Source: Thioalkalivibrio sp. ALJ21 (GTDB taxonomy: Bacteria > Pseudomonadota > Gammaproteobacteria > Ectothiorhodospirales > Ectothiorhodospiraceae). Taken from it: a stretch of DNA of 64,000 bases. The position numbers were made by a program, and so were the translations under genes. Below, piece by piece: positions 1-64,000 of this stretch. Where the stretch lies: positions 1 to 64,000 of the forward strand of contig NZ_KB905155.1 of the NCBI RefSeq assembly GCF_000378605.1. The letters are read 5' to 3'. The notes under the pieces are model-generated. The model was not told the origin of the DNA and searched no databases. It saw only the letters and a list, made by a program, of their open reading frames with translations. The stretch's first letter is position 1. Every line of letters starts with the position of its first letter.

Positions 1-647
1 CCGTAGTTGAAGACGTCGATCGGCTCGCCCGCCAGGATCTTCCGGGTGAACAGGAACAGCGCCATGTCCGGCCGGCCCCAGGGGCCGTAGACGGTAAAGA
101 AGCGCAGGCCCGTCACCGGAAGCTGGTACAGATGCGCATAGGTATGCGCCATCAGCTCGTTGGCCTTCTTGCTCGCGGCGTAGAGGCTCAGCGGGTGGTC
201 GACGTTATCGTGCACCGAGAACGGCATCGTGGTGTTGGCGCCGTAGACGGAGCTGGAACTGGCGTAGACCAGGTGCTCCACGCCGTTGTGCCGGCAGCCC
301 TCCAGGATGTTGCCGAAACCGACCAGGTTGGTGTCGACATAGGCCGCCGGGTTCTCCAGCGAGTAGCGCACCCCGGCCTGAGCCGCCAGGTTGACCACCC
401 GTTCCGGGCGATGCTCGCGGAACACCCGCTCCATCGCCTCGCGGTCGGCGATGTCTTCGTGTTCAAACACGAAGCGCTGGCGGGACGCCGGCAAGGCGCG
501 GATGCGGTCCAGTCGGGCCCGCTTCAGGCTCGGGTCGTAGTAGTCGTTCATGTCGTCGACACCGATCACGGTGTCGCCACGCTCCAGCAGGCGCAGGGCC
601 AGATGGGAGCCGATAAATCCTGCCGCGCCGGTGATCAAGACTTTCAT
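1..647 (-). CDS. NAD-dependent nucleotide-sugar epimerase, UDP-glucuronate 4-epimerase-like (3' end cut by window)
   Basis: The reading frame opens with [20 protein letters not shown], the glycine-rich NAD-binding Rossmann loop (TGxxGFIG) of extended short-chain dehydrogenases. It continues with the family's SSSVYG stretch, the catalytic YxxxK (YAASKK) and the substrate-loop motif [15 protein letters not shown], which is typical of UDP-glucuronate 4-epimerases of capsule clusters. About 215 residues are present out of the usual 330 or so; the C-terminal part lies outside the window. The role would be cytoplasmic interconversion of UDP-glucuronate and UDP-galacturonate for surface polysaccharide. 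It is divergent from wza-wzb-wzc, which supports an exopolysaccharide role. The exact substrate cannot be read from the sequence. Confidence 0.85.
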
Positions 648-1036
648 GTCGCCTCTTCCTTGTCAGATGGATGGGACTGACGTGTCCGGACGTTTCGCTT
701 GCCCAGGGGCGTTGTGACGAGGGTCCGGGTCACTCGTTCATGGGGTGAACGCGATGGATTCAAGCATCGGCCGGAATGGCCCCGCAACGCCGGTTCCGGG
801 AAACGTGAGGTCGATCCGTCGAAGCTGTGACTCGCCCCGTAAGTTTCGGATCGCGGCATTGCCTGCAAGGGGTTGGCTGCCGATATTTTGCGCCAGTTCG
901 ACGACGATCCGACCTATTCGTGACATGGTCGGCCCGCTTGAGGCGGACCCGGTGGGGCTCGCCAGGATGAATCGCAAGGTGACGACGCAGCCGTGGGCGC
1001 CAGGGCGCTGCGGCCATGCGCAAAAGAGGAAGATCC
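648..1036. promoter_or_regulatory. Divergent intergenic region between epimerase and wza
   Basis: This non-coding gap of nearly 390 bases must carry the promoters for both flanking polysaccharide transcription units. A short perfect inverted repeat, CGTTCA-5-TGAACG at 735-751, could be an operator. I see no convincing sigma-70 promoter, and no reading frame here has protein-like composition. Confidence 0.4.
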
Positions 1037-2167
1037 ATGAACGTGATCCCCCCCGTACGCTGGGTCCTGTTGCTGAGCCTGCTGGTGATATTGGGTGGGT
1101 GTGCCTGGGCCCCTGGCGGGCACATTGCCGAACGCACCTCCAGTGCCCCGGTCGAGGACCTGGTCGATATCGAGCCCATAACCTTTGGTCTGATCCGGGC
1201 CCAGGAGACGCGCTCGGTCCCGCCGGACCTTCGCCGTGTAAGCGACGAGATGGCGCAGGACGTCGCTGAATACGATTACCGCATCGGTCGCGGCGACGTG
1301 CTGGCTGTCATCGTGTACGAACACCCCGAGTTGACCATCCCCGCCGGGAGCGAGCGATCGGCCGTGGAGTCGGGGAATACCGTGCACCCGGACGGCACGA
1401 TCTTTTACCCCTATATCGGGCGCGTGGAAGTCGAGGGGTACACGGTGTCGCAGGTGCGCGACCGGATTGCGCGCGATCTCGCGACCTTCGTGAACGAGCC
1501 CCAGGTCGAGGTACGCGTGGCGGCCTTCAATTCGCAGAAGGTCCAGGTGACGGGCTCTGTACGCGAGCCCGGCGTGCAGCCGGTGACCAATGTCCCGCTG
1601 ACCGTGCTGGATGCGATCCATCACTCGGGTGGGCTTTCCGACGATGCCAACTGGCACGAGGTGATCCTGACGCGGGAAGGCGAAGAGATCGTGATCTCGC
1701 TCTACGACATGCTGCGCTATGGCGACATGTCGCAGAACCGGCTCCTGCGCGATGGCGATGTGCTGCACGTCCCGGATACCGCTGGCCAGCAGGTCTACGT
1801 GATGGGCGAGGTCGGTGAGCCGCAGCGGCTGCCCCTGGGCCGCGGTCAGCTCACGCTGATGGATGCGCTCAGCCAGGCCAGAGGGTTTAACGAGAACCGG
1901 GCGGACGCCAGCGGCATCTTCGTGATCCGCCGTGCACCACCGGAGAGCGACAAGCTCGCGACCGTGTATCAACTGGATGCGCGCAATTCCGCAGCGCTGA
2001 TGCTGGGGGCCGAGTTCGAGCTGGAGCCGTTGGACATCGTGTATGTGACGACAACGTCGCTGGGCCGCTGGAATCGCGTGATCAGCCAGCTGCTGCCCAC
2101 GGTAAGCGCTGTCTACCAATCCTCCCGTACCACGCGCGACGTGCGCCGCCTGTCGGATGACTTCTAG
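1037..2167 (+). CDS. wza: Wza-type polysaccharide export lipoprotein
   Basis: This is a secreted lipoprotein: a hydrophobic N-terminus (WVLLLSLLVILGG) is followed by cysteine in a lipobox (LGGC). The mature part has the polysaccharide export domain (YRIGRGDVLAVIVYEHPEL, then HPDGTIFYPYIGRVEVEGYT) and repeated SLBB-type segments (VTGSVREPGVQPV; YVMGEVGEPQRLPL). At 376 residues it matches the Wza family of outer-membrane octameric export channels. The start was chosen at the ATG preceded by AGAGGAAG rather than an in-frame ATG 21 bases upstream. It lies 2 bases from the phosphatase and near the tyrosine kinase, the standard wza-wzb-wzc order, so it should export the polymer across the outer membrane. 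Confidence 0.93.
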   Translation: MNVIPPVRWVLLLSLLVILGGCAWAPGGHIAERTSSAPVEDLVDIEPITFGLIRAQETRSVPPDLRRVSDEMAQDVAEYDYRIGRGDVLAVIVYEHPELTIPAGSERSAVESGNTVHPDGTIFYPYIGRVEVEGYTVSQVRDRIARDLATFVNEPQVEVRVAAFNSQKVQVTGSVREPGVQPVTNVPLTVLDAIHHSGGLSDDANWHEVILTREGEEIVISLYDMLRYGDMSQNRLLRDGDVLHVPDTAGQQVYVMGEVGEPQRLPLGRGQLTLMDALSQARGFNENRADASGIFVIRRAPPESDKLATVYQLDARNSAALMLGAEFELEPLDIVYVTTTSLGRWNRVISQLLPTVSAVYQSSRTTRDVRRLSDDF

Positions 2168-2169
2168 CC

Positions 2170-2613
2170 ATGTTTAACCGGATTCTGGTGGTTTGTACCG
2201 GCAATATCTGCCGCAGTCCCGTGGGCGAGGCACTGCTGCGCGAGCGTCTGCCCGATCGCTCGGTGGAATCCGCCGGCCTCGGGGCCGTGGTCGGGGAGGG
2301 CGTCCACCCCGAGGCGCGGCGCCTGGCCGAGGCCGCGGGTCTGGACGTCACGGCGCACAAGGCGCGTCAGATCGAGCCCGATCTGCTGCATCACGCCGAT
2401 CTGGTGCTGGTCATGAGCGAGGGCCAGCGCCAGGCCGTCGGCGGGCGCCACCCCGAGGTGCTCGGCAAGACGATGCGATTTGGCCACTGGCTGGAAGGTG
2501 GCCGTGGCCGAGACATTCCCGATCCCTATGGCAAGAGCCCCGAAGTCTTTGCGCAGGCTCATGCCCTACTCGTGGAGGCTGCCGATGCCTGGGCGCGGCG
2601 GCTGAACCGATGA
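2170..2613 (+). CDS. wzb: Low-molecular-weight protein-tyrosine phosphatase (Wzb)
   Basis: The protein is 147 residues, the normal length for the family. It begins with the phosphate-binding loop CTGNICRS (CX5RS, with nucleophilic Cys and Arg) and ends with the general-acid motif DPYG. It should dephosphorylate the tyrosine tail of the adjacent Wzc kinase and so cycle polymer assembly. It sits between wza and wzc with spacings of 2 and 22 bases, so the three are very likely cotranscribed. Confidence 0.93.
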   Translation: MFNRILVVCTGNICRSPVGEALLRERLPDRSVESAGLGAVVGEGVHPEARRLAEAAGLDVTAHKARQIEPDLLHHADLVLVMSEGQRQAVGGRHPEVLGKTMRFGHWLEGGRGRDIPDPYGKSPEVFAQAHALLVEAADAWARRLNR

Positions 2614-2635
2614 TCTCCGACACAGGTAAATCCCG

Positions 2636-4816
2636 ATGACAAAGAACCATTCCCCCGGGGTGCCGGAAGGCGAACTGGATATTGGCCGACTGCTTGGCCA
2701 GTTGTTGGACCACAAGTGGCTGATCATTTTCATTACGGCGCTGTTTGCCATTGCAGGCGCGGTATACGCGACGCTGTCCACCCCGATCTACCGGGCGGAT
2801 GCGCTGGTACAGGTGGAGGATATGGGACGCTTCAGCAGCCCGTTGTCCAGTGTGCGCGAGATGCTGGGGCAGGAGCCGCGCGTCGAGGCCGAGCTGCAGA
2901 TCCTGCGTTCACGCATGGTCCTCGGGCGCACGGTCGATCAGGAGGCGCTGGATCTGGTGGTACGCCCGCACCGTATGCCGGTGGTGGGCGATTACCTCGT
3001 TCGCCGGGGCATGGAGCGCCCCGCCTTTGCTCAGTCCAGTGTCTGGGCGGGCGAGTCGATCAACGTGGGCGAGTTCCAGGTGGCCCGAGCCTACGAGGGG
3101 CGCACCTTTACGCTGGAGGTTCTGGATGACGATCGTTATCGCCTGATCAACGGGGATCACGAACTGGGCGAGGGGCGTATTGGCGAGGACGTGGAGTTCT
3201 TCGAGGGTGATGTGCGCCTGCGTGTGGCCGAAATGGATGCGGGGCCGGGGGCGCGTTTTGATATCCAGCGGCGCTCGCGCCTGGCGGCGATCAACAGCTT
3301 GCGTGGCCAGTTCGAAGCGGGGCAGCAGGGCCGCGAGAGTGGCGTGTTCAGCCTGACCCTGACCGATCCGGACCCGCAGCAGGCCCAGCGCATCCTGAAC
3401 ACCATCAGCCAGATCTATCTGACGCAGAATGTTCAGCGCAAGGCCGCCGAGGCCGAGAAGAGCCTCGAATTCCTGGAGGAGAAGGTGCCGGATGTGCGCG
3501 ATCAGCTGCAAACGGCCGAGGATGCGCTGAACGAGTACCGCACAGAGCGCGACAGCGTGGACCTCTCGCAGGAGACCCGTGCCGTGCTGGACCGCCTGGT
3601 CAACCTGGAACGTCAGCTCAACGAGCTGGAGTTCGAGGAGGCCGAGATCTCCCGGCGGTACACGGCCAGCCATCCGACCTATGCGGCCCTGATCGACAAA
3701 CGCCAGAAGCTGCAGGAGGAGCGCAACCGGCTGAACCAGGAGGTCAGCGCGCTTCCGGAGACCCAGCAGCAGATCCTGCGTCTCAACCGGGATGTGGAGG
3801 TCAACCAGGACATCTACGTCCAGCTGCTCAATCGCATGCAGGAGATGGATATTGCCCGCGCCAGCACGGTGGGGAACGTCCGTATCCTGGACGATGCCCA
3901 GGCAGGGCTGTCCCCGGTCGAACCACAGCGCAACATGATCGTGATGCTGTCCACGGTATTTGGCGGTGGCCTGGCGATTGCGCTGGTGCTGGTGCGCGGG
4001 ATGTTCAACCGCGGGGTGGAATCACAGGAGGAGATCGAGGGGATCGACCTGCCGGTGTATGCCAGCGTGCCGCGTTCCAGGGCGCAGGAGAATCTGCTGC
4101 GCCGGGTGAAACGGCGCCACCAGTCGCGGGGGCATGACGTTCCAGGGGATGTGCTGGCCTCGATCGACCCGGCCGATGACGCCATCGAGGCCCTGCGCGG
4201 CCTGCGCAGCAGCCTGCATTTCGCGATGCTGGAGGCCGAGGACAACCGGCTGGTGATTACCGGTCCGAGCCCGAATGTGGGCAAGAGTTTTGTCTCGGTT
4301 AACCTGGCGACCGTTTGTGCGCAGGCGGGACAGCGCGTGCTGATCATTGACGCCGACCTGCGCAAGGGACATGTGCACCACGCCTTCGGTCAGCGCAGCG
4401 ACGGGGGACTCTCGGAGTTTCTGGCGGGCCAGGAATCCCTGGAAGGGGTGCTGCGCCGCACGGATATCCAGGGGCTGGACTACATCGCCCGTGGCAGCGC
4501 GCCGCCGAACCCGTCGGAGTTGCTGATGAGCGACCGTTTCAGCCGCATGCTGGAACAGCTCAGCCGCGACTACGACCTGGTGCTGATCGACACGCCGCCG
4601 ATCCTGGCGGTTACCGATGCCGCCGTGGTCGCACGCCAGTGCTCGACCACCTTGATGGTGGTGCGCTTCCAGCTGAACCCGCTACGCGAGATCGAGTCGG
4701 CACGGCGCCGTCTCGATGCAGCGGGAGTCGACGTGCGTGGCTGTATCCTGAACTCGATCGAGTACAAGGCCTCGACCAGCTACGGCTACGGCTATTATCA
4801 CTACTCCTACAAGTAG
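2636..4816 (+). CDS. wzc: Wzc-type tyrosine autokinase / chain-length determinant
   Basis: This 726-residue inner-membrane protein combines a Wzz-type periplasmic region with a cytoplasmic BY-kinase. The first membrane segment is near residue 30 (WLIIFITALFAIAGAVYA). A long coiled coil follows, and the second membrane segment is near residue 435 (MIVMLSTVFGGGLAIALVLV). The kinase has Walker A GPSPNVGKS at about residue 543, Walker A' LIIDADLRKG and Walker B VLIDTPP. The C-terminus is a tyrosine cluster, YGYGYYHYSYK, the autophosphorylation tail. It controls polymerisation and export together with Wza and is the target of Wzb. An intrinsic terminator follows, closing the operon. Confidence 0.94.
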   Translation: MTKNHSPGVPEGELDIGRLLGQLLDHKWLIIFITALFAIAGAVYATLSTPIYRADALVQVEDMGRFSSPLSSVREMLGQEPRVEAELQILRSRMVLGRTVDQEALDLVVRPHRMPVVGDYLVRRGMERPAFAQSSVWAGESINVGEFQVARAYEGRTFTLEVLDDDRYRLINGDHELGEGRIGEDVEFFEGDVRLRVAEMDAGPGARFDIQRRSRLAAINSLRGQFEAGQQGRESGVFSLTLTDPDPQQAQRILNTISQIYLTQNVQRKAAEAEKSLEFLEEKVPDVRDQLQTAEDALNEYRTERDSVDLSQETRAVLDRLVNLERQLNELEFEEAEISRRYTASHPTYAALIDKRQKLQEERNRLNQEVSALPETQQQILRLNRDVEVNQDIYVQLLNRMQEMDIARASTVGNVRILDDAQAGLSPVEPQRNMIVMLSTVFGGGLAIALVLVRGMFNRGVESQEEIEGIDLPVYASVPRSRAQENLLRRVKRRHQSRGHDVPGDVLASIDPADDAIEALRGLRSSLHFAMLEAEDNRLVITGPSPNVGKSFVSVNLATVCAQAGQRVLIIDADLRKGHVHHAFGQRSDGGLSEFLAGQESLEGVLRRTDIQGLDYIARGSAPPNPSELLMSDRFSRMLEQLSRDYDLVLIDTPPILAVTDAAVVARQCSTTLMVVRFQLNPLREIESARRRLDAAGVDVRGCILNSIEYKASTSYGYGYYHYSYK

Positions 4817-4863
4817 CGGATCGCGGGGCCGCGAAGCGGCGGCCCCGATGGATTACCCCGTGG

Positions 4864-4890
4864 CCCCGGCGATTGCCGGGGTTTTTTTGT
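4864..4890 (+). terminator. Intrinsic terminator after wzc
   Basis: A CCCCGGC-GATT-GCCGGGG hairpin is followed directly by seven T residues, about 50 bases after the wzc stop. Confidence 0.9.
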
Positions 4891-5499
4891 TTGTCGAACA
4901 TCGCCCACCGGGGAATGCGGCGCGGATCGCGAGCCTTGGGTGTTCGTGGTCGCGATGGCCGCAGGCGCGGCGGAGCTAGTACAGCGAACGTGGTGGTGCC
5001 GGTTGCCGGTCCGGTTTGGGGCAGGCAAGTGCGTGCCCCCGGGCACGCCGTTGCGGCTCCCTTGTGCAGAATGACTGCACGGCCGTCACCACGGCTTGTT
5101 CGCACGCAAACGCGAGTCGAGCGCGGACTCGCGATTCAATCAGCGCCTCGCCTGGCAGGAGACCGAACAGGCGGGTGTGACTGAGGGTCGTCGGACGATC
5201 AGAACGCACGCGTCTGCCTGCGGAGGGTGGTGGGGCGCCGAGGCGAGAGAGCGTAACGAATAAGTCGCCATCGACAGTCCTGGTGTTCCGTGGAAGGAGC
5301 GGCTGGTGCCGGGCTGCCCTGTCATGGATTCGCGACCAGCGCGTATGCGCAGGTGTGCCGGGATTGTCCCGACTGCGTCGGAGGTGGCAAGGGGGAGGGA
5401 AGCCTGGGGCGCGAGTGCGAACGCACACGCGCCTGACTCGGCGTCTCGTCAACCGGAGGGAAGGGGTGTCCGGGACGCGATGCCCCGGACACCGGGGGA
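4891..5499. other. Long non-coding gap with several stem-loops
   Basis: No frame in this 600-base gap between convergent wzc and yjbH looks protein-coding. It contains at least four perfect or near-perfect GC-rich hairpins: 5031-5048 (GCGTGCCC/GGGCACGC), 5111-5133 (CGCGAGTC/GACTCGCG), 5408-5433 (GGCGCGAGTGCG/CGCACACGCGCC) and 5465-5493 (GGTGTCCGGG/CCCGGACACC). The last lies just beyond the yjbH stop and could end that transcript, although it lacks a T tract. Whether the others belong to a small RNA cannot be decided from sequence. Confidence 0.5.
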
Positions 5500-7614
5500 T
5501 TAACGCCAGGTGGCGTCGGGCTCGTCCCAGTAGCGGCCGACCTGACGTTCTTCGGTGATGTCGAACAGCTGATGACGCCGGTTCAGGCGGGCGCCACCGT
5601 CGCGGGTCAGGGGCTGCCAGGCGATGTTGGCCCGGTTGCGGCTGGAGGTCGAGAAGAAGGAGTCGTAGGGGACCGACAGGTACAGGCCCTTGTCGAAGCT
5701 GCCTTCGCCGAAATCGTCCCCGGCGTCGGTGAAGGTCGACCAGGCGCCGACCCGTACGCCATTGGCGAACTCGCGCGAGAAGTCGAGGGTGGTCCCGAGG
5801 TCGCCGGCCAGATAGCGGCCCACGCTTACCCGTGCATGGATGTCCTGTACACCGGTGTCGATGTACGTGGTCACATGCCCGGTCACCTGCTCGTAGTCCC
5901 GCAGGCCGAATTGCTGGTTGAACTCGCGCTGACGTACCCAGTTGGCATCCACGCCGATGGCCCAGCGGCTGTTGAACGGGCGGTACAAGACCTCGGCACC
6001 GACACCCGCGTACATTGTTTCAAGAATGCCGCCATAGCCCATCGCATACCAGTTCTTGCCCAGGCGCTTGGTATGGTTGGCCTGCAGGTTGGTGATGCCG
6101 ACGCTGGTCTCGGCGAGGTAGTCGCCAATGTGCGTGCGCACGCGGGGAAGGTCGGAATCGGCGATGTATTCGTAGTTCTCGAGGTTGTCCGCCAGGGTCG
6201 TCGACAGCATCGACGAGATCCAGGTGCCCTGGGCGAGGTGATAGCTGGCGTCGAGATAGGCGGACAGCCGGTACAGATAGCCGTCGGGGCCGCCAAAGTT
6301 CTGTTCCAGGGATGGGCCTGCGCCCCACTCGAAGCGCCGGGGTTCGGCCTCGTAGAGGACCTCGCCACGATCATTGTTGGTCGTGGGTTCGATATCGCGC
6401 ACCCGCACACTGTGCCGGTAGTCGGTCTCGTGATCCGCAGAGGCCAGGGCGCGGCCGAAGGCCTCGCGATCATGCAGGCTCTCGCGCAGATCGAGGCCCA
6501 GTGTCTGCCAGCGGTACTGGAAGGTGTGGATGCCGGCATCGGCCTGCGCCTCGAGCAGACGGTTGGCCCGCCCTTCGGACTGCTTCAGGTTGCGGTAACG
6601 GGCTGGTTCGCCCGTGACCTCGATGGTGTCGCCGACCTGGCGGATCTCGGTCACGTAGATCCCGGCATTGGTGTTGAGGTCGGTGGCCACCGCATCCCAG
6701 TCGCGACGCTCCACATGGGCGGGATCGACCGGGGCCGGGTCGTCGGCCTTGGGCTGCGAGAGCCGCGCCAGGTTGGTCGTGAAATGCAGGCCCACCATCG
6801 CGGTATTGCCGCGTTGCCAGCCGGTATGCAGTTCGATGCTGTTGGTCAGTTTCAGTCGCGCCCCGAAATTGAAGCGGGAATCCTGTTCCTGGGCGTTGTC
6901 CTGCGGCTCGTGCTGATAGGTGTTGCCCTCGTACTCGACCTGCAGCAGCAGGCGATCCCAGGGGGTCTGGTACTCGACCCCACCGAACAAGGCCGCCGGG
7001 CCACGGAACATCTGGTGCGTGGCGACCTCGCCGCCCTGACCGCCGCCGGCGGAACGTGGCCGTTCGTCAAAGCTGTCGTCAATCCAGCCAAGCGGCGATT
7101 CGATATCGCCATGGTTGCCGAGATAACCCCAGCCCAGCCCCAGGGAAAAGTCGAAGTTGTTCCAGCGCTTGCTGGCAACCAGGTACTCGCCCCCGAACAG
7201 GGTGGTGCCGCCCAGGTCCTGGAACCCGACGGCCACTTCCGGGATATAGCGGCTCTCCTCGACCAGACGGAGTTTGATGTCCGCGCCTTTGTCGATGTTG
7301 TAACGGTCGTCATCGCCGGCGGCCAGGTATGGCCGGTTCTCGACCTGTACATAGCGGAAGCCGAGCTCCATCCAGTCGAGCGGCTGTACGAAGACGCTCC
7401 AGCGACGGTAGGGGTAGGTGCGATTCCAGCCGGCGGCGAAGTGACCGGCATCACCGGTGCGGGCCGTGGGGGTCTGCATCAGACCAATACCGCCGGTATC
7501 CCGCTGGCCCTGGCCGAGTCCGAACTCCTCGGCCTGTGCCGTGGGCAGGCCCAGGCCGAGGAGCACGGCTACCACCAGGCTGCGGCGGCGCATGCGCAAA
7601 GGTGTAGCGTTCAT
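5500..7614 (-). CDS. yjbH: YjbH/GfcD-family outer-membrane protein of exopolysaccharide secretion
   Basis: This 704-residue protein has a cleavable signal peptide (SLVVAVLLGLGLPTAQAEE). It then shows the N-terminal YjbH pattern (GGIGLMQTPTARTGDAGHFAAGWNRT) and many alternating beta-strand segments ending in aromatic residues, as expected for an outer-membrane beta-barrel. The length fits the family. It is the last gene of a four-gene operon in the order yjbE-like, yjbF, yjbG, yjbH, overlapping yjbG by 4 bases (ATGA). In Escherichia coli the equivalent operons act in exopolysaccharide secretion; the neighbouring wza-wzb-wzc supports the same role here. The exact polymer is unknown. Confidence 0.85.
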   Translation of the reverse strand: MNATPLRMRRRSLVVAVLLGLGLPTAQAEEFGLGQGQRDTGGIGLMQTPTARTGDAGHFAAGWNRTYPYRRWSVFVQPLDWMELGFRYVQVENRPYLAAGDDDRYNIDKGADIKLRLVEESRYIPEVAVGFQDLGGTTLFGGEYLVASKRWNNFDFSLGLGWGYLGNHGDIESPLGWIDDSFDERPRSAGGGQGGEVATHQMFRGPAALFGGVEYQTPWDRLLLQVEYEGNTYQHEPQDNAQEQDSRFNFGARLKLTNSIELHTGWQRGNTAMVGLHFTTNLARLSQPKADDPAPVDPAHVERRDWDAVATDLNTNAGIYVTEIRQVGDTIEVTGEPARYRNLKQSEGRANRLLEAQADAGIHTFQYRWQTLGLDLRESLHDREAFGRALASADHETDYRHSVRVRDIEPTTNNDRGEVLYEAEPRRFEWGAGPSLEQNFGGPDGYLYRLSAYLDASYHLAQGTWISSMLSTTLADNLENYEYIADSDLPRVRTHIGDYLAETSVGITNLQANHTKRLGKNWYAMGYGGILETMYAGVGAEVLYRPFNSRWAIGVDANWVRQREFNQQFGLRDYEQVTGHVTTYIDTGVQDIHARVSVGRYLAGDLGTTLDFSREFANGVRVGAWSTFTDAGDDFGEGSFDKGLYLSVPYDSFFSTSSRNRANIAWQPLTRDGGARLNRRHQLFDITEERQVGRYWDEPDATWR

Positions 7615-8375
7615 GGCAATTTCCGAAGTGTGCAGTTGTCGCCCGGCAAGCGGGTCGCAAGAAAACGGGGCAGGCGCTGGTTGAGCAGATCACCCTCTAC
7701 CGACCCCCCCAGGTCACGGACATGGAGGTGTGTCATTACCCGGGTCCCGGGCGCGATCGCGATGTCCTCGCGGTTCCAGGGCGCGGCGCCGAATACGTGG
7801 ACTTCGCCGATCGGCGAAACCACGGCGGCCGTGTCGGTCCCGCGCAGCGCGGCGCGCGAGGGCTTGGCCAGCAGGTCCTGAAGGGTCATCCCCGGGGTCC
7901 ATTCATGGCGGTCCACGCCATCCAGTGACCACAGCTCCACCCAGTCGGGCGGGGTGCAGTAGCCAATGTGCTCCATGCCGGTGGGGTCGGGCGCGTGGCG
8001 CAGATTGGCCAGGAGCCAGGGCAGGTCGAGGCGCTCGGCACTGCGTACATTGGGTGCCGTCTCCATCGCGTCGACCGTTTCGCTCCAGGAATCGAGCGCC
8101 CGGGCCACCTCGGGGCGTCCGCCGATGTCCATCGTCTGGCCGACCAGCTCGATTTCGGCCAGAAGCCGTCTGCGTTCGTGGTCGATGGGGCGTACATCGC
8201 GGCTGCGCAGGGCGAAGCCATAGGCCCAGTCGATGGGTTCGGACAGTTCTTCCTGCCAGGCCACCCAGGTTTCGGCGAGCGAGGGTTCGACCGGCGTATC
8301 GTCGGTCGAGCCCACCGTAGGGGCCAGGGCCAGCAAGCCCAGGGCCAGCCACATGGGACGAAAATGGTGTTGCAT
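7611..8375 (-). CDS. yjbG: GfcC/YjbG-family periplasmic capsule protein
   Basis: The protein is about 254 residues with a signal peptide (FRPMWLALGLLALAPTVGS). The body is a capsule biosynthesis GfcC-type domain, with the segments WAYGFALRSRDVRPI and GEVHVFGAAPWNREDIAIAPGTRV. Two adjacent ATG codons follow the strong AGGAGG; the second was chosen because it gives the longer spacing. It overlaps yjbH by 4 bases. The family is periplasmic and required with YjbF and YjbH for polymer secretion, but its biochemical activity is not established. Confidence 0.8.
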   Translation of the reverse strand: MQHHFRPMWLALGLLALAPTVGSTDDTPVEPSLAETWVAWQEELSEPIDWAYGFALRSRDVRPIDHERRRLLAEIELVGQTMDIGGRPEVARALDSWSETVDAMETAPNVRSAERLDLPWLLANLRHAPDPTGMEHIGYCTPPDWVELWSLDGVDRHEWTPGMTLQDLLAKPSRAALRGTDTAAVVSPIGEVHVFGAAPWNREDIAIAPGTRVMTHLHVRDLGGSVEGDLLNQRLPRFLATRLPGDNCTLRKLP

Positions 8376-8392
8376 CATGCCTCCTGCGAGGG

Positions 8393-9070
8393 CTACCACC
8401 AGGGGCGAGCCACCTGCCAGGCGATCGAGGGACCATCCGGCCAGGCCTGGCCGTCGTATGCCCATAGATCGCGGGTTTCGGGGTCGCGCCAGAGATCGGC
8501 GCGAGTCGTTCCGGCACCTTCCCAGTCGATACGCTCGCGGCAGCGCTCGAGCTCCAGGGTCGCGAGGGGGAGGTCCCGCGATGTGCTTGTCCCGCAGTCC
8601 AGGGTGCCCTCGCCGACATGGCGGACGATGGCGCCGGAGGGTACGCGGACATGGCGTTCGACCCGGTAGGTGTCGGGGCTTGCCTGGCGCCAGGGAGGTG
8701 CATCGGTGTCGGGATGGTGTGTTCCCAGCAGGTCCTGTTCGAGACCGGATGTGGCAAACAGCCCCCCGTCACGCAGTTGCAGCGAAAGGCCCTCGGCGCT
8801 CGGCCAAAAGGTGTTTTCGTCGGAGATGGCCCCAAGGATCAGCAACCCCTGATGGTGTTCGGTCCGAACCGCGAGCGAGGCATAGGGAATCTCCTCTGCC
8901 CGGGAGCTCACATCCGGTCCGCCCGTGACCATGCTTTGCAGGGATGCCCCCAGTGGCGTGGGACCGCCGCTACCGCAGCCCGTGACCAGGCTCACGAAAA
9001 TCCCAAGGCCCAGACATGCGAAAGCCGCCCGGAGGCGGCCTTCGCGAAGGAAGTGCGAATTGGTTCGCAT
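8393..9070 (-). CDS. yjbF: YjbF/GfcB-family lipoprotein
   Basis: This is a 225-residue lipoprotein: the signal segment AFACLGLGIFVSLVTGC ends in the lipobox cysteine. The mature domain (ILGAISDENTFWPSAEG, TSGLEQDLLGT, and a tail with ETRDLWAYDGQAWPDGPSIAWQVARPWW) fits the YjbF/GfcB group, which is normally encoded between a small YjbE-like protein and YjbG. That is exactly its position here. No good Shine-Dalgarno sequence precedes the ATG, so translation may depend on coupling to the small gene that ends 9 bases upstream. Confidence 0.78.
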   Translation of the reverse strand: MRTNSHFLREGRLRAAFACLGLGIFVSLVTGCGSGGPTPLGASLQSMVTGGPDVSSRAEEIPYASLAVRTEHHQGLLILGAISDENTFWPSAEGLSLQLRDGGLFATSGLEQDLLGTHHPDTDAPPWRQASPDTYRVERHVRVPSGAIVRHVGEGTLDCGTSTSRDLPLATLELERCRERIDWEGAGTTRADLWRDPETRDLWAYDGQAWPDGPSIAWQVARPWW

Positions 9071-9079
9071 GGGCGTTCG

Positions 9080-9388
9080 TTACCGAGTGCCCGTCGCCGG
9101 TGTGGTACCGGTTCCCGGGGTCGTACCGGTGGAGGCAATCAGGCCCACCAGGCGACCGGAGCGGGTCGCAATACGCGACACCGCGCCCGGTTCCGAACGC
9201 GCCGCTGCGGAGATGCCACCCGAGGGGGTGCCACCGGCGACCGGCGAGCTGGGATTCCCCTGCGGGGCACTCGCGCTGGCGCCCGTGCTGGCACCACCGG
9301 TGGCGGCCGCGCCGGCGGACTGCGCCATCACGGGGCCGGTTACGAACACGCTGGCAACAATGGCTGTAGCGAATATCTTCTTGATCAT
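9080..9388 (-). CDS. yjbE: Small exported Ala/Gly/Ser/Thr-rich protein, YjbE-like
   Basis: The protein is 102 residues with a signal peptide (MIKKIFATAIVASVFVTGPVMAQS). The mature part is low-complexity, dominated by A, G, S, T and P, and ends in a TGTTPGTGTTPATGTR tail. The start was set at the ATG with GAGGAA seven bases upstream; a GTG 15 bases further upstream is less likely. First-gene position in a yjbEFGH-type operon and the composition match YjbE, a small Ala/Thr-rich exported protein of unknown function. Assignment rests mainly on context because low-complexity sequence gives little homology signal. Confidence 0.65.
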   Translation of the reverse strand: MIKKIFATAIVASVFVTGPVMAQSAGAAATGGASTGASASAPQGNPSSPVAGGTPSGGISAAARSEPGAVSRIATRSGRLVGLIASTGTTPGTGTTPATGTR

Positions 9389-9663
9389 GGTCACGTTCCT
9401 CACTTCACCGGGGGGTGTCTTTTACCGGAGGACAGTCTAGGAAGAGATGCCTGAAGGCGACAGCGGAGGTGGGCGATTCTGAGACATGAATACGAGGTTT
9501 CTCATACGTGTTTTGAACGGCTTGGAAGTTTTGCGGCCTGGAGGTCACATTCAGTCGCGCAACCTTGTGCCCCCGGAATTTCACGCAGCGTTCAGGTCTT
9601 CGCCGCTAACTTGAATGATGCAGTTGTGCAGCGCGGCCCTGTGGCCGCGCAACGGAGGCAGAG

Positions 9664-10119
9664 ATGAAAAAGACAGTGTTGTTAGCGGCGGTGGCGAGCG
9701 TGGCCTTTCTGCTCGCCGGTTGCCAGACGCCGCCCACCAAACAGCAGACCGGTGCGGTGATTGGCGGTGCGGCCGGTGGTGTCATCGGTTCCCAGATCGG
9801 CGGTGGCCGGGGGCGGACCGCGGCGATCATCGCCGGTACGCTGGCCGGCGCAGCGATCGGCGGCTCCGTGGGGCGCACTATGGACCAGGTCGATCGCCAG
9901 CAGGTTTCGCATACCCTGGAGCACAACCCGGATCACCGGGCATCCACCTGGCAGAACCCCAATACCGGATACCAGTATCAGGCTACCCCCACGCGCACCT
10001 ATCAGGCGCACGGGCAGGACTGCCGCGAGTACCAGGTGCAGACGACGATGAACGGACAGCCGGAAACGGTAAACGGTACGGCGTGCAGGGATGCGCAGGG
10101 ACGCTGGGTCAATCAGTAG
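9664..10119 (+). CDS. Glycine-zipper lipoprotein (SlyB/17-kDa antigen type)
   Basis: This 151-residue lipoprotein has signal peptide MKKTVLLAAVASVAFLLAGC with a clear lipobox (LAGC). A glycine-zipper double helix follows (GAVIGGAAGGVIGSQIGG, then AIIAGTLAGAAIGGSVG). The C-terminal segment contains two cysteines (QDCREYQ, GTACRD) that could form a disulfide, as in many 17-kDa surface antigens. GGAGG lies 5 bases before the start. Members are outer-membrane proteins often linked to envelope stress. It appears monocistronic, ending at a bidirectional terminator shared with soxB. Confidence 0.85.
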   Translation: MKKTVLLAAVASVAFLLAGCQTPPTKQQTGAVIGGAAGGVIGSQIGGGRGRTAAIIAGTLAGAAIGGSVGRTMDQVDRQQVSHTLEHNPDHRASTWQNPNTGYQYQATPTRTYQAHGQDCREYQVQTTMNGQPETVNGTACRDAQGRWVNQ

Positions 10120-10136
10120 TAACGGTCATCTCCTAC

Positions 10137-10165
10137 AAAAAAGCCCCGCAATCGCGGGGCTTTCT
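10137..10165. terminator. Bidirectional terminator between the lipoprotein gene and soxB
   Basis: AGCCCCGC-AATC-GCGGGGCT is flanked by A residues on the left and T residues on the right, so it can work for both convergent transcripts. Confidence 0.85.
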
Positions 10166-10187
10166 CGTTCCTGGGCCTGTGGCAGGA

Positions 10188-11999
10188 TCAGGAGGGTCGG
10201 TACATGTCCTCGGTTGTCGGGACATAGCCGAGGTTGTCCTCGCCAATACCCTTGACCTTGGGCTCGTTGAGTTCGCTGATGCGAACACCATTGGACTGGT
10301 TGCGCAGGTACTCGGCGACGTTGTCCCAGATCATCGTGCCGGTACCGCCCGCCGGCTCCTGCTGGACGCTGGCCCAGCCGGCGACGACGTATTCCTTGTC
10401 CGGGTCGACCTTCTCGCCGCCCAGTTCCATATCGGAGATTCGGTTGCCGATCTCGGCTTCCGGATCGATCGCATACCGAAGGCCGCCCACGCGGACCATG
10501 TCGCCACCTTGCTGGTAGAACGGGTCGGCGTTGAACAGGTTGTCGGCGACGTCTTCCAGGATGTCCTTGATCTGCGCACCGGTCATGGCGTTGCGGGTGG
10601 TCTCCGGATAGGTCAGGCCGGTCTGGTCCATGATGTGCTCGAAGGTGATTGGCATGCCCGGGAGTACGGTCGTCCCCCAGCGGAAGCCTGGCGAGAACGC
10701 GATCTGGGCATCGTGGACCTCCATCAGCGCATCACAGATTAGCTGGTCGAAAGTGCCGTTGAAGTTGCCACGGCGGAACAGCAGGTCCTCGGCGACGGCC
10801 AGCTCTTCGGAGAGTTTCTCCTCCATGTTGAAGGTGTCGCCGTCATAGGTGACGTCCTGGCTGCGCATGTTGTCGACGAACTCGGCCATCTCCGGATCTT
10901 CGTCCAGGAGGTTGGCGAACACCGGGACCAGGCGGTATTCCCAGTCCTTGATCTCGCCGTCGCGGAAATCGAAGTCCAGCACACCGACGAACTTGGCGTT
11001 AGAGCCCGCGTTGGTGACCAGGCAGGTGCCGCCATCGGGGCGCTCCACCGGCAGCGGCTGCGGGACGGCATCGTGCGTGTGACCGCCCATGATCGCGTCT
11101 AGACCCTCGACCATGCCGGCCATCTTGATGTCCACGTCCATGCCGTTATGCGACAGTGCGACCACGATCTCCGCGCCTTCTTCGCGCGCGGCGTTGACCT
11201 GCTGCTGCATGTCGTCGGGGCGAATGCCAAACGACCACTGCTCGATCATCCAGCGCGGGTTGGCGATTGGGGTGTAGGGGAAGGCCTGGCCGATCACGGC
11301 GACGTTGACACCATTCAACTCGCGGATCACGTACGGCTTGAAAATCAGGTCGCCCCAGTCCACGTCGCGCACGTTCTGAGCGACGAAGTCGATCCCGGCA
11401 TCGGCGAAATCGCCGTTGACGACCTCTTCCACGCGGTCGGCGCCGTAGGTGAATTCCCAGTGGCCGGTCATGATGTCGATGCCCAGCAGCTTTTGCGCAT
11501 CGACCATGTCCTGGGCATTGGTCCACAGCGCGGTACCCGAACCACCACCCCAGGTGTCGCCTCCGTCCAGCAGCAGCGAGTTGGGGCGGGAGTCGCGCAA
11601 CTTCTTGACCAGCGTCTTCAGCTGCGGGAAGCCGCCGACGCGACCGTACTGTTCGGCCGCCTCCATGAAGTTCAGGTTGGTGTAGGCGTGGGCAAAGATG
11701 CTGTCGCGTTCGATGTCATAGTGCTTGAGGAAGTGCTCGCCAACGATGTGCGGCGGGCGGTTGCGCATATCGGCTACGCCCAGGTTCACGTTGGGCTCGC
11801 GGAAATAGATCGGCTTGAGCTGCGCATGGCAGTCGGTGTAGTGCAGCAGGTGCACATTGCCGAAACGATCCAGCATGTCGTACGGGTCTCCCGAGGTGCC
11901 GTACTTGCCATTGGTGGCCTTGGCGCAGCCCGCCAGAGGGAAACCGGCCACGCTGGCGGCGGCCAGCAGCTGCATGAATTCGCGGCGTGAGATATGCAT
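10188..11999 (-). CDS. soxB: SoxB, periplasmic dimanganese thiosulfohydrolase
   Basis: This 603-residue protein has a Tat-type signal (SRREFMQLLAAASVAG) and the calcineurin-like metallophosphoesterase plus 5'-nucleotidase C-terminal architecture of SoxB. Visible motifs are LLHYTDCHAQLKP, LLLDGGDTWGGGSGTALW, GHWEFTYGADRVEE, ALSHNGMDVDIKMA and GGHTHDAVPQPL, which carry the metal ligands. SoxB hydrolyses the sulfonate from thiosulfate carried on SoxYZ. No other sox gene lies nearby, so it must cooperate with SoxYZ and SoxAX encoded elsewhere. A stand-alone soxB is a known pattern in purple sulfur bacteria and Thioalkalivibrio-like organisms. Confidence 0.95.
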   Translation of the reverse strand: MHISRREFMQLLAAASVAGFPLAGCAKATNGKYGTSGDPYDMLDRFGNVHLLHYTDCHAQLKPIYFREPNVNLGVADMRNRPPHIVGEHFLKHYDIERDSIFAHAYTNLNFMEAAEQYGRVGGFPQLKTLVKKLRDSRPNSLLLDGGDTWGGGSGTALWTNAQDMVDAQKLLGIDIMTGHWEFTYGADRVEEVVNGDFADAGIDFVAQNVRDVDWGDLIFKPYVIRELNGVNVAVIGQAFPYTPIANPRWMIEQWSFGIRPDDMQQQVNAAREEGAEIVVALSHNGMDVDIKMAGMVEGLDAIMGGHTHDAVPQPLPVERPDGGTCLVTNAGSNAKFVGVLDFDFRDGEIKDWEYRLVPVFANLLDEDPEMAEFVDNMRSQDVTYDGDTFNMEEKLSEELAVAEDLLFRRGNFNGTFDQLICDALMEVHDAQIAFSPGFRWGTTVLPGMPITFEHIMDQTGLTYPETTRNAMTGAQIKDILEDVADNLFNADPFYQQGGDMVRVGGLRYAIDPEAEIGNRISDMELGGEKVDPDKEYVVAGWASVQQEPAGGTGTMIWDNVAEYLRNQSNGVRISELNEPKVKGIGEDNLGYVPTTEDMYRPS

Positions 12000-12162
12000 G
12001 AGGGTCCTACCTCTCTCTACTGTCGTTTATTGTGATTTATTGGTTTCTCGAAGCAGCAGTCTAGACGCTGCATCTTTGTGGAACATTCCCTGGGCACGGA
12101 GCCTCCATGCCGACTGGCGCGACGCCTGGCTGGTATGAAGCCGTATTCAGCCCGCAGTGCCT

Positions 12163-12188
12163 CCAGAACCGGATTCCCCGGCTTCTGG
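12163..12188 (-). terminator. Possible terminator hairpin after the M48 protease gene
   Basis: CCAGAACCGG pairs with CCGGCTTCTGG (one bulged C) in the 250-base gap between the protease and soxB, both on the minus strand. It lacks a clear T run, so it may only be an mRNA 3'-end structure. Confidence 0.35.
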
Positions 12189-12252
12189 CTGTGACGGATG
12201 CTGATGTCTGCCCTTGAGCGTGCCCCGATCCTTCGTGGGGTGCGGCGTCTCC

Positions 12253-13695
12253 CTAGCGACGCTGTTCGCGCGCCTGCCGCGCGGTTTCCTTGGCCGTGTC
12301 TCGCTTGTCTTCGATCCGCTGGATATCGCGCTCGCTGGCATCGCGTGCGTCGATGGCGGCTTCGAACTGACGTACCGATTCTTCGTACTGCGCGCGGTGG
12401 AAAAAGAACTCCGCCATGGCCTCGCGGCTGATCGCAATATAGCCGGCCCCATCCGCGATGTCTGCCTTCAGTCGCAGCAACTCGGGGTTGGGCGCGCGTT
12501 CATTGCGGATCATCTCGTTGACGATGCGGATGGCGCGGTCGGGGTTGTCGAGATCTCGGTGCACGCGGGCCAGCACTTCGCGGATGACCGGGTGCCCGGG
12601 GTAGACCGCGTCCAGGTCATTCAGGATCTCGAGCGCCGCTTCGTGGTTGCCGCGTTCGCGCTCCAGTGCGACGCGCGCCAGCTCCAGCGTCATCCCGGGG
12701 GCCTCCTCGACCGGGATTTCCTCCAGCCGTTCGGCGGCGCGGTCCAGTTCGCCGCGCTCCAGGTGAGCCACCATTGCGCCGTAGATCTGGTGCGGGGCCG
12801 GGTCCGAGGCCCCGCGATGGATCTCGATCGCACGGCGCGGGTCCTTCAGGGCCCGGGTGCGGGCCTGCATCCACTGGAACTCGGGGCCGCGGTTGCGCGT
12901 GTCCACCGCCGGCAGGCCGGCCGCGCGATTGCGGGCGTCGGTGATACGGTCGAGCGTGACCGGGTGGGTGCGCAGGTACTCGGGCACCGCGTCGCCAACG
13001 CCGCGCGAGAGTTCCTGTAGACGCTCGAAGAAATCCGCCATCGCGTTCGGGTCGAAGTCGGCGCTGGCCAGTATGCGCATGCCGGCGCGGTCGGCCTCGG
13101 CCTCGTTGGCGCGGGTGAAGTTGATCTGTTGCTGGATACCGCCCGCGACACCGCCGGTGATGATGGCCGAGCCCAGGGTTGGATCCGCCATCGATGCCAG
13201 GACCCCGGCGAGGATGGCCAGGCCGGTGGTGAAGTTGACCTCGCGCCCGCGCGCGAACATTCGGGCCAGGTGGCGTTGGGTGACGTGTGCAATTTCGTGG
13301 GCCATGACGGCGGCCAGTTCGGCCTCGTCGCGCACCTCGAGCATCAGTCCGGAGTGCACCCCGATGATTCCGCCGGGCATCGCAAAGGCGTTGACCTGAC
13401 CGTTGTCGATCGTCAGGAAGTAGAACGGGCCATCTGCGTCAGGGGCATTGGCGAGCAGCTGCCGGCCAAGGGAGTCGACGTAGAAGGAAACTTCCGGATC
13501 GGTCACCAGTGGCAGGGACCGCCGGATCTCTCGAAGCAGGGAGCGGCCGAGCTCGCGCTCTTCCGCGGGGGTCAGTACGCCACCGGAGGCCTCGCCCAGA
13601 TCGGGCAGGGCGGTCCCGGAGGCCGAAACCGTTGGAGCCCCCAGCGTGAGTACCAGGAGCAGGGTCGAAAGTAGCGTGAGAAGCCGTGTCTTCAT
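12253..13695 (-). CDS. bepA: BepA/YfgC-type periplasmic M48 metalloprotease with TPR repeats
   Basis: The protein is 480 residues with signal peptide LLTLLSTLLLVLTLGAPTVSA. The M48 catalytic domain has the zinc motif HEIAH (VMAHEIAHVTQRHLARM) and the downstream ligand region NEAEADRAGMRI. The C-terminal half is helical TPR-like repeats. This architecture and length fit BepA, an envelope quality-control protease/chaperone for outer-membrane beta-barrels and LptD. The start at MKTRLL gives a proper signal peptide; an upstream extension is possible in frame but unlikely. No Shine-Dalgarno sequence is visible and a strong hairpin lies just upstream of the start. Confidence 0.85.
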   Translation of the reverse strand: MKTRLLTLLSTLLLVLTLGAPTVSASGTALPDLGEASGGVLTPAEERELGRSLLREIRRSLPLVTDPEVSFYVDSLGRQLLANAPDADGPFYFLTIDNGQVNAFAMPGGIIGVHSGLMLEVRDEAELAAVMAHEIAHVTQRHLARMFARGREVNFTTGLAILAGVLASMADPTLGSAIITGGVAGGIQQQINFTRANEAEADRAGMRILASADFDPNAMADFFERLQELSRGVGDAVPEYLRTHPVTLDRITDARNRAAGLPAVDTRNRGPEFQWMQARTRALKDPRRAIEIHRGASDPAPHQIYGAMVAHLERGELDRAAERLEEIPVEEAPGMTLELARVALERERGNHEAALEILNDLDAVYPGHPVIREVLARVHRDLDNPDRAIRIVNEMIRNERAPNPELLRLKADIADGAGYIAISREAMAEFFFHRAQYEESVRQFEAAIDARDASERDIQRIEDKRDTAKETARQAREQRR

Positions 13696-13700
13696 ACGAC

Positions 13701-13727
13701 GGAGGCCGGCCGTTGGGGCCGGCCTCC
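13701..13727 (-). terminator. GC-rich hairpin between the 127-residue gene and bepA
   Basis: GGAGGCCGGCC-5-GGCCGGCCTCC is an 11-bp perfect stem in the leader 6 bases from the bepA start. It may end the upstream transcript or hide the bepA ribosome-binding region; no T tract follows on the minus strand. Confidence 0.45.
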
Positions 13728-13753
13728 GAAGGGTCTTGGCATCGCGGGGTCGG

Positions 13754-14137
13754 TTACTTGCCGAGGCCCGGAGCCGAAGAGTAGGTGCGCATGCTGTCAC
13801 GGGTTTCCCAGAGCTTCGGCTTGAGCATCGCTTCCGGGATCATGAACTTCTTGCGGTCCAGCACCTTGTGGGTACGCACGATCTTGACCACGTCGTCGTA
13901 CTTCAGCTTGAACAGGAGACCCACGTCACCGCCGGAGGTGCGGCGCACGATCATGTACTCGTCTTCCATGCTGTGCACGTAGATGTTGGCCGGGCGCAGC
14001 TTGCCGTTTTCGTCCTTCATGGTCACGGCGTAATGGCCGTTGACCTGGAATTCGCTCTTGTCCACCGCAAAGTCCTCCGCGAATGAATCAGGGGTTGATC
14101 GTCCGGACGAGCCCGCCCGAGAGCCGGTTGCGTCCAT
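13754..14137 (-). CDS. Conserved-looking protein of unknown function (127 residues)
   Basis: I do not recognise this protein. It is soluble, mixed charged and hydrophobic, with no signal peptide, cysteines or membrane segment. A flexible Ser/Gly-rich N-terminus is followed by a compact basic domain (GHYAVTMKDENGKLRPANIYVHSMEDEYMIV, then LFKLKYDDVVKIVRTHKVLDRKKF). The start was placed at the ATG preceded by AAGGAAA; longer in-frame starts run into the opposite gene's promoter area. It is divergent from the rhodanese and tusA genes of the sulfur oxidation cluster, about 200 bases away, so a link to sulfur metabolism is possible but unproven. Confidence 0.7.
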   Translation of the reverse strand: MDATGSRAGSSGRSTPDSFAEDFAVDKSEFQVNGHYAVTMKDENGKLRPANIYVHSMEDEYMIVRRTSGGDVGLLFKLKYDDVVKIVRTHKVLDRKKFMIPEAMLKPKLWETRDSMRTYSSAPGLGK

Positions 14138-14334
14138 CAGTATTTCCTTCAACTCGGAAAGATAGCACGACTTCTGTCCGCGAGAGAACAAACCACCCGT
14201 TGGCGGGCGGACAAGTTTGCATTTGCGGCCCGTTTCGCTATTCTCCGCGCCCATCCTCCGCGACCGGGGCCTTTATCGGAGTCCCGCGAGCGAGGCAGGC
14301 AAATGCGGTTCAGCACACTTGGAGTGGCGCGCGC

Positions 14335-14664
14335 ATGTACGGATTCTCGGAGATTACGGCCGACGAACTCGAGCAGTGGCGAACGGAAGGCAAGTCCTTT
14401 CGGCTTGTCGATGTACGCTCCCCCGGCGAGACGTCCCGCGGCGTCATTCCCGGTGCAGAACTGGTGCCGCTGACGGTCCTGCCGTTGCGCAAGGACGAGT
14501 TCCTGGGGGGCGACACGCCGCTGGTCCTGTATTGCCAGAGTGGCGCTCGTTCCGCCCAGGCCTGCGCGTTCCTTGCGCAGCAAGGGCTGGAGACCGCGAA
14601 CAGCCTGCGTGGCGGTATCGTGGGGTGGGCCCAGGCCGGCAAGTCGGTCGTCACCCCGGATTAG
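14335..14664 (+). CDS. Single-domain rhodanese-like sulfurtransferase
   Basis: The protein is 109 residues, one rhodanese domain, cytoplasmic. The conserved start segment is FRLVDVRSPGETSRGVIPGA, and the active-site loop is LYCQSGARS, whose Cys carries the persulfide. It lies about 140 bases upstream of tusA and the sHdr genes. It probably mobilises sulfane sulfur from thiosulfate, glutathione persulfide or a similar donor onto TusA, the first step of the cytoplasmic sulfur relay seen in other sulfur oxidisers. The donor is inferred from family and neighbours, not from the sequence. Confidence 0.88.
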   Translation: MYGFSEITADELEQWRTEGKSFRLVDVRSPGETSRGVIPGAELVPLTVLPLRKDEFLGGDTPLVLYCQSGARSAQACAFLAQQGLETANSLRGGIVGWAQAGKSVVTPD

Positions 14665-14671
14665 AATTCGG

Positions 14672-14700
14672 TTGTATTCCGATCCCATTTCCCCTATAAG
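14672..14700 (+). promoter_or_regulatory. Candidate sigma-70 promoter for tusA and the sHdr genes
   Basis: TTGTAT, a 17-base spacer, then TATAAG, about 105 bases upstream of the tusA start. The -10 element is 5/6 to consensus, the -35 element 3/6, and the spacing is ideal. Confidence 0.5.
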
Positions 14701-14804
14701 GGTGAATTCGGCTGGCAAGGGTTCGATCGTTGTGGTCCCCAAACCACCCCGGTTCGTGCCTCAGCATCCAACTGATTTTGGTAACGCACTAAAGGAGACA
14801 CACC

Positions 14805-15035
14805 ATGGCCAACTTTGACCAAGAACTCGACGCTTCCGGCCTGAACTGCCCGCTGCCGATCCTGCGCGCCAAGAAGGCCCTGGCGGCCATGGAAACCGGT
14901 CAAGTTCTGCACATCATTGCCACCGATCCGGGTGCCGTGAAGGACTTCCAGGCCTTCGCCAAGCAGACCGGCAACGAGCTGATGGAACACAAGGAAGAAG
15001 GCGGCAAGTTCTACTTCCTCGTGAAGAAGTCCTAA
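14805..15035 (+). CDS. tusA: TusA sulfur carrier protein
   Basis: This 76-residue cytoplasmic protein has the invariant CPxP motif (LNCPLPILRAKKAL, Cys15) that binds sulfur as persulfide, and the two-helix/four-strand TusA pattern. It carries a strong ribosome-binding site (AAAGGAGA). Its place between the rhodanese gene and shdrC1 identifies it as the sulfur donor in sulfur oxidation rather than the tRNA-thiolation TusA. It is predicted to take sulfur from rhodanese or DsrE and deliver it to sHdr. A stem-loop without a T tract follows, so partial read-through into shdrC1 is likely. Confidence 0.93.
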   Translation: MANFDQELDASGLNCPLPILRAKKALAAMETGQVLHIIATDPGAVKDFQAFAKQTGNELMEHKEEGGKFYFLVKKS

Positions 15036-15056
15036 GGCGTCTCTAAGTGCCTGAAA

Positions 15057-15089
15057 CGGGGCGGCGATCCGCAAGGATCGACCGCCCCG
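15057..15089 (+). other. Stem-loop between tusA and shdrC1
   Basis: CGGGGCGGCGATCC pairs with GGATCGACCGCCCCG around a GCAA tetraloop with one bulged base. There is no T tract, so it is more likely an mRNA-stabilising or processing element that lets tusA accumulate than a terminator. Confidence 0.6.
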
Positions 15090-15204
15090 ATTCCTGAAAA
15101 ACGACGGTTGCCATGCGGTAACTGGATAGGTGCCTGGACGAGGTCTAGGCTGGCTGAGCAAGGTTCTCAAGAAACCTGCATCGCCAACAGCGAAGAGGTG
15201 ACAT

Positions 15205-15897
15205 ATGGCGACATACGCTGAGATGCAGCAAATCTTCGACGACATCCGCGGAGATTTTCGCTACGACCACGAACTCAACGGCTGTCTGAACTGCGGCATC
15301 TGCACGGCAACGTGCCCCTCTGCTCAGTTCTACGACTACTCCCCGCGCGAGATCGTCCAGCTGCTGTGGACCGAAAACGTCGAGCAGATCTACGACGCGA
15401 TGCAGGAAAAGATCTGGGCCTGCGCTCAGTGCATGACCTGTGCCGCTCGCTGCCCGTTCAAGAATTCCCCTGGTGGCCTGGTCGCGATTATGCGCGAAGT
15501 GGCCATCAAGCACGAAATGCAATCCGCGAAGGACGTGCTCCGTCCGTTCGGTCGCGTGATGCTGAAGCTGATCACCACGGGTAACCAGCTGTCGCCCGAC
15601 ATGATCCAGCCCGACCACTTCCCCGACTGGGGCCCCAACATCCAGAAGGTGGAAGGTGACCTGCGCATCCTGCGCAAGGCGATTCCGGTGAAGACGCTGC
15701 AGACGGTCGAGACCGCCTGGGAAGTGTCCCTGAAGACCTCGGTCGAGATGTACACCATCTGGGAAATGACCGGGGTGCTCAAGTCCCTCGAGCTGATGGA
15801 CGAGAACCTCTTCGACGTGATCGAAGACTTCATCGACGAGAAGCGCGAGGACTACGAAGACTGGCTCGAGGAGCAGGAAGAGGAAGACGACGAGTAA
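15205..15897 (+). CDS. shdrC1: sHdrC1, iron-sulfur subunit of sulfur-oxidising heterodisulfide-reductase-like complex
   Basis: The protein is 230 residues with two classical 4Fe-4S motifs: CLNCGICTATCP (Cys27, 30, 33, 37) and CAQCMTCAARCP (Cys73, 76, 79, 83). A helical region and a very acidic tail (EEQEEEDDE) follow. This matches HdrC of the bacterial sHdr complex rather than methanogen HdrC, given the gene order C1-B1-A-hyp-C2-B2. It should pass electrons between the HdrA flavin and the HdrB1 cluster site in the cytoplasm. It begins the operon proper, with AGAGGTG before the ATG. Confidence 0.93.
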   Translation: MATYAEMQQIFDDIRGDFRYDHELNGCLNCGICTATCPSAQFYDYSPREIVQLLWTENVEQIYDAMQEKIWACAQCMTCAARCPFKNSPGGLVAIMREVAIKHEMQSAKDVLRPFGRVMLKLITTGNQLSPDMIQPDHFPDWGPNIQKVEGDLRILRKAIPVKTLQTVETAWEVSLKTSVEMYTIWEMTGVLKSLELMDENLFDVIEDFIDEKREDYEDWLEEQEEEDDE

Positions 15898-15942
15898 GTC
15901 GTCCCGTTTCCGACTCCACTCCAGGACATCAGGAGAAGCGTT

Positions 15943-17349
15943 ATGAGTGAACAGACCCCAGGCAATCACAACCAGAACGGCGAAGGTGCCGGTGCTGGCA
16001 CCATGAAGCCCGGCTTCCACAATACCGACGGTCAGGGCATCGCCGGTCACGGTTCCTTCTTCCAGGCGACCGACCTGTCCAAGGAAGACGCGATCAAGGC
16101 GACCGACTGGGTGCGCAAGCACGTCGACCGCCGCACGGTCGACCTCGGCGACCGCATGGATGACGTCCGCGAGCACATGTACGAGCTCGAAAAAGACGGT
16201 CAGATCATCATCCACCGCATCGAGGACCAGCACGAGCCGATGTCGGTGAAGACCCTGTTCGGCTGGGACAAGAAGGTCCCGACCAAGCAGCTCTGGCACC
16301 ACAAGTCCTGTGGCCAGTGCGGGAACATCCCGGGCTACCCGACCTCCCTGCTGTGGTTCATGAACAAGTTCGGCTTCGAGCCGGGCAAGGACTACCTCGA
16401 CGAGACCGACCAGACCTCCTGCACCGCGTGGAACTACCACGGTTCCGGTATCGGGAACGTCGAGTCGCTGGCAGCGGTGTTCCTGCGCAACTTCCACCAG
16501 GCCTACGTCTCCGGCAAGCAGCACGGCCACGAGCTGGGTCATTTCTACCCGCTCGTCCATTGCGGCACCTCCTTTGGTAACTACAAGGAGATCCGCAAGT
16601 ATCTGGTTGAGTCCGCCGAGCTGCGCGAGAAGGTCACCAAGATCCTTGGCAAGCTGGGTCGCCTGGTCGACGGCAAGCTGGTCATCCCGGAAGAGATCAT
16701 CCACTACTCCGAGTGGGTGCACGTGATGCGTAACCGCATCGCCTCCGAGCTGCAGACCATCGACGTATCGAATATCCGTACCACCTCCCACGTGGCGTGC
16801 CATTACTACAAGATGGTCCACGAGGATGCGGTGTACGACCCGTCCGTGCTGGGTGGCAACCGTACCGCGATCATTACCTCCACCGCCCAGGCCCTGGGTG
16901 CGCAGGTGATCGACTATTCCACCTGGTACGACTGCTGCGGCTTCGGCTTCCGCCACATCATCTCCGAACGCGAGTTCACCCGCTCGTTCACGATGGATCG
17001 CAAGATCCGCGTGGCCCGCGAGGAAGCCAACGCCGACGTGATGCTCGCCAACGACACCGGCTGCGTCACGACCATGGACAAGAACCAGTGGATCGGTAAG
17101 GCCCACAACCAGAACTTCCAGATTCCGATCATGGCGGAAGTCCAGTTCGCGGCCCTGGCCTGCGGCGCGGATCCGTTCAAGATCGTCCAGCTGCAGTGGC
17201 ACGCATCGCCCTGCGAAGACCTGGTCGAGAAGATGGGGATCTCCTGGGACGAGGCCAAGAAGACCTTCCAGGAATACCTGAAGGAAGTCGAGGCCGGCAA
17301 TATCGAATACCTCTACAATCCTGAGCTCGCTTACGGGGGCAAAGTCTGA
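15943..17349 (+). CDS. shdrB1: sHdrB1, CCG-domain catalytic subunit of sHdr
   Basis: The protein is 468 residues, longer than sHdrB2, with an N-terminal extension of about 100 residues. Cysteine-rich patches are HHKSCGQCGNIPG, HVACHYYKM and TWYDCCGFGFRH (the CCG motif), followed by NDTGCVTTM and LACGADP, which bind non-cubane iron-sulfur clusters in HdrB-type proteins. In the proposed pathway the HdrB subunits host chemistry on a bound persulfide or on lipoate. AGGAG precedes the start. The stop and the shdrA start overlap by one base (TGATG), so the two are translationally coupled. Confidence 0.92.
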   Translation: MSEQTPGNHNQNGEGAGAGTMKPGFHNTDGQGIAGHGSFFQATDLSKEDAIKATDWVRKHVDRRTVDLGDRMDDVREHMYELEKDGQIIIHRIEDQHEPMSVKTLFGWDKKVPTKQLWHHKSCGQCGNIPGYPTSLLWFMNKFGFEPGKDYLDETDQTSCTAWNYHGSGIGNVESLAAVFLRNFHQAYVSGKQHGHELGHFYPLVHCGTSFGNYKEIRKYLVESAELREKVTKILGKLGRLVDGKLVIPEEIIHYSEWVHVMRNRIASELQTIDVSNIRTTSHVACHYYKMVHEDAVYDPSVLGGNRTAIITSTAQALGAQVIDYSTWYDCCGFGFRHIISEREFTRSFTMDRKIRVAREEANADVMLANDTGCVTTMDKNQWIGKAHNQNFQIPIMAEVQFAALACGADPFKIVQLQWHASPCEDLVEKMGISWDEAKKTFQEYLKEVEAGNIEYLYNPELAYGGKV

Positions 17350-18401
17350 TGCAGCAAGATACTGTTCTAGTAGTGGGTGGTGGCCCGGCTGGGCTGGCCG
17401 CCGCCGCCAATGTCACCTCGGCCGGCTTCAAGGCCGTGATGGTCGAGAAGGAAGATGTCCTGGGCGGCGCCCCGATCCTGTCGGGTTACGCCAAGCTGGT
17501 CCCCTCTGGCGAGTGGGCGAAGGACGCCATTGGCCGCATGGTCAAGCGCGTGGAAGACGATTCCAACTCGACCGTGCACAAGGGCGCCAAGGTCGAGAAG
17601 CTGGAGGGCGAGGCCGGTAACTTCACCGCCACGCTGACCAACGGCGAGTCGGTCCAGGCCGGTGCCGTCGTGCTGGCCACGGGCTTTACCCATTTTGATT
17701 CCATCAACAAGCCGGAGTGGGGCTTTGGCACGTACGAAGACGTGCTGACCACCACCCAGATGGAACAGATGGTCGCCTCTGGCAAGATCGCCTGCCCGTC
17801 CGACGGCCGTGTGCCGGAGCGGGTCTGCATCCTGCTCTGCGTGGGTTCACGTGATCGCCAGATCGGTCGTGAGTGGTGCTCCAAGATCTGCTGCACCGTC
17901 TCCGCCAACCTGGCCATGGAGATCAAGGAACTGTCGCCGGAAACGGACGTGTTCATCTACTACATGGACATCCGCACCTTCGGCCTGTACGAAGACAAGT
18001 TCTACTGGAAGTCCCAGGAAGAGTTCAAAACCAAGTTCGTCAAGGCCCGTATCGCGGAAGTGACGGCCTCCGGCGATGGTCGCCTGCTGGTCAAGGGTGA
18101 GGATACCCTGGTCAAGCGCCCGATCGTGATCCCGTTCGACATCGTCGTGCACGCCATCGGCATGGATCCGAACGCCGACAACCCGGAGATCTCCCAGGTC
18201 TTCGGTGTCGGCCTCGAGAAGCACGGCTTTATCGAGAAGGCCGAGCAGTACACCAACACCTGTGGCACCACCCGCAAGGGCATCTACTCCTGCGGTGCGG
18301 CCTATGGCCCCGAGACGATCGATGACTCGATCGCGCAGGGTGCCGCTGCTGGTGGCCGCGCGGTTGCGGACCTGCATGCGCTGGTTTCGAAAGCCGGCTG
18401 A
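17349..18401 (+). CDS. shdrA: sHdrA, flavoprotein subunit of sHdr
   Basis: The protein is 350 residues, typical of the short bacterial sHdrA and about half of methanogen HdrA. It has an N-terminal FAD-binding loop (VLVVGGGPAGLAAAAN), a cysteine-rich insert (CILLCVGSR, then WCSKICC) that probably binds an iron-sulfur cluster, and a C-terminal flavin motif (IYSCGAAYGPETIDDSIAQG). It is the electron hub of the complex. In sulfur oxidisers it is thought to run in the oxidative direction, feeding electrons from persulfide/lipoate chemistry into carriers. It is one base overlapped with shdrB1 and about 26 bases overlapped with the next gene. Confidence 0.93.
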   Translation: MQQDTVLVVGGGPAGLAAAANVTSAGFKAVMVEKEDVLGGAPILSGYAKLVPSGEWAKDAIGRMVKRVEDDSNSTVHKGAKVEKLEGEAGNFTATLTNGESVQAGAVVLATGFTHFDSINKPEWGFGTYEDVLTTTQMEQMVASGKIACPSDGRVPERVCILLCVGSRDRQIGREWCSKICCTVSANLAMEIKELSPETDVFIYYMDIRTFGLYEDKFYWKSQEEFKTKFVKARIAEVTASGDGRLLVKGEDTLVKRPIVIPFDIVVHAIGMDPNADNPEISQVFGVGLEKHGFIEKAEQYTNTCGTTRKGIYSCGAAYGPETIDDSIAQGAAAGGRAVADLHALVSKAG

Positions 18402-19212
18402 GGTCGTCAGCGACGAGGCGGCTTCGGGTGTCAACCCGGAGCCGCTGCAGGTGACCTTTGATCAGGAGATCCTCGCGACGAAGCTGAACAGTCTGAACGA
18501 GGCCATCGCCGAAGCCGGCGGGGTCGATGGGCTGGAAACCTTCATCGAGGCATTACGGGCGAAGCATGAAGTCTTCGCCGCGACCGTCGCCAAGGGCGAC
18601 GAGATGGATGCCGAGGATCTGCGCATCCTGGGTGGTTTGGTCTTCGCCGTTCGCCGGAAGCTGGCGGGTGTGATGGCCGAACGACAGGGCGCGCTGGTAG
18701 ACGGGATGCGCGCACTTGTGCGCCCGGATACGGATCTGGACTCGCGGCTGGCGGCATTTACCGATCTGGCCGGGGACGACAAGAAACTGCGACGCGGGAT
18801 CTGGGACTTCGGTGCCGAGATCCTGCATTTCGCCGACCCCGAGACGGTCCCGCTGGCCACGCGCTGGGTCTGGGATACGGGGACGACGACTGGTGCGTTG
18901 CGCGAGTTTATTCGCGGCAACGACACCCTGCGGTCGATTCCGATTGGCGAGACCGTCGGGGCGATCGAGGGGGCCAGACGCTGGTTTTATGAGGCGCTGG
19001 CCGAGGAAGGCTTCTACCGCGACCTGCCGTTTGTAACGGATCTGGTCTGGGTGCAGGCCTACTCGGACTACGCACGTTCACTGTCGATGAGTCTGGGCAT
19101 GATCGACAACCAGTTCGGGGCCAAGCAGGACCCGCTGGAGCTGGGTGTGAAGCTGCTGGGGATCGACTCCCCGGAAGGCCGCCTGAAAGGTCACGATGCG
19201 TCGCTGCATTGA
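18376..19212 (+). CDS. Conserved hypothetical protein of the shdrC1B1A-hyp-C2B2 cluster
   Basis: The protein is 278 residues, all-helical looking, soluble, with no cysteines and no metal or nucleotide motif that I recognise. It lies between shdrA and shdrC2, where sHdr clusters always carry an uncharacterised gene, so it is that hyp protein. Its segments (LRILGGLVFAVRRKLAGVM; FGAEILHFADPETVPLATRWVWD; ARRWFYEALAEEGFYRDLPFVTD) suggest a helical adaptor. The only ATG that keeps the whole domain lies 26 bases inside shdrA. It has no Shine-Dalgarno sequence, so either coupling or a later GTG (near 18449) is used. Confidence 0.85.
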   Translation: MRWFRKPAEVVSDEAASGVNPEPLQVTFDQEILATKLNSLNEAIAEAGGVDGLETFIEALRAKHEVFAATVAKGDEMDAEDLRILGGLVFAVRRKLAGVMAERQGALVDGMRALVRPDTDLDSRLAAFTDLAGDDKKLRRGIWDFGAEILHFADPETVPLATRWVWDTGTTTGALREFIRGNDTLRSIPIGETVGAIEGARRWFYEALAEEGFYRDLPFVTDLVWVQAYSDYARSLSMSLGMIDNQFGAKQDPLELGVKLLGIDSPEGRLKGHDASLH

Positions 19213-19261
19213 ATAACGGAACGAACTTGAGCCTGGTTGCACAGGTTTTCGGAGAGACGTC

Positions 19262-19978
19262 ATGGCAATACATGAAAAGGCACTGATCGAGGACGAGCGC
19301 CTCCAGCAGCACGACGAGCTGGTGGTCGACGGCGTGGACGTGTCCGGACACTGGAACACGATGATCGCCCCGCGCACCGTTCGCGATTACGACGACGATT
19401 TCGAGACGAAGATCCAGGGCTTTGCGGGTGGCGAGAACGTGCACCGCTGCTGGCAGTGCGGGTCCTGCACCAACTCCTGCACCATGTACGCGCAGAACGT
19501 GCAGTTCAATCCGCGCTACTGGATCTACCTGACCCGCCTGGGCATGAAGGAAGAGCTGGTCAAGGACAAGGACATCATCTGGCAGTGCGTGTCGTGCAAC
19601 AAGTGCACCAACATCTGCCCGAAGGATGTGAAGCCGGAAGGCGTGATGAAGGCGCTGTCGCACTGGATGGAAGAGGAAGGGATCACCGAGAAGGCCCCGT
19701 CCACCATCTTCGACGAAGAGTTTGCCGATCAGATCTACAAGACCGGCCGCATCGAAGACTCCAAGGTGATGCAGAACTTCTTCAAAAAGACCGGCCAGCC
19801 GCTGATCCAGGACTGGATCAAGGTCTTCGTCTTCCGGATGATGAAGCACCTGCCGGTGAAGCATCTGATGGCGATGGGCATCAACACCGTACATACGCCG
19901 CGCACCAAGTCCTGGGGCAAGACCGGGGACGTGCTGAAGAACTACGTGCGCGAACAGAAGGAGGCCGCTCATGGCTAA
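19262..19978 (+). CDS. shdrC2: sHdrC2, second iron-sulfur electron-transfer subunit
   Basis: The protein is 238 residues with two 4Fe-4S motifs, CWQCGSCTNSC and CVSCNKCTNICP, and a basic C-terminal helical region. It pairs with sHdrB2, whose start lies 8 bases inside this gene, as HdrC/HdrB subunits normally do. It has an acidic 30-residue N-terminal extension not seen in sHdrC1. GGAGAGAC precedes the ATG. Role: electron transfer in the cytoplasmic sHdr complex. Confidence 0.93.
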   Translation: MAIHEKALIEDERLQQHDELVVDGVDVSGHWNTMIAPRTVRDYDDDFETKIQGFAGGENVHRCWQCGSCTNSCTMYAQNVQFNPRYWIYLTRLGMKEELVKDKDIIWQCVSCNKCTNICPKDVKPEGVMKALSHWMEEEGITEKAPSTIFDEEFADQIYKTGRIEDSKVMQNFFKKTGQPLIQDWIKVFVFRMMKHLPVKHLMAMGINTVHTPRTKSWGKTGDVLKNYVREQKEAAHG

Positions 19979-20882
19979 GGTTGCTTACTATCCGGGTTGC
20001 GCGCTCGAGGGCTCGGGTGGTCCGTATGACCGCTCCACCCGCGTGCTGGTCAAGGCGCTGGGGCTCGAGATGGAAAATCTGCGCGACTACAACTGCTGCG
20101 GCGCGATGGAGGTGAAGAACATTCACCCGATGCTGCAGACCTATCTGTCCGCGCGGAACATGGCGATTGCCTCCGAGCAGATGGGTATGGACACGGTGAT
20201 GGCGCCATGCAACGGCTGCTACCACAACCTGAAGAAGGCCGAGTACGAGACCGCGACCTCCCAGGATGCCATGGACACCGTCCAGGATCTGGCGCGCAAG
20301 TCCGACGACCCGGTCTACACCGGTGACGTCCGCACCCTGCATCTGCTCGAGTGGCTGATGGAAGAGCTGGGGCCCGAGGGCATCAAGCAGAAGATGACCA
20401 AGAGCCTGAACGGCATCAAGATCGCCAACTACTACGGCTGCATGTACACCCGTCCCCGCCAGATCTTTCCCGAGAAGGACAACGGCCCGGGTTCGGATTC
20501 CAGCTATCAGCCGCACTTCATGGATGACCTGCTGGGTGCTGCCGGTGCGGTCAATGTGGACTTTCCGCTGAAGACCTCCTGCTGCGGTGGTGCGCATACG
20601 CTGTCGGATTCCGACACCTCGACCCAGCTGGTGCTGAACCTGCTGCAGTCGGCGGAAGATTCCGGTGCCGAGGTGATCGCCACCGAATGCCCGACCTGCC
20701 ATTCCGGTCTGGAGATGCACCAGGTCCGTGCCGAGACCGAGTTCGGTATCAAGACCGACGTGAAGGTCCTGTACTTCACGCAGCTGCTGGGTCTGGCAAT
20801 GGGGCTGTCCCCGCGCAAGCTGGGTATCCACGAGAACGTGAGTGACTCCATCGGGCTTCTTAAGGAGAAGGGGGTCATCTGA
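19971..20882 (+). CDS. shdrB2: sHdrB2, two-CCG-domain subunit of sHdr
   Basis: The protein is 303 residues with two complete CCG domains. The first has YYPGC, YNCCGAMEV and APCNGC; the second has YYGCMY, TSCCGGAH and TECPTCHSG. This is the full cysteine set for two non-cubane 4Fe-4S clusters, as in methanogen HdrB, where they cleave a heterodisulfide. Here the substrate is thought to be a sulfane sulfur or the lipoate dithiol/disulfide of LbpA. It overlaps shdrC2 by 8 bases and is followed by a strong intrinsic terminator. Confidence 0.94.
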   Translation: MAKVAYYPGCALEGSGGPYDRSTRVLVKALGLEMENLRDYNCCGAMEVKNIHPMLQTYLSARNMAIASEQMGMDTVMAPCNGCYHNLKKAEYETATSQDAMDTVQDLARKSDDPVYTGDVRTLHLLEWLMEELGPEGIKQKMTKSLNGIKIANYYGCMYTRPRQIFPEKDNGPGSDSSYQPHFMDDLLGAAGAVNVDFPLKTSCCGGAHTLSDSDTSTQLVLNLLQSAEDSGAEVIATECPTCHSGLEMHQVRAETEFGIKTDVKVLYFTQLLGLAMGLSPRKLGIHENVSDSIGLLKEKGVI

Positions 20883-20921
20883 TCCCCTGATTCGAGGCCC
20901 GAATGGCCCAGTAGTATCTTC

Positions 20922-20950
20922 GAAAAACGGGCGCCAGGCGCCCGTTTTTT
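20922..20950 (+). terminator. Intrinsic terminator between shdrB2 and lbpA1
   Basis: ACGGGCGCC/GGCGCCCGT stem followed by six T residues and preceded by A residues. It ends only 27 bases before the lbpA1 start, so it should reduce rather than abolish downstream transcription. Confidence 0.88.
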
Positions 20951-20977
20951 GTGTCGATGCCAGGAACGAGGCGAAAC

Positions 20978-21424
20978 ATGGACTGCAACGGTTGCGAGTT
21001 TCATCCCGAACTGTTCTACGACGACGAGTTTCAGATCTGGCTGCGCCGCGAGGATGACGACACCCTGACCGTGGGGATGACCGACCTTTCGCAGACTATC
21101 GCGGGAAAGATCATTCACGTACGAGTGCGTCGCCCGGGTACCCGACGTCCGCCCGGGAAGCCGGTCGCCACGATCGAGAGCGGGAAATGGGCCGGACCGA
21201 TCCCGAACTTCATCGACTGCAAGATCGTCGAGGGCAACGAGGAGGTGCTGGAGAACCCGGTGCTGCTGAACTCGGACCCCTACAATGCGTGGATCGCGCG
21301 CGTCGAAGCGACCGATGGCGTCGATGCGGCACTGGAGCAGTTTCTGACCGGCGACAAGGCCGAGGAAGGTTACTGCAAGCGCGCCAAAGATGAAGACATC
21401 GAGTGTCAGCGCAAGCTGCGATAG
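20978..21424 (+). CDS. lbpA1: LbpA1, GcvH-like lipoate-binding protein for sulfur oxidation
   Basis: This 148-residue protein has the glycine cleavage H-protein fold: WLRREDDDTLTVGMTDLSQTIAGKIIHVRV, then the lipoylation loop ESGKWAGP with Lys70 as the attachment lysine. It belongs to the LbpA type by linkage to sHdr and lipoate assembly genes, not to a glycine cleavage operon. It differs from LbpA2 by an N-terminal CxxC (MDCNGC) and a basic insert (RRPGTRRPPGK). The start with GAGG six bases upstream was preferred over GTG or ATG codons lying directly on the terminator. Its dithiolane is proposed to receive sulfur or electrons in the sHdr reaction. Confidence 0.92.
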   Translation: MDCNGCEFHPELFYDDEFQIWLRREDDDTLTVGMTDLSQTIAGKIIHVRVRRPGTRRPPGKPVATIESGKWAGPIPNFIDCKIVEGNEEVLENPVLLNSDPYNAWIARVEATDGVDAALEQFLTGDKAEEGYCKRAKDEDIECQRKLR

Positions 21425-21432
21425 AGAGAACG

Positions 21433-21840
21433 ATGGCTGAACTGGGCAACGATTACTATCTGGACAACGACGAGCAGACGGTCGTGATCATCATGACCTC
21501 GGGTCCGTCGACGCCGCATCGTTGTGCGACGCCGTTCTATCTTGGGGCGGTGATGGCCTCGATGGATGTAGACGTCTATATCTTCTTCACCATGGAGGGC
21601 GTTCGCCTGATGGAGAAGGGGGTAGCCGATGACCTGCGAGCCATGGAAGATGGCAAGCTGATCAAGGATTTTATCCAGGACGCAAAACGCGCAGGCGTGC
21701 GCCTGCACGTTTGCCAGCCCGCTTTGCCGGGGTATAGAATCGACGCGTCTTCGGATCTCATCGACGAGGTCGATGAAGTGAATCGGGCGAGCGAGCTGGC
21801 GGACCTGATTCTGCGTAGCGATAAAACGATAACGTTTTAA
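21433..21840 (+). CDS. dsrE: DsrE-family sulfur-transfer protein in the lbpA cluster
   Basis: The protein is 135 residues with a Rossmann-like DsrE/F fold: VVIIMTSGPSTPHRCATPFYLGAVMASMDVDVYIFFTMEGV, then VRLHVCQPALP. The second cysteine sits where DsrE family members carry persulfide, and the first (HRCATP) may also take part. It lies between lbpA1 (8 bases away) and lbpA2, as in other sHdr clusters, where DsrE proteins exchange sulfur with TusA. GAGAGAACG precedes the ATG. Confidence 0.9.
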   Translation: MAELGNDYYLDNDEQTVVIIMTSGPSTPHRCATPFYLGAVMASMDVDVYIFFTMEGVRLMEKGVADDLRAMEDGKLIKDFIQDAKRAGVRLHVCQPALPGYRIDASSDLIDEVDEVNRASELADLILRSDKTITF

Positions 21841-21877
21841 TTTTCCCGCATTATTACTTTCACGCTTGGAGGAAAAC

Positions 21878-22315
21878 ATGGGCGCAGTACGGGGTTGTGA
21901 TATTCCGGAAGATCTGATGTACAACGTTGAAAACAACGTGTGGGTGCGCAAGGAAAGCGACGGCACCGCGACCGTGGGCCTGACCTCCTACGCGTGCTCG
22001 CTGGCCGGCACCATCGTGTCCTTCACCCCCAAGAAAGTTGGCAAGACCGTGAAGAAGGACAAGTCCTGCACCACCGTCGAATCCGGCAAGTGGGTGGGTC
22101 CGGCGAAGACCCCGGTGACCGGTGAAGTCACCGAAACCAACGACAAGGTCGCCGCCAACCCGGGTCTGATCAACGAAGACCCCTACGGCGAAGGCTGGCT
22201 GATCAAGCTCAAGCCGGAAGACTGGGACGGCGAAGTCGGCGACCTGAAGACTGGTTCCGACGCCCTGGCCGCGTTCGAGGCCAAGATGGAAGCGGACGGT
22301 TTCGGCGGCTGCTAA
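21878..22315 (+). CDS. lbpA2: LbpA2, GcvH-like lipoate-binding protein for sulfur oxidation
   Basis: The protein is 145 residues, an H-protein-like lipoyl carrier with lipoylation loop VESGKWVGP (Lys71) and the beta-barrel pattern VWVRKESDGTATVGLTSYAC. It carries cysteines near the N-terminus (RGC), before the loop (KSC) and as the last residue (GGC). It has a very strong ribosome-binding site (GGAGGAAAAC) and a terminator right after it, so it is probably the most abundant product of this section. LbpA2-type carriers are the essential lipoate proteins of the sHdr pathway in Hyphomicrobium. Confidence 0.93.
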   Translation: MGAVRGCDIPEDLMYNVENNVWVRKESDGTATVGLTSYACSLAGTIVSFTPKKVGKTVKKDKSCTTVESGKWVGPAKTPVTGEVTETNDKVAANPGLINEDPYGEGWLIKLKPEDWDGEVGDLKTGSDALAAFEAKMEADGFGGC

Positions 22316-22332
22316 GCCCCTGCCGAGCCTCG

Positions 22333-22366
22333 GGCCGCCGTTCCCCAGTGTTCGGCGGCCTTTTTT
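22333..22366 (+). terminator. Intrinsic terminator between lbpA2 and lipS1
   Basis: GGCCGCCG-12-CGGCGGCC stem followed by six T residues, 26 bases before the lipS1 start. Confidence 0.88.
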
Positions 22367-22392
22367 GATTCTGTGGTATCCGGAGCAAGCTG

Positions 22393-23571
22393 ATGACGAC
22401 CTGGAACGAGGTGATCCAGCGGGTCGAACCCCTGGAAGACATCCCTGTCGATGCGGCGTTGGTGAATGACCTTCAGCACAGCGTTCAGCGGGGCTCCGAT
22501 CCCGGATCGGTTCATTTCTATACCCCGACGTTCAAGTCGTACCAGTCCAGCGAACTCGCGGACTGCGGCAAGAGCGCCTGGCCGGCGATGTCGATCACCG
22601 GAGGCGACTGCAAGCTCGCCTGTGACCATTGCAAGGCCAAGATCCTCGACCCGATGATCCCGGTGCGTACGCCGGAAGACCTCTGGGCGCAGGTAAACAA
22701 CGTGATCGAGTCCGGTGCCCAGGGTATGCTCCTGACCGGTGGCTCGAACCACCGTAACGAGGTCGAGTACGACCCGTACTACTCCACGATTCGTCGTATC
22801 AAGGACGAATTCCCGGAATTTCGTATCGCGCTGCACACGGCGCTGGTCGATGACAACATCGCGACGTCGATGGAGCAGGCCGGCATTGACGCAGCGATGA
22901 TGGATGTGATCGGCGCCCAGGACACAATCACGCAGGTCTACCACCTGCGCCGCAGTGTGGATGACTTCGAGCAGACGCTCGAGAGCCTGGTGAACACCAA
23001 TATGAAGGTGGTGCCGCACATCGTGATCGGCCTGCACTACGGCAAGCTGCTGGGCGAGTGGAACGCGCTGGAGATGCTTGCGCGCCACCTGCCGGACGCC
23101 GTGGTGCTGGTGGTCGTGATGCCGTTTTACGCCCCGGCGAGCCGCCCCTTCGAGACCCCGGACGTGCATGCGGTCGGGCGCTTCTTCCACGATGCGCGCG
23201 AGCGCCTGGGGGATACCCCGTTGCTGCTCGGCTGCGCGCGCCCGCCGGGCGAGGCCAAGAGCCAGATCGACAGCTATGCGGTGATGGCCGGTCTGTCCGG
23301 TATTGCGCACCCGGCCGAGGGCGTGGTCGAACTGGCCGCGCGTCTGGGCAAGAAGGTCCGCGTGACGCCGGCCTGCTGCTCGATCGCCGTGGGCGACGAG
23401 GTCATGGCGGACGGTACTGCGGTCGAGAGCGGTGTCGAGATCGACCTGGATACGATCGTGGCCGAGGAGGCCCGGCGTCGCGAGCAGGAACGCAAGGCGC
23501 GCCAGGGCCTGGGCGGGATTCGTATCGTCACCGAGGGCAATGTCGCGGCCGGAGGCGGTTGCCATGTCTGA
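22393..23571 (+). CDS. lipS1: LipS1-type radical SAM lipoyl synthase component
   Basis: This 392-residue radical SAM protein has the cluster motif CX3CX2C at Cys73, 77 and 80 (GDCKLACDHC). The barrel segments that follow include MLLTGGSNHRNEVEY and MKVVPHIVIGLHYGKL, and the C-terminal cysteines (VRVTPACCSIAVGDEV and GGGCHV) are candidates for the auxiliary, sulfur-donating cluster. In the described LipS1/LipS2 pathway two radical SAM proteins insert the C6 and C8 sulfurs into octanoyl-LbpA. First place in the lip gene set and direct linkage to sLpl support LipS1. It overlaps the ligase gene by 8 bases. Confidence 0.9.
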   Translation: MTTWNEVIQRVEPLEDIPVDAALVNDLQHSVQRGSDPGSVHFYTPTFKSYQSSELADCGKSAWPAMSITGGDCKLACDHCKAKILDPMIPVRTPEDLWAQVNNVIESGAQGMLLTGGSNHRNEVEYDPYYSTIRRIKDEFPEFRIALHTALVDDNIATSMEQAGIDAAMMDVIGAQDTITQVYHLRRSVDDFEQTLESLVNTNMKVVPHIVIGLHYGKLLGEWNALEMLARHLPDAVVLVVVMPFYAPASRPFETPDVHAVGRFFHDARERLGDTPLLLGCARPPGEAKSQIDSYAVMAGLSGIAHPAEGVVELAARLGKKVRVTPACCSIAVGDEVMADGTAVESGVEIDLDTIVAEEARRREQERKARQGLGGIRIVTEGNVAAGGGCHV

Positions 23572-24655
23572 ACGTGATCAGAAGACCCTGCGTGTCCTCG
23601 ACACCGGACTGCGCGCGGCGGCCGAGAACATGGCCTTCAATCGGGCCCTGCTCGAGTGCCATCAGGAAGGCGTATCGCCGCACACCCTGCGCTTCTTGCA
23701 GTTCGAGCCCTGCGCGCTGGTGGGTTTCCACCAGAACGTGGACCAGGAGATCAACACCGAGTACTGCAAGGAACACGGTATTGCGATCCAGCGCCGGATC
23801 ACCGGTGGTGGCGCGATCTACTTTGATTCCACCCAGCTGGGCTGGGAGCTGTACCTCGACAAGCGGTTTCTCGGGACGGCCGACATGGGGCAGATCGCCG
23901 CGCGCATCTGCAATGCCGCGGCCGCCGGGATTCGCACGCTGGGCGTCGACGCACAGTTCCGCCCGCGCAATGACATCGAGGTCGAAGGTCGCAAGATCTC
24001 CGGCACGGGCGGCGCATTCGATGGCGACTCGATCATGTATCAGGGCACGCTGCTGATCGAGTTCGATGTCGAGGACATGCTGCGCATTCTGCGGATTCCG
24101 GCCGAGAAGCTCTCCAACAAGGCGATCGAGTCGGCCCGTGATCGTGTGGTCAATCTGGCGACCCTGCTGGGCGAACGCCCGGATCTGGATCATGTGAAGG
24201 ACGCGATTGCCAAGGCCTTTGCGGAAGAGTTCGCGGTCGAGCTGGCCCCATCGGATCTGCTGCCCGAGGAGCAGGAGTCCTTCGAACAGGCCCTGGCCGA
24301 GATCGACACCGAAGAATGGGTCTACCAGCGCAACCGCCCGGCCACCGATGCCCCGATGTTCGAGAGCATCTTCAAGTCTGACGGCGGTCTGATGCGCGTA
24401 GGTGTCGCCCTGGACCCGGAGCGCAAGCGTCTGAAGCAGCTCTGGCTGACGGGTGACATCTTCGTGAAGCCTGCGCGTACCATTGCCGACCTGGAAGCGG
24501 CCCTGCGCGACACGCCGCAGGCCGAGATGGAAGAGCGCGTGCGAGCCTTCTTTGCCGAGCGCGACGTCGAGATGCTGCAGTTGGCGGTGGATGACTTTAT
24601 CGCGGCGATCCAGTCGGCCCTGGCGATGGCCGAGACCGAGGAGCCGGCGGGATGA
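23564..24655 (+). CDS. slpl(AB): sLpl(AB), LbpA-dedicated lipoate:protein ligase
   Basis: The protein is 363 residues with an LplA-type catalytic domain (residues 1 to about 250). It has ITGGGAIYFDSTQLGWEL (the family RRxTGGGxVxHD region with unusual Tyr-Phe-Asp), RPRNDIEVEGRKISGTGGAF containing the catalytic Lys of GRKISG, and a C-terminal accessory domain like LplB/LplA-C. The A and B parts are fused in one chain. It should adenylate octanoate or lipoate and attach it to LbpA. GGAGG lies eight bases before the ATG; the start lies within the lipS1 end. Confidence 0.9.
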   Translation: MSERDQKTLRVLDTGLRAAAENMAFNRALLECHQEGVSPHTLRFLQFEPCALVGFHQNVDQEINTEYCKEHGIAIQRRITGGGAIYFDSTQLGWELYLDKRFLGTADMGQIAARICNAAAAGIRTLGVDAQFRPRNDIEVEGRKISGTGGAFDGDSIMYQGTLLIEFDVEDMLRILRIPAEKLSNKAIESARDRVVNLATLLGERPDLDHVKDAIAKAFAEEFAVELAPSDLLPEEQESFEQALAEIDTEEWVYQRNRPATDAPMFESIFKSDGGLMRVGVALDPERKRLKQLWLTGDIFVKPARTIADLEAALRDTPQAEMEERVRAFFAERDVEMLQLAVDDFIAAIQSALAMAETEEPAG

Positions 24656-24693
24656 AGGCCCTTTGCGCGGTACTCGCCGGGAGGCAGCAGTAA
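24652..24693 (+). other. 13-codon mini-ORF bridging sLpl and lipT
   Basis: ATG AAG ... CAG TAA: its start overlaps the sLpl stop (ATGA) and its stop overlaps the lipT start (TAATG). It contains the GGGAGGCAGCAG that serves as lipT ribosome-binding site. It may pass ribosomes from one gene to the next, or may be chance. Confidence 0.3.
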
Positions 24694-25775
24694 TGCTCCC
24701 CGAGAAGGTCGATGTCCTGGTCGTCGGGCTGGGGCCGGGCGGCGCCTCGGCGGCGCGCGTGTGCGCGGCGGCCGGGCTGTCGGTCCTGGCGGTCGAGCGC
24801 AACAAGGCCTTCGGCGAGCCGGTACAGTGCGCGGAGTTCATCCCGAATCCCATGGGTGCCTATGCCAAGGCAGACGGGGTCCTGCTGCAGCGCATCGATT
24901 CGATGCAGAGCTTCCTTCCCTCCGGGGCCGTGGAGCACTCCGACTTCCCCGGCCTGATGGTGGATCGCGGCGAGTTCGACCGCGCGATTATCCAGGCGGC
25001 GAAGGCCAACGGCGCGCAGCTGGTGACTTCGACCCCGCTGCAGCGCGTGGATGCCGAGCGTCATGTGGCCACCGTCAAGCACCAGGGGCAGGAACACTCA
25101 GTCGAGTACCGTGTTCTGATTGCCGCCGATGGCCCGCATTCTCCGGTGGCCGAGTCCCTGGGGCTGCCCGCGCTGCCGGTCGTGCAGACCCGGCAGTACA
25201 CGGTGCCGCTCAAAAAGCCGTATACCGCGACCGATGTCTGGCTGTCGGACGACTACCCGGGTGGATACGCCTGGCTGTTCCCCAAAGGGGAGTGGGCGAA
25301 CCTGGGGCTGGGCGCGGACAAGCGCATCGAGAATGACATGAAGACGCCGCTGGAATCCCTGCATGCCCAGCTCGTCGAGCAGGGACTGCTGGGCGAGGAG
25401 ATTCGTCACCGCACAGGCGGCGCGATCCCGGTCGGTGGGCTGCGTGATTCGCTGTACCAGGGCGATGTCCTGTTCGTGGGCGATGCGGGCGGGTTTACCC
25501 ATCCGATTACCGGGGCCGGGATTGCCGCGGCGGTGGTGTCGGGCGAGGCGGCAGGCGAGGCCGCGATCGCGCATCTCGAGGGTGACGCCGAGGCCTTCGA
25601 CGATTACGATGAAGAGATGCGCGATCAGTACGGTCCGGCCCTGGAACGCGCCTGCAAGCGCCGCGCGTTCCTGAATGAACACTGGCGGACGCCGCGGGCG
25701 CAGGAAGATGCCACGCAGCGCCGCGGATGGATTGCTTTTTCCGAGTATTTCAACGATGGTGACCAGGCCGCGTAG
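24693..25775 (+). CDS. lipT: LipT, FAD-dependent oxidoreductase (geranylgeranyl-reductase-like)
   Basis: This 360-residue flavoprotein has FAD-binding VDVLVVGLGPGGASAARVCA, ribose-binding VERN, the RGEFDRAI segment, and the second FAD motif GDVLFVGDAGGFTHPITGAGI. It matches the geranylgeranyl reductase family member encoded between sLpl and lipS2 in sHdr-linked lipoate assembly clusters. It is thought to supply electrons to the LipS1/LipS2 radical SAM reactions. The start with GGGAGGCAGCAG upstream was taken; the frame is open for 70 further codons upstream but those overlap sLpl. Confidence 0.9.
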   Translation: MLPEKVDVLVVGLGPGGASAARVCAAAGLSVLAVERNKAFGEPVQCAEFIPNPMGAYAKADGVLLQRIDSMQSFLPSGAVEHSDFPGLMVDRGEFDRAIIQAAKANGAQLVTSTPLQRVDAERHVATVKHQGQEHSVEYRVLIAADGPHSPVAESLGLPALPVVQTRQYTVPLKKPYTATDVWLSDDYPGGYAWLFPKGEWANLGLGADKRIENDMKTPLESLHAQLVEQGLLGEEIRHRTGGAIPVGGLRDSLYQGDVLFVGDAGGFTHPITGAGIAAAVVSGEAAGEAAIAHLEGDAEAFDDYDEEMRDQYGPALERACKRRAFLNEHWRTPRAQEDATQRRGWIAFSEYFNDGDQAA

Positions 25776-25825
25776 GCCCGGTTGGCGGGTGCCCCGCACC
25801 CGGTGAACAACGCTGGAGGAATTCC

Positions 25826-26998
25826 ATGAGTGCAAGTGCAGAGGAGATGGTCGCGCCGATCAACTTTTACCGGCCCGACTATCACATCAAGACCCCGGAC
25901 ATGCGTTCGCCGGAGTACGTGCAGATGTCCACGGCGGCTGCGATCACGCTGGGCCTGGTGCCGGGCACCATGCACCGTACGTCCTGCACCCACTGCCTGA
26001 ACCTGCTGGTCACCTATCCGGAAGGCTGCCGCGCGAACTGCTCCTACTGCGGCCTGGCGCGCCACCGCGAGGAATCGCGTGACTACGCCGACCGCAACTT
26101 CATCCGCGTGGACTGGCCGACCGCCCGCTACGACGAGGTGATCGAGCGCGTCAAGAACAACTCCGATGCCGGCCAGTTCGAGCGCATGTGCATCTCCATG
26201 ATCACGCACCCGAACTCCGACGCCGACACCGTCGAGCTTCTGGAGAAGTGGGTCGCCGAGGTCAACCACATCCCGGTGTCGATCCTGTCCAACCCGACCA
26301 CCATGAGCTACGAAGACCTCCAGCTCCTGCGGGACAAGGGCGCCGACATCTTTACGGTCGCGCTGGATGCGGTGACCCCGGAGATCTTCGAGCGCACCCG
26401 TGGCAAGTCGGTCGAAAGCCCGCATAGCTGGGACAAGTACTGGCAGGCGATCGAGTGGGCCGCCGAGATCTTCGGTCCGGAGAAGTTCGGTGCCCACCTT
26501 ATCTGCGGCATGGGCGAGACCGAGGAAGAGATCCTGCAGGTCTGCCAGCGCATCCGTGACCTGGGTGGCCACAACCACATGTTCGCCTTCTTCCCGGAAG
26601 AGGGCTCGCTGATGGAAGACTGGAACCCGGTCCCGCGTGACCAGTGGCGCCGCGTTCAGCTGGGCCGCTTCGTGATCGACTACGCCGGCGGCCGCATCGA
26701 CGACATGAAGTTCAACGCCGACGGCCAGGTGGTGGACTTCGGTCTGCCTCAGTCCGAGGTCGACGAACTGATCGCCTCCGGCAAGCCGTTCCAGACCTCC
26801 GGCTGCCCCGGCAAGTCGGACGAGGAAGTCTCGGCCTGTAACCGCCCCTACGGCGATTCCAGTCCGACGGACATCCTGTCCTTCCCGTTCGCCCTCAACT
26901 CGACGGACGTCGGGTTCGTCCAGCGGCAAATGGCCGGGGAGGATGTCGGCACCTTCGACTTCGATGCCGACGAGGCCGAGGACGAGAAGTCCGCATAA
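25826..26998 (+). CDS. lipS2: LipS2-type radical SAM lipoyl synthase component
   Basis: This 390-residue radical SAM protein has the radical SAM cluster motif CX3CX2C at Cys68, 72 and 75 (GCRANCSYC) and upstream cysteines SCTHC at 54 and 57. A C-terminal block, SGCPGKSDEEVSACNRPYGDSSP, looks like an auxiliary-cluster site with a possible serine ligand, as in classical lipoyl synthase. Together with LipS1 it replaces LipA. It has a strong ribosome-binding site (GGAGGAATTCC) and is followed by a hairpin terminator, closing the lipoate assembly genes. Confidence 0.9.
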   Translation: MSASAEEMVAPINFYRPDYHIKTPDMRSPEYVQMSTAAAITLGLVPGTMHRTSCTHCLNLLVTYPEGCRANCSYCGLARHREESRDYADRNFIRVDWPTARYDEVIERVKNNSDAGQFERMCISMITHPNSDADTVELLEKWVAEVNHIPVSILSNPTTMSYEDLQLLRDKGADIFTVALDAVTPEIFERTRGKSVESPHSWDKYWQAIEWAAEIFGPEKFGAHLICGMGETEEEILQVCQRIRDLGGHNHMFAFFPEEGSLMEDWNPVPRDQWRRVQLGRFVIDYAGGRIDDMKFNADGQVVDFGLPQSEVDELIASGKPFQTSGCPGKSDEEVSACNRPYGDSSPTDILSFPFALNSTDVGFVQRQMAGEDVGTFDFDADEAEDEKSA

Positions 26999-27013
26999 AA
27001 CTCGATGTAGTCT

Positions 27014-27038
27014 GAAAGCCCCGGTCTCCGGGGCTTTC
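27014..27038 (+). terminator. Terminator after lipS2
   Basis: GAAAGCCCCGG-TCT-CCGGGGCTTTC is an 11-bp perfect stem whose right arm ends in TTT. Confidence 0.75.
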
Positions 27039-27248
27039 GCACGTCAGGGGGGTTGATTAGACGTTTTGAATATTCAGGTTTCGAGCGGGGATATTTCAGG
27101 GGCCCCGTCGAAAGAGCTCCCGGGGGGATGGGTCGTCCACCCGCGAGCGGTCACTGCACCACATAACCGGACCGGCGGCAGACAAGGGGGCCGCAGGTAA
27201 CCGGAGGTGCCGGGCCATACAACAAGAAGACCACCAAAGGAGAACAAC

Positions 27249-28577
27249 ATGGAAGCACGCATCATTCGCCGCAGTCTGGTGACGGTCGCGGTCGGCCTTG
27301 CAATGGGCAGCGCCGGCGTCGCCAATGCCACCAACGGCTACTTCTCGCACGGCTATGGCACCAAGGCCAAGGGCATGGGCGGGGTCGGCATGGCCATCTC
27401 CCAGGACGCCTACGCCCCCGGCATCAACCCCGCCGGTATCGCAGGCATGGAGTCCCGCATCGACGGCTCGCTCACTTACTTCCGCCCGGAACGGTCGTTC
27501 GAGGCCAGTGACCCCCACCGGCAAGCACAGGAAGGTGAATTCCCGCTCGCCGGTGGAAGTGTCGACAGCGACAGCAATAACTTCTTTATTCCTTCTCTCG
27601 CCTTTGTTCAGCAGATCGATGCCGACCGCTCCTGGGGTATCGCCTTGCTCGGTAATGGCGGGATGAATACGGATTATCCAGCGATCTCCCGCGACTGCAG
27701 TGGCGATGGCCAACCCGAGTCTGGCGCGGGAGTTTTCTGTGATGGCACCGCAGGTGTGAACCTCGAACAGCTTGCGATCATCCCGACCTATGCCCAGAAG
27801 TTTGCCGATGGCCGGGTGAGCGTGGGTTTCAGCCCGATTATTAGCTACCAGCGCTTCAGCGCAGAAGGGATCGGATCGTTTGGTGAGTGGAGCGAAGATC
27901 CGGACAACCTGAGTAGCGGTCGGACAGATTCGAGCTGGGGATATGGTGCACAGATCGGCGTCCAGGCCGAACTGGCCGAAGGGGCTCGGGTAGGTGCGAG
28001 TTATCGTTCCAAGATCCGGGCTGGCGATTTCGACCGCTACGCCGGGTTGTTTGTAAATGGCGGGGAGTTCGACATACCGTCGACGTACGGGCTTGGCTTC
28101 TCGGTGGATGTTAGCCCCCGTGTGACTCTCTCTGCCGATTATCAGAGGATCCGTTATTCCGAGATTGATGCAATTGCCAATCCGTCCGCCAATATTTACG
28201 GCGTGATGGCGGGTGATCCCGATTCACGATTCGGTGGATCCAATGGTCCTGGGTTTGGCTGGGATGACGTAGATGTGTTCAAGTTTGGTGCCCAGATCGA
28301 CGGGGGTAACGGCTGGATCTGGCGGGTAGGTTACAACCGAGGCGAGAACCCGATCAGCTCGGACGATGTGACCCTCAACATCCTCGCGCCCGCTGTGATG
28401 GAAGACCACTTTACCTTCGGCTTTACCCGCGAATTCGGACAGCACGAACTGAATTTCGCTGCCATGTATGCGCCACGTCAGCGGGTCAGGGGCGAGAACT
28501 TGTTCTACCAAGGGCAAGAGGTCGAGATCGAGATGCGGCAGTACGAGCTCGAGATCGGGTACGCGTACCGCTTCTGA
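27249..28577 (+). CDS. FadL/OmpP1-family outer-membrane porin
   Basis: The protein is 442 residues with a signal peptide (SLVTVAVGLAMGSAGVANA). It starts with the FadL-type mature N-terminus (TNGYFSHGYGTKAKGMGGVGMAISQDAYAPGINPAGIA) and ends with aromatic beta-strands and a terminal Phe (YELEIGYAYRF), as needed for outer-membrane insertion. FadL proteins admit hydrophobic molecules across the outer membrane. It sits directly after the lipoate and sHdr genes, so import of a hydrophobic sulfur compound or fatty acid is possible. The middle and end of the gene use more A/T-ending codons than the neighbours, a hint of different ancestry. AAAGGAG precedes the start. Confidence 0.88.
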   Translation: MEARIIRRSLVTVAVGLAMGSAGVANATNGYFSHGYGTKAKGMGGVGMAISQDAYAPGINPAGIAGMESRIDGSLTYFRPERSFEASDPHRQAQEGEFPLAGGSVDSDSNNFFIPSLAFVQQIDADRSWGIALLGNGGMNTDYPAISRDCSGDGQPESGAGVFCDGTAGVNLEQLAIIPTYAQKFADGRVSVGFSPIISYQRFSAEGIGSFGEWSEDPDNLSSGRTDSSWGYGAQIGVQAELAEGARVGASYRSKIRAGDFDRYAGLFVNGGEFDIPSTYGLGFSVDVSPRVTLSADYQRIRYSEIDAIANPSANIYGVMAGDPDSRFGGSNGPGFGWDDVDVFKFGAQIDGGNGWIWRVGYNRGENPISSDDVTLNILAPAVMEDHFTFGFTREFGQHELNFAAMYAPRQRVRGENLFYQGQEVEIEMRQYELEIGYAYRF

Positions 28578-28790
28578 TCGATGGCGCCCGGGCGGCCGTA
28601 GTCGGCCGTACCGGTGCCCGGCGCGGGCTTCGGGATGAGCTGCCGGCCCTGGAGGAGGGGCCGGTACCGCCAAGGAAGGCGGGCAGTGTCGGACACCGGG
28701 ACCCATCGGGGGGTGGGGCCCGGGCCTTTTCGTCGGAAGGCATCCTGATCGAGCCTGTGCTCGAACTAGCAAAATCCAAAGGAGAATCCC

Positions 28791-29762
28791 ATGCGAGCAA
28801 TCCACGCATTGCGCGGAGGCATTCGCGTGCCTGCCGTTCTCGCGGTTATCGGCGCGTGCCTGTTGACCCTGGGCGCAGCTGCCACAGCGTTTGCAGACGA
28901 TGTCTATCGGCCGCTGGTGCTGGCCTATACCACGTCCGGCTCCGATGTCAGTAGCGAGGCGGAGACGGTCCGTGAGCGACTGGAAGGGGCCGATTTCCAG
29001 ACCCTGGGCGAGTATGCCGTCAGCGACGATCGCCATGTAATCGTCGTGACCCACGATGACCTGCTGGCGGTGGCGGGTTCCCAGGATCGGGCGGCGTACA
29101 TCGCACCCATCCGGGTCGCCGTGACTGCGACTAAAGGCGAGGTTCAGGTCAGCTACAACAACCTCGAGTACTTTCGGCATGCCTATCGCATCGACGCCTC
29201 GGTGACGGACGTCAGCTCGCGCCTGGCCGACGTGCTGGGCGACGAGCAGCACTTTGGCTCGGAAGACGGCATGACCCCAAGGGAGCTGCAGCGCTACCGC
29301 TACACCTTCGGTATGGAGCGGTTCGATGCCCCGTATGACCTGGGCAGCCACGCCTCGCGTGACGCCGCGCTGGCGGAGCTCGAAGCCGGTCTTGGGGAAC
29401 GTCGTGGCGGCGTGTCAGAGGTCTATCGTGTGGATATCCCCGGAACGGACGCCACCCTGATCGGCGTGGCGATTCGGGCCGATGATGGCGCCGATTCCGA
29501 GGCCACCGACCTCAACACCCTGGAGACGATCGACGTGCGCGAGCTTCGCCACACCGCCTACGTGCCATACGAGATCCTGGTGGAGGGGGGCGATATCGAG
29601 GCGCTGCACATGCGTTTCCGTGCGGCGCTGCACTGGCCGGACCTGCGCATGCTCGGCGATCACAGCTTCATGCAGCTTCGCCGCGTCCCGGGCGCGCTGG
29701 AAGATGCCCTGCGCGAGGTGGCCGGCTTTGAGGAGCCCGAAGACGACGGTTTCGACTGGTAG
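28791..29762 (+). CDS. Exported protein with DUF302-like domain
   Basis: The protein is 323 residues with a signal peptide (VPAVLAVIGACLLTLGAAATAFA). The first half resembles DUF302, with a helix-strand start (SEAETVRERLEGADFQTLGEYAVSDDRHVIVVTH) and the characteristic VAVTATKGEVQVSYNNLEYF. The second half is a different alpha/beta domain ending in an acidic tail. No cysteines are present in the mature protein. It is likely periplasmic, and its function is not known. It has a strong ribosome-binding site (AAAGGAGA) and its own terminator, so it is probably expressed as a single gene or with fadL. Confidence 0.7.
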   Translation: MRAIHALRGGIRVPAVLAVIGACLLTLGAAATAFADDVYRPLVLAYTTSGSDVSSEAETVRERLEGADFQTLGEYAVSDDRHVIVVTHDDLLAVAGSQDRAAYIAPIRVAVTATKGEVQVSYNNLEYFRHAYRIDASVTDVSSRLADVLGDEQHFGSEDGMTPRELQRYRYTFGMERFDAPYDLGSHASRDAALAELEAGLGERRGGVSEVYRVDIPGTDATLIGVAIRADDGADSEATDLNTLETIDVRELRHTAYVPYEILVEGGDIEALHMRFRAALHWPDLRMLGDHSFMQLRRVPGALEDALREVAGFEEPEDDGFDW

Positions 29763-29820
29763 AAGCATAACGCCAGGGATGGCGAACGAACCCAGCTAAT
29801 AGCCCAGGGTTCCTCTCAAG

Positions 29821-29847
29821 AACCCCGGTCCGCCGGGGTTTTTTTAC
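29821..29847 (+). terminator. Intrinsic terminator after the DUF302-like gene
   Basis: AACCCCGG-TCCG-CCGGGGTT stem running into a T tract. Confidence 0.88.
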
Positions 29848-29904
29848 GGCCGGGGGCTGGACTTGTTTATGCTCCCGGTTCACTCGCGGCAGGACGCACG
29901 CCCC

Positions 29905-30324
29905 ATGAAATCGATGAAGATCGCCAACATCGGCGAGATCCGTAACGAACTCAACAAGTACAAGAAGGGCAAGAAGCTCGATATCCACCAGTTCAACCAG
30001 GTCGCGCGCCTGGCCTGGCTGGGCAAGATCGTGATGCAGCCCCTGGATCTCGAGGACCCCGACTGCCAGTCCTTCCTGGTGTATATCCAGGAACCGGAAG
30101 AGCTGGCCGCGCATTTTTTGAATACCGACCAGGAACTGACCGGCGGGATCCACATCATCGATGGCGAGCAGGCCATGGCCATGGTGGAGATTATGCGCAG
30201 CGGCGTCGAAGAGCGCGCCAAGCTGTACGAGGACCTCTCGCGCAGCGACTTCTACTTCCGCTACTTCTACAAGCCCGGCAAGGACGACGAGGCCCCGTCC
30301 GAGCAGGACAAACCCGAGGGCTGA
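29905..30324 (+). CDS. Unknown soluble protein (139 residues) upstream of a lipoate-ligase-like gene
   Basis: I do not recognise this protein. It is cytoplasmic by composition, with a basic N-terminal segment (RNELNKYKKGKKLDIHQFNQVARLAWLGK), a central acidic alpha/beta part and an acidic tail. It has a single Cys (DPDCQSF). Two ATG codons nine bases apart are possible; the first was kept. It ends 3 bases before the next start, so the two genes are almost certainly coupled and may act together. Confidence 0.7.
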   Translation: MKSMKIANIGEIRNELNKYKKGKKLDIHQFNQVARLAWLGKIVMQPLDLEDPDCQSFLVYIQEPEELAAHFLNTDQELTGGIHIIDGEQAMAMVEIMRSGVEERAKLYEDLSRSDFYFRYFYKPGKDDEAPSEQDKPEG

Positions 30325-30327
30325 TCC

Positions 30328-31374
30328 TTGGTCGCATCCACGGTCACCCCGGAATGGATTGATGCCGGGGCCCGCTCCGCGGAAGAACTCCACGCCCTGT
30401 ATACCGGTCTGGCGGGCAGCACGCCGCCGGAATCGCCGTTGCGTGTGTTGTGGGTGCACTCGAGAGAGGCCCATATCTCCGTGGGCGCCAGTCAGGACGC
30501 GGCCGTGGATCTGGACCTGGCCGCCTGCGAGGCCAATGGCGTGCCCGTGGTGCGCCGTCCGCTCGGGGGCGGCTCTGTCTGGGTGGATGCCGACCAGGCC
30601 TGTTTTTTCCTGATTCAGCCGCGCCAGGTCCTCGCCCGTGGCCACCGCCACCTGTTCGCGCTGGGGCTGGGCATCGCGATGGATGTGCTGCGCGAGCTGG
30701 GCCTGGAAGGCGTCGAGGCGCGCGGCCAGGATGTCTGGGTACAGGGGCGCAAGATCATGGGTACCGGTGCGGCCACGCTGAACGAGGGTTGCGTGTTTGG
30801 TGCCAGCTTCCTGCGCCGGTTCCCGGTGGAACGCTTTCTCGCCTGCGTGCATGCACCCAGCGACGGCTACCGCGAATGGCTGCGCCCGGCATTGGAGGAG
30901 GGCATGACCGATTGTGCCGCACAGTGCCCGGAGGCGGCGCCGACCCCGGAACGTCTGGAGGCTGCCCTGAGCGAGGTGCTGGAGCGACGCTTCAGTACCC
31001 CTGCGCGGCGTTACCGTCCAAGTGCCGCGGAATACGACGAGTGGCTGGCGGCCGGGCGCGAGGAGCTCGCCGACCTGGCCGATAGCCAGGGCGGGCCGGC
31101 CATCCGCGACGGCATCCGCGTGAATCGCGAGAACCACGTATTCGAGACGAGCGGCCATTGCGGCCGCCTGCGCTTGCATATCACCGGGACACACATTGCA
31201 CGCATTTGGTGCGAGGACCCGAGCGTGGATCGCGTACTGCGCGAGACCCTGGTGGGCGAGTCGCCGGAGCGCCTGCGTGTGCGCTCGCGCCTGAACGGCC
31301 AGCTCGACGCGGTGATCGTCGACGAGGTCAGCGCGCGCATCGACGGTCTCTACCGAGGGATCGCCGCCGCCTGA
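30328..31374 (+). CDS. Second lipoate-protein ligase/octanoyltransferase-like protein (TTG start)
   Basis: The protein is 348 residues in the LplA/LipB/BirA superfamily. The signature RRPLGGGSVWVDADQACFFL corresponds to RRxxGGGxVxHD with Trp-Val-Asp in place of the usual His-Asp, and GQDVWVQGRKIMGTGAAT keeps the catalytic Lys of GRKI. The C-terminal third is an accessory domain different from that of sLpl. The only start that keeps the whole domain is TTG, with GAGGG seven bases upstream. It could act on LbpA or on classical 2-oxo-acid dehydrogenases; linkage to the sHdr/lip genes favours LbpA. This is inference. Confidence 0.8.
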   Translation: MVASTVTPEWIDAGARSAEELHALYTGLAGSTPPESPLRVLWVHSREAHISVGASQDAAVDLDLAACEANGVPVVRRPLGGGSVWVDADQACFFLIQPRQVLARGHRHLFALGLGIAMDVLRELGLEGVEARGQDVWVQGRKIMGTGAATLNEGCVFGASFLRRFPVERFLACVHAPSDGYREWLRPALEEGMTDCAAQCPEAAPTPERLEAALSEVLERRFSTPARRYRPSAAEYDEWLAAGREELADLADSQGGPAIRDGIRVNRENHVFETSGHCGRLRLHITGTHIARIWCEDPSVDRVLRETLVGESPERLRVRSRLNGQLDAVIVDEVSARIDGLYRGIAAA

Positions 31375-31428
31375 TCCTGCTTTGCACGCCGCTGGATACT
31401 TCCCCAAAAAGCTTTACGAGGCGAACCG

Positions 31429-31815
31429 ATGTCCGAACCGACCATTCAGCGCCGGCTGGAGAAACGCCTGATCCTGATGAGCCAGGATCAGGCGATGATC
31501 GAGCAGATCCGCGCCGCATTGCCGGATGACTGGCATCTGCACCCGGTGACCGATCTGGAAGAATTGGGCGCCTGGAACGAGGTGCTGCTCTACCGCTTCC
31601 TGCTGCTGGATCTGGACGAGATCGAGGTGTTCGACCCGCTGGACGTAATCCGCATCCTGCGCATGGAGTATCAGATCAACCTGCCCGTGTTCTGTTTTGG
31701 CGGGGACCAGGACATCCGCGACGAGATGCGCCTGGCGCGGGCCGATCGCTTCTTCGATCGCGAGGAGATGGTCGAAAAGCTCCCCGAGTTCATCCGCATG
31801 TACGACTGGGGCTGA
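31429..31815 (+). CDS. Receiver-like (pseudo-receiver) protein, 128 residues
   Basis: The fold pattern is that of a response-regulator receiver: LILMSQDQAMIEQIRAAL where the acidic pocket should be, FLLLDLDE with an Asp at the phospho-acceptor position, then LPVFCFGGDQD. The acidic pair normally found after the first strand is replaced by SQDQ, and no clear Lys follows the last strand, so it may not be phosphorylated normally. There is no output domain. It follows the second ligase gene by 54 bases and ends at a terminator. Function unknown. Confidence 0.6.
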   Translation: MSEPTIQRRLEKRLILMSQDQAMIEQIRAALPDDWHLHPVTDLEELGAWNEVLLYRFLLLDLDEIEVFDPLDVIRILRMEYQINLPVFCFGGDQDIRDEMRLARADRFFDREEMVEKLPEFIRMYDWG

Positions 31816-31825
31816 GCGCCCCATC

Positions 31826-31860
31826 AAAAAGGCCCCGGGCGTTAGCCACGGGGCCTTTTT
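31826..31860. terminator. Bidirectional terminator between convergent genes
   Basis: AAAAAGGCCCC-13-GGGGCCTTTTT; A and T runs on both sides allow it to end both the receiver gene and the opposite 105-residue gene. Confidence 0.9.
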
Positions 31861-31905
31861 GATTCGCGGATCCGCATGATGCGGATCGCGGGGCATCGCA
31901 CGGCC

Positions 31906-32223
31906 TTAGCCGATCCAGGCGTGCTCCAGCACGTCGATGCGGATCTTCTCGTGGTAGGTCTCGCCGTTGGCCTCGATCACCAGGTCGCCCACGCGGGTGC
32001 CGGCGGTATCAAAGCTGAATTTGCAGTCGAAGGTGCCCGGCAGGGACACGCTGCTCTCGCACAGGGCTTCGCCTTCCACCGAGAACTTGCACTGGGCGGT
32101 GCCGGAGCCGTTCAGCAGGGCCTGCACCCGGAATTCCTCGTTGATCGGGCGCCGGTAGACTTCCGGATCGCGATTCGGGTTGTACTGCAGGTTGTTCAGC
32201 TTGACGAGTTTGACAAGTTTCAT
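31906..32223 (-). CDS. Small protein of unknown function (105 residues), divergent from cbbQ
   Basis: I do not recognise this protein. It looks like an all-beta, possibly immunoglobulin-like domain (EEFRVQALLNGSGTAQCKFSVEG, SLPGTFDCKFSFDTAGTRVGDLVIEANGETYHEKIRIDVLEH). Three cysteines (QCK, LCES, DCK) are spaced in facing strands. There is no signal peptide. GAGGA six bases before the ATG supports the start. It shares a 245-base divergent promoter region with the Rubisco-activase genes. Confidence 0.7.
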   Translation of the reverse strand: MKLVKLVKLNNLQYNPNRDPEVYRRPINEEFRVQALLNGSGTAQCKFSVEGEALCESSVSLPGTFDCKFSFDTAGTRVGDLVIEANGETYHEKIRIDVLEHAWIG

Positions 32224-32468
32224 ACCGGGTCCTCTATTGACGCGCTGAATCCGAGTTGCGGGCGCCTTCACCTGCCCGATCCCGTACCGGGAAGGGCGTT
32301 TGGTTCATGGAAGTGCGCAGGTTCGATAGAATATAAACAGCCAATGATACAACAAAGCCTGCGGGAACACGACGGGATGCCACGGGGCATGCCGCCAGCC
32401 CGGCGGAGGGTAACGCCGCTCCCGCGCATACACCAGTCCCGGCCCCCGCGGTCGGCATCGGAGATCCC

Positions 32469-33329
32469 ATGAAGAACCTGATTAACCGTATCCGCGGTGT
32501 GGAACGTGACGTGATCGAGAAGCCCGGTGACGCGGGCGATGCCCCGTTCTACAAGGCCCAGGGCGACGAGATCGAGATCTTTCAGGCCGCGTACTCGAAG
32601 CGCCTGCCGGTGATGCTCAAGGGCCCGACCGGCTGCGGCAAGACCCGCTTCCTGGAACATGTCGCGCACACCCTCGGCCAGCCTCTGGTCACCGTATCCT
32701 GCCACGAGGACCTGACCAGCTCGGACCTGGTCGGCCGCTTCCTGCTGGAGGGCGAGGAAACCGTCTGGCAGGACGGCCCGCTGACCCGTTCGGTCAAGGA
32801 GGGCGCGATCTGCTATCTCGACGAGATCGTCGAGGCGCGTACCGACACCACCGTGGTCATTCACCCGCTGACCGACCACCGTCGCCAGCTGCCGCTGGAC
32901 AAGAAGTCCCAGATCATCGACGCGCACGAGGACTTCATGCTGGTGATCTCCTACAACCCCGGTTACCAGACGGTACTGAAGGACCTGAAGCCCTCGACCA
33001 AACAGCGCTTTGTCGGTATCCACTTCGACTACCCGGCCGAGGATGTCGAGCGCGAGATCGTGGCCAAGGAATCTGGTGGTCTGGATGCCGATCGCGTGGA
33101 AAAACTCGTGGCGGCCGGCCGCAAGGCCCGGGCCCTGAAGGACCACGGACTGGAAGAGGCGACCTCCACCCGTGCGCTGGCCTATGCCGGCGAGCTGATG
33201 CAGGCGGGTCTGAGCCCGCGCGTGGCCTGCCGCGCCGCGATGATCGCCCCGATCACCGATGACCCCGAGCTGATTCAGGCGCTGGAAGAGATCTTCGACG
33301 CCCACTTCCCCGAGTCCGAAGCCGCGTGA
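32469..33329 (+). CDS. cbbQ: CbbQ, MoxR-type AAA+ ATPase of Rubisco activase
   Basis: The protein is 286 residues with Walker [11 protein letters not shown] (residues 51-60) and Walker [11 protein letters not shown]. The MoxR/CbbQ/NorQ pattern is continuous ([44 protein letters not shown]). It forms the hexameric motor that, with CbbO, removes inhibitory sugar phosphates from form I Rubisco. NorQ is the main alternative. The large CbbO-size partner and absence of nor genes favour CbbQ, although cbbLS is not in the window. It overlaps cbbO by 4 bases (GTGA). Confidence 0.85.
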
Positions 33330-35884
33330 GCGACCAGGCCCGCAACAGTGGCGGGGCGAACACGGAAGCCGAAGATCTCGTCGAGATCGAGGAGATCCTC
33401 CAGCACCTGGAGGATATCAGCTTCGTCGCCCACCGCGACACCAAGGAGGCCCTGCCGGCCATCCGCGCGTTCGGTGCCGCCACCGCGCGGCGCTGGATCG
33501 AGACCGTGCGCGAGCTGTTCTTCCACGACCGCGAGGCCGGCAAGAGCTTCATGCGCAATTCCGCGCGGCTCGCGGAGCACATGCAGACGGTGGACCTGTG
33601 GCTGGAACAGGCCGCCCGCTTCAAGCAGTGGGTCAACTCCGCCGACGCCCTGGAAGGCTTCTTGGCCCAGGCCGATCGCGTGTATGACGCCTGGGGCGAG
33701 GCCGGCGAGCGCGAGTGGGCCGAGATCGGCCTGCGCTGGTGCGAACGCAGCCTGCCCGATGCCCGTGCCTACTTCGAGACGCCGTTCGACAAGCTCTCCG
33801 CCGGCCGAGGTATCGAGGGCCTGCGCGCGCTGATCGAGCCGGCCGAGACGCTGTTCGACGAACGCGGCCTGACCCTGGATGCCTATCTTGAGGGTGCCCC
33901 GGTCGCCCGCAACCTGGTCGGCGACCAGGGCCTGCTGTCCTGGGCGCGTCGCGGCGCGGACCTGCTGAAGGCCGGGCGCTCGCGCGGCGAAGCGTACTTT
34001 CGCCTGGAGAGCGACGAGAGCCTGAAGCTGCTACTGGAGGCGCTGCCGGGCTTTCGCCCGCGCATGCACGGGCGCTTCCTGCGCCTGGTGCTGCTGGCCT
34101 GGCTGGATGCCGACATCCCGCTGGCCGATTCCAGCTGGAAGCCGGGCGAGGGCCGCCCGATGCTCGAGACCGACGGCCGACGGCTGTACATGCCGGCGGT
34201 AATGGACTCGCGCGAGGAGGCGATGGTCGCCACCCAGCATGCGGCCGCGCATCTGGCCTTCGACACCTATGCGCAGTCCGACGTCGAGCGGCTGTTCGAG
34301 CGCGCCGGCGCCGAGCACCCGCCGCTGGATGATCGCTCGCGTATTACCTGGCGCCCGCTGTTCGCGCAATTCGAGGCGCGCATGTTCCGCTTCCAGGTGC
34401 TGTTCGACCTGGCCGAGGACCTGCGCGTGAACGCGCGCCTGGCACCGCGCATCCCGAACTTCCTGCCGCGCCTGGTGGCGCTGGCCGAGGCCTATGAGCG
34501 CCCGGAGGGCGCGGCCGGCGTGTACTTCGATTTCGCGCTGAAGGCCCACCAGGCCCTGCTGCGGGGCGAGGCGCAGGACCCGCGTCTGGCGCGCGTGCTG
34601 GAGCCGGACGCGGATGTGGTCACCGCCTGGGCAGTCGGCGAGGAGCTGTTCGCCGACGACGCCTTCCCCGAGATCACCATCGAGGAGCGCGCCGAGGCCT
34701 ATCTGCCCGGGCTGTCGCTGAACCAGTCGCTGCCGGTGTATCCGCAGCGCAAACGCGACGGCAGCCTGGCCGACTTCCGCGACCACGAGGCGCACGACGA
34801 ACACCAGTTCGAGCGCGAGAAGCAGGAAGAGCAGCCGCAGCAGGCCCCGGAGCAGGCGCAGAAGGACCCGGACGCCGACATCCAGACCCCGCAGCAGGAG
34901 ACCTCCGGCACCGGCGGGCGCATCGGCACGGGTATCCCGCAGCCGGCCCAGGTGGCCAAGCGCGCCGCTCCCTACACCCCGAAGAAGGACGGCATCCCGT
35001 ATCCGGAATGGGACTACCGCGAGCAGCGCTATATCTCCGACTGGGTGAATCTCTACGAGCGGGTGCTGGACGACGAAAACCCGGAGCTGGCGGCCACGAT
35101 CCTGTCGGAGAATGCCGATACCCTGAAGCGCCTGACCCGCGGCCTGGAGATGCAGCGCCCGATGCGCCTGGCGCCGCAGCGCAAGCAGATGGACGGCGAC
35201 GAGCTCGACACCGAGGCGGTGATCGACTTCATCGCCGACAAGAAGGCGGGGCTGTCGCCGAAGGCCTTCATCTACCGCCGCCGTGCGGTGCAGCACCGCG
35301 ACACCGGCGTCATGATGCTGGCGGACATGTCCACCTCGATCATGGCACGTCACCCGGGCGGGCAGGGCAAGATCGTCGACCGCGTGCGTGAGGGGATGAT
35401 GCTGTTCGCAGAGGCGATCGAGAAGGTCGGCGACCCCTACGCGATCTCCGGCTTCGCCTCCAAGCAGCGCGACCAGGTCAACTACTACTGGCTGAAGGAC
35501 TTCAACGAGGACCTGAACGACACCGTCCGCGCCCGCATCGCCGGGGTTTCCGGGCGTCTGGCCTCGCGCATGGGCGCGGGCATTCGTCACTCGCTGGAGG
35601 CATTCAAGCGCAGCTCGGCCCAGCGCCGGCTGCTGCTGATCCTGTCCGACGGCCGCCCGGCCGACTACGACGACGGCGGCGATCAGCGCTACCTGCACGA
35701 GGACACGCGCATGGCGATGAAGGAGGCGGTGGACGCCGGCGTGCACCCGTTCTGTATCACCCTGGACCCGTCCGGCTCCGAGTACCTGCCGGCGATCTTC
35801 GGTCCCGGCCACTACACCATCATCGACCACGTGGACGAGCTGCCGCGCCGTCTGCCCGAGATCTACCTGAGGCTGCGCCAGTGA
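33326..35884 (+). CDS. cbbO: CbbO, VWA-domain adaptor of Rubisco activase
   Basis: The protein is 852 residues from a GTG start, longer than NorD. It is a mostly helical N-terminal region, a Glu/Gln/Asp-rich linker (about residues 490-520) and a C-terminal von Willebrand A domain with MIDAS motif DMSTS ([12 protein letters not shown]) and the second metal loop SDGRPAD. The MIDAS tethers CbbO to Rubisco while CbbQ pulls. Overlaps by 4 bases with both cbbQ and the deacetylase-like gene make a tightly coupled three-gene unit. Confidence 0.85.
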
Positions 35885-37101
35885 GTGCCACCCCCGAAAC
35901 GATCGATACCGCCATCGAGGCTCAAGGCTCGGAGCGTGGCCCGGCCCGGCGTCACGCGATCCTGCTGCATGCCCCGCGCTATCGCGGCCACAGCTACGGC
36001 GACAACCACCCGCTCGGGATCCCGCGCGTCTCGCTGACCATCGACCTGATCGAGGCCTATGACGCGATCACGCCGCAGGAGATGGCTGTATCGCGCAAGG
36101 CACAGCCGGCCGAGCTCGAGTGGTTCCACACCCGCGAGTACGTGGCCGCGATGCAGCGCGCCGAGGCGCTGGGCAAGGTCTTCCAGCGCTACCGCGACCG
36201 CCACAACATCGGCAACTTCGAGAACCCGTTTTTCGCCGGTTTCTACTCCACCCCGGCGACCGCCACCTGGGGCTCCATCCAGGGGGCCGAGGTGGTGCTG
36301 GACGGGCGCATGGCCTTCAACCCGGCCGGCGGCATGCACCACGCCGCCCCTGACCAGGCCCGTGGGTTCTGCTACTTCAACGACCCGGCGCTGGCGATCC
36401 TGCGCCTGCGTCAGGCCGGGCAGCGCGTGCTCTATCTGGATATCGACGCCCACCATGGCGACGGGGTCGAGGCCGCGTTCAGCGACGACCCGGACGTGCT
36501 CACCGTCTCCCTGCACATGGACACCGAGTACGGCTACCCCTTCGAGGGCGGGCGCATCGAGGACACCGGACCGCTGGGCAACGCCGTGAACCTGCCGCTG
36601 CCGAAGGAGACCAACGACAGCGAGTTTCGTGCCGCCTTCACGGCCGTATGGGAGGCCGTGCGCACCCGCTGGCAGCCGGATGCGGTCGTGGTCCAGGCCG
36701 GTACCGATGCGCTGCTGCCGGATCCGCTCGGCAAGTTCGGCATCTCCACCCAGTGCTTCCTCGCCTGCATCGACGACGTAATCGAGACCAGCCCGCGCCA
36801 CGCCGACGGCACGCCGAAGCTCCTGGTGCTGGGTGGCGGTGGTTATCACCCGCTGGCGCTGGCGCGCTGCTGGACCGGGGTCTGGGCCCTGCTGACCGGC
36901 CGCGAGCTCCCCGCCGCGATCCCGGAGTCCGGCCAGGCCCTGCTGCGCGAGGTCGACTGGGACATGGACGAAGAAGAGGAATGGTACGAGTCCCTCTTTA
37001 CCTCCCGTCTCGATGCGGATCGCGCCGGCCCGGTGCGCGACGAACTGCGTAATCGCCTTGAACGGCTGCTGGCAGGGCACCCATTGTTCGGTCGCTCGTA
37101 G
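35881..37101 (+). CDS. Histone-deacetylase-family (AcuC/class II-like) zinc hydrolase
   Basis: This 406-residue arginase/deacetylase-fold protein has catalytic-site motifs GGMHHAAPDQARGFCYFND (His-His pair), LYLDIDAHHGDGVEAAF (zinc Asp and His) and VVQAGTDALLPDPLG (second zinc Asp), followed by LGGGGYHP. All metal ligands are present, so it should be active on an acetyl-lysine or acetyl-polyamine substrate. It begins with GTG overlapping cbbO by 4 bases, so it is cotranslated with the Rubisco activase genes; a role in deacetylating Rubisco, CbbQO or acetoin-related metabolism is speculative. Confidence 0.88.
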   Translation: MSATPETIDTAIEAQGSERGPARRHAILLHAPRYRGHSYGDNHPLGIPRVSLTIDLIEAYDAITPQEMAVSRKAQPAELEWFHTREYVAAMQRAEALGKVFQRYRDRHNIGNFENPFFAGFYSTPATATWGSIQGAEVVLDGRMAFNPAGGMHHAAPDQARGFCYFNDPALAILRLRQAGQRVLYLDIDAHHGDGVEAAFSDDPDVLTVSLHMDTEYGYPFEGGRIEDTGPLGNAVNLPLPKETNDSEFRAAFTAVWEAVRTRWQPDAVVVQAGTDALLPDPLGKFGISTQCFLACIDDVIETSPRHADGTPKLLVLGGGGYHPLALARCWTGVWALLTGRELPAAIPESGQALLREVDWDMDEEEEWYESLFTSRLDADRAGPVRDELRNRLERLLAGHPLFGRS

Positions 37102-37128
37102 AGGACCCATTCGGCGGGTGTTTGCGCG

Positions 37129-37689
37129 TTAGCGGCTGGCGCGATAATCCCGCTCGATGTAGCGCAGCAGCTCGGTCGTCTCCCGCAGGGTCGCGCGCTG
37201 GATGCGCGTCTCGCCGATAAAGCCGGGGACCCAGAAGTCCGGTTCCACATGCATCTGTATCGTCAGGCGGGTGCCGCCGGCCTCGGGCTGGAGATCCCAG
37301 CGGGTGGCGCCCGAGCGCAGATTGCTGTTGTCCGGGTCGACCTCGGCATCAATGCGTTCGGGGTAGTACTCGGTCACCCGTTCGTGCCGGCGGATGGTCC
37401 GGCAGAACACGAACACGCAGCTGTGCACGACGCTTGCGACCTCGGCTTGGTCATCGGATCGGGAAACGAGCCGGCTCTCGCGGATGGATTCCGAGTAACG
37501 GTTCAGCGCGTCGTAGTCGGTCAGGTACGACCACAGGGCTTCGGGTGGGACTTCGACCTGGAAGGTCACTTCCAGCTCGTATCGGTCACCATCGGTATCA
37601 AAATGCCGGTTGAGCACTTCCACGGCGTATGCGGCACCGGGGACCCATGAGATCGAAGCGGTCAGGAGGAGCGCGGACAACGTTCGCAT
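37129..37689 (-). CDS. Exported SRPBCC (START/polyketide-cyclase-like) protein
   Basis: The protein is 186 residues with signal peptide MRTLSALLLTASISWVPGAAYA. The domain has the SRPBCC layout: a first strand, then VPPEALWSYLTDYDALNRYSESIRESRLV, central beta-sheet and a long C-terminal helix (TRIQRATLRETTELLRYIERDYR). Such proteins bind hydrophobic ligands in a deep pocket. Periplasmic location is unusual but seen. It is convergent with the deacetylase-like gene; function unknown. Confidence 0.78.
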   Translation of the reverse strand: MRTLSALLLTASISWVPGAAYAVEVLNRHFDTDGDRYELEVTFQVEVPPEALWSYLTDYDALNRYSESIRESRLVSRSDDQAEVASVVHSCVFVFCRTIRRHERVTEYYPERIDAEVDPDNSNLRSGATRWDLQPEAGGTRLTIQMHVEPDFWVPGFIGETRIQRATLRETTELLRYIERDYRASR

Positions 37690-37823
37690 CGCAAATACCT
37701 CCTGGTGTTCGGATATCGGCCTGTTCGACAGCCTGTTGAAGATTCGATCCCCGGATGCGACCGGGGTTCAGGTGGCCCCGCGACAGGCGGGTGGACCGTG
37801 ATAATAGACAAAGACCTCAGGGG

Positions 37824-39026
37824 TCACTGTCGCGCTGGGCACGCGTCGTCGCGGATTGGCAGGGTGGCGAGAACGGCCAGAAGGCCGATCAGGTGGAGCA
37901 CGATCAGGATCATCAGATAGTTGCTGGTCAGGTCGACCCCGAGCCCGGTGAGGACCGGACCCAGCGCCGCACCGAGGGCCACGGCGGTGTAGGTCATGCC
38001 CAGCAGGCGGCCCAGGCTGTACAGGCCGAACAGGCGGGCCAGGATCGCCGGGGTCAGGGCGATGTACCCGCCATAGCCGAATCCGAGTACCACCGCGAAC
38101 AGCACAAGGGCGGCATAGTTGCCTGCGGTGCCCCAGATCAGAAAGCTCAGCGTGATCAGGGCGAAGCACCCGCGATAGAGATGCATGAGGGAATAGCGAT
38201 CGCCCAGCATGCCGATCGCCAGCCGCCCGACCACGCTCGCCAGCCCGATGATCCCGACCAGCCCTGCCGCGCGCAGCGGATCGATACCGCCCGCCTCGGC
38301 CGCGGGCGGCAGGTGCACGAACGGTACGTACAGGATCGTATTCAGCAGAAAGGTTGCCAGATAAAGCTGGGCGAAGCGGCGCCCACCCCAGCGGGTGGTG
38401 GCGGCGTGGGTGCCATCCGGCGCGCGCCCGGGCCGCGGAAACAGGATACCGGCCAGCGGCAGGATGATGGCCGCCGCGAGCGCGTAGAAATAGTACGTCG
38501 AGCGCCAGCCGTGGAGCTCGATCAGCCAGGCGGACAGGGGCGCGAAACCGAGTACGCCCAACCCGATGCCGGACACCGCGATGCCGAGAGCCATGGAGCG
38601 CCTGCGGGCGAACCAGCGCCCGACCGCGGCCACGACGGGCACGAATACACAGCTCGCCCCGATGCCCACGCCCAGGCCATAGGCCAGGTAGGCCTGCCAG
38701 AGCTCGCCGGCACGTGCCGTCCCAACCAGCCCCGCCGCGATGAACAGGCCACCCGCAATGAGCAGTGGCCCCGGGCCGATACGGTCGGACAGAGGGCCGG
38801 TTACACCACTCAGCCCAAAGAACAACAGCGCCGTTACGGAAAAGAACAGCGCGGACCCGCCGTGCCGTGTGCCGAACTCCTGCGCCATGGAGGAGAAAAA
38901 CGCCCCGTAGCTGTACGCGATACCAAAGGCCACGAACAGCGCCACGAGGGAGAGCCCGCAGGCGAGCCAGGCGGTCGGGGAGTCCAGGGCGGGGTCGCCC
39001 TGGTGCTGGCGTGGACGGAGGGTCAT
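37824..39026 (-). CDS. MFS transporter (12 transmembrane segments)
   Basis: The protein is 400 residues, with alternating hydrophobic segments giving about 12 helices. The MFS loop motif between helices 2 and 3 (GPLSDRIGPGPLL) and the paired one in the second half (GRLAIGMLGDRYS) are clear. The overall pattern recalls the oxalate:formate/monocarboxylate group; substrate cannot be assigned. Its start overlaps the stop of the upstream GTPase gene by 4 bases, so the transporter and two GTPases are one operon on the minus strand. Confidence 0.85.
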   Translation of the reverse strand: MTLRPRQHQGDPALDSPTAWLACGLSLVALFVAFGIAYSYGAFFSSMAQEFGTRHGGSALFFSVTALLFFGLSGVTGPLSDRIGPGPLLIAGGLFIAAGLVGTARAGELWQAYLAYGLGVGIGASCVFVPVVAAVGRWFARRRSMALGIAVSGIGLGVLGFAPLSAWLIELHGWRSTYYFYALAAAIILPLAGILFPRPGRAPDGTHAATTRWGGRRFAQLYLATFLLNTILYVPFVHLPPAAEAGGIDPLRAAGLVGIIGLASVVGRLAIGMLGDRYSLMHLYRGCFALITLSFLIWGTAGNYAALVLFAVVLGFGYGGYIALTPAILARLFGLYSLGRLLGMTYTAVALGAALGPVLTGLGVDLTSNYLMILIVLHLIGLLAVLATLPIRDDACPARQ

Positions 39027-40558
39027 CGGCGACCCAGCAGGCGGCCGGCCCCCTTGCGGGTCTGGCGCCAGATCTGACCCCAGCTTCGGGGCGACGGGTG
39101 GCGCAGCAGCCGAGTCTTGCGGGTTTGCTGCATGGCCGGGATCAGCGTTTCCAGTTCACTGGCCAGGGCGTCGATGTTGTAGGGCGTTGCGCCATCGAGC
39201 CGGGCGGGAATCACCTCCTGTTCGGGCAGGTCGAAATCCGCGGCGATCGCCTGGCGCGCGGCTGCGATGCTCTGCGCCTTGGGCCGAGCTTCCGGTGGGT
39301 CGATCGAATATGGTGGCTCCCATTCGCGTGCGGGCGACAGGCGATCGATGTGGCTGGCCACGATGCGAATGGGGGGCTGGCGTCGATCCGGGCGCTCCGC
39401 AAAGAAGCGCCGTACGGCTTGCAGCGCCTCGTGGTCCGGGGAGCGGTCGGCCTGGTGCGCCGGTGTGACCCAGAGCACCAGGTCCGCAGTCTGGGCGGCG
39501 TCAACCAGGGTATCCACGTCCATGCGGTCACCGAGCCCCGGGGTGTCCACCAGCAGCAGTTCCTGGCCGTCCGCGAGGGTCAGCAGGTAGCCCTCCTGCT
39601 CGGCGGTCAGCGGCAGCACGTCCGTGGCCGCTCGGTATTCCCCCAGCAGCGCGTTGACCAGCGTGGATTTCCCGGCCTGTGGCTGGCCCACGACCAGTAT
39701 CTTCGGCTGGCCCGGGAATGCCTCCTCTGCGGGGCCGCTCGCCCGGGCTTCCTCGTCGGCGATCTCGGCCAGGGCGTCGGCATCGTGCTGCAGGCGCCCG
39801 GAGTAGAGTTCGATCGCCGCGCGGCCGACCTCCTCGATCCAGATGCGTGCGACCCGTTGCAGCAGGTATTGGCGTGCGGTGCCAGAGAGCTCGTTGAAGA
39901 AGCGGTCGCGCAGCTCGGCGGCCAGGGCGTGCAGGGGATTGGCCAGGCGCGCAATACGGTAGGCCTTGTAGGCCGTGCGCCCGTAGGACAGCCCCGATGC
40001 CACCATGGGCCGGTAACCCCAGACACGAAGGATCTGGCCCATGCGCAGGCGATCCGACAGCGGTACCTCCTCCAGCAAAATCTTGCGCAGCCGGGCGCTG
40101 ACCCGTTCGCTGAGCAGCAGGGCCTCGGGCACGGTAAATTCCCAGATGGGGTCCTCCTGCTCCGGGTGATAGTGCGCGGCCACCGTGCGCAGGGTCTCTT
40201 CGCCCGCCTCCCGCAGGCGGTCGTAGTCGGTGACGATGTCGCCGCTGGCCTGCTCGCTCAGGCGCATTACCTCGGCCCAGGCGGCGTGCTCCAGTGGCGC
40301 CCAGTCGCCATCGGCGGGGCGCACGGGCTCGGTCGTCCGCTCGCGGGTGTGGACCTTGATCCGGTGGCGCGCCCACAGCGTCATGCCCCATACGCTTCCG
40401 GCGGCGATGGCGGCCGCGGCGATCCAGATCAGCAGGGCATTGTGTTCGTAGAGCCAGAGCAGACCCAGGACGAAGGCCACCAGAAAGGGCGACAGCAGCA
40501 GGAACGCGGCGAAGGTGACGCCCGTGACCTGCAGGCGGGTAAGCCAGCGGCGTTTCAT
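39023..40558 (-). CDS. Membrane-anchored GTPase
   Basis: The protein is 511 residues. Two transmembrane helices sit near residues 10-60 (LTRLQVTGVTFAAFLLLSPF and LLIWIAAAAIAAGSVWGM), then a long helical region, then a GTPase domain from about residue 285: G1 GQPQAGKST, G3 DTPG and a G4-like SHID in place of NKxD. The architecture (membrane anchor, helical stalk, G domain) resembles dynamin-like or YcjX/DUF697-associated GTPases. It overlaps the neighbouring GTPase gene by 4 bases. Confidence 0.75.
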   Translation of the reverse strand: MKRRWLTRLQVTGVTFAAFLLLSPFLVAFVLGLLWLYEHNALLIWIAAAAIAAGSVWGMTLWARHRIKVHTRERTTEPVRPADGDWAPLEHAAWAEVMRLSEQASGDIVTDYDRLREAGEETLRTVAAHYHPEQEDPIWEFTVPEALLLSERVSARLRKILLEEVPLSDRLRMGQILRVWGYRPMVASGLSYGRTAYKAYRIARLANPLHALAAELRDRFFNELSGTARQYLLQRVARIWIEEVGRAAIELYSGRLQHDADALAEIADEEARASGPAEEAFPGQPKILVVGQPQAGKSTLVNALLGEYRAATDVLPLTAEQEGYLLTLADGQELLLVDTPGLGDRMDVDTLVDAAQTADLVLWVTPAHQADRSPDHEALQAVRRFFAERPDRRQPPIRIVASHIDRLSPAREWEPPYSIDPPEARPKAQSIAAARQAIAADFDLPEQEVIPARLDGATPYNIDALASELETLIPAMQQTRKTRLLRHPSPRSWGQIWRQTRKGAGRLLGRR

Positions 40559-41790
40559 GGCGTGTCGTTCCCCGACGGCCCGGCCTGGCGGTGCCGGGCG
40601 AGGTTCAGGGCCTCGCGCAGGGCATCGCGGTAGGCCTGTTCCACCCCGGCGGTGGCCTCGCGCCCGTCATGTCGCCGGGCCAGGTAGTGGCGTGCGGCAT
40701 GGCCCAGCGCATAGGTGGTGGCAAAGCTGGTGGCGGCTGCCGCCGCGGCCCCTGCGGTCTGGCCGTAGACCGGGACCAGCTTGCCGACCTGCCGGGCGCC
40801 GTGGCTGAGGCCGAGGCCGAGCAGGGTGCTGGAACCGAGCGCCGCGGAGAACTCGCTCATGCTGCGGGAATCCCAGGTGACCCCGTAGATGCTGGCCAGG
40901 CTGTGCAGCAGTTTCCCCTGGACCGCCGGCACGGAGAACAGGCCCAGTAGCGGCACGGCATCGGTGGTCGCGGCCACGCTGGCGTAGCCAAGGATGTGCG
41001 ATCGGGCGCGCAGCCGACGGGCATCACCGCCTGCGGACTGGCGCAGCCCCTGCAGGATCACCCCCATGCGTTCGGGGGCCAGGCTCTCCAGGGCGTCGAG
41101 CAGGGCGTCCAGGCCGTAGTGGGTCGGAGTGAAGCCCTCGCCCTCGGGCGTGATGTCGACGGGCACGATCTGCACCGGGCCGGTCCCGGGCAGGTTGCGA
41201 AGGGCCTCGACCTGGGTGCGGCGCGCGCGGGCCAGTTCCTCCAGCCCGGGGCTGTGGTCCAGCTCGGCATAGGGCGGATGATCGCGCCCGTCGGGATAGC
41301 CCTCGTGCAGGCAGGTCTGCACCACCAGGACCGGCCAGTTCGGGTGCCGGCGGCGGATGTCCCGCAGGGCATTCAGGACGGGTTCCTGCTGCAGATCCAT
41401 CGCGCGCGCCACGGCGACCACCATGTGTGCGTGGCCTGCGAGCTCGGCGAGATCCTCGTCGGGGTCGTAGGCGACCTCGCCTAGCCCCCGCGTATCCAGA
41501 AAGCGCAGCACCGGCGCCTCGGCCGGGAAGTCATAGGCGCGTGCGGTCCGGGTGCAGCTCGTGAAACCAGTCCCGATCGCCACGTCGGAGTCGCCGGTGA
41601 TCGCTCGCACCAGCGTGCTCTTGCCGGACTGTACCTTGCCCAGCAGCCACAGCACGGGGGCCTGCTCGCGCGCCCGCTCGGCCACGACGTCGGCATCGGG
41701 GGCCTCCGCTTCGGGTCGCAGGACGGCCTGCATGATCTTGCGCCAGCCGAGGCCCTTCGGCAGGCGGAGGGATTTCCAGGGCAGCTTCAT
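40555..41790 (-). CDS. GTPase with C-terminal DUF697-type membrane-associated domain
   Basis: The protein is 411 residues. The N-terminal GTPase has G1 LGKVQSGKST, a G3-like DTRG and TCLHEG in the NKxD position. The C-terminal part is the hydrophobic DUF697-like domain (ILGYASVAATTDAVPLLGLFSVPAVQGKLLHSLASIYGV, then helical Ala/Gly-rich segments). It is probably membrane-peripheral. It is the first gene of the three-gene operon and divergent from rarA; the start was set at the first ATG that keeps the G domain complete. Confidence 0.75.
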   Translation of the reverse strand: MKLPWKSLRLPKGLGWRKIMQAVLRPEAEAPDADVVAERAREQAPVLWLLGKVQSGKSTLVRAITGDSDVAIGTGFTSCTRTARAYDFPAEAPVLRFLDTRGLGEVAYDPDEDLAELAGHAHMVVAVARAMDLQQEPVLNALRDIRRRHPNWPVLVVQTCLHEGYPDGRDHPPYAELDHSPGLEELARARRTQVEALRNLPGTGPVQIVPVDITPEGEGFTPTHYGLDALLDALESLAPERMGVILQGLRQSAGGDARRLRARSHILGYASVAATTDAVPLLGLFSVPAVQGKLLHSLASIYGVTWDSRSMSEFSAALGSSTLLGLGLSHGARQVGKLVPVYGQTAGAAAAAATSFATTYALGHAARHYLARRHDGREATAGVEQAYRDALREALNLARHRQAGPSGNDTP

Positions 41791-41926
41791 GCTGTGATTC
41801 CGTTTCGCGGCATGGAAACCTTTCGTTAGTGAAGAGGGCGCAACCGTGCAGGACTTGTGAGCCAGCCCGCCGCTCAGTGTGCCATGTATCGGCCAATGTT
41901 CGCGGCGGGCGCGGTACACTGAAACG

Positions 41927-43291
41927 ATGAGCAATACCTCCGAAGGCGACCTGTTCGGTCCGGATGCGGGCGGACTGCCCCCAGAGCCCGAACCCGCCGC
42001 ACAGGGCCCGGACCCGAATGCACCGCTGGCCGAGCGCATGCGCCCGGCACGGCTGGACGAGATGGTGGGCCAGGATCACCTGGTCGGCCCGGATGCCGCC
42101 CTGCGCCAGGCGATCGAGCAGGGGCAGACTCCGTCGATGATCCTGTGGGGCCCGCCGGGTTGCGGCAAGACCACACTGGCCCGCCTGGTGGCGGCGGCCG
42201 GGGCACAGCGTCTGGTGACGCTGTCGGCGGTGCTGGCCGGCGTCAAGGACGTGCGTGCGGTGGTGGACGCGGCGAAGGCCCGGCGACGCAACGGGGTTGG
42301 CACGCTGCTGTTCATCGACGAGATCCATCGCTTCAACAAGGGCCAGCAGGATGCCCTGCTGCCGCACATCGAGGACGGCACGCTGACCTTCGTCGGGGCC
42401 ACGACCGAGAACCCGTCATTCGCGCTCAACAGTGCATTGCTGTCGCGGGCGCGTGTCTATCGCATGGAGTCCGTTGGCGCCGAGGCGATCGAGGCGTTGA
42501 TTGACCGGGCGCTGAGCGATCCCGAGCGCGGATTCGGGGGGCGCGGGCTGCGGCTGGAGCCCACCGAACGCCAGCGGCTGGCCCGCGCGGCGGATGGCGA
42601 TGCCCGGCGGGCTCTGAACTGGCTGGAGACCGCCTCGGATCTGGCGCGCGACGGCGAGATCACCGCCGACGCCCTGCGCGCGGTGATGGGTGCGCAGAGC
42701 CTGGCCTTCGATCGCCAGGGCGACGCCTTCTATGACCAGATCTCCGCTCTGCACAAGTCGGTGCGCGGGTCCGATCCCGGCGCGGCCGTGTACTGGCTCA
42801 CGCGCATGCTGGATGCCGGCTGCGATCCGGGCTATCTCGGCCGGCGCCTGCTGCGCATGGCCTACGAGGACATCGGGCTGGCGGCCGTGGGGCTGGGGGC
42901 GCGGGTGCTGGCGGCCTGGCAGACGATGGAGCGCCTCGGACGGCCGGAAGGCGACCTCGCGCTGATCCAGGCGGCGATCGAGCTGGCCGCCGCCCCCAAG
43001 AGCAACAGCGCCTATGCGGCGTTGAACGAGGTCCGCGCCAGCATCCGCGAGACGGGCAGCCCCGGCGTGCCCCTGCATCTTCGCAATGCCCCTACGGAGT
43101 TGATGCGCGAGGAGGGGTTCGGCGCCGGATATCGCTATGATCATGATGAACCGGACGGTTTCGCGCGCGGGCAGGTCTATCTGCCCGAGGGGCTGGAGGA
43201 TCAGCGCTTTTATCGGGCGAAACGCGAGGGCACGGAGCGCGCGCTGGCCGAGCGGCTGGAGCGGCTGCGCGGCGGCGACGGCGAAGGTTAG
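41927..43291 (+). CDS. rarA: RarA (MgsA) replication-associated recombination AAA+ ATPase
   Basis: The protein is 454 residues, close to the usual 440-450. It has LAERMRPARLDEMVGQDHLVG, Walker A WGPPGCGKTT, Walker B TLLFIDEIHRFNKGQQDALLPHIE, sensor GATTENPSF and the C-terminal tetramerisation region (SVRGSDPGAAVYWLTRML). It acts at stalled replication forks. The start was set at the ATG before SNTSEGDLF. It is the first gene of a plus-strand run followed closely by the TVP38-type gene. Confidence 0.93.
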   Translation: MSNTSEGDLFGPDAGGLPPEPEPAAQGPDPNAPLAERMRPARLDEMVGQDHLVGPDAALRQAIEQGQTPSMILWGPPGCGKTTLARLVAAAGAQRLVTLSAVLAGVKDVRAVVDAAKARRRNGVGTLLFIDEIHRFNKGQQDALLPHIEDGTLTFVGATTENPSFALNSALLSRARVYRMESVGAEAIEALIDRALSDPERGFGGRGLRLEPTERQRLARAADGDARRALNWLETASDLARDGEITADALRAVMGAQSLAFDRQGDAFYDQISALHKSVRGSDPGAAVYWLTRMLDAGCDPGYLGRRLLRMAYEDIGLAAVGLGARVLAAWQTMERLGRPEGDLALIQAAIELAAAPKSNSAYAALNEVRASIRETGSPGVPLHLRNAPTELMREEGFGAGYRYDHDEPDGFARGQVYLPEGLEDQRFYRAKREGTERALAERLERLRGGDGEG

Positions 43292-43297
43292 GGGACT

Positions 43298-43993
43298 ATG
43301 CCGGTACAGCATCCCAAGCGCTGGTGGCTGATGGCTGCGATCCTGCTGGCAGGCTCGCTAATCTGGGTCGCGCTGACCACTGAGTGGCCGGAACTGCTGC
43401 TGCCGCTGGAGGACGTCGAGGCGTGGCTGGCCAGCTGGGGAGCGGGCGCCTACATGGTGTTTGTGCTGGCCTTTATCGTCCTTGCGCTGTTCCCGCTGCC
43501 CAGCACCTTCTGGATCCTGCTCGGGGGCGCGCTGTTCGGACCGTTCACCGGCGGGGCGCTGAGCCTGCTGGCGGCGACCATTGCTGCGATCATCGCGTTC
43601 ATGCTGGCGCGCACCTGGCTGCAACCCTGGCTGGAACCGCGTCTGGGTCCGCGCAGTGCTCGGCTGCGCGAGGATGTGGAGGCCGAGGGCTGGCGCGTGG
43701 TCGCACTGACGCGGCTGGTGCCGGTGTTTCCGTTCGCCCCGACCAACTACGCCCTCGGCCTGGTGCGCATGCCGCTCACCGTATTCACGGTTACGACCCT
43801 GGTCGCATTGATCCCCAGCCTGTTCGCCTATGCCTGGCTGGGACACGCCACGCGCGAGATGGTGGCGGGCGATGCGGACAGCCACGTTCAGCTGGGGCTG
43901 GCGATTCTCGCCGTGCTGGCCCTGCTGCTGTTGCTGCCTCGATTGCTGCGCCGGATCTGGCAGGGGCAGAAATCCGTCCAGTCGCTGGCCTGA
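43298..43993 (+). CDS. TVP38/TMEM64 (SNARE-associated/DedA-like) membrane protein
   Basis: This 231-residue inner-membrane protein has about six hydrophobic helices. The signature region is FPLPSTFWILLGGALFGPFTGGALSLLAATIAAIIAFMLAR, followed by LTRLVPVFPFAPTNYALGLVRMPLTVF, the re-entrant loop pattern of the VTT domain. Members are linked to lipid scrambling or ion homeostasis. It starts 6 bases after rarA and is followed by glycosyltransferase genes that commonly accompany this family. Confidence 0.85.
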   Translation: MPVQHPKRWWLMAAILLAGSLIWVALTTEWPELLLPLEDVEAWLASWGAGAYMVFVLAFIVLALFPLPSTFWILLGGALFGPFTGGALSLLAATIAAIIAFMLARTWLQPWLEPRLGPRSARLREDVEAEGWRVVALTRLVPVFPFAPTNYALGLVRMPLTVFTVTTLVALIPSLFAYAWLGHATREMVAGDADSHVQLGLAILAVLALLLLLPRLLRRIWQGQKSVQSLA

Positions 43994-44007
43994 GTTTCAC
44001 GGCAACC

Positions 44008-44712
44008 ATGTCGCGGGAGTCGCCCTTCCTGTCCGTGATTATCCCGGTGCTGAACGAGGCCGAGTCCCTCCCGCCCTTGCTGGATACGTTGAGGGAGATC
44101 CTCGACTGTGAGGTGATCGTGGTCGACGGGGGAAGCACGGACGGGACTGTCCGGCAGGCAGAACAACGCGGCGTGAGTGTGCTGTCCAGTGCACCGGGGC
44201 GTGCACGGCAGATGAATTCCGGAGCCGAGCGCGCCCGCGGCGAGGTGCTCTGGTTCCTGCATGCCGACACTGCGTTCCCGGACGGGGCCGGGGTTGCGGT
44301 GCATGCGCTGCGCGACGTAGTGGCCCGGGGCGATTGCGCCTGGGGACGTTTCGATGTCCGCTTGTCGGGCGGTCGCGCGATATTCGCGCTGATCGCCGCG
44401 ATGATGAATCTGCGCTCGTGTCTGAGCGGGATTGCGACCGGGGACCAGGGCATCTTCATTACACGCTCGGCGTTCAATGCCGTAGGCGGCTGGCCGGACC
44501 AGCCGTTGATGGAGGACATCGAGTTCTCGCGGCGACTGAAGCGCTCGGTGGGACGCCCAAAGTGCCTGCGCACCCGGCTGGTCACGTCGTCCCGGCGCTG
44601 GGAGCAGCAGGGTGCATGGCGCACGATCTGGCTGATGTGGCGGCTGCGCCTGGCCTACTGGCTGGGTGCAAACCCGGACGGGCTGGCGCGACTGTATCGT
44701 GGCGATGCTTGA
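44008..44712 (+). CDS. Family 2 glycosyltransferase (TIGR04283-like)
   Basis: The protein is 234 residues with the GT-A start LSVIIPVLNEAESLPPLL, then EVIVVDGGSTDGTV, a DxD-type HADTAFP, and ATGDQGIFITRSAFNAVGGWP with acceptor-side LMEDIEFSRRLKR. It resembles the TIGR04283 group, often annotated with arsenosugar biosynthesis from one case and commonly paired with a DUF2064 protein, as here (8-base overlap). True substrate unknown. Confidence 0.8.
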   Translation: MSRESPFLSVIIPVLNEAESLPPLLDTLREILDCEVIVVDGGSTDGTVRQAEQRGVSVLSSAPGRARQMNSGAERARGEVLWFLHADTAFPDGAGVAVHALRDVVARGDCAWGRFDVRLSGGRAIFALIAAMMNLRSCLSGIATGDQGIFITRSAFNAVGGWPDQPLMEDIEFSRRLKRSVGRPKCLRTRLVTSSRRWEQQGAWRTIWLMWRLRLAYWLGANPDGLARLYRGDA

Positions 44713-45343
44713 GCGTCGGCCGCTGGATGCGCTGCGCGTGCTGGTCTTTGCCCGCGCGCCCGAGCCGGGCCGGACCAAGACCCGACTGATCCCCGCGCTG
44801 GGTGCCGAGGGCGCTGCACGGCTGCACGAGCGGCTGCTGGAACACGCGCTGGACGTAGCCCGTCAGGTGGCGCCGGACCAGGTGGAGCTGTGGTGCAGCC
44901 CGGGTTCCGATCATCCGTTCTTCAAGCACTGCGCCGAACGCTTTGGCTGTTCCCTGCACAGGCAGCGGGGCGGTGACCTGGGGGCGCGCATGCGCCATGC
45001 GCTGGAGGCGGGTCCGTTTCCGGCGCTGGTGATGGGCTCCGATGCCCCGACGCTGGGTGTCGAGGACCTGATCGCTGCCCGTGAAGCCTTGGCCGGAGGG
45101 CAGGACGTGGCACTGGTCCCGGCACTGGATGGCGGTTACGTGCTTCTGGCCACCGCCCGGCCCGTACCCGGGCTGTTCGAGGCCATCGAGTGGGGCAGCG
45201 ACCGGGTGCTGAAACAGACCCGTGAACGGGCCCGGGCGCGGGGTCTTGCCTGGGCTGAGCTGGAATCGCGTTCCGACATCGACCGCCCGGAAGACCTGGT
45301 GCACTGTCCGCCAGCGCTCCTGAGAGGCATAACGGCGCCTTGA
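44705..45343 (+). CDS. DUF2064/TIGR04282 nucleotidyltransferase-like protein
   Basis: The protein is 212 residues with GT-A-like segments RVLVFARAPEPGRTKTRLIPALG (nucleotide-binding basic loop), VMGSDAPTLGVEDLIAA and LVPALDGGYVLLAT. The pair with the preceding glycosyltransferase, joined by an 8-base overlap, is a recurring gene couple. A nucleotide-sugar or phospho-sugar transfer role is likely but unproven. Confidence 0.8.
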   Translation: MLERRPLDALRVLVFARAPEPGRTKTRLIPALGAEGAARLHERLLEHALDVARQVAPDQVELWCSPGSDHPFFKHCAERFGCSLHRQRGGDLGARMRHALEAGPFPALVMGSDAPTLGVEDLIAAREALAGGQDVALVPALDGGYVLLATARPVPGLFEAIEWGSDRVLKQTRERARARGLAWAELESRSDIDRPEDLVHCPPALLRGITAP

Positions 45344-45413
45344 GAGCGCCTCTCCGGGACCCCGTTACCGGGGCAGTCGCAAGCCGGGCCAGGCTTCGGG
45401 TAGGATGCGCGCC

Positions 45414-45656
45414 ATGAAAGCCTTTGTTGCCTGGGTTGACCGCTCCCCACTGTGGCTGTTTGCGCTGTTCGTGGCCACCCTGGGGCTGTCGCCCTATGTC
45501 CCCGAGCCGCACATCGTCGAGAAGATCCGCTGGCTCTTCCAGGGCGAGCTGACCCGCCCGATCGATATCCTCGACCTGATCATGCATGCCATCCCCTGGT
45601 TGCTGATGGCCTTCAAGCTCTATCGCATGAGTATTGCGTCGAAAGGCGCTTCCTGA
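45414..45656 (+). CDS. Small membrane protein (80 residues)
   Basis: The protein is 80 residues with two hydrophobic helices (SPLWLFALFVATLGLSPYV and DLIMHAIPWLLMAFKLY) joined by an amphipathic loop with conserved-looking PEPHIVEKIRWL and LTRPIDILDL. Similar tiny proteins in databases carry an RND-transporter label that I do not trust. AGGA lies eight bases before the chosen ATG; another ATG lies 9 bases upstream. It is about 90 bases ahead of the dsrE-like gene. Confidence 0.7.
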   Translation: MKAFVAWVDRSPLWLFALFVATLGLSPYVPEPHIVEKIRWLFQGELTRPIDILDLIMHAIPWLLMAFKLYRMSIASKGAS

Positions 45657-45747
45657 CTCGGCGCCTCCTTGAGGCTTGTGGGAACTCGACGGTCCCGGCC
45701 CGGGTCGCTACGGTGCCTGCCACTTTGACGTGACCAAGGAGAGTCCC

Positions 45748-46104
45748 ATGCGTTTTATTGTTTCTGTCACTGCCGGTACCGACGACCCGACCCGTGCCAC
45801 CCTCGGCATGATCGCCGCGAACGTGGCCAAGCAGCAGGGCCATGACGTGACCGTCTGGCTGCAGGGCGAGGCCGTGAACATCGCCAACCGCAATGTCTAC
45901 GACAAGATCGTCGGCCACAACATGCCGGCGATGAAGGACATCGTGGATTCGCTGGTCGAGGAAGGCGTCCCGTTCTGGGCCTGCGAAGCCTGCGCCAACG
46001 GCCGCGACGTCGGCGAGCACAACTTTCTGCCGAACGCCGAGATGGCCGGCATGGGTCAGTACGTCCAGGCCGTTGCCGAGTTCGACCGCTCCATGAGCTT
46101 CTGA
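45748..46104 (+). CDS. Orphan DsrE-family protein
   Basis: The protein is 118 residues with a DsrE fold: MRFIVSVTAGTDDPTRATLGMIAANVAKQQGHDVTVWLQGEAV, then VPFWACEACANGRDV, with two cysteines in the position of the persulfide-carrying cysteine. It differs from the DsrE in the sHdr cluster by having this double-Cys loop and lacking HRCATP. AAGGAGAG precedes the start and a terminator follows. It is likely a sulfur-transfer or redox protein; its partner is unknown. Confidence 0.8.
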   Translation: MRFIVSVTAGTDDPTRATLGMIAANVAKQQGHDVTVWLQGEAVNIANRNVYDKIVGHNMPAMKDIVDSLVEEGVPFWACEACANGRDVGEHNFLPNAEMAGMGQYVQAVAEFDRSMSF

Positions 46105-46121
46105 TCGAGCGGGCAGGTCCG

Positions 46122-46150
46122 CGGGTGGGGTGTGATCCCCCGCCCGTTTT
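46122..46150 (+). terminator. Terminator after the orphan dsrE gene
   Basis: CGGGTGGGG-TGTGAT-CCCCCGCCCG followed by TTTT; one mismatch in the stem. Confidence 0.7.
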
Positions 46151-46230
46151 GCCCGTGTCTCCTGTGTCAGCCCCTCGAACTGGCACATCGCATGCTTGTT
46201 TGTTCCGGGAGTGATCCACGGACGACGAGC

Positions 46231-47556
46231 ATGACCCAGACCCAATCCCCGAGTTTTTCCTTCGAAGAGGCCATTGGCGACTTCCTGGTCGCCTCGCGCA
46301 AGTGCGAGGTAGTGAGCCTGGAGCGCCTGCTGGAGGCGGTACAGCTGGTCGGGCGCATCCGCGCGCTGGTGCATCAGCTCCAGCGCGAACGCGGTGCCTC
46401 CAGCCTCTGGATCGGCTCCGGTGGCCAGCGCTATGCGGACGAACTGGCGCAGTACCGAGCTGAATCCGACACCACCGCACAGGCGTTTCGTGAACACCTT
46501 GATGGCTGGCTGGAGCCCGGGGCCTGTGCCCACGCGCGCAGCCGTCTGCTGGGGCGCATGGCGCTGGCGCTGCATGGCCTGTCGGGTCTGCCCAGCCTGC
46601 GGGCGGAGGTCAGCGAACGCACGCTCTCGCCGATGGAGGCGATGCGCGGCTTCAGCGAGCTGATCCGGTCGCTGCTGGCAGTGGTGTTCGAGGCCGCTGA
46701 CTCCGCCACGGACCCGGAGGTCTCGCGGGCCCTGGTGGCCCTGCTGAACTTCATGCAGGGCAAGGAGCTGGCGGGCCAGGAACGCGCGATCGGGGCCGCC
46801 GGCTTTGGTCAGGGCGTGTTCGATGGCGAACTGCGCCAGTCCCTGTTGCACCGGATCGATGCCCAGGAACGCTCGTTTCGGATCTTCTCCGAGTTTGCCC
46901 CGAAGCCCGCCTGCGCGGCCTGGCAGGAACTGCAGGGCGCGGGCTTCGCGGCGGAGGTCGAGCGGCTGCGCCGTCAGGCCTGTACCCACGGCGATCTCCG
47001 GGGCGATCCCCTGCCGGACCCGGCCCGCGCCGAGACCTGGTTTGCCTGCACCACCGCGCGCATCGACGCAATGAAGGAGATCGAGGACCTGCTGGAGATG
47101 CACCTGAACGAGTGCTGTTCGGCACGCATCACGGCGGATCGCGCGGACCTGGGCGCCGTGCGTGATCGGGTGGAGCAACTCGCCGAGTCGGAGCTGCGCG
47201 ACAGCGTGCCGTATGCGGTGTTTTTCGGCGCGCCGGAGGGCCTGGAGAGCACGCAGGAGGAGGGCGAGACCGTACTCAACGTCCCGATCGTCGGGCACTC
47301 GGTGATGGACCTGGTGCAGCGCCAGGCGACCCGGCTGCAGTCGGTGGAGGACGAACTGCATGCGGCACGCCAGGCCCTGGCCGAACGCAAGACCATCGAG
47401 CGCGCCAAGGCGCTGCTGATCCAGCACCGCGGCCTCAGCGAGGATCAGGCCTACAAGCTCCTGCGCCAGACGGCGATGAACCAGAACCGGCGCCTGGCCG
47501 AGGTCGCCGAGGCGACCGTCGCGATGTCCGACCTCCTGGGCAAGGGCGACCTGTAG
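46231..47556 (+). CDS. nasR: NasR, nitrate/nitrite-sensing ANTAR antiterminator
   Basis: The protein is 441 residues. The N-terminal region is a NIT nitrate-sensor domain (QLVGRIRALVHQLQRERGASSLWIGSGG, and ELIRSLLAVVFEAADS). The C-terminal 60 residues form an ANTAR RNA-binding domain (LAERKTIERAKALLIQHRGLSEDQAYKLLRQTAMNQNRRLAEVAEATV). This is the NasR architecture of Klebsiella. It lies upstream of a nitrate assimilation operon whose leader has a hairpin and terminator of the ANTAR type. It should let RNA polymerase read through when nitrate or nitrite is bound. The start at the ATG of MTQTQS was preferred to one 39 bases upstream. Confidence 0.93.
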   Translation: MTQTQSPSFSFEEAIGDFLVASRKCEVVSLERLLEAVQLVGRIRALVHQLQRERGASSLWIGSGGQRYADELAQYRAESDTTAQAFREHLDGWLEPGACAHARSRLLGRMALALHGLSGLPSLRAEVSERTLSPMEAMRGFSELIRSLLAVVFEAADSATDPEVSRALVALLNFMQGKELAGQERAIGAAGFGQGVFDGELRQSLLHRIDAQERSFRIFSEFAPKPACAAWQELQGAGFAAEVERLRRQACTHGDLRGDPLPDPARAETWFACTTARIDAMKEIEDLLEMHLNECCSARITADRADLGAVRDRVEQLAESELRDSVPYAVFFGAPEGLESTQEEGETVLNVPIVGHSVMDLVQRQATRLQSVEDELHAARQALAERKTIERAKALLIQHRGLSEDQAYKLLRQTAMNQNRRLAEVAEATVAMSDLLGKGDL

Positions 47557-47581
47557 CTAATACGCGGGGAAAGGGATTCCG

Positions 47582-47667
47582 CCCCTGTGGGAGCGGGCCT
47601 GCCCGCGAAGCCCCTGCCAGTGTCCGACAATGGCAGGGGCTTCGCCGCCAAGGCGGCTCCTACGGGG
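47582..47667. repeat. REP doublet (REPIN-like) after nasR
   Basis: Two REP-like units lie in inverted orientation, CCCCTGTGGGAGC...GCGAAG and its mirror CTTCGCCGCC...GGCTCCTACGGGG, around a CCCCTGCCA-11-TGGCAGGGG core stem. The unit resembles the GGGAGCGGGCnTGCCCGCGAAG repeats of Pseudomonas and other gammaproteobacteria. It can also act as the nasR transcript 3' end. Confidence 0.75.
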
Positions 47668-47828
47668 TGTGCACCAGAGCGGTTCATCTGCACCGCCGGC
47701 GTGCCCCAGGGTGGTGCCGCTTGTGATCGTCATTCCCCTGCCAGGATTCGATTGTTTACCGGGAACCGTCCGATTTTTCCGCGTCAGGTTGGGCTTTGGT
47801 CCACGAGAGTCGATTAGCAACAGCTAAT

Positions 47829-47844
47829 TGGCACACCTCCTGCA
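47829..47844 (+). promoter_or_regulatory. Sigma-54 promoter of the nitrate assimilation operon
   Basis: TGGCAC-N5-CTGCA matches the sigma-54 consensus TGGCAC-N5-TTGCA at all but one position, with correct GG/GC spacing. Transcription would start near 47855, just ahead of the leader hairpins. TGCACC/TGCACCA half-sites at 47670 and 47689 are possible NtrC contacts, weakly supported. Confidence 0.75.
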
Positions 47845-47857
47845 GGAGACTGAGCAA

Positions 47858-47915
47858 GACGAGCCAATGGCGGTTCGTCGCCTGACAACAGGGAGACCCG
47901 ATGACCGGGTCTCCC
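47858..47915 (+). promoter_or_regulatory. NasR (ANTAR) leader hairpins P1 and P2
   Basis: P1 (47858-47879) is GACGAGCC-AATGGC-GGTTCGTC, an 8-bp stem with one G.U pair and a hexaloop with A at position 1 and G at position 4, the recognised ANTAR signature. P2 (47891-47915) is GGGAGACCCG/CGGGTCTCCC with a 5-base ATGAC loop. An intrinsic terminator follows 12 bases later, the arrangement known for the Klebsiella nasF leader. Confidence 0.72.
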
Positions 47916-47927
47916 ATGGGACTGGAC

Positions 47928-47982
47928 AAAGGCGTCCATCACCCGGCTGCAAACGCGGCCGGGCTGATGCGACGCCTTTTTT
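47928..47982 (+). terminator. Leader terminator controlled by NasR
   Basis: A long stem, AAAGGCGTCCATCACCCGGC paired with its near-complement (bulges at 47964 and 47970), is followed by TTTTTT, about 40 bases before the nrtA start. Its position inside the leader implies regulated read-through. Confidence 0.88.
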
Positions 47983-48023
47983 CGTTTTTGGACGTGTTTG
48001 CTGACAAGGGGAGTGAGCCCGCA

Positions 48024-49328
48024 ATGACCGATTACACGAATGACACGAAGCAACCCTCCGGCCTGTCGCGCCGGCGTTTCCTGGGCGGTATGGCCGCCGG
48101 GATCGGCGCGACCGCGCTGGGTGTGTCCGGGGCCGCGCCCTGGGGCTATGCGAAGGCCGGCAACGGCAAACCGGAGACCACCGAGGCAAAGCTGGGATTT
48201 ATCGCCCTGACGGATGCCGCACCGCTGTTCGTCGCGCTGGAGAAGGGCTTCTTCGCCGACCACGGTATGCCGGATGTACAGGTGCTGAAGCAGTCCTCCT
48301 GGGGCACGGTGCGCGACAACCTGGAACTGGGCTCGCGCCGCGGCGGCATCGACGGTTCCCACATCCTGACGCCAATGCCCTACCTGATCCATCGTCGCGG
48401 TACGCCGATGAGCATCCTCGCGCGGCTGAATCTGGCAGGGCAGTGCATCTCGGTGGGGGATGAGTACGCCGATCTGAAGGTCGGCCTGGATACCGGCGAG
48501 TTCAAGACCGCGCTGGCGGAAAAGCGCGCCGGGGGCGACGAGGTGCGCGCGGCGATGACCTTCCCCGGCGGGACCCATGACCTGTGGATTCGCTACTGGA
48601 TGGCGGCCGGCGGGATCGACCCGAACCGTGACATCTCCACCATCGTCGTGCCGCCGGCGCAGATGGTCGCCAACATGCGCGTCGGCTCCATGGACACCTT
48701 CTGTGTCTGCGAGCCCTGGAACATGCAGCTGATCAACCAGGGCATCGGCTATACCGCGAACACCACCGGCGAGCTCTGGCACAACCATCCCGAGAAGGCG
48801 CTGGGCATGCGCGCGGACTGGGTGGAGGCGAACCCGAATGCGGCCCGCGCCCTGACCATGGCGGTGATGGAGGCGCAGATGTACTGCGAGGACCCGGCGA
48901 ATATCGAGGAGGTCGCCGAGATCTGCTCGCGCCGGCGCTACATCCATGCCCCGTACGGCGACATCATCGACCGCATGCAGGGGCACTTCGACTACGGCAC
49001 CGGCCGCGTGGTCGAGGACCACCCCGACCGCATGCGCTACTGGAACGATCAGGCCTCCTATCCCTTCAAGAGCCACGACCTGTGGTTCCTTACCGAGGAC
49101 ATCCGCTGGGGCTACCTGCCGCCGGATCTCGACATGCAGGCCCTGGTAGACGAGGTCAACCGCGAGGATATCTGGCGCGAGGCGGCCGACACGCTCGGCA
49201 TCGACTCGGCCGCCATCCCCGAGTCGACTTCGCGTGGCAAGGAGGAATTCTTCGACGGCAAGGTCTTCGACCCGGAAGACCCGCAGGCCTACCTCGACAG
49301 CCTGGAGATCAAGGCCATCGCGTCCTGA
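48024..49328 (+). CDS. nrtA: NrtA/NasF, nitrate ABC transporter substrate-binding protein
   Basis: The protein is 434 residues with a Tat-type signal (SRRRFLGGMAAGIGATALGVSG). The mature protein has the NrtA/CmpA/NasF pattern: KLGFIALTDAAPLFVALEKGFFADHGMP, then TFPGGTHDLWIRYWMAAGGIDPNRDIS, MRVGSMDTFCVCEPWN and LWHNHPEKALGMRADWVE. It captures nitrate in the periplasm. It is the first gene after the regulated leader and precedes nrtB and nrtC. Confidence 0.93.
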   Translation: MTDYTNDTKQPSGLSRRRFLGGMAAGIGATALGVSGAAPWGYAKAGNGKPETTEAKLGFIALTDAAPLFVALEKGFFADHGMPDVQVLKQSSWGTVRDNLELGSRRGGIDGSHILTPMPYLIHRRGTPMSILARLNLAGQCISVGDEYADLKVGLDTGEFKTALAEKRAGGDEVRAAMTFPGGTHDLWIRYWMAAGGIDPNRDISTIVVPPAQMVANMRVGSMDTFCVCEPWNMQLINQGIGYTANTTGELWHNHPEKALGMRADWVEANPNAARALTMAVMEAQMYCEDPANIEEVAEICSRRRYIHAPYGDIIDRMQGHFDYGTGRVVEDHPDRMRYWNDQASYPFKSHDLWFLTEDIRWGYLPPDLDMQALVDEVNREDIWREAADTLGIDSAAIPESTSRGKEEFFDGKVFDPEDPQAYLDSLEIKAIAS

Positions 49329-49373
49329 CGCGACGGCCCGACGACACCTGTACCGACGATTCAAGAGGATTGG

Positions 49374-50309
49374 ATGATGAGTGCCATTATCGACCGCACC
49401 ATGACCTTCGGTGCCGGGCGCGAACGCCCGGCGGTGAGGGAAACCTCCACGGCCCCAGTGGCCCGACAGACAGCACCTCCGGCCCGGTCCGGCGGGGTGC
49501 CCGCCGATCCCGGCGTCTGGTCGCGGCGCCTGCGCAACTCCGCCACGGTAGTCCTGCCGCCGGTGATCGTGACTGCGTTTTTTTTGCTTCTGTGGGAAAT
49601 GATGGCGTCCTCCCAGGGAGCCGTGTTGCCCGCCCCGAGTCAGGTGATTACGGACACCTGGGAATTGATCATCAATCCGTTCTATGACTACGGCGGCAAC
49701 GACGTGGGTATGGCCTGGCAGCTGCTCGCCAGCCTGGAACGTGTGGCCTACGGCTACGCCCTGGCGGTGGTCGCCGGGATCGGTCTCGGCGTGCTGGTCG
49801 GCCAGTCCACCTGGGCGATGCGCGGGCTGGACCCGCTGTTCCAGGTGCTGCGCACCGTGCCGCCGCTGGCCTGGCTGCCGATCTCCCTGGCTGCGTTCCA
49901 GGCCAGCAACCCGTCGGCCATCTTCGTGATCTTCATCACCGCGATCTGGCCGATCATCATCAACACCTCGGTCGGCATCCGGAACATCTCGCAGGACTAC
50001 GTCAACGTGGCCCGCGTGCTGCGCCTGAACGGTCTTGAGTACTTCACCAAGATCATGCTCCCGGCCGCCGCGCCGTATGTCTTCTCCGGTCTGCGCATCG
50101 GCATCGGCCTCGCCTGGCTGGCGATCGTCGCCGCCGAGATGCTGATCGGCGGGGTCGGCATCGGCTTCTTCATCTGGGATGCCTGGAACGCCTCCATGCT
50201 CAGCGACATCGTGCTGGCCCTGGTCTACGTCGGCCTGGTCGGGTTCTTCCTCGACCGCCTGGTCGCGATCGTCGGCAAATGGGTCACCCGCGGCACGCAG
50301 GCCGGCTGA
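49374..50309 (+). CDS. nrtB: NrtB/NasE, nitrate ABC transporter permease
   Basis: The protein is 311 residues with about six transmembrane helices and the EAA-type loop (NISQDYVNVARVLRLNGLEYFTKIMLPAAAPYVFSGLRIG). It has an unusually long Pro/Ala-rich cytoplasmic N-terminus of about 55 residues. Two adjacent ATG codons follow GAGG; the first was kept. It forms the membrane channel with NrtC as motor. Confidence 0.92.
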   Translation: MMSAIIDRTMTFGAGRERPAVRETSTAPVARQTAPPARSGGVPADPGVWSRRLRNSATVVLPPVIVTAFFLLLWEMMASSQGAVLPAPSQVITDTWELIINPFYDYGGNDVGMAWQLLASLERVAYGYALAVVAGIGLGVLVGQSTWAMRGLDPLFQVLRTVPPLAWLPISLAAFQASNPSAIFVIFITAIWPIIINTSVGIRNISQDYVNVARVLRLNGLEYFTKIMLPAAAPYVFSGLRIGIGLAWLAIVAAEMLIGGVGIGFFIWDAWNASMLSDIVLALVYVGLVGFFLDRLVAIVGKWVTRGTQAG

Positions 50310-50334
50310 TCCGGCCCCTCACAGGAGAATCATC

Positions 50335-51135
50335 ATGACCAGCTATCTCTCCATCGAACACGTCCACAAGACCTTTGGCGAAGGCCCGACAGCCAGCGAG
50401 GTGCTGCGCGACGTCGACCTGCACGTGGACCGCGGCGAGTTCATCTCCATCATCGGCCACTCCGGCTGCGGCAAGTCGACGGTGCTCAATATCGTCGCCG
50501 GGCTGCTGGAGACCAGCACCGGCGCGGTGATCCTGGACGGCAAGGAGGTCAGCAAGCCGGGCCCGGACCGCAGCGTCGTGTTCCAGAACCACTCCCTGCT
50601 GCCCTGGCTGACCGTGCGCGACAACGTGGCGCTGGCGGTGGACAAGACCTTCAAGGGCACCAAGTCCGCCGCCGAGCGCCGCGAATGGGTGCTGCAGACT
50701 CTGGACATGGTCGGCATGAGCCACGCGCTGGACAAGCGCCCGGACGAGATCTCCGGCGGCATGAAGCAGCGCGTGGGCATCGCCCGGGCGCTGGCGATGG
50801 AGCCGAAGGTGCTGCTGATGGACGAACCCTTCGGCGCGCTGGATGCGCTGACCCGGGCCCATCTGCAGGACGAGGTGATGCGCATCCAGTCGGAGCTGGG
50901 CAACACCGTGCTGATGGTCACCCACGATGTGGACGAGGCGGTGCTGCTGTCCGACCGCATCGTGATGATGACCAACGGCCCGGCGGCGACCATCGGCGAG
51001 ATCCTGGAGATCGACCTGCCGAAGCCGCGCGAGCGCCTGGCGATGGCCGACAACGCCGAATACAACCACTACCGGGCCGAGGTGCTGCGCTTTCTCCACG
51101 AGCGCCACAAGAACCCCGAGTCGGAGGCCGCGTGA
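50335..51135 (+). CDS. nrtC: NrtC/NasD, nitrate ABC transporter ATPase
   Basis: The protein is 266 residues, a single ABC domain with Walker A GHSGCGKST (about residues 41-49), signature ISGGMKQR and Walker B VLLMDEPFGALD followed by the H-loop VTHDVDEA. It lacks the NrtA-like extension of cyanobacterial NrtC, so it is the NasD/NrtD-size form. AGGAG lies before the ATG. The stop overlaps the nirB start by one base (TGATG). Confidence 0.93.
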   Translation: MTSYLSIEHVHKTFGEGPTASEVLRDVDLHVDRGEFISIIGHSGCGKSTVLNIVAGLLETSTGAVILDGKEVSKPGPDRSVVFQNHSLLPWLTVRDNVALAVDKTFKGTKSAAERREWVLQTLDMVGMSHALDKRPDEISGGMKQRVGIARALAMEPKVLLMDEPFGALDALTRAHLQDEVMRIQSELGNTVLMVTHDVDEAVLLSDRIVMMTNGPAATIGEILEIDLPKPRERLAMADNAEYNHYRAEVLRFLHERHKNPESEAA

Positions 51136-53615
51136 TGGATACCGCGAACGAGAAGCCGCGGCTGGTCCTGATCGGCAACGGCATGGCCGGGATGCGCACG
51201 GTCGAGGAGCTTTTGAAGCTCAAGCCGGACATGTACGACATCACCGTGTTCGGTGCCGAGCCCTGGGGCAACTACAACCGCATCATGCTCTCGCCGGTGC
51301 TCGCCTCGGAGAAGACCGTCGACGAGATCATGCTGAACGACGATGCCTGGTATGCCGAACGCGGCATCACCCTGCACAAGGGCCGGCGCATCGAGCGGAT
51401 CGACCGCGTGAACCGGCGGGTGATCGCCGAGGACGGCACCGAGGCGCCCTATGACCGCCTGCTGCTGGCGACCGGCTCCGATCCGGTGATGATCCCGGTG
51501 CCGGGGCACGAACTGGAGGGCGTGGTCGCCTTCCGCGATATCCACGACGTGGATGCGATGCTCGAGGCCAGCCGCGCACACCGGCATGCGGTAGTGATCG
51601 GCGGCGGCCTGCTGGGCCTGGAGGCCGCCAACGGCCTGATGCGCCAGGGCATGGAGGTCACCGTGGTGCACCTGATGGATCACCTGATGGAGCGCCAGCT
51701 GGATGCCGAGGCCGCCGGGATGCTGCGCGGCTCGCTGGAGCAGCGTGGCATGCGTTTCCGCATGGCGCATCAGACCGAGACGATCCTGGGCGAGGACCGC
51801 GTCACCGGCGTGCGCTTCACCGACGGCAGCGAGGTCGAGGCGGATCTGGTGGTGATGGCGGTCGGCATCCGCCCGAACACCGCGCTGGCCGAGTCCGCCG
51901 GGCTGCACTGCGAGCGCGGCGTGGTGGTGAACGACACGATGCAGACCTATGACCCGTCGATCTACGCGGTCGGCGAGTGCGTGCAGCACCGCGGCGCCAC
52001 CTACGGCCTGGTCGCGCCCCTGTGGGAGCAGGCGAAGGTCTGCGCCAACCACCTGGCCGAGTACGGCATCGGGCGCTACGAGGGCTCGATGACCTCCACC
52101 AAGCTGAAGGTCACCGGGATCGACCTGTTCTCCGCCGGCGACTTCACCGGTGACGAGACCACCGAGGACCTGGTGTTCAAGGATGCCGCGCGCGGCGTCT
52201 ACAAGCGCCTGGTGCTGAAGGACAACCGTATCCAGGGGGCGGTGCTGTACGGCGATACCCTGGACGGCTCCTGGTATTTCCAGCTGATGCGGGACGGAAC
52301 GCCGGTGGCCGACATCCGCGAGAACCTGCTGTTCGGCCAGGCGCATATCGGCGACTCCGGTCACGGCGACGAGGCCTCGCGGGTCGCGGCGATGCCCGAC
52401 GAGGCCGAGATCTGCGGCTGCAACGGCGTGTGCAAGGGCGAGATCGTCCAGGCGATCAGCGAGCACAAGCTGTTCACGCTGGAGGACGTGCGTGCCCACA
52501 CCAAGGCGTCGAACTCCTGTGGCTCCTGCACCGGGCTTGTGGAGTCCGTGCTTGCCACCACGCTGGGCGGCGACTACTCCGACGCCCCGGCGAAAAAGCC
52601 GGTCTGTGCCTGCACCGACCACAGCCACGACGAGGTGCGCGCGGCGATCAGCCGCGACGGGCTGAAGACCATGGACGCGGTGTTCGAGGCCCTCGACTGG
52701 AAGACCCCGGACGGCTGCCATGTCTGCCGTCCGGCGCTCAACTACTACCTGCTGGCGGCCTGGCCGAAGGACTACCAGGACGATGCCCAGTCGCGCTTCA
52801 TCAACGAGCGCGCCCACGGCAACATCCAGAAGGACGGTACCTATTCCGTCGTGCCGCGCATCTGGGGCGGGGTGACCACCCCGGCCGAGCTGCGCGCGAT
52901 CGCCGAGGTGGCCGAGCGCTACCAGGTGCCCACGGTCAAGTTCACCGGCGGCCAGCGCATCGACCTGCTGGGGGTGAAGAAGGCCGACCTGCCGGCGATG
53001 TGGCGCGATCTCGGCGACGCCGGGTTTGTCTCCGGCCATGCCTACGGCAAGGCCCTGCGTACGGTGAAGACCTGTGTCGGCTCCGAATGGTGCCGCTTTG
53101 GCACCCAGGACTCGACCGGACTCGGCATCCAGCTGGAACGGATGACCTGGGGCTCCTGGACCCCGCACAAGTTCAAGATGGCGGTCTCCGGCTGTCCGCG
53201 TAACTGCGCCGAGGCGACGATCAAGGACCTCGGTGTGGTCTGCGTGGACTCGGGTTACGAGCTGCACGTGGGCGGCAACGGCGGGGTGAAGGTCCGCGCC
53301 ACCGACTTCCTCTGCAAGGTGGAGACCGAGGCCGAGGTGCTCGAATACGCCGGGGCCTTCATGCAGTTCTACCGCGAAGATGCGCGCTACCTGGAGCGCA
53401 CCGCCCCGTGGATCGAGCGCGTCGGCCTGACCCGGGTGAAGGAACGCCTGGTGGACGACGCCGAGAACCGCGCGGCGCTGTACGCCCGCTTCCTGGAGTC
53501 GCAGGAGGTGGCGCAGGTGGACCCCTGGGCCGAACGTGCCGCCGGGCATGCGGCGCACGAGTTCATCCCGATCAAGCCGGTGGACGCGGCCCCGCGCCAG
53601 GGGGTGTCGGCATGA
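51135..53615 (+). CDS. nirB: NirB, NAD(P)H assimilatory nitrite reductase large subunit
   Basis: The protein is 826 residues. An N-terminal FAD/NAD domain (LVLIGNGMAGMRTVEELL; AVVIGGGLLGLEAANGL) is followed by two BFD-like [2Fe-2S] segments (CGCNGVCKGEI, SCGSCTG; CACTD, CHVC). The C-terminal siroheme/4Fe-4S catalytic part has TCVGSEWCRFG and SGCPRNCAEATI supplying the four cluster cysteines. It reduces nitrite to ammonium with NAD(P)H. It overlaps nirD by 4 bases. Confidence 0.95.
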   Translation: MDTANEKPRLVLIGNGMAGMRTVEELLKLKPDMYDITVFGAEPWGNYNRIMLSPVLASEKTVDEIMLNDDAWYAERGITLHKGRRIERIDRVNRRVIAEDGTEAPYDRLLLATGSDPVMIPVPGHELEGVVAFRDIHDVDAMLEASRAHRHAVVIGGGLLGLEAANGLMRQGMEVTVVHLMDHLMERQLDAEAAGMLRGSLEQRGMRFRMAHQTETILGEDRVTGVRFTDGSEVEADLVVMAVGIRPNTALAESAGLHCERGVVVNDTMQTYDPSIYAVGECVQHRGATYGLVAPLWEQAKVCANHLAEYGIGRYEGSMTSTKLKVTGIDLFSAGDFTGDETTEDLVFKDAARGVYKRLVLKDNRIQGAVLYGDTLDGSWYFQLMRDGTPVADIRENLLFGQAHIGDSGHGDEASRVAAMPDEAEICGCNGVCKGEIVQAISEHKLFTLEDVRAHTKASNSCGSCTGLVESVLATTLGGDYSDAPAKKPVCACTDHSHDEVRAAISRDGLKTMDAVFEALDWKTPDGCHVCRPALNYYLLAAWPKDYQDDAQSRFINERAHGNIQKDGTYSVVPRIWGGVTTPAELRAIAEVAERYQVPTVKFTGGQRIDLLGVKKADLPAMWRDLGDAGFVSGHAYGKALRTVKTCVGSEWCRFGTQDSTGLGIQLERMTWGSWTPHKFKMAVSGCPRNCAEATIKDLGVVCVDSGYELHVGGNGGVKVRATDFLCKVETEAEVLEYAGAFMQFYREDARYLERTAPWIERVGLTRVKERLVDDAENRAALYARFLESQEVAQVDPWAERAAGHAAHEFIPIKPVDAAPRQGVSA

Positions 53616-53983
53616 GCTGGCTTGCGATCTGTCCGCTCGAGGACATCCCGTCGCTGGGCGCGCGCGTAGTGGCGGGCCCGAACGGAGACATCGCCGTGTT
53701 CCGCACAGCCGATGACCGCGTGTTTGCCCTGCGCGACCAGTGCCCGCACAAGGGTGGGCCGCTGTCGCAGGGCATCGTCCACGGCGAGCGCGTGACCTGC
53801 CCGCTGCACAACTGGGTGATCGACCTGCAGTCCGGCGAGGCCACCGGGGCGGACAGTGGCTGCACCCATGCCTTCCCGATCCGGGTGACCGACGGTCAGG
53901 TGTGGCTGGATCTCTCCGGCGCCACGGGCGACGCCGCGGACGATCCCGCTGCGGCACCGGTCGCCTGCCGCGAGGCGGGCTGA
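53612..53983 (+). CDS. nirD: NirD, nitrite reductase small subunit (Rieske-like)
   Basis: The protein is 123 residues with a Rieske-like domain holding both CPH (QCPHKGGPLSQG) and CPLH (TCPLHNW), the complete ligand set for a [2Fe-2S] cluster. Some NirD proteins, such as that of E. coli, lack the full set. It partners NirB. It begins with ATG overlapping the nirB stop (ATGA) and ends 1 base before nasA. Confidence 0.92.
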   Translation: MSWLAICPLEDIPSLGARVVAGPNGDIAVFRTADDRVFALRDQCPHKGGPLSQGIVHGERVTCPLHNWVIDLQSGEATGADSGCTHAFPIRVTDGQVWLDLSGATGDAADDPAAAPVACREAG

Positions 53984-53984
53984 G

Positions 53985-56675
53985 ATGGCCACGGCCGAGC
54001 CGGTGACCCGCACCACCTGCCCCTATTGCGGGGTGGGCTGCGGGGTGGAGGTGACCGCGACGCCGGGCGGCGAGTTTCCGGTCGCGGTGCGCGGTGACCC
54101 CGCCCATCCGGCGAATGCCGGTCGCCTGTGCTCCAAGGGCGCGGCACTGGCCGAGACCCTCGACGACGAGGGCCGGCTGCTGCACCCGGAGATCGGCGGG
54201 CGGCGTGTCGACTGGGAGACCGCGCTGGATCATGTGGCGAACGGCTTTCGCGAGACCATCGCGGCACACGGGCCGGATGCGGTCGCCCTGTACGTCTCCG
54301 GGCAGATCCTGACCGAGGACTACTACGTCGCCAACAAGCTGATGAAGGGCTTCATCGGTTCGGCCAATATCGATACCAACTCCCGGCTCTGCATGTCCAC
54401 GGCCGTGGCCGCCCATACCCGCGCCTTCGGGGTGGATGGCGTGCCGGGGAGCTATACCGACCTCGAGCAGGCCGATCTGGTCGTGGTGACGGGCTCCAAC
54501 ATGGCCTGGGCCCACCCGGTCCTGTTCCAGCGCCTGCAGGCCGCCCGTGCGGCGCGCCCGGAGATGAAGCTGGTGGTGATCGACCCGCGGCGTACGGCCA
54601 CCGCCCAGGCGGCCGACCTGCACCTGCCGCTGGCGCCGGGTACGGATGCCTGGCTGTTCAACGGCCTGCTGGACCATCTGCGCCGGGAGGATGCGCTGGA
54701 CCCCGGCTTCCTGGAGCGGCATGTCGACGGCTTCGCCGACGCCCTGGCGGCCGCGCGGGCCTCCAGCCCGTCGATCGCCGCGACCGCCGAGGCCTGCGAA
54801 CTGGAGCCGGAGGCGGTGGCAACGTTCTTCCAGTGGTTTGCCCGTACCGAACGCACCGTGACCGCCTTCTGCCAGGGCATCAACCAGTCCGACAGCGGCG
54901 TGGACAAGGCCGGGACGATCCTCAATGTGCACCTGGCCACCGGCCGTATCGGGCGCGCGGGCATGGGCCCGTTCTCGCTGACGGGCCAGCCGAACGCGAT
55001 GGGCGGGCGCGAGGTCGGCGGACTGGCCAGCCAGCTGGCAGCCCACATGGGCTTCGACGACGCGGCCCTGGACCGGGTCGGACGTTTCTGGGGCGCACCG
55101 AACCTCGCGCGCCAGCCGGGGCTGAAGGCGCTGGACCTGTTCCGCGCGGTCGAGTCGGGGCAGGTGAAGGCGGTCTGGATCATCGGCACCAATCCGCTGT
55201 TCAGCCTGCCCGAGGCCGCGCGCTTCGAGCAGGCCCTGGCCGCATGCCCGCTGGTCGTGGTCTCCGACTGCGTGCGCGAGACCGAGACCACGCGGGTAGC
55301 CGACGTCCTGCTGCCGGCGACCACCTGGGGCGAGAAGGACGGCACGGTAACCAACTCCGAGCGCCGCATCTCGCGCCAGCGCCCGTTCCGGGCGCCCCCG
55401 GGCGAGGCCCGCCACGACTGGTTGGCGCTGGCCCGAGTCGCGCAGCGGCTGGGTTTCGCCGACGCCTTTCCCTATACCCATCCGGGCGAGATCTTCCGCG
55501 AGCATGCGGCGCTGTCCGCCTTCGAGAACCACGGCACGCGCGACTTCGACATCGGCGCACTGGCCAGGCTGTCCGACGCCGAGTACGAGGCCCTGGAGCC
55601 GGTGCAGTGGCCGCTGCCGGCGGGGAGTCGGACGGGCGCCGAACACCTCTATGCCGATGGCCGTTTCTTCACCGCCAATGGCCGGGCGCGGCTCGCGGCC
55701 GTGACTCCGCAGGCCCCGACCGACCCCGTCGCTGCCGACTATCCGCTGCGCCTGAACACCGGCCGCATCCGCGACCAGTGGCACAGCATGACCCGCACCG
55801 CCCGCACCCCGCGCCTGAGTGCGCATCAGCCGGAGCCGTTCGTCGAGATCCATCCGGTGGATGCCGGCCTGTTCCGGGTCCAGGCCGGCGACCTCGCCGA
55901 GGTGACCAGTCGCCACGGGCGTCTGCTGGCGCGGGTGCAGGTGCGCCGCGAGCAGCGCCCGGGCAGCGTGTTCGTGCCCATGCACTGGAGCCGGCCGATC
56001 GCGCGGCTCGCCCGAGTCGATGCTCTGGTGCCCGCGCATGTCGACCCCGTCTCCGGGCAGCCGGCGTTCAAGCACACGGCCGTGGCCGTGCGCCCGGCGG
56101 CGCTGGACTGGCACGGCTTCGTGCTGAGCCGCGAGCCGATCTCCGCGCCGGAGGCCGACTATGCGGTCACCGCCCGTGGTCCCCGGCACCTGCGCACCGA
56201 ACTGGCCGGGCGGGGCGCACCGCCCACGATGGATGCGTGGCGCGAGCGCCTGGACGGGCCGGGGGAATGGCTGGAGTTCGCCGACCCCGCCGGGGGACGC
56301 TATCGCGCCGCGCGGATCCACGAGGGGCGGCTCGCCTGCGTGCTGTTCGCGGGCCCCGACCGGGGCCTGCCCGAGCGCGAGTGGCTGGGTGGCCTGTTCG
56401 CGGCCGAGACGATCAGCGATGCCGAACGGATGGCTCTGCTGACCGGGCGACCGCCGAACGGCCGGGCCGCGCGCGGGTGCATGGTCTGCGCCTGCTTCGG
56501 CGTGGACGAGACGTGCATCCGCACTGCGATCCGCGAGCAGGGGCTTGCCAGCTGCGAGGCGGTGGGTGCGGCCCTCGAGGCCGGGACCAACTGCGGCTCC
56601 TGCCGACCCGAGATCCAGACCCTGTTGAATGAAGAAGCCGAGGCGCCCACGAACCCCGTGGCGCGGGAGGGATAA
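53985..56675 (+). CDS. nasA: NasA, assimilatory nitrate reductase catalytic subunit
   Basis: This 896-residue molybdopterin enzyme has an N-terminal 4Fe-4S site (CPYCGVGCGVEV, LCSKG), then Mo-bis-MGD domains (TNSRLCMSTAVAAH with the Mo-ligand Cys, QGINQSDSGVDKAGTI, GTNPLFSLPE, RLNTGRIRDQWHSMTRT). The C-terminal BFD-like [2Fe-2S] domain has CMVCACFGV and NCGSC. The extra C-terminal cluster is the NasA form that can receive electrons without a separate iron-sulfur subunit. It reduces nitrate to nitrite in the cytoplasm; no nasC-type reductase gene is in the window. Confidence 0.95.
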   Translation: MATAEPVTRTTCPYCGVGCGVEVTATPGGEFPVAVRGDPAHPANAGRLCSKGAALAETLDDEGRLLHPEIGGRRVDWETALDHVANGFRETIAAHGPDAVALYVSGQILTEDYYVANKLMKGFIGSANIDTNSRLCMSTAVAAHTRAFGVDGVPGSYTDLEQADLVVVTGSNMAWAHPVLFQRLQAARAARPEMKLVVIDPRRTATAQAADLHLPLAPGTDAWLFNGLLDHLRREDALDPGFLERHVDGFADALAAARASSPSIAATAEACELEPEAVATFFQWFARTERTVTAFCQGINQSDSGVDKAGTILNVHLATGRIGRAGMGPFSLTGQPNAMGGREVGGLASQLAAHMGFDDAALDRVGRFWGAPNLARQPGLKALDLFRAVESGQVKAVWIIGTNPLFSLPEAARFEQALAACPLVVVSDCVRETETTRVADVLLPATTWGEKDGTVTNSERRISRQRPFRAPPGEARHDWLALARVAQRLGFADAFPYTHPGEIFREHAALSAFENHGTRDFDIGALARLSDAEYEALEPVQWPLPAGSRTGAEHLYADGRFFTANGRARLAAVTPQAPTDPVAADYPLRLNTGRIRDQWHSMTRTARTPRLSAHQPEPFVEIHPVDAGLFRVQAGDLAEVTSRHGRLLARVQVRREQRPGSVFVPMHWSRPIARLARVDALVPAHVDPVSGQPAFKHTAVAVRPAALDWHGFVLSREPISAPEADYAVTARGPRHLRTELAGRGAPPTMDAWRERLDGPGEWLEFADPAGGRYRAARIHEGRLACVLFAGPDRGLPEREWLGGLFAAETISDAERMALLTGRPPNGRAARGCMVCACFGVDETCIRTAIREQGLASCEAVGAALEAGTNCGSCRPEIQTLLNEEAEAPTNPVAREG

Positions 56676-56677
56676 GC

Positions 56678-58144
56678 ATGGAACACCTGCCGATTTATAT
56701 GCAACTGCACGACCGCGAGGCCCTGGTGGTCGGGGCCGGGCCGGTGGCCACGCGCAAGGCCGCGTTGCTGCTGGAGGCCGGGGCGCGGGTGCGCCTGCGC
56801 TCCCCCGAGTACAGCGAGGCCGCCGAGCGCCTGCTGCGCGAACAAACGGGGGCGATCAGCCGCGATCCGGGGGTCTATGACACCGATTGCCTGGATAGTG
56901 TGGCGATCGTGATTGCTGCGACCGACGATGCGGCGGTCAACCGCCAGGTCTCGGAGGACTGCCTCGCGCGCTCGATCCCGGTGAACGTCGCCGACCAGCC
57001 CGAGCTGTGCAGCTTCATCCTGCCGGCGATCGTGGAGCGCGGGCCGCTGACCGTCGCGATTGGCTCGGGTGGCCGCGCCCCGGTGCTGGTACGCCTGCTG
57101 CGGGCGAAGATCGAGAGCCTGATCCCGGCCGGCTATGGCCGGCTGGCCGATCTCGCCGGGCGGCTGCGCGACCGGGTGCGCGCCCGTTTCGACCACGTGA
57201 ATGCCCGCCGCGCCTTCTGGGAACGGGCCTTTGCCGGGCCGGCCACCGAGCTGGCCCTGGCCGGTCGCATGGACGCGGCCGAGGCGCGCCTGGAACAGGA
57301 ACTGGCGGACGCCGCGGCCCGCACGCCGGGCGAGGTCTACCTGATCGGCGCCGGACCGGGCGATCCCGACCTGCTGACCTTTCGCGCGCTGCGCCTGCTG
57401 CAGCAGGCAGATGTGGTCGTCTACGACCGGCTGGTGTCCTCCGAGGTGGTGAACCTCGCGCGGCGCGAGGCCGAGCGCTTCTATGTCGGCAAGGAGCGCG
57501 ATCACCACTGCGTGCCGCAGGAGGAGATCAGCGCGCTGCTCTCCCGACTGGCGCGCGAGGGCAAGCGCGTGGCACGGCTGAAGGGCGGCGACCCGTTCGT
57601 GTTCGGCCGGGGCGGCGAGGAGCTGGACGTGCTGGCGCGCGACGGCGTGGCCTACCAGGTCGTCCCCGGCATCACCGCGGCCAGCGGCTGTGCCGCCTAT
57701 GCGGGCATACCGCTGACCCACCGCGACCATGCCCAGTCGGTGCGATTCATCACCGGCCATACCCGCGAAGGGCGGCTGGATGTGGACTGGTCGCAGCTGA
57801 CCAGTACCCGCGAGACCCTGGTGTTCTACATGGGCCGCAAGGGCGTGGGCGAGATCTGCCGGGGGCTGAAGGGTGCCGGCCGCGCCGGGCAGACCCCGGC
57901 GGCGATCATCGAGAACGGCACCACCGCCCGCCAGCGCGTGGTCAGCGGCACGCTGGATACGCTGGCCGCGCGTGCCGAGCGCGAGCAGGTGGGCTCGCCC
58001 AGCCTGATCGTGATCGGCGAGGTGGCGGCCTGCCACGCGCGTCTGGCCTGGTTCCAGCCGGATGCCGGGGCCGCCACGGTGTTTCCACAGCCGATGCCGA
58101 TGCCGATGTCGGGGCCGCGTGCCGCGGCGGCGAGCGCGGCGTGA
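56678..58144 (+). CDS. cysG: CysG, siroheme synthase
   Basis: The protein is 488 residues with both halves. The N-terminal precorrin-2 dehydrogenase/ferrochelatase (EALVVGAGPVATRKAALLLEAGARV) is joined to a C-terminal SUMT methyltransferase (VYLIGAGPGDPDLLTFRALRLLQQADVVVYDRLVS, LKGGDPFVFGRGGEE, PGITAASGCAAYAGIPLTHRD). It makes siroheme for NirB from uroporphyrinogen III. It has a Pro/Met- and Ala-rich tail. It starts 2 bases after nasA and overlaps hemD by 4 bases. Confidence 0.95.
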   Translation: MEHLPIYMQLHDREALVVGAGPVATRKAALLLEAGARVRLRSPEYSEAAERLLREQTGAISRDPGVYDTDCLDSVAIVIAATDDAAVNRQVSEDCLARSIPVNVADQPELCSFILPAIVERGPLTVAIGSGGRAPVLVRLLRAKIESLIPAGYGRLADLAGRLRDRVRARFDHVNARRAFWERAFAGPATELALAGRMDAAEARLEQELADAAARTPGEVYLIGAGPGDPDLLTFRALRLLQQADVVVYDRLVSSEVVNLARREAERFYVGKERDHHCVPQEEISALLSRLAREGKRVARLKGGDPFVFGRGGEELDVLARDGVAYQVVPGITAASGCAAYAGIPLTHRDHAQSVRFITGHTREGRLDVDWSQLTSTRETLVFYMGRKGVGEICRGLKGAGRAGQTPAAIIENGTTARQRVVSGTLDTLAARAEREQVGSPSLIVIGEVAACHARLAWFQPDAGAATVFPQPMPMPMSGPRAAAASAA

Positions 58145-59025
58145 CGGCCGCATCCGTCCTGCCGGAGGCGGCGGCCAGTGGCCTCGCGGGTCGCCGGGTG
58201 GCCTTGCCGGAGAGCCGGGCGCTGGAGGTCTTCGCCGGTCTGCTGGAGCGGCGCGGGGCCGAGGTCTGGCGCTGCCCCCTGATCGCGATCCACGACAGCC
58301 CCGACCGCACGGCGATCGAGGCCTGGCTGCACAGGGCGATCGAGGCGCCGTTCGACCGCCTGATCTTTCTGACCGGCGAGGGCTTCACCCGCCTGACTGG
58401 CTTTGCCCGGAGTGCCGGGCGCGAGGACGCCTGGCTGGCCGCCGTGGTGCGGACGCCGACCCTGGTGCGCGGCCCCAAGCCGGGGCGGGCAATGAAGCCC
58501 TTCGGCGTGCGGCCGGATGCGATCGCGGCCGCACCGACGACCGAGGGCATCATCGAAACCCTTTCCGGACAGGATCGGGCCGGACAGGATCGGGCCGGGC
58601 AGCATCTGGCCGGGCAGCGTATCGGGGTGCAGCTCTACGGCGCGGAACCCAACCGCCGCCTGCTCGAGTTCCTGGAGCAGGCGGGCGCCGAGGTCTTTCC
58701 CGTCTGGCCCTACCGCTATGCGGACGCCGCCGAGACCGGGCGCGTGACCGGGCTGATCGAGGCCCTGATCGCGGGGGACGTGGATGCGATTGCCTTCACC
58801 AGTCAGGCCCAGGTGCGGCGCCTGCTGCGCGTCGCCCGCGACGCGGGGCGCGAGGACGCGCTGCTGGCAGCGCTCGGTCGCACCGTCGTCGCCGCGATCG
58901 GTCCGGTGGTGGCCGACGAGTTGCGCGCCCACGGGGTGCACCCGACAGTGGTCCCTGACGGGCAGTACTTCATGAAACCCCTGGTCTCGACGCTCGCGCG
59001 CCACCTGGGTGCACATGGCGGCTGA
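58141..59025 (+). CDS. hemD: Uroporphyrinogen-III synthase (HemD family)
   Basis: The protein is 294 residues from a GTG start overlapping cysG (GTGA). It has two-domain HemD layout: RRVALPESRALEVFAGLLERRGAEVWRCPLIAI, then GEGFTRLTGFA, and the second half IGVQLYGAEPNRRLLEFLEQAGAEVFPVWPY, IAFTSQAQVRRLLRVA and AIGPVVADELRAHGVHP. It supplies uroporphyrinogen III to the adjacent CysG. A pentapeptide repeat (GQDRA-type) sits in the inter-domain linker. Confidence 0.9.
   Translation: MTAASVLPEAAASGLAGRRVALPESRALEVFAGLLERRGAEVWRCPLIAIHDSPDRTAIEAWLHRAIEAPFDRLIFLTGEGFTRLTGFARSAGREDAWLAAVVRTPTLVRGPKPGRAMKPFGVRPDAIAAAPTTEGIIETLSGQDRAGQDRAGQHLAGQRIGVQLYGAEPNRRLLEFLEQAGAEVFPVWPYRYADAAETGRVTGLIEALIAGDVDAIAFTSQAQVRRLLRVARDAGREDALLAALGRTVVAAIGPVVADELRAHGVHPTVVPDGQYFMKPLVSTLARHLGAHGG
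58567..58611. repeat. Three tandem 15-base repeats inside hemD
   Basis: Units GGACAGGATCGGGCC, an identical copy, and a variant GGGCAGCATCTGGCC lie in frame, giving GQDRA-GQDRA-GQHLA. The first two copies are exact, suggesting recent slippage. Confidence 0.9.
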
Positions 59026-59046
59026 ATGGCGGGCCCGGCGCGGGTC

Positions 59047-60855
59047 TCAGTGACCGTCGTGGCCGGCGTACATCGCCTCGATGGCTTCGCTGTAGTGCTC
59101 GACGATCACCGGGCGCTTGAGCTTCATGGTCGGGGTCAGCATGCCGTTGTCGACAGACCAGGCCTCGTGCGTTACATGCACATGGCGGATCTTGGCGTAG
59201 CCGGGGAAGTCGCGTAGCTGGTACTGGATGCGCTGCAGCAGGGCGCGTTCGGCCTTGCGCGGCAGGCGACCATCGGCCTCGGCTTCGAGATCGTGGTCGC
59301 TGGCGAACGAGGCCCAGGCCTCCGGCTCCGGAACGACCAGCGCGGTCAGGAAAGAGCGGTTGTCGCCGACGATCATCACCTGGTCGAACAGCGCATCCAG
59401 TGCGATCGCCATCTCCATGTCGGCCGGCGGGACCTTCTCGCCGTTGGTCAGCACCAGGATGTCCTTGATGCGACCGGTGATGAAGACATGCCCGCTGTCG
59501 TCGATCCGGGCCTGGTCGCCACTGTGCAGCCAGCCGTCCTCGTCGATGGTCTCGCGGGTGGCCTCCTCGTTCTTCCAGTAGCCGAGCATTACGCAGGGGC
59601 TGCGGGTGAGCAGTTCGTCCATCTCGCCAATCTTCACCTCCACCCCGGGCAGCGGCTTGCCGATCGAGGCGGGCAGGTTGTTGTCCGGGGTATTCACGGT
59701 GACCACCGGACTGGCCTCGGTCATCCCGTAGCCGTGCAGGACCGGCAGGCCCAGGCCGATGAAGAACTGGGCGATCGGCGGTGGGAGCGGCGCGCCGCCA
59801 CAGACCGCGAAGCGCAGCTCGCCGCCCAGGCGGTCCAGCACCTTGCGCGCGACGATGCGCTCCAGCAGGGGCCAGAGCAGAAAGCCGGGGGACCAGCCGC
59901 CGCGGCCCTGCTGGTGCTCGAAGCGCTTCCAGCCGATGTTGACGGTCGCCTTGAACAGGGCGCGGCCGAGGCCCGATTTCTGTTTCAGGCCGGCCTGGAT
60001 GCGGCCGTGCACGCGTTCGTAGATGCGCGGCACCGAGATCAGCACGGTGGGGCGCACGTTGACCAGGTCTTCGCCCAGGGCCTGAATGGAGCGCGCGAAG
60101 GCGACCTCGGCACCGATCAGCATGGGCATGTACAGCCCGGCGGTGCGCTCCAGCATGTGCGACAGCGGCAGGAACGAGAGAAACCGGTCGGCGGGCGACA
60201 GCGGGCCGGCCTGCGAGGAGGCCCAGGCGTTCTCCAGGATGTTGCGGTGCGAGAGGATTACGCCCTTGGGGCGCCCGGTGGTGCCGGAGGTATAGACGAT
60301 CGTGGCCATGGCCTCCGGGTCAAGATCCGGATAGTGGACATCCGTACCCTCGTGCTGTGCGAGCCAGTCTTCCAGCTCGACTACGCGGTCGTCTTCCGGC
60401 TCCGTGTCCTCGCCGCCGATGTTTACGATGCGCCGCAGCGACGGCATGTTCTCGAAGTGCTCGGACAGCCGGCGGCTGTGGGCGCTCTCGCCCAGCAGCA
60501 GGATGCGCGCCTGCGTCTGGCCGATGATGTAGGCGACGTTGTCCGGACGGTCATCGGTGTACAGCGGGACCGGGACCAGACCCAGCCCCATCGCGGCCTG
60601 GTCGAAGGCGACCCACTCGCGCGAATTGCCGAGCATCAGCGCGACACGCTCGCCGGGCTTTAGGCCCTCCGCGGCCAGTGCAGCCTGCCAGCGATCCACC
60701 ATTGCGCCCATCTCGCGCCAGGAGGTCTGCTGCCACGCCTCGCGCGCGGTGTTGTAGTGGCGGTAGGCCGGGGCATCCGGTGTCTGTTCGACACGGACAC
60801 GGAACAGCGAGGGGAGGGTCGGGGCCTGGTCGGGACGGATCGCGGAATCGGACAT
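59047..60855 (-). CDS. Long-chain acyl-CoA synthetase (AMP-forming)
   Basis: The protein is 602 residues, a typical FadD15/long-chain AMP ligase. It has ATP-binding P-loop TIVYTSGTTGRPKGVILSH, HGYGMTEASPVVTVNTP (A5), GWLHSGDQARIDDSGHVFITGRIKDILVLTNGEKVPP (A7/A8) and the catalytic Lys near the C-terminus (LTPTMKLKRP). It activates fatty acids, perhaps for lipid turnover or for lipoate/octanoate metabolism. The start was placed at MSDSAIRPDQ; upstream frame is non-coding. It is convergent with hemD. Confidence 0.9.
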   Translation of the reverse strand: MSDSAIRPDQAPTLPSLFRVRVEQTPDAPAYRHYNTAREAWQQTSWREMGAMVDRWQAALAAEGLKPGERVALMLGNSREWVAFDQAAMGLGLVPVPLYTDDRPDNVAYIIGQTQARILLLGESAHSRRLSEHFENMPSLRRIVNIGGEDTEPEDDRVVELEDWLAQHEGTDVHYPDLDPEAMATIVYTSGTTGRPKGVILSHRNILENAWASSQAGPLSPADRFLSFLPLSHMLERTAGLYMPMLIGAEVAFARSIQALGEDLVNVRPTVLISVPRIYERVHGRIQAGLKQKSGLGRALFKATVNIGWKRFEHQQGRGGWSPGFLLWPLLERIVARKVLDRLGGELRFAVCGGAPLPPPIAQFFIGLGLPVLHGYGMTEASPVVTVNTPDNNLPASIGKPLPGVEVKIGEMDELLTRSPCVMLGYWKNEEATRETIDEDGWLHSGDQARIDDSGHVFITGRIKDILVLTNGEKVPPADMEMAIALDALFDQVMIVGDNRSFLTALVVPEPEAWASFASDHDLEAEADGRLPRKAERALLQRIQYQLRDFPGYAKIRHVHVTHEAWSVDNGMLTPTMKLKRPVIVEHYSEAIEAMYAGHDGH

Positions 60856-60935
60856 CGGCGCGTCTCGCAGCTTGGAGTATGTTCGGGACGTTAGAGGACC
60901 CGGTCCTGCGCGGCAACCTTGGCGTCTGTGGCGTT

Positions 60936-62048
60936 CTACAGTCCCAGCGGGTGGGCGGCGGGCCGGTAGGCGACGGCCCCGATCACCAGGCTGATGCCGA
61001 TCAGCGCGATGATGCCGCCGCCGGCAAGCCCGAAGGCCGGGCCCACGTAGGTCAGGCGGCCGACGCGGGTCGGGCCCAGCCAGCGGCGGGTCCAGTCGCG
61101 TGCGGAGACGGCCAGTGTGGCCAGAACGGATACCGTGGCCGCGGTCCCCAGCGACATCGCCAGCACGGCCAGGACACCGGCCCAGGCCAGGCCCAGCGCC
61201 GCAGAGACCGCCATAATCAGCACCGCGCCGGAACAGGGGCGGATGCCCACAGCCGCGACCGTGCCCCACCAGGTCCCGCTGTGGTTCGGGTCGACATGAT
61301 GTGGGGTGCCGCAACCGCAGTGGTCGTCGTGGGTGTGGTGGTCATGGTGGTGATGGCCTGCGTGCTCGTGCCGGGCCTCCGCGCGGGCCTGGGCGTGGGC
61401 CTTGTGCAGGCGCCAGGCGTGGCGCAGGGCGCGCAGCATCAGCCAGACCCCCAGTAGGGCGACCAGCGCGAAACTCGCGATCTCGAGAGTGCGGACCTGG
61501 CCCAGCGTATCGCGCGCCAGCCAGCCGAGCAGGCCGATCAGCACCCCGACCAGCACGATGGCCGTGACCCCCTGGGCCAGTGCCGAGACGGTGGAGAGCA
61601 GGATGCCGCGCTTCAGGTTCTGTGGTTGGGTCAGCAGGTAGGCGCTGATCACGGCCTTGCCGTGGCCCGGGCCGGCCGCGTGGAAGACGCCGTACAGCAG
61701 GCTGATCAGGATCAGGGCCCCGGCCGTCTGGGCGGTGGGGGCGTCGCGCAGGGCATGCAGTCCCTGGGTCAGGTCGCGATGCAGCTGGCGCTGGGTTTGC
61801 AGCATCCAGGCGGTAACACGCTCCAGTGCCCCGGGCGGATCGGCGAGTGTTTCCGGCACCGGTGCGGTCGCGGTATCCGGCATGGCCTCGCGCTCCTCGG
61901 CCTCGCCCGCGGGTGCACCGCCGCCCAGCGGATGGGCCGATTCGCCGGCGTGGGCGCTGAAAACACCCAGCAACAGGAAGAACCCCAAGGCCAGGAGGAC
62001 CAGGGGGCCCGTGAGGCCGTTCAGTCGATAGGCGGGGGCGACGATCAT
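60936..62048 (-). CDS. NicO/RcnA-family metal transporter
   Basis: The protein is 370 residues with a signal-like first segment, six or more transmembrane helices, HAAGPGHGKAVISAYLL (HX4GHGK-type NicO motif) and a His-rich loop, HHHHDHHTHDDHCGCG, then GIRPCSGAVLIM. NicO members move Ni, Co or possibly Zn. A Zur-like palindrome lies directly upstream, and a DUF1007 gene precedes it, a pairing common in zinc-regulated loci, so zinc is a real possibility. The ATG has no Shine-Dalgarno sequence. Confidence 0.85.
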   Translation of the reverse strand: MIVAPAYRLNGLTGPLVLLALGFFLLLGVFSAHAGESAHPLGGGAPAGEAEEREAMPDTATAPVPETLADPPGALERVTAWMLQTQRQLHRDLTQGLHALRDAPTAQTAGALILISLLYGVFHAAGPGHGKAVISAYLLTQPQNLKRGILLSTVSALAQGVTAIVLVGVLIGLLGWLARDTLGQVRTLEIASFALVALLGVWLMLRALRHAWRLHKAHAQARAEARHEHAGHHHHDHHTHDDHCGCGTPHHVDPNHSGTWWGTVAAVGIRPCSGAVLIMAVSAALGLAWAGVLAVLAMSLGTAATVSVLATLAVSARDWTRRWLGPTRVGRLTYVGPAFGLAGGGIIALIGISLVIGAVAYRPAAHPLGL

Positions 62049-62050
62049 AT

Positions 62051-62065
62051 CGTTATACTATAACG
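62051..62065 (-). promoter_or_regulatory. Zur-like operator at the NicO gene start
   Basis: CGTTATA-C-TATAACG is a perfect 15-base palindrome matching the GTTATAnTATAAC core of gammaproteobacterial Zur boxes. It lies 2 bases upstream of the start codon and covers the likely -10 region. Confidence 0.7.
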
Positions 62066-62137
62066 CTGTCCTGCGGGTGCATCGACCGGTTTTTCGTTCG
62101 AATCCTGTGCGAGCGTGCACATCGATCAGTGCTTCGC

Positions 62138-62794
62138 CTAGTCCGAGGTGTTCCGGCATTGCAGGGTGGCGGTCTCGGCAAAGTAGCGTCCGAGATTGTC
62201 GACCGGGCTGCGGTCCTGACGTTCCAGGGTGGCGGCATAGCGCATTAACTGCGGGTCCGGGCGCGCCTCTTCGATCTGCACCTCGCAGCCCTGGCGATTT
62301 TCGATATGGACCACGTCGTCCGCGTCATGCAGGACTTCAATCCAGTAGGTCGGGTCGAATACGCGATATGTGAAGCCGTTAGCATTGTCGAGGTCATGTT
62401 CGGCCAGTGGCAGGTCGAAGCGCAGATAAAGCCGCCGATCCTCCAGCGATAGCCGGGCGTTTTCCGCCCGGGGTACCGCAAGCTCCGCGTCGTCGTGGCG
62501 CAGTTCGGTGAAGTAGTTATAGGCGGCCAGATTTTCCAGCATGCGCTCCGCGACCCGATCCAGCGCCTCGTCGATGCCGATATCGCCGTCCAGGTCCCGG
62601 GTCATCTCTTCCAGCAGCATGTGGCTGTAGGTCGGATCGATCAGCCAGGCCTGCTGCATGCGCTCCAGCTGGCCGTTGTCATCGAACACGAGCCCCACGC
62701 GCAGGTCGATCCAGGCGTGGGGGTGTGCCAGCGCGAGGCCAGGGATCAGCAACGCCAGGCCCAGCAGGAGTCGCTGGATGAGGCGTCGGGCCAT
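62138..62794 (-). CDS. DUF1007 family exported protein
   Basis: The protein is 218 residues with a signal peptide (LIQRLLLGLALLIPGLALA) followed at once by HPHAWIDLRVGLVFDDNGQLERMQQAWLIDPTYSHML, the DUF1007 start with metal-binding-like His residues. DUF1007 proteins are often encoded with NicO transporters and zinc ABC systems, and this one is followed by NicO on the same strand. It is likely a periplasmic metal-binding accessory. It starts 2 bases after the cysS stop. Confidence 0.85.
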   Translation of the reverse strand: MARRLIQRLLLGLALLIPGLALAHPHAWIDLRVGLVFDDNGQLERMQQAWLIDPTYSHMLLEEMTRDLDGDIGIDEALDRVAERMLENLAAYNYFTELRHDDAELAVPRAENARLSLEDRRLYLRFDLPLAEHDLDNANGFTYRVFDPTYWIEVLHDADDVVHIENRQGCEVQIEEARPDPQLMRYAATLERQDRSPVDNLGRYFAETATLQCRNTSD

Positions 62795-62796
62795 GT

Positions 62797-64000
<1,204 letters not shown>

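Follow-up and report, generated by a model that had tools for sequence, protein, structure and literature searches.

The window analysed here is a 64-kb stretch of DNA from a Thioalkalivibrio genome. Positions 14335 to 26998 hold 15 named genes, all of them open frames on the plus strand (Table 1), just as the preliminary description had placed and oriented them. In Pfam and NCBIfam profile searches each product except Hyp showed its expected domain, among them FAD/NAD in sHdrA and Radical_SAM in LipS1 and LipS2. Upstream and divergent from the cluster lies u137, a small conserved gene on the minus strand that had been overlooked before. Downstream of lipS2 there is a gene for a FadL-type porin. 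The porin is 64-86% identical to those in the nearest Thioalkalivibrio loci and 25-43% identical to those in other loci with a porin; under the flank rule the pair lipS2-fadL had 0/0 testable loci. As a speculation, it could serve octanoate uptake.

Table 1. Features of the locus, with positions in the window and profile or structure matches
Feature	Position	Strand	Match
u137, small conserved protein, divergent	13754..14137	-	no family; 127 aa from likely ATG
rhodanese (rhd)	14335..14664	+	PF00581 E 2.2e-15
tusA	14805..15035	+	PF01206 E 2.2e-25
shdrC1	15205..15897	+	Fer4_8
shdrB1	15943..17349	+	CCG domain PF02754 E 3.6e-6
shdrA	17349..18401	+	PDB 6tjr E 2.5e-143 over residues 5-338
hyp, all-helical protein	18376..19212	+	no family
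shdrC2	19262..19978	+	Fer4_8
shdrB2	19971..20882	+	two CCG stretches, E 3.2e-27
lbpA1, start codon uncertain	20951..21424	+	PF01597 E 5.1e-28
dsrE-type sulfurtransferase	21403..21840	+	PF02635 E 7.8e-18
lbpA2	21878..22315	+	PF01597 E 4.6e-38
lipS1, radical SAM lipoyl synthase part 1	22393..23571	+	NF053742 199.5 bits, cut-off 230
slpl(AB), lipoate/octanoate:protein ligase	23564..24655	+	PF21948 E 3.7e-50
lipT, FAD oxidoreductase, geranylgeranyl-reductase type	24693..25775	+	TIGR02032 200.2 bits, cut-off 158.8
lipS2, radical SAM lipoyl synthase part 2	25826..26998	+	NF053743 196.6 bits, cut-off 270
FadL-type porin	27207..28577		

The gene order C1-B1-A-hyp-C2-B2, together with lbpA and maturation genes, is the one defined as Group I in section 5 of PMC6067878. 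The arrangement is therefore already known, as the preliminary description had granted for the core, and this locus extends it to one further genome. Since the identical gene order recurs in other genera, chance is excluded. The proteins are each 94-100% identical to their counterparts in a relative, G434, whose cluster lies at about 672-685 kb, in agreement with the locus tags TK90_0638-0642; by cluster position and sequence, G434 is probably strain K90mix. With the TK90_0638 to 0642 region of K90mix the window shares gene content and order and, if G434 is that strain, also the 94-100% identity. No noteworthy difference was seen, as for a neighbouring strain or species. With near certainty (probability about 0.95), this locus serves sulfur oxidation, is of the Group I sHdr-LbpA type and belongs to a close relative of K90mix within Thioalkalivibrio. 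The expected domains, the match of sHdrA to 6tjr and the near-identity to G434 bear out the gene names and the pathway assigned earlier. In the genome of the window a profile search found no dsrA above the family cut-off, and soxB (TIGR04486) lies 2.3 kb upstream of the rhodanese gene; thus sulfane sulfur is expected to be handled via sHdr.

The sHdr subunits and the LbpA carriers

Residue conservation was counted in alignments in which both the window and the related genome G009 are represented. Each of the eight cysteines is kept in shdrC1 (54/54) and shdrC2 (68/68), each of ten in shdrB2 (66/66) and each of five in shdrA (82/82); the ten cysteines of shdrB1 are kept in 56 or 57 of 57. The same is true for C67 of the rhodanese (38/38), C15 of TusA (51/51) and two cysteines of DsrE (62/62). 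LbpA1 keeps the lipoyl lysine K79 as well as C15 and C152, and LbpA2 keeps K71, C7 and C145, in all 62 cases each. The CxxxCxxC motif is present in LipS1 (C73, C77, C80) in 56/56 and in LipS2 (C68, C72, C75) in 53/53. Hence the cluster cysteines, lipoylation lysines and radical SAM motifs are intact, as had been claimed.

A different reading would be that the Hdr genes encode a methanogen-type electron-bifurcating heterodisulfide reductase and that the GCV_H proteins are ordinary H proteins of glycine cleavage. Indeed, the best NCBIfam models of A, B1, B2 and C1 are those of CoB-CoM HdrABC, all far below cut-off (for shdrC2 it is QmoC). However, in the PDB sequence search sHdrA matched 6tjr, which we take to be sHdrA of Hyphomicrobium denitrificans, 84 orders of magnitude better than the best methanogen HdrA chain (E 2.5e-59), and with 350 aa it is shorter than the methanogen chains (643-671 aa). 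This comparison concerns the A subunit. The preliminary description had named best matches to methanogen-type HdrABC as the outcome that would speak against it; for HdrA this did not occur, and by sequence comparison the methanogen-type reading is refuted here for this subunit.

As for the carriers, LbpA2 passes the cut-off of the GcvH subfamily model PRK01202 (127 versus 117 bits; LbpA1 stays below with 96.2), so that this model alone would name it GcvH. The cut-off of the GcvH equivalog TIGR00527 (115.85 bits) was reached by neither LbpA2 (100.3) nor LbpA1 (60.5). Both combine the GcvH-like domain (PF01597) and the lipoyl lysine with invariant N- and C-terminal cysteines, which GcvH lacks according to the part of PMC6067878 on these proteins, and the two lbpA genes sit between the shdr genes and the lip genes. 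Taken as a whole, the methanogen and glycine-cleavage reading is extremely improbable.

Gene order and the two unexplained proteins

Gene order was counted in the best 80 of 425 sHdrA-bearing stretches, for each pair in the testable loci only. Within these, tusA adjoins C1 in 49/49, hyp adjoins C2 and C2 adjoins B2 in 60/60 each, lbpA1-dsrE and dsrE-lbpA2 are found in 55/55 each, and lipT-lipS2 in 37/37. lbpA2 is followed by lipS1 in 53 of 54 loci; L042, L045 and L048, which stop soon after lbpA2, were left out for the linkage of the lip genes. The misses at L045, L047, L048, L060 and L066 and, within the lip genes, at L105 and L107 arose because the distance rule used stop-to-stop frames; the genes are actually there. 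L081 is a true rearrangement, with slpl before lipS1.

The preliminary description had regarded sulfur mobilisation, oxidation and cofactor synthesis as one unit. Judged from gene layout this is typical, as the lbpA2-lipS1 linkage indicates, but not obligatory: five of the Thioalkalivibrio genomes examined have no lip operon following lbpA2. The claim is also weaker at the 5' end, where intergenic gaps of 140 and 169 bp set the rhodanese gene and tusA apart; in Acidithiobacillus ferrooxidans the change that tusA-hdr underwent on sulfur was not shared by rhd, according to the expression part of PMC2754497. The locus of that organism, rhd-tusA-dsrE-hdrC1B1A-orf2-hdrC2B2, has the same core order, and its orf2 is the gene called hyp here, whereas dsrE, as listed there, lies between tusA and hdrC1, which is not the case in the window. 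A promoter and terminator scan remained at chance level (1 promoter versus 3.0 expected, 13 terminators versus 10.9 expected), and a promoter-like string seen by eye between rhd and tusA was not called by it. In the synteny comparison across Thioalkalivibrio that had been proposed earlier, the order is shared with G434, the lip operon does not follow lbpA2 in the five genomes, and it is absent from the sHdr-positive G009. These exceptions give no support to the earlier suggestion that the locus is a good reference for what is essential.

Two conserved proteins of the locus still lack an explanation, Hyp and u137. Hyp matched no Pfam or NCBIfam family and its best PDB sequence match has an E value of 0.3. 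Its AF2 model (pLDDT 84.3, pTM 0.83) gave no function from fold, the best Foldseek match in the PDB having an E value of 0.54. u137 is likewise without a Pfam or NCBIfam match. Its AF2 model is a SH3/Tudor-like barrel of moderate confidence, for which the fold search yielded a weak likeness to SH3/Tudor barrels (best E 0.044, TM-score 0.31 on the query) and no function. It is not named in those parts of the published accounts that describe Group I sHdr loci. Of the 46 testable loci among the best 80 of 425 stretches, 38 have u137 upstream of tusA at a distance of no more than 1.8 kb, and seven of the remaining eight have it farther off. A role as a strict sHdr accessory is weakened by three observations: the genome G011 keeps u137 without sHdr, u137 is far from sHdrA in G455, and it is absent from six of the seven sHdrA-positive genomes in a phylum sample of 398 genomes, the samples for sHdrA and u137 being assumed identical.

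The lipoylation line and its exceptions

According to the published model, sulfane sulfur would travel via the sulfurtransferases Rhd, TusA and DsrE to LbpA1 and LbpA2, the lipoylated carriers, and the sHdr complex C1-B1-A-C2-B2 in the cytoplasm would oxidise it to sulfite. sLpl(AB) would put free octanoate or lipoate on the LbpA lysine, LipS2 and LipS1 would insert sulfur at C8 and C6, and LipT would be the probable electron supplier to this step. Gene content, residues, orthology and conserved order were obtained for this strain itself; by analogy it would work as K90mix and H. denitrificans do. The direction in which sulfur flows, the acceptor of the electrons and the roles of Hyp and u137 are likewise inferred.

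The LipS1 and LipS2 proteins of the window combine their motif with near-identity to those of G434, probably K90mix (99.5% for LipS1; 96 and 100% in two pieces for LipS2). Both stay below the NCBIfam cut-offs, as do the orthologues of G434 and G015. sLpl(AB) has a clear LplA catalytic domain, and the LplB model matches at 270-353 with 50.6 bits versus a cut-off of 65. LbpA, sLpl(AB) and the lip genes of K90mix have been tested experimentally, with LbpA, and not other lipoyl proteins, being modified by sLpl(AB)-LipS1/S2, and LbpA2 and sLpl(AB) are needed in H. denitrificans (passages on these systems in PMC6067878 and PMC10332631). The latter organism shares the sHdr complex, LbpA2 and the lip genes with the window. 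It has one LbpA only, according to the corresponding part of PMC6067878, whereas the window has two, and its island is regulated by sHdrR/SoxR as described in PMC12423496, whereas no such regulator is among the 15 genes at 14335-26998. Canonical LipA was found in 30/30 Thioalkalivibrio genomes; thus the dedicated line is an addition, as published (PMC6067878).

G009, a complete genome, keeps sHdr, LbpA1 and LbpA2 with the lipoyl lysines, yet a search of this genome found no orthologue of LipS1, LipS2 or sLpl(AB). Hence either the pathway is idle there or some strains can do without the line. The dedicated line might thus be replaceable, with other ligases and LipA lipoylating LbpA, and the linkage would then reflect regulation or co-transfer and not need. 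G009 holds LipA and two other Lpl-family proteins, and its sHdr, LbpA and DsrE genes are strongly constrained (dN/dS 0.013-0.177, pairwise versus G015). However, the E. coli and B. subtilis machineries leave LbpA unmodified (as reported in PMC10332631 and PMC6067878), and upon deletion of slpl(AB) in H. denitrificans LbpA2 stays unmodified (PMC10332631). The loss of the line may also be recent and, because G009 has rDsr, its sHdr may be little used. In seven of eight comparable sHdr-locus genes dN/dS is higher for G009-G015 than for G015-G017 (lbpA1 is without a G015-G017 value), the largest rises being those of C2 (0.116 versus 0.041) and B2 (0.045 versus 0.021); it is also higher in four of five neighbouring genes (rhd, tusA, soxB and m48; not u137). 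On balance a replaceable line is possible, if rather unlikely.

The dsrA-positive G011, a single contig, has lost C1 to most of dsrE, but rhd and tusA are still present, as is LbpA2, which is intact and has the lysine and both cysteines. LbpA2 could therefore work outside the sHdr complex, e.g. by carrying sulfur in organisms with rDsr, and its constraint between G009 and G011 (dN/dS 0.089) is like that of soxB (0.079) and m48 (0.092). A value for "lbpA1" of G011 was dropped as a false match on LbpA2. Yet the deletion may be later than the split, so that the constraint may be inherited, the dsrE remnant points to decay, and no LipS1, LipS2 or sLpl(AB) orthologue was found in G011. A function of LbpA2 outside the complex thus appears quite improbable.

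The arrangement is mostly ordinary, with two conserved unexplained genes (hyp and u137) and instructive exceptions in related genomes. G009, where the line is lost and the complex kept, and G011, where the complex is lost and one carrier kept, are natural tests of the dependence of LbpA on sLpl(AB)-LipS1/S2. A tentative and in our view unlikely interpretation is that in rDsr-bearing Thioalkalivibrio LbpA1 and LbpA2 are lipoylated via another ligase-LipA route, as G009 might suggest, or that LbpA2 transfers sulfur without sHdr, as G011 might, with u137 perhaps a further Group I accessory. If this were true, LbpA would be independent both of the dedicated line and of the sHdr complex.

Identity of the cluster

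The cluster is the published sHdr-LbpA system in a neighbouring strain or species and an ordinary locus, and the preliminary description had read it rightly. All fifteen genes named there were found on the forward strand as open frames with the expected domains. The cluster cysteines, lipoylation lysines and radical SAM motifs, which had been called intact, are intact and nearly invariant across the aligned relatives. Only hyp, located between shdrA and shdrC2, belongs to no family.

For HdrA, a protein search against the PDB favoured sHdr over a methanogen-type HdrABC, as had been claimed: 6tjr was matched with E 2.5e-143, the methanogen HdrA chains with 2.5e-59 or worse. We take 6tjr to be the sHdrA of H. 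denitrificans; the PDB listing calls it a flavoprotein domain protein. LbpA2 scores over the cut-off of a broad GcvH model, which speaks against its identity as an LbpA. For LbpA1 and LbpA2 alike, 62 of 62 aligned sequences have the lipoyl lysine as well as an N-terminal and a C-terminal cysteine, and these cysteines are described in a passage of PMC6067878 as the mark separating LbpA from GcvH. Also against the identification, LipS1 and LipS2 of the window fall under their NCBIfam cut-offs, as do those of the compared genomes G434 and G015.

The window's genome comprises 2.96 Mb on 5 contigs, and the first sample held 24 other genomes of the genus. In G434, probably strain K90mix, the cluster lies at about 672-685 kb on the main contig of 2.74 Mb; all fifteen proteins are 94-100% identical and their order is unchanged. 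Passages of PMC6067878 give TK90_0638 of K90mix as lbpA1 and TK90_0642 as the ligase, and report experimental tests of LbpA1, LbpA2 and the ligase. They also describe the Group I arrangement (sHdr with lbpA and maturation genes) in all Proteobacteria and Aquificae analysed there, with the maturation genes "strictly" within the same operon, and three bacterial genomes without maturation genes. According to a part of PMC6382920, hdrC1B1A-hyp-C2B2-lbpA1-dsrE-lbpA2 occurs in 73 of 75 Thioalkalivibrio genomes. In sections of PMC10332631, LbpA becomes modified in E. coli with the lipS1-slpl(AB)-lipT-lipS2 genes of K90mix, sLpl(AB) is needed in H. denitrificans, and LipS1/S2 are reported for 74.3% of sHdr-containing bacteria. 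As these passages describe both the arrangement and the ligase/lip function, the cluster is already known, and the statement that its core is not new is borne out.

Features of the window and of compared stretches
Stretch	Position	Strand	Feature
Window	10188-11999	-	soxB (TIGR04486, 813.8 bits), 2.3 kb upstream of the rhodanese gene, M48 protease gene between
Window	13754-14137	-	u137, 127 aa, conserved, no family, divergent to cluster
Window	14335-26998	+	sHdr-LbpA cluster
Window	18376-19212	+	hyp
Window	27207-28577	+	FadL/TodX-type outer membrane protein (PF03349), immediately downstream of cluster
Window	29863-30324		conserved small gene
Window	30328-31374	+	second lipoate-ligase-like gene (PF21948, E 1.5e-20), behind cluster
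Window	31429-31815		conserved small gene
Window	32469-35884	+	AAA ATPase and large partner protein
Window	52878-53240	+	weak dsrA-model match (50.3 bits, under cut-off), within large frame 50685-53615
L142 (G015)	7959-9851		divergent second ligase gene adjoining relocated lip operon
L149 (G011)	10652-11585		dsrE remnant, then intact orphan LbpA2 at site of missing sHdr genes
L074	9992-11047		lone second sHdrA paralogue (83% identity with sHdrA of the window)

Synteny and its exceptions

sHdr is uncommon: of the 398 genomes in the phylum sample, own genome counted, 7 have sHdrA at E 1e-70. Synteny was followed in the best 80 of 425 stretches encoding an sHdrA relative, obtained by scanning genome contigs, among which the named records with the most similar sHdrA (up to 99%) come from strains of Thioalkalivibrio. 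At the thresholds set, 72 of these 80 loci contain one or more of C1, B1, hyp, C2 and B2. The other eight have sHdrA alone; seven are titled Acidithiobacillus and one (L072) is a MAG titled Phycisphaera. L074, the only one of the eight inspected, has no other sHdr genes at these thresholds, and the seven others are similar; in L074 a frame upstream of sHdrA resembles, by eye, a MerR-type regulator. Where there was enough sequence, lipS1 follows lbpA2 in 53 of 54 loci and tusA lies ahead of C1 in 46 of 47. No more than 34 of 46 testable loci have a rhodanese gene ahead of tusA, the misses including all seven Ectothiorhodospira loci.

Within the genus, canonical LipA is present in 30/30 genomes, LipS1 in 25/30, LipS2 in 24/30 and a ligase of 65% identity or more in 24/30. 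Among the 23 better genomes (completeness at least 90%, contamination at most 5%), LipS1 is missed in G009 and G011 (21/23) and LipS2 in these two, G002, G006 and G017 (18/23); in G006 and G017 a contig end falls inside the lip operon. In all five stretches examined (G015, G017, G437, G007, G016), lipS1 is next to a second, divergent ligase gene instead of following lbpA2, a deviation from the "strictly in the same operon" of PMC6067878. This ligase gene (L142, also L143, L144, L147, L148) is about 31-40% identical to sLpl(AB). G015 is the sole genome of the five where the lbpA2 side was seen (stretch L053, taken as contig C29 of G015, which is equally long), and no lip genes follow lbpA2 there.

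G009, a single contig, keeps sHdr, LbpA1 and LbpA2. Protein search (E 1e-20) found neither LipS1 nor LipS2 in it, the family model (E 0.001) gave no LipS1 either, and no ligase exceeds 30% identity. The LipS2 family model gave weak matches only (E 4.6e-12 and 2.4e-5), of a kind that G000, G434 and G015 have in addition to a true LipS2. The sHdr-locus genes of G009 are still constrained (dN/dS against G015 0.013-0.177), with values somewhat above those of G015-G017 for 7 of the 8 comparable genes. In G011, a single contig too, everything from C1 to most of dsrE is gone; rhd, tusA and an intact LbpA2 are still there.

By family model, dsrA is over the cut-off in five of nine genomes (G009, G011, G015, G017, G454) and not in the window's genome, G434, G441 and G455. 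The dsr-sHdr pattern of G009 and G011 matches strains ALEN2 (dsr and hdr) and ARh1 (dsr, no hdr) as given in a part of PMC6382920, and the two genomes may be these strains. Weak dsrA-model matches like that in the window also occur in G434, G009 and G011.

Flanking genes, Hyp and u137

The second lipoate-ligase-like gene, flanked by the conserved small genes, is present in G009 and G011 too, so it probably has no tie to sHdr. The sequence of the FadL/TodX-type protein is variable, its identity in the nearest loci being 64-86%. soxB and the M48 protease gene are also neighbours in several Ectothiorhodospira loci. The AAA ATPase and its partner look to us like CbbQ/CbbO; the family search gave a GvpN-type match under the cut-off for the ATPase and no match for the partner.

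An alignment of 35 u137 sequences shows 12 invariant columns; the end of the protein is conserved and resembles Y-S-S-x-P-x-x-G-K. In the 80 stretches, 38 of the 46 loci that could be tested have u137 on the strand opposite tusA and within 1.8 kb upstream of that gene; in seven of the remaining eight it is farther off. It is near most Group I loci seen, among them those of Ectothiorhodospira, Sulfuriferula and Acidithiobacillus. In the phylum sample it occurs in 1 of 398 genomes, the window's own, and in the order sample in 40/47 genomes versus 39/47 for sHdrA. Of the order's 38 better genomes, both genes are present in 35 and absent from two (G441, G454), and one has u137 alone (G011); for all 47 the counts are 37 with both, five with neither, three with u137 alone and two with sHdrA alone. 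Thus u137 follows Group I loci in this part of the tree, without a strict tie. It goes unnamed in the passages cited here and has no name to search the literature by.

The AF2 model of Hyp, which has good confidence (pLDDT 84.3, pTM 0.83, 40 sequences), is helical, and a structure search of the PDB with it matched no solved fold; its gene was already marked as unexplained in a passage of PMC2754497 (orf2, AFE_2552). What remains useful of the locus is the exceptions in its relatives and the two unexplained proteins, Hyp and u137.
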